From: Candidatus Anaerobiospirillum pullistercoris
GTDB taxonomy: Bacteria; Pseudomonadota; Gammaproteobacteria; Enterobacterales; Succinivibrionaceae
NCBI GenBank assembly: GCA_019114785.1
Contig: DXEV01000142.1
Span: 1 to 38,348, forward strand
Reading direction: 5' to 3'
Length of the DNA stretch: 38,348 nucleotides
Made by a program: the position numbers and the translations under genes. How positions within the stretch are numbered: position 1 is the first letter of the stretch; every line of letters starts with the position of its first letter. Of the stretch, positions 1-38,348 are shown piece by piece. The notes beneath the pieces are model-generated. The model searched no databases and was not told where the DNA came from. It saw only the letters and a list, made by a program, of their open reading frames with translations.

Positions 1-240
1 AAGGCTAGCACAAAAGCAGGAGCAAACCAAATCATGTGAACCACATCACTAAATATCTAGTTTGACAGGCATTTTTCTCAAAATGGCTTGTTTCAAGCAT
101 CTAGTGATGGTATCTAAACCATATGGCTCAATTGAAGAGCTACGGCTTAAGCGCAGCTGGAGTTACGCCAAAATCGAAGAAAATCTGAGCCCCATCTCAG
201 CTCAAACCATCTTTGTTTTGTTGGTGGAAAGGAGGTGCAC

Positions 241-567
241 ATGTCCAAGATCTTGCTCACTGCAGGCTCCATTTTGCTAGCCCTGACACTCAGTGCTTGC
301 GACACCATGCCTGAGGTGAATAACTACAACTGCTACGCTCACATCCTGCCTATTGATCGTGACTATCATGAGTATGCGGCCAAATGTCGCGCCGAGCATT
401 TAGGCAAGAGCAACCAAGAATATAACGATTTAGCCATCGCCCGCCTAAAGGCTTGTTACTACAGCGACGATCAAGCTAAATGTGAAGCTGCAACCCAAGA
501 ACTCCAAGCCCTACTCCAAGAATGGCAAAACGAAAAAGGCGCTTTGGCAATTTATGAAATCAAATAA
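241..567 (+). CDS. Small putative lipoprotein of unknown function (108 aa)
   Basis: ATG at 241 preceded by AAAGGAGG; N-terminus MSKILLTAGSILLALTLSACDT with lipobox L-S-A-C; followed by a stem-loop terminator. The ORF track start (235, GTG) is 2 codons upstream. Confidence 0.85.
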   Translation: MSKILLTAGSILLALTLSACDTMPEVNNYNCYAHILPIDRDYHEYAAKCRAEHLGKSNQEYNDLAIARLKACYYSDDQAKCEAATQELQALLQEWQNEKGALAIYEIK

Positions 568-573
568 TAAGAG

Positions 574-606
574 AAAAGGCTGAGATCCGACGATCCCAGC
601 CTTTTT
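574..606 (+). terminator. Rho-independent terminator of the lipoprotein gene
   Basis: AAAAGGCTGagatccgacgatccCAGCCTTTTT: stem AAGGCTG/CAGCCTT followed by T-run. Confidence 0.8.
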
Positions 607-676
607 CATTAGCAGCGTAGCTGGCGCGACTAGTAGCGCAGCTAGCGCGGACCAGCGGCACCGCTGGCGAGGCCGA

Positions 677-3418
677 TTAGCCGTTGTTTTCCATGCCGAT
701 CAGGTCAAAGTGCTTGGTACTCACGACCATGGTGAAGTCGTCCTTGGCAGGCTTACGACACTTGATCTCAATCACACGCGAGGACATGTTGTAATACCAA
801 CCGCTCTCGGTCTCATGGAAATCATCAGCCACCAGATAACGCGTTAACTCCTGACCATCGCAGCTGACAAAGAGAGCTCCCTTGGTCTTGCTCACTACCT
901 GCACCCTCAATTGCTCATAGGAATGCTCCAGAGATCCCGTCTTGTTAAAGCGGATCTCCATATGCTCTCCAGGGAGCACCTTAATATGGGTGTTAGCGTA
1001 GACGCCGTGCTCGAAATCCTTAGAGTGGCCATCATCCTCGTAGTAGTCAAACTCAAGGTTTTCCTGCGCATCTACTGTTGCCGTTGCAGCTACCAACAGC
1101 TGTAAGGTCTTGACCTTGTCGAAGACCAGACGCTTTAAGTCATCTGAGGCCACCACAATAGCGTTATCACGCAAGAACATCGGAATAGACGCAGCGATAA
1201 CTGGATATAAGATGGTCTGGCCGCCCTCGTAGACCTTAAAGTTATCATTAAGGTCATACCACTTATGGCCTGCAGGCAAGTAAATAGGACGCTCGGTCTG
1301 TCCCTTTTCTAGCACTGTAGCCACCAGTAGAGATGGGCCAAACATAAAGCTTAAGCTTTGATCCTCTAAGCAGCGCACATCATGAGGGAACTCCATGAAC
1401 AGAGGACGCCACACTGACAAGCCCTCAAGATGAGCCACACGCATTAAAGAGTAGAGATAGACCATGTAGTGATAACGCAGTGCGTAAGCAGCTTTGATCT
1501 CCTCTTGGTACTCTGGGTACATGAAAGGCTGCGTCACTGTGTTGTCGTTATTGGCAGAGTTCATGGTGAAGCGTGGTTGGAACACACCATTTTGCACCCA
1601 GCGCAAGAGCAGCTCAGCCTCAGGGGCTTCACCGGCAAAACCACCGATATCACAGCCCATATTAGCCACACCACTGATACCCATGCCCAAGATCGTGCCC
1701 ACATTGAACTTGAGGGTACGCCAATCAGTGAGGTTATCACCACCCCACACCTGTGCATAACGCTGGATACCGGTATAACCCGCACGGTTGATAATGTATG
1801 GACGCTCGTTAGGATAAACCGCAGCAATAGCTTTTCTTGCGGTATAGGCCATCATATTGGACTGAATAGCCTTGTATTCGTCCATGGTTCCGCCCTTGCC
1901 TTCAGCCGAGACCACAGCTTCGCGATCTTCCACACCGTCAAATTCGCAGTTATCGTTCCACACGGTCTTGGTGCCCATCTTCAGGATGTTTTCCTGCAAT
2001 AAATGAGACCAAGCCTCACGTCCCTGAGGATTAGTGAAGTCCACAAAGTAGCCAGGGCCACCCCACCAGCGTCCCACATAGTATTGCTGTGGATTAGTAA
2101 CAGCAGGATCAGTGCTAGCCTCATTGGCTGCCACTTTGTCCTCAGCAGGCACAGGATTTACCTTGGCTTGAGGGACTTTAACCAGAGCACCACGATCTAA
2201 GTAATACTGCTTGTAAGGATGCCCCATCAGCACACCAGGCTTCAAATTAGGGATCACATTGATGCCTTGGGCGTTTAAGGTAGCAAAGAACTCCTCTGGG
2301 TGAGGGAAGCGGATGTGATTCCAGTTAAAGGTGTAACGCAGCTTGTCCTTTTCACCAGCGGAATAGCCGCTAGCAAGCCAGAAATTGTCCACAGGAATAC
2401 CGCTATCACGCATCTTAGTGAGCACTTTGTAGATCTCACGATCACAATCGCGATCCAGCTCGGCGTAATACATGGTAGAAGCGGTAAAGCCCAATGATTG
2501 CAGCGTTGGCATGGCACTCTTACCGGTAAGATCGGTAAAGCGGCGGATCACATCCTTAAGCTGAGGGCCATTGATCAGGAAGAAATCGATATCACCGCCA
2601 TCAACTTGATAGAACGAATACGGTTCCCAATAGCCACTGCGCTCGTTACCCATATCAAAGATGGCATCATGGGAATTGTTATATAACAAGCCTACGTAAT
2701 GTCCCTGCTGTGCATTGACACGCACATAGAAAGGAATGTGCTTATACATGGACTCGCAGAACTCAGGATCGTGTCCAATGGCGTCACGTGGGCACAGGTG
2801 CATGTGACGACCTTTCTTATCGACATGGCCTGTCGTCTCACCAAAACCAAAGAAGTGATCATTGCGTGGATCAATGCGGTTGTAATGGGTCAAACGTCCT
2901 AAATGGTCACGATCATAGGCACGCTCAGGCAGATCAGCATAGACCTCACAGCCTGTAGCTTTGTCCACTAAGGAAAAAGACAGAGGATGCTTGTGAAGCA
3001 CCAGCTGTAAGGTGTCTGTACCTAAGCAAGTATGCTTCTCATCATCCACCTCAATCTGAGCCTCATAGGCTGGCAGACGAGTACGCTCAGCGGCCAAAAG
3101 CTCATCGAGCTCATCTTGCCATGCAGTCTGCACTAAGGCATAAGAGCGCTCTGGCATGTCTTGGCACCAGAGTTGATCTAAGCTCATCTGCTCGCGCTGC
3201 ACCCCAGCAGCCTCAAAATGCACGCGAATGCGCACTATATCAGTGGTAACAAACTGCACCTTGACACGAGCTTGAGGGGCCAGCACAAGGAAGCCACTCT
3301 CACCATTTTGTTGGTAGACACGCACCTGTTCTACATCACGAACAAACACGAAAAGATCCTTACCCACGCTGTGGGCTAAAACATGCGGAAGCTCTACACC
3401 CCAAGGCTTTAACGCCAC
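677..3418 (-). CDS. Glycoside hydrolase family 31 (alpha-glucosidase/alpha-xylosidase-like), cytoplasmic
   Basis: 913 aa; GH31-type motifs VWNDNCEFDG (nucleophile region), GGDN (acid/base region), FGFGE, GCDIGGF, QNGVFQPRF; no signal peptide; GTG start. Confidence 0.9.
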   Translation of the reverse strand: MALKPWGVELPHVLAHSVGKDLFVFVRDVEQVRVYQQNGESGFLVLAPQARVKVQFVTTDIVRIRVHFEAAGVQREQMSLDQLWCQDMPERSYALVQTAWQDELDELLAAERTRLPAYEAQIEVDDEKHTCLGTDTLQLVLHKHPLSFSLVDKATGCEVYADLPERAYDRDHLGRLTHYNRIDPRNDHFFGFGETTGHVDKKGRHMHLCPRDAIGHDPEFCESMYKHIPFYVRVNAQQGHYVGLLYNNSHDAIFDMGNERSGYWEPYSFYQVDGGDIDFFLINGPQLKDVIRRFTDLTGKSAMPTLQSLGFTASTMYYAELDRDCDREIYKVLTKMRDSGIPVDNFWLASGYSAGEKDKLRYTFNWNHIRFPHPEEFFATLNAQGINVIPNLKPGVLMGHPYKQYYLDRGALVKVPQAKVNPVPAEDKVAANEASTDPAVTNPQQYYVGRWWGGPGYFVDFTNPQGREAWSHLLQENILKMGTKTVWNDNCEFDGVEDREAVVSAEGKGGTMDEYKAIQSNMMAYTARKAIAAVYPNERPYIINRAGYTGIQRYAQVWGGDNLTDWRTLKFNVGTILGMGISGVANMGCDIGGFAGEAPEAELLLRWVQNGVFQPRFTMNSANNDNTVTQPFMYPEYQEEIKAAYALRYHYMVYLYSLMRVAHLEGLSVWRPLFMEFPHDVRCLEDQSLSFMFGPSLLVATVLEKGQTERPIYLPAGHKWYDLNDNFKVYEGGQTILYPVIAASIPMFLRDNAIVVASDDLKRLVFDKVKTLQLLVAATATVDAQENLEFDYYEDDGHSKDFEHGVYANTHIKVLPGEHMEIRFNKTGSLEHSYEQLRVQVVSKTKGALFVSCDGQELTRYLVADDFHETESGWYYNMSSRVIEIKCRKPAKDDFTMVVSTKHFDLIGMENNG

Positions 3419-3516
3419 CTTGGTTGCATCCTTACCATGACCAAGGAATCACAGGTACTGTGCTAAAACATAATGGACAGCAGTCATGGCTAGGAAGCAT
3501 TTCCGTTAGACAGAAA

Positions 3517-3577
3517 ACTAAAAAAGCCGGAACTAAGAGCTTCAGGCTATGCCTGCAAACACCTTAGCTCCGGCTTG
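3517..3577 (-). terminator. Rho-independent terminator downstream of dctM
   Basis: On the minus strand AAGCCGGAGCTAAGG...GCAGGCATAGCCTG...CTTAGTTCCGGCTTTTTTAG: long branched stem ending in a U-tract. Confidence 0.8.
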
Positions 3578-3702
3578 GTTGCAAGGATGATTGTCACAAT
3601 GTTGGAGGCCAGTGAAGATGCTGCCCTCCAACCGTATAGTTGGGGCAAGGAAGGCTAGATCCTTGGCCCTATGGAAAAGAACAAAAAAGCGAAAGAAAGC
3701 GA

Positions 3703-5004
3703 CTACATCAAGCCCATGGCCTCTGGGATCACCAATGAAATTGCAGGTACATAGGTTAAGATCAAGAGGATGGCAATCAACACTAAGAAGTAAGGTAAGA
3801 GCATAGCTGACACCTTTTCTAAGGACATCTTAGTGATACCGCAGCCCACAAACAGCACCGAGCCCACTGGAGGAGTCATCGAGCCAATGCACATGTTGAA
3901 GATTAAGACCACACCAAAGTGCACTGGATCCATGCCTAAAGAGACACAGATTGGCAGGAAGATTGGGGTGAAGATCAGAATAGCTGGGGTAATGTCCATG
4001 AACATGCCCACAATCAACAGAATCAGGTTGATGAGGAACAACAGGACATACTTGTTCTCAGAGATGGAGAGCAGACCGTTAGCGATAGCATCAGGAATAC
4101 CGGAGTAAGCCATCACCCAAGACATAGCCGAAGAAGACGAGATCAAGAACAAGATGATACCGCTGGTGCAAGCACTATCCACCAAGATCTTCATAAAGAC
4201 CTGCATATTGATGGCACGATAGATCACTGACAAGAATAAGCAGTACACCACGCACACTGCAGCACCTTCAGTTGCGGTAAAGATACCACCCACGATACCG
4301 CCAATCACGATGATGATTAAGAGGAAGCTTGGTAAGGCATCTAAGGTGATCTTAAGAGCAGTCTTTAATGGCACCACACCCGTGGTTGGGTACTTATGAG
4401 CACGAGCGTATAAGAAGGCCACAACCATCACACCTAAGCCCATTAAGATGCCAGGAATATAACCTGCCATAAACAGAGCCGAGATGGAGACACCGCCCAC
4501 CACCGTAGAGTACACGATGAAAGCAGAGGTTGGTGGGATCAGCAGACCAGTTGGAGCTGAAGCAATATTCACAGCCGTGGCAAAGGCCATGTTGTACTTC
4601 TCTTCCTTTTGGATTGGGGAAATACTACCGCCCATGGCCGAAGCTGCGGCTACAGCAGAGCCTGCCAGCGCACCAAAGAGCATATTGCCCAGCACATTAG
4701 CTTGTGCCAAAGAACCAGGAATGAAGCCGCAGAAAAGCTTAGCAAAGTTGATCATGCGACGGGCAATACCGCCATTGTTCATGATGTTACCTGCCAAGAT
4801 AAATAGAGGCACAGCTAAAAGCGAAAAGCTCTCCACGCCTGAATTCATTTTTTGCATTGTTATGAAAGAAACTTGATCCCAACTTAAGGTAGATAGTGCT
4901 GTGATCACCGAAGAGATCACGATACTCACACTAATAGGCACGCTCAACGCGAGCAGGAAAAAGAAGACGGCGAATAAGATCACCGTAGTCAGGGCAATAG
5001 ACAT
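3703..5004 (-). CDS. dctM: TRAP transporter large permease (DctM family)
   Basis: 433 aa, about 12 TM; GGSISPIQKEEKYN, PTGLLIPPTSAFIVYS, GMFMDITPAILIFTPIFLPI, MCIGSMTPPVG typical of DctM; start overlaps dctQ stop (TAATG). Confidence 0.93.
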   Translation of the reverse strand: MSIALTTVILFAVFFFLLALSVPISVSIVISSVITALSTLSWDQVSFITMQKMNSGVESFSLLAVPLFILAGNIMNNGGIARRMINFAKLFCGFIPGSLAQANVLGNMLFGALAGSAVAAASAMGGSISPIQKEEKYNMAFATAVNIASAPTGLLIPPTSAFIVYSTVVGGVSISALFMAGYIPGILMGLGVMVVAFLYARAHKYPTTGVVPLKTALKITLDALPSFLLIIIVIGGIVGGIFTATEGAAVCVVYCLFLSVIYRAINMQVFMKILVDSACTSGIILFLISSSSAMSWVMAYSGIPDAIANGLLSISENKYVLLFLINLILLIVGMFMDITPAILIFTPIFLPICVSLGMDPVHFGVVLIFNMCIGSMTPPVGSVLFVGCGITKMSLEKVSAMLLPYFLVLIAILLILTYVPAISLVIPEAMGLM

Positions 5005-5618
5005 TATTGATCCTCCTTGCGCTCGTCTTTGGTGACGGTAGCTTGGTCAGCATTAGCTGCATCAGTAGCAACCGCCTGCGAAGGCTCAGACTCGGCCACC
5101 ACCACGGCTGGGGCTGCATTGGCAGCGTTAGGGCTCAGGCTAACTCCAGTGAAGTCCTCGTATAAGTTGATGATCTGAGCAATGATGATAAAGACACCAG
5201 AAATTGGAGCCATGCTATACACCAGCGAACGTGGAATACCTAACAAAGCCGAATATTCCATCGAAGCAGAAATAGCCAGCTTGGTACCACCTACCACGAG
5301 GATGGAGAAAGCAAAAATCAAGATAATGGCATCAACAATGATGGTGATAGTCTTACGGGTTGGGGCATCAAAGCGATCACGCACAAAGGTCAAAGCCATA
5401 TGCTCACGCGAAGAGAAAGCGTAAGCAGCACCAATGAAGCCTGTCCAGATCAAGAAATCACGCACCAGCTCTTCGGTAAACGATGCTGGATCGTTTAAGC
5501 AGTAGCGCGTAAACACCTGCCATAACACCAAGAGAGTCATGACGACTAACAAAATGGTGCAGAGACGAGCTAACACGTAAGTCATGCCCGCCTTGAGTTT
5601 CACTAAAAAGTCATACAT
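5004..5618 (-). CDS. dctQ: TRAP transporter small permease (DctQ family)
   Basis: 204 aa, 4 TM; LVLWQVFTRYCLNDPASFTEELVRDFLIWTGFIGAAYAF typical of DctQ; Ala-rich charged C-terminal tail; lies between dctM and dctP. Confidence 0.9.
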   Translation of the reverse strand: MYDFLVKLKAGMTYVLARLCTILLVVMTLLVLWQVFTRYCLNDPASFTEELVRDFLIWTGFIGAAYAFSSREHMALTFVRDRFDAPTRKTITIIVDAIILIFAFSILVVGGTKLAISASMEYSALLGIPRSLVYSMAPISGVFIIIAQIINLYEDFTGVSLSPNAANAAPAVVVAESEPSQAVATDAANADQATVTKDERKEDQ

Positions 5619-5629
5619 CTTGAGGCCTC

Positions 5630-6712
5630 CTACTCAGCGACAGTCACTTCTTGAATAGCTTTAGCCTCAGCTTCAGCCTCAGCAGTCTTGCCTGCACGCA
5701 CGTTAGAGATCAGGGCTAAAAGGTGCTTTACACCAGGGTATTCAGCCGAGTACTTATCCAACATACCGCTGGTGGCTTTACGGAAAGCGTCCTTATCCAC
5801 GTCATAGACAAACTGAACGCCCATCTCAGTGCTAGCTTCAGCAATAGCATCTTCCACTGCCTGATCCCACATGTCTTGGTGAGCAACAGTAGAATGACGA
5901 GCTGCTTCTTCCATGATGATGCGATCCTCTGGAGTCAAATCGTCCCAAACCTTGGAAGAAATAACTAAAGCATCAGGGATCATGGCGTGCTGATCCATCG
6001 AGTAGACCTTGCAAATCTCTCCATGCTTACCTAAAGTCAAAGCGGTCTCATTGTTCTCGGTACCGTCAATCACACCGGTTTGCAGCGAAGTAAACACGTC
6101 ACCGTATGCCATGGCCACAGGAGTACCGCCCATAACGTCGATCATTTCCGTCTGGGACTTCATGTCCTGCACACGGATTTTGAGGCCTTTGAGATCAGCT
6201 GGAGTACGGATGGCACGATCTACGGTGTAGAAAGAGCGAGCACCAGAGGTGTAATAAGTCAGCGTCACAAATCCTTTGTCGTAGCTAGTCTTAAAGAAGT
6301 CATACATTGGATCACTGTCCATAATGAAGTAGAAATCCTCAGTATTATTGAAGATATATGGCAGACCAAAGGCGTGATAGGCATCCTGATAGGTAGCCAG
6401 CATTGGCGAGGAAACCTTGGTCATGGAGATCACGCCTGCCATCACCTGCTCCATCTGCTCAAGCTCAGAGCCCAGCTGGCCGTTGGCAAAGATCTTAAAT
6501 TGGATACGACCGTTAGTGCGCTCCATAACCTCATCGGCAAATTGCTTAATAGCAATGTGCACGGTGTGAGTTTCACTCAAGCTATGCGCCAGTGTCATCA
6601 CATAAGGATTGTCTGGCGTAGCCTCTTTACTGTTTGGTGCGCTTTGCCCGCCACAGGAGCAAAGGCTAACCGCCATTGCAGCCGCGAGCATTGCTTTCAC
6701 AAAAACTCTCAT
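5630..6712 (-). CDS. dctP: TRAP transporter substrate-binding protein (DctP family), putative lipoprotein
   Basis: N-terminus MRVFVKAMLAAAMAVSLCSCGG (signal/lipobox); LAHSLSETHTVHIAIKQFADEVMERTNGRIQFKIFANGQLGSELEQMEQV and GLKIRVQDMKSQTEMIDVMGGTPVAMAYGDVFTSLQTGVIDGTENN typical of DctP. Start trimmed from the ORF track (6763) to 6712. Confidence 0.92.
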   Translation of the reverse strand: MRVFVKAMLAAAMAVSLCSCGGQSAPNSKEATPDNPYVMTLAHSLSETHTVHIAIKQFADEVMERTNGRIQFKIFANGQLGSELEQMEQVMAGVISMTKVSSPMLATYQDAYHAFGLPYIFNNTEDFYFIMDSDPMYDFFKTSYDKGFVTLTYYTSGARSFYTVDRAIRTPADLKGLKIRVQDMKSQTEMIDVMGGTPVAMAYGDVFTSLQTGVIDGTENNETALTLGKHGEICKVYSMDQHAMIPDALVISSKVWDDLTPEDRIIMEEAARHSTVAHQDMWDQAVEDAIAEASTEMGVQFVYDVDKDAFRKATSGMLDKYSAEYPGVKHLLALISNVRAGKTAEAEAEAKAIQEVTVAE

Positions 6713-6945
6713 AGAAAAAACATCCCTCTCAAAACATCTTAAAAATAAGCTCCAGAGCAGCAAACTGTCGTCCTCATTACAGCGCCCGCCCCATTAGCTC
6801 CTGACGTGAGTGAGTTGTACTCAAACCGATATGCTTGGCTCTACTTGCCAGCAGCATGAAGAACCAAACACCCCTACAGCTATCGGCTCACGTTCCCTCT
6901 CAGCAACACATGGGGCTCTATCTAAGATGTAGTTCACAGCACAAC

Positions 6946-7026
6946 AAAGGCACCTAAAGGCACCTAAAGTCACCTTAAGGATACCTAAGGTCTCCTTGTG
7001 TCACTTTGTGTCACCTTGTGCTGCAC
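6946..7026. repeat. Degenerate tandem repeat, about 8 units of about 10 bp
   Basis: AAAGGCACCT AAAGGCACCT AAAGTCACCT TAAGGATACCT AAGGTCTCCT TGTGTCACTT TGTGTCACCT TGTGCTGCAC between dctP and the second GH31 gene. Confidence 0.8.
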
Positions 7027-7157
7027 CCCACACCTGCTAAATAGATCTCTGGAAGCCTCAAAAAGAAATAGTCTCGGTACAGCTGTCGCTACTGCCACAA
7101 CAATAGCAGCAGTAGCCACAGTCTCGGCCACAGACGTAGTCACGACAACAGCAACAG

Positions 7158-9665
7158 CTACATGCCGATCATGTCAAATGGCTCAAAAGAAATGACCACT
7201 TCATGATCACGCTTAATAGCTGGGTACTTGATCTCCACACACTTGCGAGTCTGCGAGTAGTACCAAGCACAAGGGGCTTGCTCAAACTCAGCACGATGCA
7301 GTAAGTGCTCGATCTTGATGCCATCAACCATGACATAGAATGGGCACTTCTCATGGTGGATCACGTACAACTTAACCTGCTCTACGGCACTCTCGTAAGA
7401 ACCACTGTAGTGGAAGCTAAACTTGGTGGTAGTGCCAGCCTGCATCTTGATGTCAGTGGTTAAGAACTTGCCCTGCTCAAAGTCATTGCTGACGCCATCA
7501 TCCTCATACAAGGTAAAGCTACCGTCTTTATCTGGAGCAGCGATGATCTCAAGATGCTTAACCTGATCACGTTGTAAGCAACGTAATTTGTCTTCAGCAC
7601 CAGCCATAACCACGATCTGACCTGAGCGGATAAACATTGGGATGGAAGCCATGTCTACAGGTAACTGTACAGTGGTACCACCCTCATAGCGCTCAAAGGT
7701 ATTAAAGTCGTAGAAGGTCTCACCCTGAGGGAAATAAACCTCACGTACCTTTTGGCCTTTTTCTAAGACATTAGCCACCATTAAGCCCGAGCCCAGCATA
7801 AAGTTTTCGGCCTCGTCGTAGACCTTTGGATCTTGCTGATACTCCAACAGCATTGGGCTGAAGTATGGCAAGCCAGTGACATGAGCACGGTACATGAGCG
7901 AATACATGTAAGGGGAGAGACGATAACGCAGGTTGATGGCATCATGGATTAAATGCTTGCTCTGCGAGTACATCCAAGGCTCAGTCACCGAGTTATCGAC
8001 ATTGACAGAGTGGATGGAAAAACGTGGCTGGAAGATACCGTTTTGCACCCAACGTACAAAGAGCTCTTCGGTTGGTGCTGGGCCATAGAAGCCACCGATA
8101 TCCGAACCTTGGTTAGCCACACCGGATAAGGACATGCCTAACATGGTGCCGATGTTGTACTTTAAGGCCTCATAGCAAGTCAGGTTATCGCCAGACCAAG
8201 TTTGGGCATAACGCTGAATACCAGCATGACCAGAGCGGCAAACCACAAATGGACGACGGTTTGGATAGAACTCACGTAAGGCTTCCACTGTGATCTGGCA
8301 CATGACGCTGCTCATAACGGCCTTCATCTCGAGCACAGTCTTATCTAAACCTTCAACCGAGCAACGGCAGTCCTTATTAACGATACTGTCGTATTCGCAG
8401 TTATCGTTCCACACGCTGTAGCAGCCGTAAGCAAAGAGGTGATCTTTGAGCTGTTGCTTCCAATAATCACGGGCATTCTGCTGCGTAAAGTCCACAAAAT
8501 GGCCCTTACCACCCCACCATGTACCAACAGCAGGGGTATCTGCATGCTCTTCGCGCACAAAGATCTGATGTGCTTTCATGTCCTCAAGAGCTGGGTGTAC
8601 GCACAGAATACCAGGCTTGACGTTAGGCGAAACCACAATGCCTAATTCATCCATAGCCTTGAAGTAAGCAGCTGGATCTGGGAAGCGCTCATCATTCCAA
8701 GTAAAGACACAGCGCTTTAAGCCCTCAGCAGTAGAGGCGGTGCAGTAGCCAGAAGATAACTGGAAGCCATCAATGCCGATATCCTCGCTCTTGGCAGTAT
8801 TGATAAACTTACAAATGGCTTGGTCACAGTCCTTTTCCAGCTCTGCGTAATACATCGAGGAGCCTAAATAGCCTAAAGCAGCCTTAGGCAGCATGATGCT
8901 CTTGCCGGTTAAATCGGTATAGCGCTCAACTACTTCCTTGACCGATGGGCCCTTGATGAAGAAAAGATCGATATCGCCCTTGCTGACACGCACAGTGGAG
9001 TGACGGTGCCAGTAATTGCTCTTGCGGCGGCCCATATCAAAGTCACACTCACTGGAGGTGTGATAGAAATAGCCTGAAGCCACCTTGGTTTCGTGGTTCA
9101 GCTTAATGAAGAAAGGAATGTGTTTGTAGAGGGAGTCAGTGTTCTGTGGATCATAGCCCATAGCATCGGTTGGGCACATGGTCATGAAAGCTTGGGCTTT
9201 GTTAAAGTTACCACCCTTCTCACCAAAGCCATAGAAACCGTCAGTAGCTTCGATCTCCGAGGTGTGAACACGACGTAAATTGCTGTCCTCTTGCAGTGCC
9301 AGATCCACACAGTCCTTGTGCAGCACTACACCATTGAGATCAGTGATCTCAATTTGATAAGGGCTCTTGTGCACGATCACCTTTAAGGCCGAAGAGGTCA
9401 AAACAAAGCAGTCTGGCTGCTCTTCTAAAGTGCTAGGGGCCACTTCCACACGACGGCGATAGGACTTCAGCATAGGGTCAGTCACGCTATCCCAAGCGGT
9501 CATCACCAGCGAGTAGGAATACTCCTGAAAAGTGCCATCAAAACCAGCACGGATACGAACAATTTCCGGAGTCAGGAAATAGATCCGCACATCACAAGCA
9601 TCAGTGCCAACCACATAGAAATTGTCTTGAGCCTTGCAGCTCAGAGCTTGAGTGCAAACGCGCAT
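7158..9665 (-). CDS. Glycoside hydrolase family 31 (second paralog), cytoplasmic
   Basis: Motifs SVWNDNCEYDS, WSGDN, GSDIGGFYGPAP, QNGIFQPRFSIHS and FYGFGEKGGNF parallel to the 677-3418 gene; probable start MRVCTQ at 9665 (ORF track 9701). Confidence 0.9.
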   Translation of the reverse strand: MRVCTQALSCKAQDNFYVVGTDACDVRIYFLTPEIVRIRAGFDGTFQEYSYSLVMTAWDSVTDPMLKSYRRRVEVAPSTLEEQPDCFVLTSSALKVIVHKSPYQIEITDLNGVVLHKDCVDLALQEDSNLRRVHTSEIEATDGFYGFGEKGGNFNKAQAFMTMCPTDAMGYDPQNTDSLYKHIPFFIKLNHETKVASGYFYHTSSECDFDMGRRKSNYWHRHSTVRVSKGDIDLFFIKGPSVKEVVERYTDLTGKSIMLPKAALGYLGSSMYYAELEKDCDQAICKFINTAKSEDIGIDGFQLSSGYCTASTAEGLKRCVFTWNDERFPDPAAYFKAMDELGIVVSPNVKPGILCVHPALEDMKAHQIFVREEHADTPAVGTWWGGKGHFVDFTQQNARDYWKQQLKDHLFAYGCYSVWNDNCEYDSIVNKDCRCSVEGLDKTVLEMKAVMSSVMCQITVEALREFYPNRRPFVVCRSGHAGIQRYAQTWSGDNLTCYEALKYNIGTMLGMSLSGVANQGSDIGGFYGPAPTEELFVRWVQNGIFQPRFSIHSVNVDNSVTEPWMYSQSKHLIHDAINLRYRLSPYMYSLMYRAHVTGLPYFSPMLLEYQQDPKVYDEAENFMLGSGLMVANVLEKGQKVREVYFPQGETFYDFNTFERYEGGTTVQLPVDMASIPMFIRSGQIVVMAGAEDKLRCLQRDQVKHLEIIAAPDKDGSFTLYEDDGVSNDFEQGKFLTTDIKMQAGTTTKFSFHYSGSYESAVEQVKLYVIHHEKCPFYVMVDGIKIEHLLHRAEFEQAPCAWYYSQTRKCVEIKYPAIKRDHEVVISFEPFDMIGM

Positions 9666-9781
9666 GCCCCTATTTCTCCCGAACAAACTAAAGAACAGCA
9701 ATGAAAACGGGTAATGGGTAGCTCACAACAAAGCCAGAGTCCACAGCCTAAGGCAACTGCTGCCATAAAGCTCGCTGATTC

Positions 9782-9810
9782 CCATACATACCTGTTTTCT
9801 ACTTGTATGG
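9782..9810. promoter_or_regulatory. Candidate operator: inverted repeat upstream of the GH31/TRAP genes
   Basis: CCATACA-N15-TGTATGG within the divergent GH31/araC intergenic region. Confidence 0.35.
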
Positions 9811-10134
9811 TAGAGAGTTTGCGCGGGAAAAACTCAACAAAAATTGACAGGATTTAAGCGAAATTCAACATTTCTTGCGCAATTTACGAAAGTAAGAACT
9901 ACATCACAAAAAGCAAAAAGCGCCACGTAAAACGGCGTAAACACTGTATTTCCTGCTTTAAAATGCCCTCAAAATACCCCTACAGTTGGCTAACAACAAA
10001 GCAGATCTGTCTAGCAAGATAGTATGAGTTTAAGACCTGTGGCTACGGCTGCGGCTACTGTTACCCAAACACCTTTGCTTTCCACCACCGCGCCTCCCTA
10101 TCCTCTATCTGATTCAGATCTGCTGGCCCTATAG

Positions 10135-10180
10135 CAAGCCTCAAGCTTGCTTGCAAACAAGCCAAACGCTTGCTTGCATC
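10135..10180. promoter_or_regulatory. Candidate AraC-type operator: two adjacent 23-bp direct repeats
   Basis: CAAGCCTCAAGCTTGCTTGCAAA / CAAGCCAAACGCTTGCTTGCATC immediately upstream of the AraC-family gene. Confidence 0.5.
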
Positions 10181-10223
10181 CACCCTTAATACTCAACCCC
10201 ACTATAAGTAATGGAGAGCTGCC

Positions 10224-11066
10224 ATGATCGATAATGCCGCTATCTTCATGCAAAGCGGTCACAATATCGCTTCAGAGCGCATCAGTAGCGTTAACGACAA
10301 CACCATGCGCAGCCACTTCCACTCCTACTTTGAGCTCTTCTACCTCGAAAAAGGCAAACGTGCAGTGGTGGCAGGAGAGCGCTCCTATCTTTTAGGGCCT
10401 CATGAGTTCATCATTTTCCCGCCCTACACAATGCACCACTCTTTTTCCGAGCCAGATGTCGCTTTTGCGCGCATTGTGCTGTACTTTGCCCCTGACACCA
10501 TCCCAGAGGCACTGGAATTAAAACTGCGACAAGAGACCAAACCTCACGCTATTGCTTCAACCCAGCAACAGCAAGACTTTTACAACCAGCTTTGCGCCCT
10601 CATGGCAGAACAGGATCCACAAAACAAAGAAGATTTTCATGATGTGGCACTACACAGTCGCTTAAACCTGCTATTGATCTCAGCCTTACGGCACGAGAGC
10701 AAAGATGTTGCTCCGCAAAGCGAACCCAAGATCGCTAAGATCGTGCAGTATGTGCACAACCACTATTTCCAAGAGCTCAGCCTCGATGACTTGGCCGAAA
10801 AGTTCTTCATTAACAAATTCTCGCTGTGCCGCGAATTTAAGCGTTTCACCATGTGCAGCTTTGTGGAGTATCTCAACAAGATCCGCGTGCTCCACGCCCA
10901 GCGCCTATTTGTCGAAAGCGACAAAAGCATTACCCAGATCGCGATTGATGTTGGCTTTGGTAGTCTCACCCACTTTGAGCGTGTCTTTGCTCAGCACACC
11001 CATCAGACCCCAAAGAAGATGTGCCAGCAAATGCGACAGCTCCGCGATAAATCACCGTCCATCTAA
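10224..11066 (+). CDS. AraC-family transcriptional regulator with N-terminal cupin
   Basis: 280 aa; cupin-like HFHSYFELFYLEKGKRAVVAGERSYLLGPHEFIIFPPYTMHHS; C-terminal double HTH LSLDDLAEKFFINKFSLCREFKRFTMCSFVEYLNKIRVLHAQRLF...ITQIAIDVGFGSLTHFERVFAQHTHQTPKKM; RBS GGAGAG. Confidence 0.93.
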   Translation: MIDNAAIFMQSGHNIASERISSVNDNTMRSHFHSYFELFYLEKGKRAVVAGERSYLLGPHEFIIFPPYTMHHSFSEPDVAFARIVLYFAPDTIPEALELKLRQETKPHAIASTQQQQDFYNQLCALMAEQDPQNKEDFHDVALHSRLNLLLISALRHESKDVAPQSEPKIAKIVQYVHNHYFQELSLDDLAEKFFINKFSLCREFKRFTMCSFVEYLNKIRVLHAQRLFVESDKSITQIAIDVGFGSLTHFERVFAQHTHQTPKKMCQQMRQLRDKSPSI

Positions 11067-11088
11067 AGCCCTAAAGCCACAACGTCGT

Positions 11089-11499
11089 CTATCGCGAGCT
11101 GCCAAACTCACGTACCGCCACAAACAAGCCTTTGAAAGCAGCACCAGCGGCACAGGCTAAGATCAAGTACTTAAAGGACTGGTAGATAAAGACAGCGTGA
11201 CTCAAATTCTGCTCAAAGACTTCTGGTGGGATCCCGTCTTTATTGGAGTTGATGTACCAGAGCTCACCGTAAAAAGCCCAAGGAATCAAGGCAATAGCCG
11301 CAAAGAACATAGACGAAGGACGACGCTTTTCCTTTTGCATCAGGTACATGGCATAAAGCAGCCAAGCTGAAGCGGCCGCCAGCACAATATACTCAAGGAT
11401 ATTCGCAGGGGTTAACGGTGCTGAAATATAGGCTACTGCGTATAAGGCAACCAAGTGCACGCCATTGATAAAGATCGGGCGATAATCGTCCAGCATCAC
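11089..11499 (-). CDS. Hypothetical integral membrane protein (about 4 TM)
   Basis: 136 aa with several hydrophobic segments; GGGAG-type RBS upstream of the start; convergent with araC. Confidence 0.6.
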   Translation of the reverse strand: MMLDDYRPIFINGVHLVALYAVAYISAPLTPANILEYIVLAAASAWLLYAMYLMQKEKRRPSSMFFAAIALIPWAFYGELWYINSNKDGIPPEVFEQNLSHAVFIYQSFKYLILACAAGAAFKGLFVAVREFGSSR

Positions 11500-11778
11500 A
11501 GTTCTCCCATTTAAGTCTCAAAACGATAACAGCGCCCGCCCCACCAAGACAAACTCTACTCAGGGCTATGACATAAGGGGCATAGCTCCGTCAGCTGTAA
11601 CCAAGCTTTTGCCCCTATTCTAAGGCATACCTGACTCAGCCCCAAACTAATCTGCATTCCGACCCTAATTCGTAGCACTCAGATCATCCCCGTCCGCATA
11701 GGTGGCCAAGGCAACAACAAGTCGCTCTAAGGGCATCTCCATCTTGCCCATGCCTCGCCGCTTCTTAGCACAAAGGCC

Positions 11779-11807
11779 TTTACGCCCTGAAAAGCTTTTG
11801 TTAAAAT
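11779..11807 (+). promoter_or_regulatory. Candidate sigma-70 promoter of tRNA-Thr
   Basis: TTTACG-N17-TAAAAT; about 50 nt upstream of the mature tRNA; GTTGCTtggtAGCAAC hairpin in the leader. Confidence 0.5.
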
Positions 11808-11859
11808 ATCCGCCGGTTTCGTTGCTTGGTAGCAACAAAGCCGCATCCCACCTTAATGT

Positions 11860-11935
11860 GCTGGATTAGCTCAGTCGGTAGAGCAGTTGATTCGTAATCA
11901 AAAGGTCGCAAGTTCGATTCTTGTATCCAGCACCA
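11860..11935 (+). tRNA. tRNA-Thr(CGT)
   Basis: Cloverleaf folds by eye: acceptor GCTGGAT/ATCCAGC, D-arm TTAGCTCAGTCGGTAGAGC, anticodon loop TTCGTAA (anticodon CGT), T-arm GCAAGTTCGATTCTTGT, encoded CCA; resembles E. coli thrW including the 27-43 G/A mismatch. Confidence 0.95.
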
Positions 11936-12031
11936 CTTCCCATCACCTATTTCTCTTTCCTGCACACATTTTCCTGCTTCTTTTGCGCCCCAAAGCAAGC
12001 TCACTACTTTTCTGCAAGGCTGTACAGCTCG

Positions 12032-12355
12032 CTAGTATTTTTTCAGGAAAACCTTACGACCATCTGGCCAGATCTCGTATATACCTGCTTCATCGCCCTT
12101 ATATACAGGCAGGCCCATTGCGAAGTGACTTCGTTCGGCTTGTTCCACCACATACTTGAGGTAGTCAGGGTCATCACAGACGCGCCACAGTCTTTGGCCA
12201 AAATCTTCATTAGGCTTTCTATTCCACTCCTCTTTCCAGCTCACAGTCAGTTTGCTGTCGAGGTAGGCCTGATACTCTGCGTCGCCGCTTAGACGCTCTT
12301 TGTAGTTCTCAGGATCCTCACCTGGCTGAAGATCCCATTTGTGTTGCCATTCCAT
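12032..12355 (-). CDS. Hypothetical protein (107 aa)
   Basis: Charged, Trp-rich soluble ORF MEWQHKWDLQPGEDPENYKERLSGDAEYQAYLDSK..., divergent from the AAA-ATPase gene. Confidence 0.55.
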   Translation of the reverse strand: MEWQHKWDLQPGEDPENYKERLSGDAEYQAYLDSKLTVSWKEEWNRKPNEDFGQRLWRVCDDPDYLKYVVEQAERSHFAMGLPVYKGDEAGIYEIWPDGRKVFLKKY

Positions 12356-12410
12356 GTTAGTTCCTTCATTATGAGTTCATGCTAATCTTAGAGCTATTGG
12401 GAGCTCCAAA

Positions 12411-12432
12411 ATAGAGTTCGACTGAACTCTAT
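12411..12432. promoter_or_regulatory. Perfect hairpin/operator candidate between divergent genes
   Basis: ATAGAGTTC-GACT-GAACTCTAT (9-bp arms, 4-nt loop). Confidence 0.4.
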
Positions 12433-12487
12433 CGGAAAATGTCCACGCATGGAGCTCTGACCAGCACTCTTGGAGGTCTAGAAGCTC

Positions 12488-14257
12488 ATGGCTACCTATC
12501 ACTTGCCTCAGTGGCAGATGGCAGATCTGCCGCCAATTACGACCAATCTATCGGATTTCAGGGAGTTCCGAGAAGAGCAGTTTGTGTTCGTCGACAAGAC
12601 CGCTCTTATCTGCAATCTGATCCGCGAAAGTAAGGTCTCTTTGTACCGACCTCGCCGTTTTGGCAAGACTTTGCTACTCTCGACCATTAGAGAGCTCTAC
12701 ACAAATGGCACTAAGAACTTTGAGGGCTTAGCTATTCACGACCTCTGGCAACGCCCTTGCTGCCCTGTGATCAGCCTGTCGCTTTTTGGCCTAAGCAACC
12801 ATGAAACCTTTGAACAAGACTTGTGCGCACTCCTGCGCGATGCCTTTGCCCAAGCAGGCTTTGTCGATGCTCTTTCCATTAAGACCGACAACATCATATA
12901 CCTCACCGCAGAGCTCGACCTCCTAAGAGGCCAACAAGACATCGTAATCTTAGTGGACGAGTGCGACTTTCCGCTCTCTGCCAACCTCAACAATCCTGAG
13001 GCTTTTGCGCGCAACCAAAACATCCTTCGACTGTTCTATGCTTGGGAGCGCGATTTAGACAATCTTGAGTTCATCATGTTCACTGGCATCGGCCGCTACC
13101 AAGAATCCACACTATTCTCAGGGCAGGATATAGTGGACGTCTCCTTTGAGCCAATGTATGCCAATTTGCTGGGCTACACCCAAGAGGAGCTGGAAAGCTA
13201 TTTTGCTCCTCACATCAGTGCCGCTGCCTCTCTGCTCAAGATCAGCGAAGAGCAGTTGCTGGACGACCTCAAGCGCCAATATTATGGCTTTTGCTTTGAT
13301 CGTGATGCCGAAATCGCGGTCTACAACCCGATCGACATTAACAACTTTTTCCTGCAAGTTATCGAGTATCCTGAGAGCGCTCCTGTTTTTGGCTCCTATT
13401 GGATGAACAGTGCCAATTCTGAGCCTCTGCTACTTAAGTTTTTAGAGCGCAATAAGACAGGGCTGGCCTTTCTGGACGACGTAAAAGACCAAGGGGTTTG
13501 GATCTTCCAATACGATCTCAATAATGTCTTCACTTTCGACAACAAGCTACATTTCCCAGTATTAATGACGCAAACCGGCTACTTCACCATTAAGCAGGCC
13601 ATTAACAACTCCCCTAGTTCTTTCTCGCGCATCTATGCGTGCTCTTTTCCGAATCAGGAAATCGAGCTGGCATATGGCAAGATCTTTGTCCGCTATCTTA
13701 CACAAAGCCACCGTCGCCATAGTGAGCATGACAAATGGCTAAGACAAGAAACAGAAAATCTGCGACAAGCCCTAGGCGAGCAAGATATGGCGCAAGTGGT
13801 CAATGTGCTCAATGTCTTTTTATGCGCTATTCCTTACGACTTGCGGGCCAACGCCAAAGAAGTTGCTTACCGCACTTTCATTGGCTGGTGTCTCCAATCG
13901 AGCGCCGAGCGTAAAGTTCGCTCCGAGGCCTTAAACAATAGCAGCAGCTCAGATCTTGAGTTCACGCTCAACGATTGCTCCTACGTTATTGAGCTCAAAC
14001 TTCTCACCCAGCAGCAACAGCAAGATCCCCAAAACGCAGCTAATCTGGCAGCTGCCGCTCAGCAGCAAGTCTATGATCGTGGCTACGATTTCAATGACCA
14101 AGACGGTAGTGATACCAAGCACTACGGCTTAGCCCTTGTGGTCTCAGAGCACAGTCGCCAGATTGAGTATTGGCGCTATTTCGACGGCTCCAATGTGATT
14201 GCCGAAAGCGCAGTTGCGCCCGTCAGTGTGGAAAATTCGCCTGAGCAGTCTCAATAG
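12488..14257 (+). CDS. AAA-ATPase-like protein (PF09820-type) with C-terminal PD-(D/E)XK nuclease-like region
   Basis: 589 aa; FREFREEQFVFVDKTALI, Walker A-like YRPRRFGKTLLLS, Walker B-like IVILVDECDFPL; C-terminus SDLEFTLNDCSYVIELKLL resembling D...ExK of DUF1703/PDDEXK. Confidence 0.85.
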   Translation: MATYHLPQWQMADLPPITTNLSDFREFREEQFVFVDKTALICNLIRESKVSLYRPRRFGKTLLLSTIRELYTNGTKNFEGLAIHDLWQRPCCPVISLSLFGLSNHETFEQDLCALLRDAFAQAGFVDALSIKTDNIIYLTAELDLLRGQQDIVILVDECDFPLSANLNNPEAFARNQNILRLFYAWERDLDNLEFIMFTGIGRYQESTLFSGQDIVDVSFEPMYANLLGYTQEELESYFAPHISAAASLLKISEEQLLDDLKRQYYGFCFDRDAEIAVYNPIDINNFFLQVIEYPESAPVFGSYWMNSANSEPLLLKFLERNKTGLAFLDDVKDQGVWIFQYDLNNVFTFDNKLHFPVLMTQTGYFTIKQAINNSPSSFSRIYACSFPNQEIELAYGKIFVRYLTQSHRRHSEHDKWLRQETENLRQALGEQDMAQVVNVLNVFLCAIPYDLRANAKEVAYRTFIGWCLQSSAERKVRSEALNNSSSSDLEFTLNDCSYVIELKLLTQQQQQDPQNAANLAAAAQQQVYDRGYDFNDQDGSDTKHYGLALVVSEHSRQIEYWRYFDGSNVIAESAVAPVSVENSPEQSQ

Positions 14258-14421
14258 CTGCCCACTGACCAAGTCAGCACTGTCACAGCAGACAGGAGCT
14301 TAAGATGTCAGACACGCCCTTGTTTTTGCTCTTGCTGTCTTAGCTCCGGATGTCTGGCAGAATCGACCAAGATTTCTGCCTCAACCCTTTTAGTTTCGCA
14401 ACAACAAGCATAGGAGGAAAT

Positions 14422-15456
14422 ATGGCCTTAAGACCTTTAGCTCGCCTACTCAGCCGCTTAATTTTAGTCACAGGGCTTTGCAGCACAGCAACATACGTGG
14501 CTGCAAGTGAGCCTACAGCTCCAACCGCTGCCCAAAAGGAGCTCATGGGCTATACCGACGGTGCCCAGATCATGACTGTGGCAGAGCGTGTCACTCCTAT
14601 CGATGCGCGTAGCAATCTGATCTACGCCCAAGTTGCCTCTCCTCGTCAGCACGACCTGCTGCATATGCACCTACTCATCCCACGCACAGAAAGCCCAAAG
14701 CCAGCTATTATCTTCTTCCCTGGTGGTGGCTTCACTAGCTCCGACTATGATCGTTACACCGACATGCGCTATGCTCTGGCCAGAGCAGGTTTTGTGGTCG
14801 CCTCAGCAGAATATCGCGTTGTCCCTCACATGTTCCCAAGCCTTGTCGAAGATGGCAAAGCCGCTGTGCGTTATCTGCGTGCTCACGCTCAAGACTTTGG
14901 CATTGATCCTGACAAAATCGGCGTTTTAGGTGACTCTGCTGGTGGCTATATGTCCCAAATCGTAGCTACCACCAATGGGGAAAAGGAATTTGACCGTGGG
15001 GATTTCCTCGATGTTTCCTCTGATGTGCAAGCCGCCGTGTCTATTTACGGAATCTCAGATCTGCTCTCCATTGGCGAAGGCTATAGCGACGAGATTGTAG
15101 CTGTGCATAAGTCGCCAGCCGTGACCGAAGCCCTGTTGCTCCACGGCCCAGCTTTCAACACTTTTGCCGGTGCCTCCATCGACTCTGATCTAGAAAAGGC
15201 CAAAAAGGCCAGCCCAATCAACCATGTCGACAAAAATGATCCTCCAATGCTGCTCTTACACGGTAGTGCAGACACCTTAGTCAGTCCTTGGCAAAGTGCC
15301 CACATGCACGAAGCCCAAAAGAAAGCAGGTGTTGACAGCTCCTACATCTTAATTGAGGGAGCAGACCATGGCGGCATAATGTGGTATCAAGAGCCAGTCT
15401 TCCAGCAAGTGATCTCTTTCTTCGAGCAAAAACTTGGTAAGCCAGCTCAAAAATAA
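14422..15456 (+). CDS. Secreted alpha/beta-hydrolase / acetyl-xylan-esterase-like protein
   Basis: Start at 14422 with TAGGAGGAAAT RBS; signal peptide MALRPLARLLSRLILVTGLCSTATYVAASE; IIFFPGGGF oxyanion-hole motif, GVLGDSAGGYMS nucleophile elbow (GDSAGG), catalytic D/H near LLHGSADTLVS and GADHGG. Confidence 0.88.
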   Translation: MALRPLARLLSRLILVTGLCSTATYVAASEPTAPTAAQKELMGYTDGAQIMTVAERVTPIDARSNLIYAQVASPRQHDLLHMHLLIPRTESPKPAIIFFPGGGFTSSDYDRYTDMRYALARAGFVVASAEYRVVPHMFPSLVEDGKAAVRYLRAHAQDFGIDPDKIGVLGDSAGGYMSQIVATTNGEKEFDRGDFLDVSSDVQAAVSIYGISDLLSIGEGYSDEIVAVHKSPAVTEALLLHGPAFNTFAGASIDSDLEKAKKASPINHVDKNDPPMLLLHGSADTLVSPWQSAHMHEAQKKAGVDSSYILIEGADHGGIMWYQEPVFQQVISFFEQKLGKPAQK

Positions 15457-15549
15457 GCCCCCTCACGGAAATTTCTCAAGAAAAGCTTACCCCAGCTTTC
15501 TTTCCCTCGCCCCATGACGACCTCTTGGGGTTACGGCAAAAACCGTTGG

Positions 15550-15577
15550 CTTTAGGGCTAATGCCTTAGCCCTAAAG
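15550..15577. terminator. Perfect 12-bp stem-loop downstream of the hydrolase gene (possible terminator)
   Basis: CTTTAGGGCTAA-tgcc-TTAGCCCTAAAG; no immediate T-run on the + strand. Confidence 0.4.
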
Positions 15578-16071
15578 TCAGAGTCTCTTCGCACCATAAT
15601 GAGACCTTGTTGGGCCTATCCCTCCACATAGCAAAAAATGCAAACCGACTGCCTCTATTTTGAGCATTTCACTAAGATAGACATGTTTGCGCCATTTTGG
15701 GGTGTGCGCTTGATCACTATTTTTGCGACTTTCGCCACGTTAACGAGTTTGGCCTAGCGCCTTTTTCCACTCGTTGTAATAAACTATTGAGCATAAGTTC
15801 TGCGTATTACAGGAGAGCATGGCCTTTAGTGCGACTTACGCCGATGCGCGAATGCGCGTAGCCCTTGGCTCACCGCTTTGGCTCTAGTTATCCTCAATGC
15901 GCAGCAATGCCATTAGCCTGCCCGCCTGCTACGGCCTCGTTTTTTGACCGTGCTTGGGTTCGGGCTTAACAAGTATCTTTGTAGCCTAAACCGTGTGGCT
16001 ACAAACGTAGGTGCAACTTCGTGGCTGCAAAGCTGCGCTTTCGTCGCTCTGCATCACCTTACTAGCACCAG

Positions 16072-16133
16072 ATCTTTCCTTAGGCTCTAGATCTTCTCTT
16101 AGCCTTTGTGAGTTTTAGAACCTAAGGAAAGAT
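16072..16133. repeat. 13-bp perfect inverted repeat in the glgB upstream region
   Basis: ATCTTTCCTTAGG (16072-16084) and CCTAAGGAAAGAT (16121-16133). Confidence 0.7.
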
Positions 16134-16498
16134 AAAAGCTAGACTGCTTAGCCGATTTGGTTGGGAGCGTAGCTCAAAACTACTGATCTAAACGCTCAAA
16201 TTAAACGGGGAGGTGACTGTCTCCGTCCCTTTGTCTATTTTTGTGAGATAAAGGGGAAGCTAGTGCAGGAAATATCTTGCACAACACCATGTGGATATAC
16301 AGGTTGAAAAATGACGGTGTTAGCGACCGCTAGCACAGAGTAAACCAGTGCACTCTACATGGCACATGGCATTAAGTGTGAAAATTAGGTCATTTAATAA
16401 GTCACACAGTCCTAACCAGCCCTACGAATTATGCTTGTCGGCAACAAGGCAAGACATGGGATCTTGCGCGATCTCATTAAAAACATGGGAGCTTGAGA

Positions 16499-18706
16499 AT
16501 GCTTATTGATGAACTAAACAGCGCACGTCTAACCAAGCCTTTTGAGGTCTTGGGCTTACAGCCTAACCCAAATGGCCAAGGTTTCATTTTGCGTGCTTGG
16601 TTACCAGGTGCCAAAGAGTGCCGTGCCTTAAGCCTTAAGAGCAAAAAAGAAATCTGTGTGCTTAACGTCGTCAATCCAGACGGACTGTTTGAGAAAGTGC
16701 TCGAGGACGTAACTGCTCCTTTCCACTACCTCTTTGAAGTCAAGTACGCAGACTCTACCGTCGAAGTGATCGATCCATACCAATTCCGTGATGAGGCTTT
16801 CTATGGCCTTAACACTATGTATGAGACCCCTGAGAACCTCTATAAGACCTTAGGTGCTCAGCTGATCGAAGTCGAGATCGACGGTGTTAAAGTTAAGGGT
16901 ACTAAGTTTGCCGTCTACGCCCCATCTGCTACCTGCGTGAGCGTGATCGGTGACTTCAACTTTTGGGATGGCCGTCGTCATCCTATGGCTCGCTCTCTGC
17001 TCGGCCACTGGGTGCTCTTCGTACCTGGTTTAGGTGCAGGCCAGCGCTATAAGTTTGAAATCAAGGACGTCAACGGTAACCGTCTGCCTCACAAGTCAGA
17101 CCCTGTGGGCTTCTACCACGAGCAATACCCTTCCTTTGCCTCTATCATTTCCGATCAAACCACCTACAAGTGGCATGATGATGATTGGCGTAAGGCACAG
17201 TTAAACGACAAACTCACTCAACCTATGTCAATCTACGAAGTGCATCTGGCTTCGTGGAAGCGTAAGCCTGATGGCTCCAGCTTAGGTTATCGTGAGCTGG
17301 CCAAGGAGCTGGTCGATTACTGTAAGGAAATGGGTTACACCCACATTGAGCTGCTGCCTGTAATGGAGTATCCATTCTCTGGCTCTTGGGGTTATCAACC
17401 AACCGGTTTATTTGCTCCAACCTCTCGCTTTGGCGGCATCGATGACTTCAAGTTCTTCGTGGATACCTGCCACCAGAACAACATTGGTGTGATCTTAGAC
17501 TGGGTTCCTGCTCACTTCCCTACTGACGCCCATGGTCTCGCCCGCTTTGACGGTACTCCAGTGTACGAGTACGAAGACCCACGTCGTGGCTGGCACCCTG
17601 ATTGGAACTCCTTAATTTACGACTTTGGTCGTGACACTGTACGTCACTTCCTCGTGGCTTCGGCTTTAATTTGGCTCGATTACTACCACGTCGATGGTCT
17701 GCGTGTTGATGCTGTGGCTTCCATGCTGTACTGGGATTACTCTCGTAAGGATGGTGAGTGGATTCCAAACGTCAATGGCGGCAACATCAACTACGAGGCA
17801 GTATCCTTCCTCAAGTGGTTCAATGAGACTGTCTACGCTAAGTTCCCTGGCGCTATGACCATCGCCGAAGAGTCCACTGCCTTCACTGGCGTGTCTCGTC
17901 CTACTTACACCGGCGGCTTAGGCTTCGGCTTCAAGTGGAACATGGGCTGGATGCACGACAGCTTAGAGTACATGAAGCAGGATCCTTACTTCCGTAAGTA
18001 TCACCATGGTGAGATGTCGTTCTCTATGATCTATGCCTACAACGAGAACTTCATCCTCTCGATCTCCCACGACGAGGTCACCCATGGCAAGCACTCCATG
18101 CTGTATAAGATGCCAGGTGATGAGTGGCAACAAGCCGCTAACCTGCGTGCTTTCTTAGGCTATCAATATGGTCACCCAGGCAAGGTCTTGAACTTCATGG
18201 GTACTGAGATCGCCCAAGGCAATGAGTGGAACCACGACAGCTCGATTGATTGGTGGTTATTACAGTACGACAAGCACAAGGGCATGCAGACCTTAGTTAA
18301 GGACTTAAACGCCTTCTATCGCAGCAACCCTGCTTTATGGCAAAACGATTACGACCCAGAGGCCTTCCGTTGGCTGGATGTCTCTGATGCCGAGCACTCT
18401 GTCTTTGCCATGTTACGTACCATCCCTAACCACGATGCCAATAGCGACGGCACTCCAAAGGATGAGGTCATGATGATTTCTAACTTCACCCCAGTGCCAT
18501 ATGTCGGCTATCGTTTAGGTGTACCACGTCCTGGCACCTATCAGGTCGTGATGAACACCGATGATAAGAAGTATTGGGGCTCTGGCTATGCTACTGGCCC
18601 AGAGAAGCTCACTGCTACCAATATTTCTTGGCAGGGTCAGTACCACAGTGTGGTCTTAGATCTGCCACCTCTGGCTACTATCTTCGTCAAGCGTGTAGGT
18701 GACTAA
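16499..18706 (+). CDS. glgB: 1,4-alpha-glucan branching enzyme
   Basis: YEVHLASWKRKPDGSSLGYRELA, HIELLPVMEYPFSGSWGYQPTGLFAPTSRFG, VDGLRVDAVASMLYWDY, TIAEEST, LSISHDEVTHGKHSM typical of GH13 GlgB; ATG 16499 preceded by GGGAG. Confidence 0.96.
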   Translation: MLIDELNSARLTKPFEVLGLQPNPNGQGFILRAWLPGAKECRALSLKSKKEICVLNVVNPDGLFEKVLEDVTAPFHYLFEVKYADSTVEVIDPYQFRDEAFYGLNTMYETPENLYKTLGAQLIEVEIDGVKVKGTKFAVYAPSATCVSVIGDFNFWDGRRHPMARSLLGHWVLFVPGLGAGQRYKFEIKDVNGNRLPHKSDPVGFYHEQYPSFASIISDQTTYKWHDDDWRKAQLNDKLTQPMSIYEVHLASWKRKPDGSSLGYRELAKELVDYCKEMGYTHIELLPVMEYPFSGSWGYQPTGLFAPTSRFGGIDDFKFFVDTCHQNNIGVILDWVPAHFPTDAHGLARFDGTPVYEYEDPRRGWHPDWNSLIYDFGRDTVRHFLVASALIWLDYYHVDGLRVDAVASMLYWDYSRKDGEWIPNVNGGNINYEAVSFLKWFNETVYAKFPGAMTIAEESTAFTGVSRPTYTGGLGFGFKWNMGWMHDSLEYMKQDPYFRKYHHGEMSFSMIYAYNENFILSISHDEVTHGKHSMLYKMPGDEWQQAANLRAFLGYQYGHPGKVLNFMGTEIAQGNEWNHDSSIDWWLLQYDKHKGMQTLVKDLNAFYRSNPALWQNDYDPEAFRWLDVSDAEHSVFAMLRTIPNHDANSDGTPKDEVMMISNFTPVPYVGYRLGVPRPGTYQVVMNTDDKKYWGSGYATGPEKLTATNISWQGQYHSVVLDLPPLATIFVKRVGD

Positions 18707-18800
18707 GACCTAACTTAGAGCATGCACTCTCAGGTCAGACTTAAGTCTGGCCTTGATACGGCGACATGCTCTCTAGATTTGTATTTCTGTAACTATTTTT

Positions 18801-18847
18801 GGGCTCGTTCCTTGCTGCAAAAACGTGGAGGACGAGCCCTTTTTGTT
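18801..18847 (+). terminator. Rho-independent terminator downstream of glgB
   Basis: GGGCTCGTTCC...GGAGGACGAGCCCTTTTTGTTTT. Confidence 0.85.
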
Positions 18848-18944
18848 TTCGTTTGCATAGGACGCTTTTTGCTCAACTCGCCTCTAAATTTGAGCGAAGC
18901 GCTTAAGATGCTAATGCCATGCGCAGGCATAAGGACGGTGCATA

Positions 18945-21137
18945 ATGTTAGAGCTTGTTTCTGAAGATCGGCCTCGGTTGGTTGGTTTGGGTGCAACTGT
19001 CTTTCCCGATGGCGTGTTTTTTAGTATCTGGGCCCCTGATGCTCAAGAAATGTGGGTACACCTGTACACCTTAAAAGAGGTCAAGCTCGGAGCTTTTGCC
19101 CTTAATAAGAAAAAAGGTGGTGTCTGGTACGGCTTTATCAAAGGTCTCAGTGCTGGTGATTGCTATGCTCTTGAGGCTAAAGGTGAGTATGCCCCTGAAA
19201 AAGGATTTTTCTTTCAAGAAGGCCGTTTCCTCGTCGATCCGTATGCCAAAGCTTTAAACAAGCCTTTTGTGTACAACGAAGATCTGTACAAAAATCACAG
19301 CGAGGAATTTATCCCTAAGGCCATTATCCAAGGCCCAAGCGACTTCAATTGGGAAGGCACAACTAAGATCTTCCGTGATCGCGCTGATGTGATCATCTAC
19401 GAAGCGCATGTGCGTGGTATGACCAAGCTCAAAGAAGACGTTCCTCCAGCTCTACGTGGTACCTATCTGGGCATGTGTCACCCGAGTGTTATTGAGCACC
19501 TCAAATATCTCGGCATTACCACCGTCCAGCTGCTGCCAGTTGCTGCTTCGATGTCAGAGCCTTTCCTTGTAGAGCGCCATCTACGTAATTACTGGGGCTA
19601 TAACCCTGTGTGCTTTATGGCACCAAATCCTGATTACGCCACAGATCCAGCCAAAGCAGTGGATGAGTTTAAAACCATGGTTAAAACTTTCCACCAAAAT
19701 GGTATTGCCGTGATCTTAGACGTGGTCTACAACCACACCGCCGAAGCAGGTTTAGAAGGCCCAATCTTAAGCTATCGCGGTCTGGATGCCCGCTCCTATT
19801 ACGCAGTAGAGCGTAAAGCTGATGGCTCACCTGATTATCTGCGCTACATCAATGCCACTGGCTGTGGTAATTCCTTCAACGCTGATTCCTTGATCTCCAT
19901 GCGTCTAATCATGGATAGCTTGAAGTACTGGTTAAGTGAGATGCAAGTCGACGGCTTCCGCTTTGATTTGGCGGTTACCGTCTGCCGTGAGAGCCATGGC
20001 AAAGACATGTTCCATGCCTTTGACCGCAATAGCGGCTTCTTCAAAGCTTGCTTCGCTAACGAATTGACACAAAAAGCCCTGATGATTGCTGAGCCTTGGG
20101 ACATAGGCGTTAATGGCTATCAAGTCGGTAAATTCCCACGCGGCTGGTCAGAGCAAAACGACAAATTCCGTGACTGCGTGCGTCGCTTCTGGCGTGGTGA
20201 TAAGGGCATGTTAGGCGAGCTTGCCACCCGTCTGCTAGGCTCACGTGATGTCTTCCAAAAAGGCGATCGCTCCATCAATGCCTCGGTCAATTACATCACC
20301 TATCACGATGGCTTTACCTTAGAGGATCTGGTGTCCTACGAGCGCAAGCACAATGAGCTCAACCTCGATAACAATAACGATGGCACCACAGAAAACTTCT
20401 CCAGCAATAGCGGTGTCGAAGGTCAAACCAAGGATCATGAGATCAGCAAAAAGCGCATGCAAATGAAGCGCAATCTCATGGGCACCTTAATCATTGCCCA
20501 AGGTATTCCGCACATCTTAGGTGGTGATGAGCTGTCCCGTACCCAGCTGGGCAATAATAACGCCTACTGTCAGGATAACGACTTAAGCTACTACCACTGG
20601 AATATCTCACAAGAGCAGCGCTACTTCCTTGAGTACACCAAAAAGCTGATCTCACTATTACAGTCGAGCCGTGTGCTGCGCGAGATCAACCTCTTTGATG
20701 ACTACTTCTACAAGTTTGAGGACGATTACATTGCTCGCTGGCGTAAGTGCAATGGTACGCTGATGCAAGATCAGGATTGGAACAGCGGCCAATATAACCA
20801 CTTCTTGCTGTACATTGGTGATCGTAACTTTAAAGGTGAGCGCTGGTGCGTCATGATCAACAATGAGGATCGTGACCTCATGTTCCGTATGCCAAGTATC
20901 TTCCATAATCGTTTCTGGCATGCGGTGTTAGACAGCTCCGAAGAAGACGGCACACCACGCCGTTTCTCCAATGAAGCTGGTTTGGAGAGCATGTGTGCCG
21001 CGCACTCCATGAAGATCTTGCGTATGGACATTGTGGGCGGTGTCAGCGAGCTGACGAGCGAAAAGAATATGGACAAGTTAGCCCACTCCCACATTCTCAC
21101 CCGATACACGCAAAGCACTCACGGCTACGACCTCTAA
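18945..21137 (+). CDS. glgX: Glycogen debranching enzyme GlgX (GH13, isoamylase type)
   Basis: 730 aa; YEAHVRGMTK, GITTVQLLPVAA, YWGYNPVCFMAPNPDYA, VILDVVYNHTAEAG, VDGFRFDLAVTV, LIAEPWDIG-like, YITYHDGFTLEDLVSY, GIPHILGGDELSRTQLGNNNAYCQDN. Confidence 0.95.
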   Translation: MLELVSEDRPRLVGLGATVFPDGVFFSIWAPDAQEMWVHLYTLKEVKLGAFALNKKKGGVWYGFIKGLSAGDCYALEAKGEYAPEKGFFFQEGRFLVDPYAKALNKPFVYNEDLYKNHSEEFIPKAIIQGPSDFNWEGTTKIFRDRADVIIYEAHVRGMTKLKEDVPPALRGTYLGMCHPSVIEHLKYLGITTVQLLPVAASMSEPFLVERHLRNYWGYNPVCFMAPNPDYATDPAKAVDEFKTMVKTFHQNGIAVILDVVYNHTAEAGLEGPILSYRGLDARSYYAVERKADGSPDYLRYINATGCGNSFNADSLISMRLIMDSLKYWLSEMQVDGFRFDLAVTVCRESHGKDMFHAFDRNSGFFKACFANELTQKALMIAEPWDIGVNGYQVGKFPRGWSEQNDKFRDCVRRFWRGDKGMLGELATRLLGSRDVFQKGDRSINASVNYITYHDGFTLEDLVSYERKHNELNLDNNNDGTTENFSSNSGVEGQTKDHEISKKRMQMKRNLMGTLIIAQGIPHILGGDELSRTQLGNNNAYCQDNDLSYYHWNISQEQRYFLEYTKKLISLLQSSRVLREINLFDDYFYKFEDDYIARWRKCNGTLMQDQDWNSGQYNHFLLYIGDRNFKGERWCVMINNEDRDLMFRMPSIFHNRFWHAVLDSSEEDGTPRRFSNEAGLESMCAAHSMKILRMDIVGGVSELTSEKNMDKLAHSHILTRYTQSTHGYDL

Positions 21138-21301
21138 GCCATTGCGCCACCGCGCAGCTGCTCTACTGTGCAGCCGCGCAGCCACAGCGGCATCGCCGCT
21201 GGCTCTGTAGAAAGTTCACATATCCCCGCGCATTGCGTCGCTGTATAATGCAGCGGCCGCGCGGGTTTTTTGTTTTCTTTTTCTTTCAGGAGATTTTTCC
21301 T

Positions 21302-24300
21302 ATGGCTACGTTTTCTTCTTTTGCTGACCTCAAGGATCTGCGTCAATCACTGCGCCAACAAGAGGCCGAGCAGGCTCAAGCTAAGGCCGATGCCATCATT
21401 GTGGATGATGAGCAGGCTAAGACCAACCCACTCAAGCAAAAGGCTGCACGTTTAGCTGCTTTTACCAATCAAGCTTTAGAGCAAGAAAAGGAGCGCGAAC
21501 AACGTAACGCCGCTGCCGATGCTGCTGGCAATCCAGCTCGTGGTCACAACGCTGCCAGCCAAGAAAAGCAAGCGCCACCCCGAGGGCGCGAACGCTCTGG
21601 GCGCGATCGTGAGCACATGCGTAACCAGCATTCCCAAGGCAATCGTGGCCCTCGTATGGCACAAAACGCCGAGCAAAGCCCTAAAGAGCGTCGTGCGCAG
21701 CAAGAGCGTGCAGGCGAGCGCTTAGATCGTGCTCTGCAGCGTCTGCAACGCCACAGCAACTCTACTTCAGAGGCGAAAAAGGGCTCACCATCGGAACGCC
21801 AAGGTCAGCAGACTCAGCCAAAGCCAAAGCAACAGCCAAAGCAAGCACAGCGCGCCTCTCGTGCGACCGCCAAAGGCCAAAAGCAACGTCAGGGCTCAAG
21901 CCGTCCGGTTTTAGTGGGTAAGTTCTTTGATGTAGAGGCCTTAAAGGCAGTGCGCGCAGTGCAGGATGAGGTGCGCTATCAAGATCGTCGTCTGCTTTAC
22001 CGTGCTCTAGAGGAGTTAGATCAGCTGATCTCCAAGCAGGTCGAAAGCCTGATGCGTGAAGCACAAAAGCCTGCTGGTACTAACGAATCCAAGACCTCGG
22101 CCACTACAGCGCCCGCCCCTGCTGCTACACCTGCAGATGCTGCTGCTACAGCAGCTACTGCAGAGCCAGCAACCGCTAAAGCCCCAAGTGCCCAAGAGCT
22201 TTTACCTCTGGCCTTAGAGGCTGTAGAGGTGGTTGCCAAGCGTGAGCAGCTAAAACAACAAGCCGCTGACGCCGCCGCCGCTTACAAGCTGCGCTGTGAA
22301 AATCTGCCAAAGCTGGAATATCCTGAGCAACTGCCTGTTAGCCAGCGTAAAGATGAGATCGTCAAGGCCATTTCTGAGCATCAGGTGGTGATCATTGCCG
22401 GTGAAACTGGCTCTGGTAAGACTACTCAGATTCCAAAGATGTGCCTCGAGGCTGGTTTAGGTCGTAAAGGCCTGATTGGTCACACCCAGCCACGTCGTAT
22501 TGCCGCTCGTGCTGTAGCTGCCCGTATTGCAAAGGAAATGCACGAGGAGTTAGGTCACAGCGTCGCCTATAAGGTGCGTTTTACTGACATCAGCTCAGAT
22601 CAGGCCTACATCAAGCTCATGACCGACGGTATCTTACTCTCGGAGCTCTCTGGTGATCGCTTGCTGCTGAATTACGATGTCATCATTATCGATGAGGCTC
22701 ACGAGCGCTCGCTCAATATCGACTTCTTATTGGGCTACTTAAAGGGCTTACTTTCCAAGCGTCCTGAGCTGAAGCTGATCATTACCTCGGCTACCATTGA
22801 TGTGGAGCGCTTTGCCCAGCACTTTAATAATGCTCCTATTATTGAAGTTTCGGGTCGTACCTATCCAGTGGAAGTGGTGTACATGCCACTGATGGAAGAC
22901 GGTAAAGGCGTCTATGTCGAAGGACATGATGGTAAGGGTCACTATGAGACCTTAAAGGGCAAACGCATCTCTGATCCAGTTGAGCATGAGAGCGCTAAAG
23001 AGCGCGCTGCCGATCCTGAGCTGAACGAAGGCCCAGGTGCATGGCGCGACTATCAACAAGGCCCTGCTGGCTCACTGTCTAGTTTACGTGCTGCCTCTGC
23101 CCCGCATGCTCCTGCAGCTGTCAGCGCCGCTAAGAGCAGCAAAAAGGCAGTAGCCGATGATGATCGCGATCTTGCTGACGTCATGGACTTACGCCAAGGC
23201 ATTTTGCAGGCTTTTGAGTACTTACAAGCACGTGGCCGTGGTGACACTCTGGTGTTCTTACCAGGTGAGCGCGACATCTTAGAAATTGCTCAATTCCTGC
23301 GTAAGGCTCATTTGCGTGATACGGAGATCATTCCGCTCTATGCCCGTTTGGCTACAGCCGAGCAAAACAAGATCTTCACTAGCCATACCGGTGTGCGCAT
23401 CGTGCTGGCCACTAACGTGGCAGAAACCTCGCTGACCGTGCCAGGTATTCGCTATGTGATTGATCCTGGTCTGGCCCGTATCTCACGTTATAGCGCTCGT
23501 ACTAAAGTGCAGCGTTTACCAATTGAGCCAATCTCACAGGCCAGTGCCAACCAGCGTAAAGGCCGTTGCGGTCGTGTCAGTAATGGTATCTGTGTGCGTC
23601 TGTACTCTAAGGAGGATTTTACTAATCGTCCAGAGTTCACCGATCCAGAGATCCTGCGTACTAACCTCGCCTCGGTATTACTGCAAATGGCCTCACTGCG
23701 TTTAGGTCGGATCGAAAACTTTCCATTTATCGATGCTCCGTCTCCACGCCAGATCAGTGACGGTTTACGTCTGCTGCACGAACTGGGAGCCACCACTGAG
23801 CGTGCTGAGATCATCAGTGTAGGTGGTGAAGCTGTGTCGCAGTCACGTGATCGCGCCGATCGCGCTGAGCACGGTGACAACTTGCAGCTGACTCCAATAG
23901 GCCGCATGCTCTCTCGTCTGCCTTGTGATCCACGCTTGGGCCGCATGATCATTGAAGCTGACAAGTACCACTCCTTAAGCGAGGTGCTGGTCATTGTGTC
24001 CTTACTGGCGGTCATGGATCCACGTGAGTATCCTTTAGACAAAAAGGAAGCTGCTACCCAAAGCCATGCCCGTTTTAACGATGAGAAGTCAGACTTTTGC
24101 TCAATCTTAAAGCTCTATGACTACATCAAAGAGCTGCAAAGCACACTGTCTAATTCCGCTATGCGTCGCCGATTAAAGCAAGAGTTCTTATCGTTCTTAC
24201 GCGTGCGTGAATGGCTGGATGTGCACCGCCAATTACGTGTCAGTGCGCAGACCATGGGCTTAAAGTGCAACGAGGAGCCATCGGACTATGAGAGTATCCA

Positions 24301-26476
24301 CCGTGCTCTGATCTCAGGACTTTTAAGCCAACTGGGCATGCTGGAGCCAAATGGTAACAACTACGTCGGTGCTCGTGGTACCAAGTTTGTGATCTTCCCT
24401 GCTTCTCCTTTGAGCAAGAAGCCACCAAAGTGGGTGTGTGCCGCTGAGCTTTCTGAGACCTCGCGCCTCTTTGCCCGTACTGTGGCCGCGATCTCGCCAG
24501 ATTATGCCGAGGCTACCGCTGGTCATCTGCTGAAGAACTCCTATGCAGAGCCACACTGGTCAAAGAAGAGTGGTGCCGTTATGGCCTACCTCACCCGTAC
24601 CCTCTATGGCTTGCCTATAGTACAAAAACGCGTGGTGCAGTATCAAAGTATTGACCCAAAGCTCAGTCATGAGCTCATGATTCGTGATGGCTTTGTGGCC
24701 GGTAATATGGAGTGCACGCATCGCTTCTTTATCAACAACTTGTCGATGATCGATGATGTGGAATACCTCGAGGATAAGGTACGTCGTCGTGATCTCTTGG
24801 TAGATTCCTCTACCTTAGAGCAGTTCTATCACGAGCGCATTCCTGAGGATATCTGCAACTTACGCGACTTTGACAAGTGGTGGCGGCAAAAGAGCAAGGA
24901 AGATCCAAACTATTTGGACTTCAGCTATGAGCTCATTGCCAAAGGCGACATCATGGCCATTGAGGATAGAGCCTATCCTGAGTTTTGGCAGCAGGGCTCC
25001 CTGCGCTTTAAGCTCAGCTATGTCTTTGATCCAGGCAACGAGCGTGATGGTGTCACGGTACACATTCCAATCACCGTCTTGAATCAGGTTAAAGCCGATG
25101 ACTTCTTATGGCAGATCAGCGGTTTACGCAATGAGCTGTATGCTTCGCTCATTAGATCTCTGCCTAAGCGTCTCCGTCGTAATCTGATCCCAGCACCTGA
25201 GTATGCCAAAGCTCTAAGCGAGGCCTTAGCCCCATACACTAACGGTCTGGGCTCCGCAGACAGTGCGTCTGTCAGCTCTGGGGGCACCACCGGTGCCGTC
25301 ACAGGTGCTACCACAGGCAGCGCTCAAAAAGCCGGAGCCAAGGGCGCTAAAGGCCCACGTGGCGGTGACAATCTCTTTAGTGCAGTCGCTTATGAGCTGA
25401 CCCGTATGGGTGGCGAGATCATTGAGGTTGAGGACTTTGATCGCTCACAGATTGAGCCTTACCTCTTTATGAACTTCTCCATTGAAGGTGTAGATGGCTC
25501 TGAGATCGCTTTTGGTAAAGACTTCATTGCGCTTTCTTCGCGCTTGCAGAATAAAGCCCGTGAAGTCCTGCATCAGGTAGTGAAGACCCATAGAGTGACC
25601 GCCCCAGCTCAAAACTGGGAGTACGGTACAATCAAGAAGGAACAAGTCACCAAGCAAGGCTCCCTGCGCATTACCGCCTACCCTGCTTTAACCGATCGGG
25701 GTGATGGTGTGACTTTAGAGCTCTATGACAGCCCAGAGCGTCAAGCTAAGGCTATGCGCCAAGGCTCGATCAAGCTCTTAGCCTTAAGCCTCAAGAGCCC
25801 TGCTAGCTATCTGGAGACGCACTTACCAAATCGTGCCAAGCTCTCCATGTACTACCAGCCATTGGGATCTATCAAAGAGCTGATCAACGATCTCATGCTC
25901 TGTGCCATCAACAACATTATGGAGCGACATGGTGGTATTCCATGGGATGAACAGAGCTTTACTAAGCTCAGAGAAGTGGTGCGTGGTGAGCTTAATGATG
26001 AGGCTCTCAACATCGCCAAGATCGCTGAGCAAAGCCTTGTTAAAGCTCATGAGCTCAAGCGGCTCTTAAAGGGACAGATCTCCTTTGAGCTGGCCAGATC
26101 CTATGCGGATATCTCCGCACAATTGGATCGCTTGGTCTATAAGGGCTTTATTAGCGAGTGCGGTATGGAGCATTTGCAGGAGCTTCCACGCTACCTGCAG
26201 GCGGCCATTGAGCGCATTAGCAGAGTACAACGCGATGTAGTGCGTGATCAGATGTATACGCGCACCCTAGAGCAGCTGCAAGAGGATTACGAAAAGGCCT
26301 TACGCAGCTATCACCAAGACCTACTGCCACCACCATTACTGGAGGTGAAGTGGATGATCGAAGAGTTGCGCGTTTCGTACTTTGCACAGCACTTAGGTGT
26401 CAAAGGCCCGATCTCAGACAAGCGCATTTACACTGAGCTCGACCGCATCACCAAAGAGTACCCACCTCAAAAATAG
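21302..26476 (+). CDS. hrpA: ATP-dependent RNA helicase HrpA (DEAH box), unusually long
   Basis: GETGSGKTTQIPKMCLEAGLGRKGLIGHTQPRRIAARAVA, IIDEAHERSLNIDFLLGYLK, SATIDVERFAQHFNNAPIIEVSGRTYPVEV, VLATNVAETSLTVPGIRYVIDPG, QRKGRCGRVSNGICVRLYS. True start probably ATG 21302 (AGGAG RBS); the ORF track extends upstream to 20993. Confidence 0.96.
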   Translation: MATFSSFADLKDLRQSLRQQEAEQAQAKADAIIVDDEQAKTNPLKQKAARLAAFTNQALEQEKEREQRNAAADAAGNPARGHNAASQEKQAPPRGRERSGRDREHMRNQHSQGNRGPRMAQNAEQSPKERRAQQERAGERLDRALQRLQRHSNSTSEAKKGSPSERQGQQTQPKPKQQPKQAQRASRATAKGQKQRQGSSRPVLVGKFFDVEALKAVRAVQDEVRYQDRRLLYRALEELDQLISKQVESLMREAQKPAGTNESKTSATTAPAPAATPADAAATAATAEPATAKAPSAQELLPLALEAVEVVAKREQLKQQAADAAAAYKLRCENLPKLEYPEQLPVSQRKDEIVKAISEHQVVIIAGETGSGKTTQIPKMCLEAGLGRKGLIGHTQPRRIAARAVAARIAKEMHEELGHSVAYKVRFTDISSDQAYIKLMTDGILLSELSGDRLLLNYDVIIIDEAHERSLNIDFLLGYLKGLLSKRPELKLIITSATIDVERFAQHFNNAPIIEVSGRTYPVEVVYMPLMEDGKGVYVEGHDGKGHYETLKGKRISDPVEHESAKERAADPELNEGPGAWRDYQQGPAGSLSSLRAASAPHAPAAVSAAKSSKKAVADDDRDLADVMDLRQGILQAFEYLQARGRGDTLVFLPGERDILEIAQFLRKAHLRDTEIIPLYARLATAEQNKIFTSHTGVRIVLATNVAETSLTVPGIRYVIDPGLARISRYSARTKVQRLPIEPISQASANQRKGRCGRVSNGICVRLYSKEDFTNRPEFTDPEILRTNLASVLLQMASLRLGRIENFPFIDAPSPRQISDGLRLLHELGATTERAEIISVGGEAVSQSRDRADRAEHGDNLQLTPIGRMLSRLPCDPRLGRMIIEADKYHSLSEVLVIVSLLAVMDPREYPLDKKEAATQSHARFNDEKSDFCSILKLYDYIKELQSTLSNSAMRRRLKQEFLSFLRVREWLDVHRQLRVSAQTMGLKCNEEPSDYESIHRALISGLLSQLGMLEPNGNNYVGARGTKFVIFPASPLSKKPPKWVCAAELSETSRLFARTVAAISPDYAEATAGHLLKNSYAEPHWSKKSGAVMAYLTRTLYGLPIVQKRVVQYQSIDPKLSHELMIRDGFVAGNMECTHRFFINNLSMIDDVEYLEDKVRRRDLLVDSSTLEQFYHERIPEDICNLRDFDKWWRQKSKEDPNYLDFSYELIAKGDIMAIEDRAYPEFWQQGSLRFKLSYVFDPGNERDGVTVHIPITVLNQVKADDFLWQISGLRNELYASLIRSLPKRLRRNLIPAPEYAKALSEALAPYTNGLGSADSASVSSGGTTGAVTGATTGSAQKAGAKGAKGPRGGDNLFSAVAYELTRMGGEIIEVEDFDRSQIEPYLFMNFSIEGVDGSEIAFGKDFIALSSRLQNKAREVLHQVVKTHRVTAPAQNWEYGTIKKEQVTKQGSLRITAYPALTDRGDGVTLELYDSPERQAKAMRQGSIKLLALSLKSPASYLETHLPNRAKLSMYYQPLGSIKELINDLMLCAINNIMERHGGIPWDEQSFTKLREVVRGELNDEALNIAKIAEQSLVKAHELKRLLKGQISFELARSYADISAQLDRLVYKGFISECGMEHLQELPRYLQAAIERISRVQRDVVRDQMYTRTLEQLQEDYEKALRSYHQDLLPPPLLEVKWMIEELRVSYFAQHLGVKGPISDKRIYTELDRITKEYPPQK

Positions 26477-26604
26477 TTAGTTGCTGCACAGCATTATGCT
26501 GCGCAGCGCTGTGCAGCGCTGCCACCACAGCAGCCACAGCCGCAAATCCACGCTGGGCTGCGCTGCTGTAGCTGCTGTCGCAGCTAACTTTCAGTACTCA
26601 CATT

Positions 26605-26642
26605 GAGCCAAGACTCTCCTAGCGAGGATCTTGGCTCTTTTT
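26605..26642 (+). terminator. Rho-independent terminator downstream of hrpA
   Basis: GAGCCAAGActctcctagcgaggaTCTTGGCTCTTTTTG. Confidence 0.85.
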
Positions 26643-26723
26643 GTCTGGGCATAGCCACAGTAGTAGTAGCTCAAGCCACTGGCTCCGAATGCCCTCTAAT
26701 GCCTACAGCAAAAGCCTACAGGC

Positions 26724-27887
26724 CTAAGGTTGCTCAGATGGGGCTTGGTCTTGGGTCTCGATGTTCAGGACATTGCGGCTATTTTCGCCCTCTAAGAGCA
26801 TATTGCGCAACTGCTCAATCTCTTGGTCTGACATAGCAGGTGTTTTAGGGGCGGGCGCTGGGGCATCAGCTGTCGTTGCAGCTACTGCAGGTGTTTGGCC
26901 TTGCATACTAGCCTGTGCCACATAAGTACATGCTTTAGCGTTGTGCAGCTCACAGCCACGATGGAAATACTTTTGCGCCAGCTGCGAGTCTTGCGGTACA
27001 CCTTTACCTTGAGCATAGCGCGTCGCCAAACGATAACAAGCAATGCCGTTATTGTGCAGATCACAAAACTTATGCAGGTTCTCGGGGGTGACAAAGATCT
27101 TATTGTGATAGGCCCACCAGCCGCCACCACCAATGATGCCAAGCACGAGTAAGCCCACCAAAATCCAACCTTTATGGCTACGACTAGGCTGCACCTGAGC
27201 ACTACTCTCTTCGGTCGCTGACTGTGCTGCGCCTGCCTCTGCTTTAGCTTGCTCCTGTGCTGGCGCGCGCTGCGCTGGCCGCTCTTGCTGCGCAGCCTGC
27301 TCTCGCGGCCTGATTTCCTGCAAACGCTTTTCGATCAGCGCATCCAGCTCTGAGGTACTGACACCGACATAGCCGCCAATACGAAACAGACGATCACGCT
27401 CTCCAGATGCGATGTTTTGATCTATAACGACGATACCCACCAAGAGCTCCATAAAATAAGAGCGCATGGAGTTATTAGAGCCCAGCACATGCTTGAGCAA
27501 AGTGATCTCATGGATGAAATTAAAATCACCGCTTTTGCCCAAGGAAAAGTTTTTGATCGCGGCTGCACGCTGGGTGCTATTGAGATTGAGCGTATCCATG
27601 ACGTGCTCAGCTTGCTTTATATGGGCCTCATTAATACGGCCTGCGCCACGAGCCACATAGCCCATTAGGCGAAAGGCACTATGCAACAGCTGCTCGTGGT
27701 CACGTGTAGCGTAGTGGGCTTCTAAAAAGCTGTTCTTAGCGCGCTGCTGCTGTTGGGACTGGAGCTTCACTTGCTGATTACGGCTTTTATCATAGAAGAA
27801 GTAACCCAGAATAAAGCCGATCACAGATCCAATCGGGCTAAAGAGAAGGCCGATAATGGCACCAAGAATACGTCCTTTCCACGACAT
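26724..27887 (-). CDS. DjlA-like TerB-domain membrane protein with C-terminal TM and Sel1-like repeats (no J domain)
   Basis: Start trimmed to MSWKGRILGAIIGLLFSPIGSVIGFILGYFFYDKSR (DjlA-like N-terminus); LMGYVARGAGRINEAHIKQAEHVMDTLNLNSTQRAAAIKNFSLGKSGDF is DjlA/TerB-like; second TM GWILVGLLVLGIIGGGGWWAY; Sel1-like CYRLATRYAQGKGVPQDSQLAQKYFHRGCELHNAKAC. Confidence 0.85.
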   Translation of the reverse strand: MSWKGRILGAIIGLLFSPIGSVIGFILGYFFYDKSRNQQVKLQSQQQQRAKNSFLEAHYATRDHEQLLHSAFRLMGYVARGAGRINEAHIKQAEHVMDTLNLNSTQRAAAIKNFSLGKSGDFNFIHEITLLKHVLGSNNSMRSYFMELLVGIVVIDQNIASGERDRLFRIGGYVGVSTSELDALIEKRLQEIRPREQAAQQERPAQRAPAQEQAKAEAGAAQSATEESSAQVQPSRSHKGWILVGLLVLGIIGGGGWWAYHNKIFVTPENLHKFCDLHNNGIACYRLATRYAQGKGVPQDSQLAQKYFHRGCELHNAKACTYVAQASMQGQTPAVAATTADAPAPAPKTPAMSDQEIEQLRNMLLEGENSRNVLNIETQDQAPSEQP

Positions 27888-28063
27888 GGGCAGACCTTTT
27901 GAGAAAGCAAGCTGCAGTAAGCAAACAGATAGACCACAGGAGTGAGACTCTTGCCCCGTTTGAGCAAAACCACGCTCCTTCTTCAGGAAATTATATTGCG
28001 CTTGAGGGCTACAGCAAATAAGGCAGGACGCAACGCGCATATTCGCGGTCTTTATGCGCCATA

Positions 28064-28104
28064 AAAAGACGAAAGCCGTGAGAGTTGTTCACAATCACGG
28101 CTTT
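28064..28104 (-). terminator. Stem-loop terminator downstream of the first MCP gene
   Basis: Minus strand AAAGCCGTGA-N13-TCACGGCTTTCGTCTTTTTA. Confidence 0.65.
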
Positions 28105-28214
28105 GCGGGGAAATAGGAAAAATATGTTTGCGCTAAGCAAGCGCACACCGCATAGATGGGGCTAGTCAGGCTCTATCGGCTGCTGCCTTCTAGGCGAGGT
28201 GAACGCTGCTCGCA

Positions 28215-29996
28215 TTACTGGCCTTGGTGTTGCTGAGCCGCTTCGTGCATGTGCTGTTGGGCAGCATGCATTTGTTGCTTATGCTCTAAATGCTCATTGG
28301 CACCTTTGGCTCTACTGATCGACTTACCTAAATCACCATGAGACACACGTTGGAAGTCTAAGTCTTTCTTGGTCAAACGATCCATATCCAAGGTGAAGAA
28401 CTGCAACTCCTTTAACAACGACTCAATCAATGTGTTGCAGTAAGTGGAAACGTCAGCGGCATTACCAGACACGTCCACAGATTGCTGAGCCATCTCGGTA
28501 ATACCTTGCATGTTAGAGGAGATCTCAGCAGTAGCAGCTGTTTGCTGGTTAGCAGCATCGGCAATCTGCACAATCTGAGTATTCACATTGCTCACAGAGT
28601 TAACAATGGTATTTAACGTCTCTTCTAACTCAGAAGCGCGCTCGGCCATCTCTTCCATCTGCTGCACGGAATTGTGCATAGAATCAGTAGCAGCTTGAGA
28701 ATCCTCTTGTACGGTAGCCACCATGTCAGAGATCTCTTTGGTGGACTTAGAGGTACGGCTAGCTAAAGCACGCACTTCATCGGCCACCACAGCGAAGCCA
28801 CGACCTGCCTCACCTGCACGAGCAGCCTCAATAGCAGCATTTAAAGCCAGCAGATTAGTTTGAGCTGCGATGTCGTCAATGGTGCTCACAATAGAACCAA
28901 TGCGCTGGGATTGCTCGGCTAAGCGTAAAACCTTATCAGCATCTTCCTTAGTGTAGACGGCTTGCTCCTTAATACGAGCCACAGTAGCACGCACCTTATC
29001 CATACCGGCAAAGGTATCTTGACGGGTATGCTCTGAGGTCTCTTGAGCAGTCATACAGTTTTTGGCGATATCCGAAGTGGTGGACACCAGCTCATCTGCT
29101 GCGGCGGCCACAGTTAAGGCGCTATTTTCAGCAGTAGAAGCACCGTGGTTAATAGCCAGCGAAGCTTGGTTCAGCTCGTGGGACTGTATCTCTAATTGCT
29201 TGGAGACAGCAATAGTACGGGCAATGGTGCGGTTTAAGGTAGTGGAAATATTGAGGAAAGAGCGGTAAATGTCACCGATCTCATCATTGTGGATACGTGA
29301 CACATCAATACCGAGCTTAAAGTTACCACGCTCCAACTCCTGCGAGTACTGCATAATGCGCTTCGTATTACGGGAGATATACATATAGAGCGAAGTGGCA
29401 AAGCTCAGGGAAAAGAGCACACCTAAGATGGTAACAATAGCAGTAGCGTAGATCAGCTTGGTGGAATCTAACTCATCTAAAGCACGATGGATGTAAGTGG
29501 TATAAGAGAGCACCAACTTAACCATGCTGCCATTAGCTTTCGAGGAATAAGGCAGAATATCGCTAATAAATGCGTGCTGTGCCTCATCATACTGACCACT
29601 AAGCAGCAGAGATTCAAAACGGGAGCCTTGGATAGCGTCGCACAGGGCACGCATATCATTACTCACCTCCACAGCTTGATCTTGAGAAATAGCTTGGGAG
29701 ATGCGCGGAATAGAATCACGGAGCTTCTGTACTCCCTCTAAACCGCTCTTCACCAAGGCATCATCACTACGCACTTGTAGCTGATGCAACCAGCTGTGAA
29801 CAGCGTTGTAATTATTGTAGACTTGGTGGGTTCCACCCATTTCGCGGGCAATGGTGCGGCTTAGCTCTTTTTCAATGTTGACGCTGATCACCATGGAATA
29901 AAGAGCCATGACGGCAATCACAATCGCCAAGATAATAACAAAGCCGAAGCCAGCGTAGAGCTTGCCTCTCAAGCTCAAATTCTTTAAAAAGCCCAT
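28215..29996 (-). CDS. Methyl-accepting chemotaxis protein
   Basis: 593 aa; N-terminal TM, periplasmic 4-helix-type sensor, TM plus HAMP, signalling tip [43 protein letters not shown]. Confidence 0.95.
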
Positions 29997-30726
29997 TTCC
30001 TTTATTCCCCTAAAATAATGGATCCTTATGCTGCTATGCTCAATTTAGCTCAAACTCCTCTAGCTTACAGCCGTTTGCTCGCCTAACAGGAAAACATGTT
30101 AGACCGCCAGCCAGTAAGCACAGCTACCGGCTCGACACAGAGCAAAAGAACAGAGAAACAGCTAACACCAAGCCTTTGTCCTAATTTTAGACACTAAGCA
30201 TTTCCTTGTGCACGCAAATGATGTTCACGCGCACAGAATCGAATAATGCTGTCTTAAACTCCACCTGCGCAAACTCTATGCCTTTAGCATGCCTTTGCAT
30301 GCTCTAGCCTCGCTTAAGAAGCCTAGATTTGACGGCGAAAACAGGCGAAAAAGACACAGCGCACCATAGCACGCAAGATATGCGCCGCCTTAGAGCTATT
30401 TTCTGCGTAACGAGTCCTGCTAAGACTTGACAACAAGCCGAGCGAGTAAGCATTTCGATACAAATGGGCGTAATTATAGTTACATGCAACTACAAATTAA
30501 CATGTATATCTATTTGCAACAATGCCAACCCCCCTTTGCATCAAGGTGCTCAAGAGCACAACTGGCCCATATGCAGCTGCTTCACATCAGGTTGTCTGCC
30601 AGCTGTCGCTTGCAGGCTCTGCAGAGCAAGCTGTATTCATATTACGCGGCTTGTCACGCAAAACAGCGATAAAGCTCAAAAAGCAGAAGAAAAAACAGGA
30701 GGCGAGGTAGAGGTCAAGGAAGAGAT

Positions 30727-30751
30727 AAGGTAAGGCAAGGTAAGGTAAGGA
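30727..30751. repeat. Pentanucleotide tandem repeat (AAGGT)n-like
   Basis: AAGGT AAGGC AAGGT AAGGT AAGGA. Confidence 0.75.
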
Positions 30752-30768
30752 GTGGTATTTGGCCAAGA

Positions 30769-30807
30769 TCGAAAAAGGGGAGAAAAATGCTTTCTCCCCT
30801 CTTTCTG
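30769..30807. terminator. Bidirectional stem-loop terminator candidate downstream of the second MCP gene
   Basis: AAAAAGGGGAGAAAaatgcTTTCTCCCCTCTTT; A/T-rich tracts on both sides. Confidence 0.6.
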
Positions 30808-30902
30808 GGTGTGGCCTCAAGACCTGAGGCCAGCAAAGAGCTCAGCGCGCTATGCTAGCTCAGCTGAGCCAGCTAGCCAGCTAGCCTGCTCAGCATTAGG
30901 CA

Positions 30903-32645
30903 TTAGGCATTACCCTGTGGGGCACTACCGCCACCTTGGGTACCAGCATTGTTAGCTTGCTGCACTGCCTGATGGATCTGATGGGTTACGCTCTTATCAA
31001 TACGTCTGAAGGTCAGATCTTCCTTCTTTAAGTTGGCCTCATCCAAGGTAAAGAAGTTGAGCTCTTGTAACAGACCTTCAATCAGGCTCTTACAGTAGTC
31101 GGACACATCAGCAGCATTATCAGCCACGTCAACCGACTGCTGAGCCATTTCCGAAATACCCTGCATGTTATTGGAGATCTCAGCGGTAGCATTGATCTGC
31201 TCTTCGGCAGCAGCTGCAATCTGAATGATCTGTGAGTTCACGTCATTCACGGCATCACGGATCTTAGCTAAGCTATCCTCTAAAGCCGAAGCTTCTTCTG
31301 CCACTACATTCATCTGCTCCACAGAATTGGTCATCGAAGTAGTAGCAGCCTCGGCATCAGCCTGCACGCCTGCCACCATGGCAGAAATCTCTTTAGTCGA
31401 AGCAGAGGTACGGCTGGCCAGAGCACGCACTTCATCGGCCACCACTGCGAAGCCACGACCGGCCTCACCAGCACGAGCAGCCTCAATAGCAGCATTTAAA
31501 GCCAGCAAGTTGGTCTGAGCAGCGATATCCTCAATGGTGCCCACAATGGAGCTAATGTGCTGGGATTGCTCGGCTAACTTGATCACCTTAGCAGCATCAT
31601 CACGGGTAGCATCAGCTTGAGCCTTAATGTTGTCCACAGTCTGACGCACCTTATCCACACCGGTGTTAGTCTCAACACGAGCTGTTTCAGAAGTCTCTTG
31701 AGCGGCGTGACAGTTCTTAGCAATATCAGCAGTAGTCGACACCATCTCATCAGAGGCGGCAGCCACGGTTAAAGCACGTTGCTCAATGTCCTTAGCTCCA
31801 GAGGTAACAGCAGCAGAAGCTTCGTTTAAAGTAGAAGAGTTGGTCTCAATGGTATTGGACATGGCAATGGTACGAGCCACTGCACGGTTTAAGGTCTTAG
31901 CAGTATCTAAGAACGAGACCAAGATGTCGCCAATCTCATCGTGGTGAATAATCTTACGATCGATGCGCAGATTGAAATCACCATGTTCAATCTGACGGGC
32001 AAAGCCCTTGATCTGAATGGTGCTCTCTACAATGTAGGAGTAGATAAAGTAAGCACAAACCAGAGACAGCGCTACACCGATCACAGTAATGATCGCAGTG
32101 GTGTAGATCTGCGAAGTCATATCAAGATGCTCGACAAAGTCCGTCACATCGCTAGTGTAGGAGTAAATCAACTGCGAGAGACTAGAATTCGAGGCCATCA
32201 GCGAAGGCAACACATCTTGTAAGAAGACGCGATCAGCTTCCTCGTATTGTCCCGACTCTAATAAGCTCTTAAAGCGCGAATTATTGGTTGCGGAAATAAG
32301 ATTGTTTAAATTTGTGGTCACCTGCTGCGATAACTCAGGGAAATTAGCGTGTGGCAGGCGATCAATCACGGCATCTAGCTCTTCCACTTGGGCAAAGCCA
32401 GAGCGCACGAGCTCTGGTGTTGGTCTGACTTGCAGATTGTGCATCCAGCTGTGCACAGCATTATAAGAACGATGTACTTGGAAGACGGTTGCTACATCCT
32501 GTGTGATCATGACACGGATCTGCATACCGATCTTCGATGAGTTGATCATCGAATACAACGCAATCGCAGCAATACACAACGACATCAGAATGACTATACC
32601 GAAGCCTGAAAGCATCTTGCCTTTGATGCTCAGCTGCTTAAACAT
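30903..32645 (-). CDS. Methyl-accepting chemotaxis protein (paralog of 28215-29996)
   Basis: 580 aa; same architecture, tip [52 protein letters not shown]. Confidence 0.95.
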
Positions 32646-33539
32646 ACAAACTCCTTAGATGCCCACTACGCTACATTTGCCTGAGTACCGCTTTAGTACA
32701 GGCAAGCCATAGCGCAGCTCCAATACTCTAATGCCAACAAAATCGCAACTCCCTATGACTTCATAGCCCTGAGATAAGTCACCGCTCAAACTGCACTAAC
32801 CTCACCGAAAACAGCATAAGAGGCGGCCACAGTTTGGCTTTAACCCAGACCCCAAGTCTAAGTCCTTAGTTCGTTAGAAAGCTATTCTATGCCTATAGAG
32901 TGAAAGAGGTAAGCTTTAGCGCAGGTGATCCTACACAACACTGCGCCATACGGTCTTACAAACCAACAAACACCTAAAACGTACTCGCACACACAAAACA
33001 CTACACGACGAGTCCATTACGCTCTCTTGTATGAGCTAAAACAGCTAGTTCATACAGTTCAAACGCTTAAGCGCGATCGCGCTCAAACCAGAGGCGATTT
33101 ATTTCCGAGCCTAAAAACACACAAGCATAGAACTATTCCCACCACATTTAGAGGAAGCGAAGACCAGCCTGTGCATCTGATGCGACTGAGTCTCTACCTA
33201 CTCTAATAGCAGGAACTCATATATTGCTTTTGGCGAGGGAACAAATCCCTTGGTAATTAGCCTTTGTCTGTTACTGGTGCCAGTCGCAAAACAAAGCTTG
33301 AAGCAATAAGGTTCATGAGCAAAGGCTCTGCCCAAGCCAAGCACAGACCAAAGTCCGTGCCAATGTCCACTGAGCTCAAAACCACAGAGCAACGAGGACA
33401 ACTTAGTGCAGATCTTTGAGAATACGCCCTATTCCCTGACAGCTGATCAGTCTACAGACTGACCGTGTTTGCTACATCGTCACTAGCAATATCGCTACCA
33501 GCTACATGGCGCATAGCCGCATACCAACATGTCAGCATG

Positions 33540-33579
33540 GCCGTATGGCCGTATGGCCGTATGGCCGCATGGCCGCATG
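33540..33579. repeat. 8-bp perfect/near-perfect tandem repeat (5 copies)
   Basis: GCCGTATG x3 then GCCGCATG x2. Confidence 0.9.
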
Positions 33580-34650
33580 CCATGGCATAGCCACGACGTA
33601 ACAACCTAGGCCAGCAAAGTGCTAAGACCTGATCTTCTTAATACCTGCAAAAAACGGGCAAATAATGGCTATAGATGCCACCTCCTGTGCTCACTTATGA
33701 GCAGTGCTCAAAATTATTTCAGCTCTGACACATAAGCTCTTCACTGGAGATATTGGGGCTCTTGGTAACAGAAAAGCAACGTCTTTTTGCTTGGTTAGCA
33801 ACTAGGATAAATAACCAGCAAACGTCCGTCGCAGCGAAGCTTCACAATACAGAAGCAATACCAAATAGCGCCAATGTTATAACTATGAACCTAATGGCAT
33901 TATAACCTAAACAAAATCCAAATATTGCTCAAAAGCCATCAAAAGTGCAATTTTTGCAAAGTAGACACCAGCTGCCAGCATCAAGCTGCTCAACTCACCT
34001 CTACCTTACCCATTAGAAATACCCAATAGGCAGTGACACAAAGTGCAGCATTGTGCCATAAAATCATCTAGATGTCATCTAGTATGCTCAGTCAGCTCTA
34101 AAGCAAGATAAAATGCCTGCTTAAGACCTCTTCTTTGTTCTAAGCCTTTATCCAAAATCTGACTACTGAGCCGCACATAAGACCAGATTATTGGCAAAAA
34201 TTCTTACGCATTTTTGTCGACAGCAGATCGGTTTTTTAGCGATCGCAAGCAAACGCAAGTTACCCCTGCGACGAAAAAGCACAACGGCTCCACAATGCCG
34301 ATAAACAAGCACTTTTTAGAAAATTGACAATAACACCAAGGTTAATTTTCAGCAATCGCATTCACTTTTCAGCACACGGTGCTCTATCTGTCATACAAGT
34401 CCCACCAGAGCACACCACAGCGGATACATAACCATCTGCATGATGGGCAGCAAGCCAATGACAAACGCTACATAAGCTCAATAACGGTCTAAGTCCATGC
34501 CAGAATAGTGCAAGGAAGCTACTGCCACTGCTTACCTTATCCTTAACAGCTGCCTCGAACAGGCCTGATGCTATGCCAAGCAAAATAAGGCGCGGCCTAC
34601 GCAAAATGCGAAATTTGCTCAGATAGGAAACACCGCTACCAATGCCAAGA

Positions 34651-34673
34651 GACAAGGGAGGCCGTGATATACT
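34651..34673 (+). promoter_or_regulatory. Candidate extended -10 promoter upstream of the HPr-like gene
   Basis: TGATATACT extended -10 (TATACT 34668-34673); no good -35. Confidence 0.35.
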
Positions 34674-34893
34674 TTGAGCTGTAAAGGCAACGTTGCAATG
34701 GCATTTTCTGCGGTCAAAGTTAAACCGCTGCGTCATGGTAACAATTGCCTGTGGCCTCATAGCAAAGGCCATAGCTAGCTGCGGTGAAATATCCTGAAAA
34801 ACGCCTCGCTCATGCTCCTCTCTGCTGGGGCTAGCCCCATCAAAAAGGAGCCAGCGGCACCGTAGCCTGTTTGTCTGTTTTGTGGGATCTAAC

Positions 34894-35154
34894 ATGCAAC
34901 AGTTTACTTACACCATTAAAGACCGTGATGGTATCCATGCTCGTCCAGCTGGTGTCATCATTAAGGCCGCAAAAGCTTTCCAGAGCAAGATCACAATCGA
35001 AGCTCACGGCAAGACTGCTGACTTAAAGGGTGGCATCTTTGCTCTGATGGGTTTAGGCATCCGCTGCGGTTGGGATGTAGTGGTGACCATTGATGGCCCA
35101 GACGAGGACGTCGCTTACGTTGAGCTGCAAAACGTCTTCGCTCAGACCATCTAA
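34894..35154 (+). CDS. HPr family phosphocarrier protein
   Basis: MQQFTYTIKDRDGIHARPAGVIIKAAKAF...: active-site GIHARPAG; LGIRCGWDVVVTIDGPDEDVA typical of HPr; start trimmed from 34882. Confidence 0.9.
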   Translation: MQQFTYTIKDRDGIHARPAGVIIKAAKAFQSKITIEAHGKTADLKGGIFALMGLGIRCGWDVVVTIDGPDEDVAYVELQNVFAQTI

Positions 35155-35554
35155 CTAAGAGCACGCGCGCCAGCCAGATCTTAAAGGCAAAAAGGCAAGA
35201 TCTTGGGAAGACCGAGATTGACACCTAAAGCAACGACGCGCCTTCTTTTGGGGAGCCGCCATTAAGCAGCTCCCTACAAGCCTGACCTATTGCTCCTGTC
35301 CTACCACTTTCTCTTCTTACGCTTTTCCCGTCCCTGATATCCCTACCAGCCTCAAACGCCCCCCAAAGCGGTGCACTCTGCACAAAATCTGCCCCACCAC
35401 CATCACCAGCATTTTATCCGTGGTGCAACCTTATCCCTTCTTCTTTCTACTGCTTCCTCTGCTGCCCATCTAAGAAACCACCTCTGAGTTTCGCCTTGCC
35501 GTGACCTAAGGCAAATAATTGTGAAAAAACCATCGCTTACCCCCTATGTCTAAT

Positions 35555-35582
35555 TTTTCATAGTGGAAAATCCTGCTATAAT
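35555..35582 (+). promoter_or_regulatory. Strong candidate sigma-70 promoter with extended -10
   Basis: TTTTCA-N16-TATAAT with TGC extended -10 (CTGCTATAAT); no ORF starts nearby. Confidence 0.6.
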
Positions 35583-35588
35583 ACAAAC

Positions 35589-35917
35589 GTTTGTTGAGGA
35601 AACGTGAAAAACACGCGTTTTTTCGGTTGTTTTTGTGAACTGCCAAGGTTAGATCTTCCTCAAAATTCAATGGTAAAAACACCAAATTTGGTCTTAGCGC
35701 CATCTAAAAACATCGCGTGCAGAGCTCATCAAATGGGGTGTTTCTTTTGACATTAGCCCTTGATAAAGGGCTTATTTATGCCAAAAGCTCGCATTTTGTG
35801 TTTGGATTTTGCGGTGAGAGGCTCACTTTGATTTCACGTGAGGCATATAGAAAAACCTGCAATCACCTGCTAAAACGGCTTAAATAAGCGCTTTAGCAGC
35901 TACACCTCAGTCTTTTT
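35589..35917 (+). ncRNA. Candidate structured non-coding RNA or long leader (unassigned)
   Basis: Follows the 35555-35582 promoter; hairpins AGCCCTTgataAAGGGCT (35755-35772) and CTGCTAAAacGGCTTAaaTAAGCgcTTTAGCAG (35867-35899), then TTTTT at 35913-35917; no supported ORF. Confidence 0.35.
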
Positions 35918-36029
35918 GCCCTATTTTCGCTCTGCTCTTCTCTCGGATCTGCCTTCGGAGGATGCCGCCTCAAAAGCAGTGAATAAGAGTGGAGTAGTGA
36001 TACGGCAAGGCTCTGGTTCTGGCTCTACC

Positions 36030-36092
36030 TACTATGCCAAGAGCTCCACGTACTCTGCTAAGAGCTCTACCTGCTCTGCTAAGAGTTGTGGG
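36030..36092. repeat. 21-bp tandem repeat (3 units)
   Basis: TACTATGCCAAGAGCTCCACG / TACTCTGCTAAGAGCTCTACC / TGCTCTGCTAAGAGTTGTGGG. Confidence 0.75.
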
Positions 36093-36237
36093 ACAAGAGG
36101 CCTGCTCGCCTCTTGCTAGCCTGAGGCTTGCTCACTCACAAAAAGTGTGAGCTAGTCTATGTTTCGCAAGTTTTTCTAAGTTGTTACTAAGTCCTCTTTG
36201 GCATTATTACCATCAAGGATTTTCAGAGGTTTCTGCT

Positions 36238-37053
36238 ATGAGCGACTTATTTAACAAGCTGAACAAAATCAAAGACTCGATCTCTTCTAACCTGCCACAG
36301 GCCCCTGATTCCAAAGCAGGAATGCTGGGTGCAGCCGGTATCGGTGGTGTCTTAGGAGCCCTCTTTGGTGGCTCTAAAAACGTACAACGTACCGCTAAAA
36401 ATGTCGCTGTGATCGGTGGCTCTGCTGCCCTTGCAGCTCTAGCTTATAAGATGTACCAGAAGTGGCAAAATGGCTCTAACGGCCAAGCTGCACCTCAAGG
36501 ACAGCTCCCTGCCCAAGGTCAAGGCTATGGCCAAGGCGGCTATGGCCAAGGTTATGGTGGTTTTGGCCAAGCTAATGGTGCTGGCTCTGCTGGTGCAGGT
36601 GCTGCCGGAGGCTTTGGCGGTGATGATCCTTTTGCTGCCTACAACCAAAGTCAGGCTGCTCAACAGCAACAACTCTTACTCTCCAATGACATGGGTAAGC
36701 TGTTGCTCAAGTCTATGGTTTTCGCAGCTCGTGCCGATGGTCACATCGATCCTAAAGAGCAGGAAATGATCCTCTCCACGGCTCAGCAGCTTAACGCCAA
36801 CAGTGATCTTAACAACCAAATCCGCGAGTATTTAAACGCTCCTCTCGACCCGAATGCCATTGCGCAAGAAGTGGGCTCTCGTGAACAGGCTTTAGACGTC
36901 TACCGTCTATCAGCCGCCGCTATCGTTGCTGACAACGCACAAGAGCAGAATTACCTCAACGCTTTGGCCCGTGCCCTGATGATCGACGCTAATACTAAAA
37001 ACCAGCTCGATCAGGAAGCCGCACAAATTCGGCAACAGATTGCACAATCGTAA
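36238..37053 (+). CDS. YebE/DUF533-like membrane protein with TerB-like C-terminus
   Basis: LLLKSMVFAARADGHIDPKEQEMI...PLDPNAIAQEVGSREQALDVYRLSAAAIVADNAQEQNYLNALARALMI matches the YebE pattern; N-terminal GAAGIGGVLGALFGG/AVIGGSAALAALAYKMYQKWQ; Gly/Gln/Tyr-rich linker. Start trimmed from 36181. Confidence 0.9.
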   Translation: MSDLFNKLNKIKDSISSNLPQAPDSKAGMLGAAGIGGVLGALFGGSKNVQRTAKNVAVIGGSAALAALAYKMYQKWQNGSNGQAAPQGQLPAQGQGYGQGGYGQGYGGFGQANGAGSAGAGAAGGFGGDDPFAAYNQSQAAQQQQLLLSNDMGKLLLKSMVFAARADGHIDPKEQEMILSTAQQLNANSDLNNQIREYLNAPLDPNAIAQEVGSREQALDVYRLSAAAIVADNAQEQNYLNALARALMIDANTKNQLDQEAAQIRQQIAQS

Positions 37054-37123
37054 TCGCTAAACTTGTGGTCGTGACTGAAAATCAAACTAGCACTTGACCT
37101 TACAATCTTCCCTATGACGCCCT

Positions 37124-37149
37124 GTCTTTAGCCGTGAGCGGCTAAAGAC
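37124..37149. terminator. Perfect 11-bp stem-loop downstream of the yebE-like gene
   Basis: GTCTTTAGCCG-TGAG-CGGCTAAAGAC; weak T-tract. Confidence 0.45.
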
Positions 37150-37952
37150 CTAAGCTCACAGAGAAAGGTTAATCGCCACTAGCCCATAAGGGCGTATGTT
37201 GTTTTTCTGCACCGCCGCCCTCGTTTCTATACAGGTAACGGCAGAGCTCTAAGCTACGTGCAATCAACGAGCAAAAGATACCGCCTCGGCTATGTTTGAG
37301 AGCATAGTCTGGGGCTTTTATGCGTGTGTTTGATAGGCTACGCATGTATAAGTCCCAGCGGTAATTTGAGTTGACAAACAGGGAGCTCTGGAGACCTGCG
37401 TATAGATTGATCTGTACCCTACATTTTGCCTCACTGCCAAAAGACCGCCCTCTCAGTCTTTTGGAATACTGGGCTATGTCACCAGCGCTCCACCTGCCCC
37501 ATACTCGTTTTCCCTTTTGCCTCGTTGCACCGCACATGTGCTATTTGTGTGCTCTTGTGAAAACGTTTACCCGCCAGCAAGAGTCCGCAACAACCAAAGT
37601 GCTACATACATTTTTGTCCGGTAAGCAAGCTTAGCTTTAACGCCTAAGGTTACACCTCTAACTAAAAGGCTTTCTTATCTTGTATCTCTGGAGACCCTGT
37701 AGATACTTCTAGGTAAAAAGTACTGAGGTTGGAGCCCTACTGTCAGATCTAACTACCTACTCTTTTGGGTAGTACCCATCAATTTGGGTGGACTCTGTGT
37801 GGACACCTGATTTTTGGGCAGAGCTGACAGAGAGCTTGAGTTTTGTAAGTTTCGGGACAGAGCTGCGCGTCAATGCTCTCTTTGAAGTATGACTAACCAG
37901 CCCATCACCTGCCTAAGCTTAAGCACTGCTTATTTTTGCTGGACTCGTGAGT

Positions 37953-38031
37953 GTCAACTACCCCAGTCTTACGACTGGGGCTTGAGAAATCAAGCCCAAG
38001 TTGACTAGCCTCAGTCCACCCAAGGTGGACT
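37953..38031 (-). mobile_element. Candidate IS200/IS605-type right-end structure (tandem hairpins); transposase not in window
   Basis: GTCAACT...AGTTGAC enclosing CCCCAGTCttacGACTGGGG and GGGCTTGAgaaaTCAAGCCC, then AGTCCACCcaaGGTGGACT; minus-strand CAAGCCCCAGTC-GTAA-GACTGGGGTAGTTGAC resembles IS605/TnpB right ends. Confidence 0.4.
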
Positions 38032-38348
38032 ACGTTGGTTGAGAATATATAGGCACCGCCGGATGTTAATCCTAGTCCTGCGCACTGCGGTTCGTGATTA
38101 ATAGCTCTGAAGGGTAAGGAGCAGTGTTGCGAACATTAAACCTCATCCAACATTGGCGAAGGGTTACTACATGTTATAGCTTAATTGTTATGACTTGATG
38201 GTGGGCCTGAGGATACCCATCCATCTCAACTTTCGGATAAACAAAAGGATGCGTTTTTCACCAACTACCCTTGGTTGAATTACGCAAGAATGCAGATGAT
38301 TGATAGTAGTTAACTTTGTGAGTATGGCTTTAGGATTCAAGCCTAAGG

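Follow-up and report, generated by a model that had tools for sequence, protein, structure and literature searches.

The window, a 38,348-nucleotide stretch of DNA from Candidatus Anaerobiospirillum pullistercoris (contig DXEV01000142.1), carries a minus-strand gene group in the transcription order GH31-B, dctP, dctQ, dctM, GH31-A, with an AraC-family gene divergent from it (Table 1). The open reading frames, their order and strands, and the divergent AraC gene match an earlier interpretation made from the letters alone (the sequence-only reading), and Pfam confirms the families of all genes. DctM (8e-114), DctQ (2e-31) and DctP (1e-74) match their Pfam families within one operon-like run, identifying a TRAP transporter (DctPQM). 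The DctP leader is of the lipoprotein type (MRVFVKAMLAAAMAVSLCSC); inspection by eye agrees with the sequence-only reading that neither GH31 protein has a signal peptide. Translation likely starts slightly internal to the listed ORF starts for GH31-B (9665) and dctP (6712). The terminator placed between dctM and GH31-A by that reading is borne out by folding: a 76-nt stretch has an MFE of -35.3 kcal/mol (z -5.3) and is followed by a T-run. Its loop is long, so a simple scan missed it and folding recovered it. The divergent intergenic region is presumed to hold the promoter through which AraC controls the GH31-B/TRAP unit, though no sigma-70-like consensus was scored within it.

Table 1. Features of the locus and of the GH31-B pocket (GH31-B residues in model numbering, in which residue 2 is Met).
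Feature	Position	Strand	Basis
AraC-family regulator (AraC_binding + HTH_18)	10224..11066	+	Pfam; divergent
Divergent intergenic region	9666..10223	.	Position between divergent genes
GH31-B, cytoplasmic glycoside hydrolase, candidate alpha-hexuronidase (B-type)	7158..9665	-	Pfam, AlphaFold2, PDB fold match, tree
Ser305-Ser306, GH31-B	8751..8756	-	Position 305: S/A/G in clade, D/E/Q in 37/37 other GH31
Arg319, GH31-B, candidate anion-binding residue	8712..8714	-	R 117/117; not among residues tabulated for other GH31
Lys351, GH31-B, candidate anion-binding residue	8616..8618	-	K 117/117; K in 1/37 other GH31
Catalytic nucleophile Asp422 (WNDNCE), GH31-B	8403..8405	-	D 117/117 clade, 37/37 other GH31; codon checked
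Catalytic acid/base Asp494 (GDN), GH31-B	8187..8189	-	D 117/117 clade, 37/37 others; codon checked
Arg549, GH31-B, clade-invariant	8022..8024	-	R 117/117; 0/37 other GH31
dctP, lipoprotein-type TRAP SBP, hexuronate cluster, Leu at Gln36, Gly at Glu74 (STM3169 numbering)	5630..6712	-	Pfam, residue alignment; PMC7660916
dctQ, TRAP small permease	5004..5618	-	Pfam; weak similarity to YiaM
dctM, TRAP large permease	3703..5004	-	Pfam + TIGR00786
Intrinsic terminator-like hairpin + T-run, dctM/GH31-A gap	3516..3576	-	Folding
GH31-A, cytoplasmic glycoside hydrolase, second paralogue (A-type), start codon uncertain	677..3418	-	Pfam, tree, pocket residues

Both outer genes encode full GH31 proteins, 42% identical to each other, in which the barrel (PF01055, E 1.5e-71 and 5.9e-79) and the N- and C-terminal GH31 domains all score above curated Pfam cut-offs. 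The AlphaFold2 model of GH31-B (pLDDT 94.7, pTM 0.94) finds its best PDB fold match in 6jr6, at 23% identity, and the whole-length fold and catalytic Asp pair are common to GH31 alpha-glucosidases and dextranase (FjDex31A 6jr6, glucosidase II, MalA). Identity as a MalA alpha-glucosidase or YicI alpha-xylosidase was rejected, with 285/311 and 182/224 bits against NCBIfam equivalog cut-offs of 800 and 606. Both proteins match GH31 models only, and neither belongs to GH67 or GH115. The alpha-glucuronidases of GH67 and GH115 (and GH4), families unrelated to the window GH31s, release uronic acid from alpha-glycosides, the reaction that we propose for the window enzymes too. The host genome encodes no GH67 or GH115 alpha-glucuronidase, and to our knowledge no alpha-hexuronidase activity is known within GH31.

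The sequence-only reading had staked its proposal on synteny being conserved in relatives. The locus is kept in most genomes of the genus, and the arrangement is therefore not chance. Beyond the genus, Bacillota, Actinomycetota, Spirochaetota, Synergistota and Alphaproteobacteria have GH31s of the same clade next to TRAP transporters. In Enterobacterales, the carriers beside such GH31s include MFS proteins of the hexuronate/galactonate type. TRAP occurs at 48 clade loci, these MFS carriers at 13 and GPH at 4. A related AraC gene lies within 6 kb at 36 of 99 loci, often divergent from GH31-B. The pairing of GH31 with a TRAP transporter, which had been taken as non-standard, is thus no oddity, since it recurs in several phyla, but we found no paper describing a GH31-TRAP or GH31-uronate system in the part of the open-access literature covered by our search.

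Of 99 clade loci, 22 have a gene for glucuronate or galacturonate catabolism no more than 6 kb away. Among 33 GH31s outside the clade, drawn from 20 of these genomes, none does. This control takes in all GH31s of 20 clade-holding genomes and replaced a search with E. coli YicI (3 matches in 199 genomes); its lone positive was itself a clade member and was not counted. Around three quarters of clade loci lack such a gene at this distance, some of them being truncated where the contig stops. A Ruegeria operon comprises GntR, GH2 (beta-glucuronidase-like), SBP, Q, M, GH31, UxuB-like, UxaC and UxuA, and closely similar operons are present in Nitratireductor and Roseinatronobacter; MFS-GH31 adjoins uxuR-uxaC-uxuB-uxuA in Pantoea, and Bombilactobacillus has reductase-UxuA-UxaC-GPH carrier-GH31. 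In one genome of the window's family (G009) the locus is flanked by UxaA-like and UxaB genes; in another (G042) such genes lie near GH31-A. The host genome encodes UxaC, UxuA/UxuB and UxaB/UxaA. UxaC is found in 11 of the 12 family genomes with the GH31 clade (Fisher p 6e-4, uncorrected for kinship), and the GH31 locus has decayed in the sole genome lacking it (G006).

The nearest solved relatives of the window DctP are 4n91 and other members of its group. By alignment, DctP keeps Arg150, Arg170, Asn210 and Asp237, the contact residues of hexuronate-binding TRAP SBPs, in line with the carboxylate-binding residues for which the sequence-only reading had proposed to look. It shares these residues, the SBP cluster and the operon type with the D-glucuronate/D-galacturonate TRAPs STM3169 and Apre_1383 (PDB 4N91) (PMC7660916). 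D-glucuronate is also hydrogen-bonded by Gln36 and Glu74 in a TRAP SBP (STM3169 numbering; PMC7660916). In contrast to these systems, the window DctP has Leu and Gly there, and so lacks the pair that contacts free D-glucuronate, is paired with GH31s, and has its UxaC encoded elsewhere. Gln36 is replaced by Leu or Met in 39 of 50 GH31-linked SBPs and is Gln in 18 of 25 unlinked ones, counts that are phylogenetically non-independent; it is retained in the host's separate SBP-Q-M-UxaC operon. Because Glu74 is also missing from that UxaC-linked TRAP and from many unlinked TRAPs, only Gln36 discriminates. A counterexample occurs in Pseudovibrio (L195), where a Leu36 TRAP lies beside UxaA/UxaB/UxaC with no GH31 within the 15 kb examined.

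We compared the pockets of 117 clade GH31s with those of 37 other GH31s, placing residues by alignment. One pocket position is Asp, Glu or Gln in each of the 37 comparison proteins, and all 117 clade members have lost that residue. Unlike FjDex31A (6jr6), glucosidase II and MalA, the window GH31s thus lack the acidic pocket residue and carry the invariant Arg319, Lys351 and Arg549. Judged from these alignments, the clade's active sites appear to have been remodelled to accept an anionic sugar. The clade contains two conserved paralogue types that differ at three pocket positions (Trp/Ala/Asn at 303/305/553 in the A-type, GH31-A), which suggests two substrates.

Together, these observations lead us to propose, as the probable function, that the locus serves to take up an alpha-linked hexuronic-acid glycoside and to cleave it. 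The lipoprotein DctP would capture the intact alpha-hexuronoside by its carboxylate, and the DctQM permease would bring it in with a cation. The cytoplasmic GH31s would then hydrolyse the alpha linkage, using the family's usual retaining mechanism with two Asp residues and a -1 subsite that has adapted to an anionic glycone. The released hexuronate would pass through UxaC to UxuB/UxuA (glucuronate branch) or UxaB/UxaA (galacturonate branch), encoded elsewhere in the genome. GH31-B would be the core enzyme, whereas GH31-A, behind the terminator, probably acts on a second linkage or epimer; AraC presumably turns on the unit. Taken over the whole clade, glucuronides are the preferred candidates; in the window's family, galacturonides are equally possible. 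The sequence-only reading, in which an acidic alpha-glycoside is imported and then cleaved in the cytoplasm, gains partial support from the uronate-catabolism neighbours, the anion-type carriers of different superfamilies, the changed DctP pocket that keeps its uronate clamp, and the charge inversion in the GH31 pocket.

The uronate could instead be the aglycone, with the TRAP importing a neutral alpha-glycosyl-uronate (alpha-glucosyl-, galactosyl- or xylosyl-uronate) from which GH31 removes the neutral sugar. Classical GH31 activities do act on neutral glycones, and the uronate-gene association and DctP clamp fit equally, because uronate is released there too. We nevertheless regard this as unlikely, as the absence of the acidic/Gln pocket residue and the invariant Arg/Lys throughout the clade are what an anionic glycone would predict, and GH2 beta-glucuronidase-like neighbours at 7 clade loci suggest a non-reducing-end uronic acid. 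That DctP groups with monosaccharide uronate binders would suit a transporter of free hexuronates, the GH31s being passengers that act on neutral alpha-glycosides entering by another route. This is improbable given that one GH31 clade is paired with TRAP, MFS and GPH carriers across several phyla, that GH31-linked DctPs differ at a ligand-contact residue, and that a TRAP of the Gln36 type, accompanied by UxaC, is already encoded by the host.

A different anionic alpha-glycoside, for example glucosylglycerate or the glycoside of some other organic acid, would leave the UxaC/UxuA/UxuB neighbours and the further contact residues Arg150, Asn210 and Asp237 unexplained; we consider it very unlikely, even though TRAP systems carry organic acids and DctP retains the carboxylate arginine. 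Uptake of a sulfoquinovoside (SQ-glycerol) by DctPQM for GH31 sulfoquinovosidases (SQases) is harder still to credit. SQases such as YihQ and SftG are GH31 enzymes that cleave an anionic alpha-glycoside after import, within a dedicated catabolic module (PMC11968277), a likeness to what is proposed for the window, and in two of the genomes sampled (L229, L242) YihQ-like GH31s have TRAP genes beside them. However, the window GH31s score 119 and 139 bits against the YihQ equivalog (NCBIfam PRK10426), far below its cut-off of 553, and clade neighbours are uronate rather than sulfoglycolysis genes. The pocket differs too: at what we take to be the SQase motif (Gln262, Gln288, Arg301, Trp304, Tyr508), the window residues are Y, S, L (or Arg319, the alignment being ambiguous), C (or F) and F, so that Gln262, Gln288, Trp304 and Tyr508 are not conserved. 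Among the substrates offered as examples by the sequence-only reading, only the uronate conjugate finds support, the sulfoquinovoside falls on the YihQ cut-off and the SQase motif, and nothing points to a glycerate.

Since the GH31-carrier pairing recurs in several phyla, it points to a widespread predicted route for eating alpha-linked uronic-acid glycosides, compounds found in glucuronoxylan side chains, pectin and uronosyl glycolipids. We see about an even chance that a so far uncharacterised GH31 subfamily has alpha-hexuronidase activity and works with a re-tuned hexuronate TRAP (or MFS/GPH carriers) to bring intact alpha-uronosides into gut, rumen and environmental bacteria. The system would be shared among them by horizontal transfer, and its two paralogous enzymes would serve two types of uronoside. 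If so, GH31, through a cytoplasmic alpha-hexuronidase, would join the few families known to free alpha-linked uronic acids, routine annotation of clade GH31s as alpha-glucosidase or xylosidase would be corrected, and TRAP transporters may take intact uronic-acid glycosides, not free acids alone. Common gut bacteria carry the module (a Faecalibacterium prausnitzii strain, Enterocloster, Oscillibacter, Lachnospiraceae), so what it takes up would matter for the use of fibre or host glycans.

Other neighbours offer hints about the substrate. Glycerol genes adjoin GH31 in Caballeronia, a hint of alpha-glucuronosyl-glycerol, with glpK near only 2 of 99 loci. Esterases recur near clade GH31s (10 and 7 loci), which may suggest an acylated substrate.

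A reading of this locus from sequence alone had proposed uptake of an anionic alpha-glycoside and its cleavage inside the cell. That idea holds, and we narrow it here to a putative hexuronoside, with alpha-glucuronosyl-xylosides, alpha-galacturonides and alpha-glucuronosyl-glycerol as candidate substrates. We propose that the system joins a TRAP module to a GH31 subfamily with a new activity; to our knowledge, hexuronoside cleavage is not among the activities described for GH31. The window corresponds to contig C119; the draft genome to which it belongs (3.63 Mb) is called the host genome in what follows.

Features of the locus and its surroundings (window coordinates)
Feature	Position	Strand	Basis or remark
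GH31-A	677-3418	minus	Pfam, above cut-off
Terminator hairpin	3516-3576	minus	between dctM and GH31-A
dctM	3703-5004	minus	Pfam, above cut-off
dctQ	5004-5618	minus	Pfam, above cut-off
dctP	5630-6712	minus	Pfam, above cut-off
GH31-B	7158-9665	minus	Pfam, above cut-off
AraC gene	10224-11066	divergent from GH31-B	Pfam, above cut-off
BD-FAE-family esterase	14350-15456	plus	151 bits; a few genes past AraC gene
GH13-like ORF	18945-21137	plus	730 aa
Helicase with DUF3418	20993-26476	plus	1827 aa

GH31-A and GH31-B share 42% identity, and neither reaches the cut-off of the NCBIfam models of MalA, YicI or YihQ type. The predicted model of GH31-B (pLDDT 94.7) is a full GH31, with FjDex31A as its best PDB fold at 23% identity. 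We aligned 117 members of the clade formed by relatives of the window pair with 37 other GH31s, using GH31-B model numbering. The catalytic Asp pair is kept in 117/117 clade members. At position 305, all 37 other enzymes carry Asp, Glu or Gln, whereas all 117 clade members carry Ser, Ala or Gly; Arg319, Asn349, Lys351, Asn423 and Arg549 do not vary within the clade and occur seldom or not at all in the others. Negative charge is lost and positive charge gained near the predicted sugar site, the residues being placed approximately, by alignment. The GH31 tree splits with good support into two paralogue types, A (21 rows) and B (71 rows). Bacillota and the window's family each hold both, and every locus with an A type has a B type as well, three loci excepted. 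Because every A row has Trp303, Ala305 and Asn553, and the other clade rows almost always have Gln/His, Ser and His, the two types probably differ in the substrate or linkage that they attack.

Within 6 kb of the clade GH31, 22 of 99 loci surveyed have genes of hexuronate (glucuronate/galacturonate) catabolism, and 65 have a carrier of anion type (TRAP, hexuronate/galactonate-type MFS or GPH). Ruegeria and Nitratireductor cluster the GH31 with GH2 (beta-glucuronidase-like in Ruegeria), TRAP genes, a fructuronate-reductase-like gene, UxaC and UxuA; the Roseinatronobacter version of this cluster lacks the reductase and UxaC at the adjacent position. In Pantoea, uxuR-uxaC-uxuB-uxuA adjoins MFS-GH31, and another genome of the order Enterobacterales (L136) has a similar gene set. 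Bombilactobacillus combines reductase, UxuA, UxaC, GPH carrier and GH31, and in Dermabacter UxaC and reductase diverge from GH31-TRAP. Within the window's genus, the G009 unit lies between a tagaturonate reductase (over cut-off) and a UxaA/GarD-family dehydratase. As a control, we surveyed 33 non-clade GH31 genes from 20 of the clade-bearing genomes: none has a uronate gene neighbour, and only two, both YihQ-like, have TRAP neighbours. A 34th proved on inspection to be a clade member, neighboured by TRAP, reductase and UxaC.

YihQ-like GH31s at L229 and L242 (in the genomes of loci L129 and L112) adjoin TRAP permease and binding-protein genes; they are 49% and 56% identical to YihQ/YicI-type references, the L242 pocket is sulfoquinovosidase-like, and a TRAP route for sulfoquinovosides is possible there. 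Separately, esterase families PF00756 and PF20434 (BD-FAE) recur near clade GH31 (L057, L061, L064, L072, L086, L116, L124, L127 and others), which hints that the clade substrate may be acylated. The window esterase belongs to one of the Pfam families recurring in this way in Bacillota. Further along, the GH13-like ORF overlaps the listed helicase start by 145 bases, so the true start of the helicase is probably further in.

Among solved structures, DctP comes closest to Apre_1383 (4n91) and other members of the hexuronate group. The ligands of Apre_1383 and Bpro_3107 are described (PMC7660916), and Arg150, Arg170, Asn210 and Asp237 (STM3169 numbering), named in the same work, are retained in the window DctP. 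Position 36 is Leu/Met in 39/50 GH31-linked binding proteins (Gln in 3/50), whereas unlinked relatives have Gln in 18/25 and Leu in 4/25 (Fisher 2e-9, kinship ignored). The simplest reading is that GH31-linked DctP would keep its grip on the uronate carboxylate and lose a polar interaction with the remainder of a free sugar, a pocket change that would suit a glycosylated uronate. A within-genome control is provided by a second host TRAP set (G000:C136, locus L205, 2437-7929), an SBP-Q-M-UxaC operon with Gln36 that presumably serves free hexuronates. Glu74 is less informative, since it is lost in both host proteins. One exception to the position-36 linkage is L195 (Pseudovibrio, genome of L112), where a TRAP set with a Leu36-type binding protein lies beside UxaA, UxaB/UxuB and UxaC, with no GH31 in the examined stretch.

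The host genome encodes the downstream pathway, with UxaC, a UxuA paired with a UxuB-like reductase, and UxaB alongside UxaA; it has neither a GH67 nor a GH115 alpha-glucuronidase. Clade GH31 occurs in 12 genomes of the family, 11 of which have UxaC (Fisher p 6e-4, kinship ignored). The exception, G006, holds a decayed unit (G006:C18, locus L036), with GH31-A fragmented and no GH31-B or dctPQ found there.

Synteny in relatives, which the sequence-only reading had listed among its checks, is borne out: the GH31/TRAP unit is retained across the genus, with GH31-A missing from some genomes, and among the genus genomes searched G002 gave no match. Many relatives outside the family, 43-61% identical, came from a scan of GTDB genomes; Lachnospiraceae, Oscillospiraceae, Actinomycetota, Spirochaetota and Synergistota are among the groups that hold them. 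The gene order is typically either a divergent AraC gene with GH31-B, SBP, Q, M or SBP, Q, M, GH31-B, GH31-A. Since the nearest tree neighbours of both window GH31s, their own family aside, are Bacillota, the tree suggests horizontal exchange, in one direction or the other. E. coli, E. albertii and Klebsiella records (L043, L047 and plasmid hits H5-H10), some of them plasmid-borne, carry LacI, an MFS carrier of hexuronate/galactonate type and a clade GH31.
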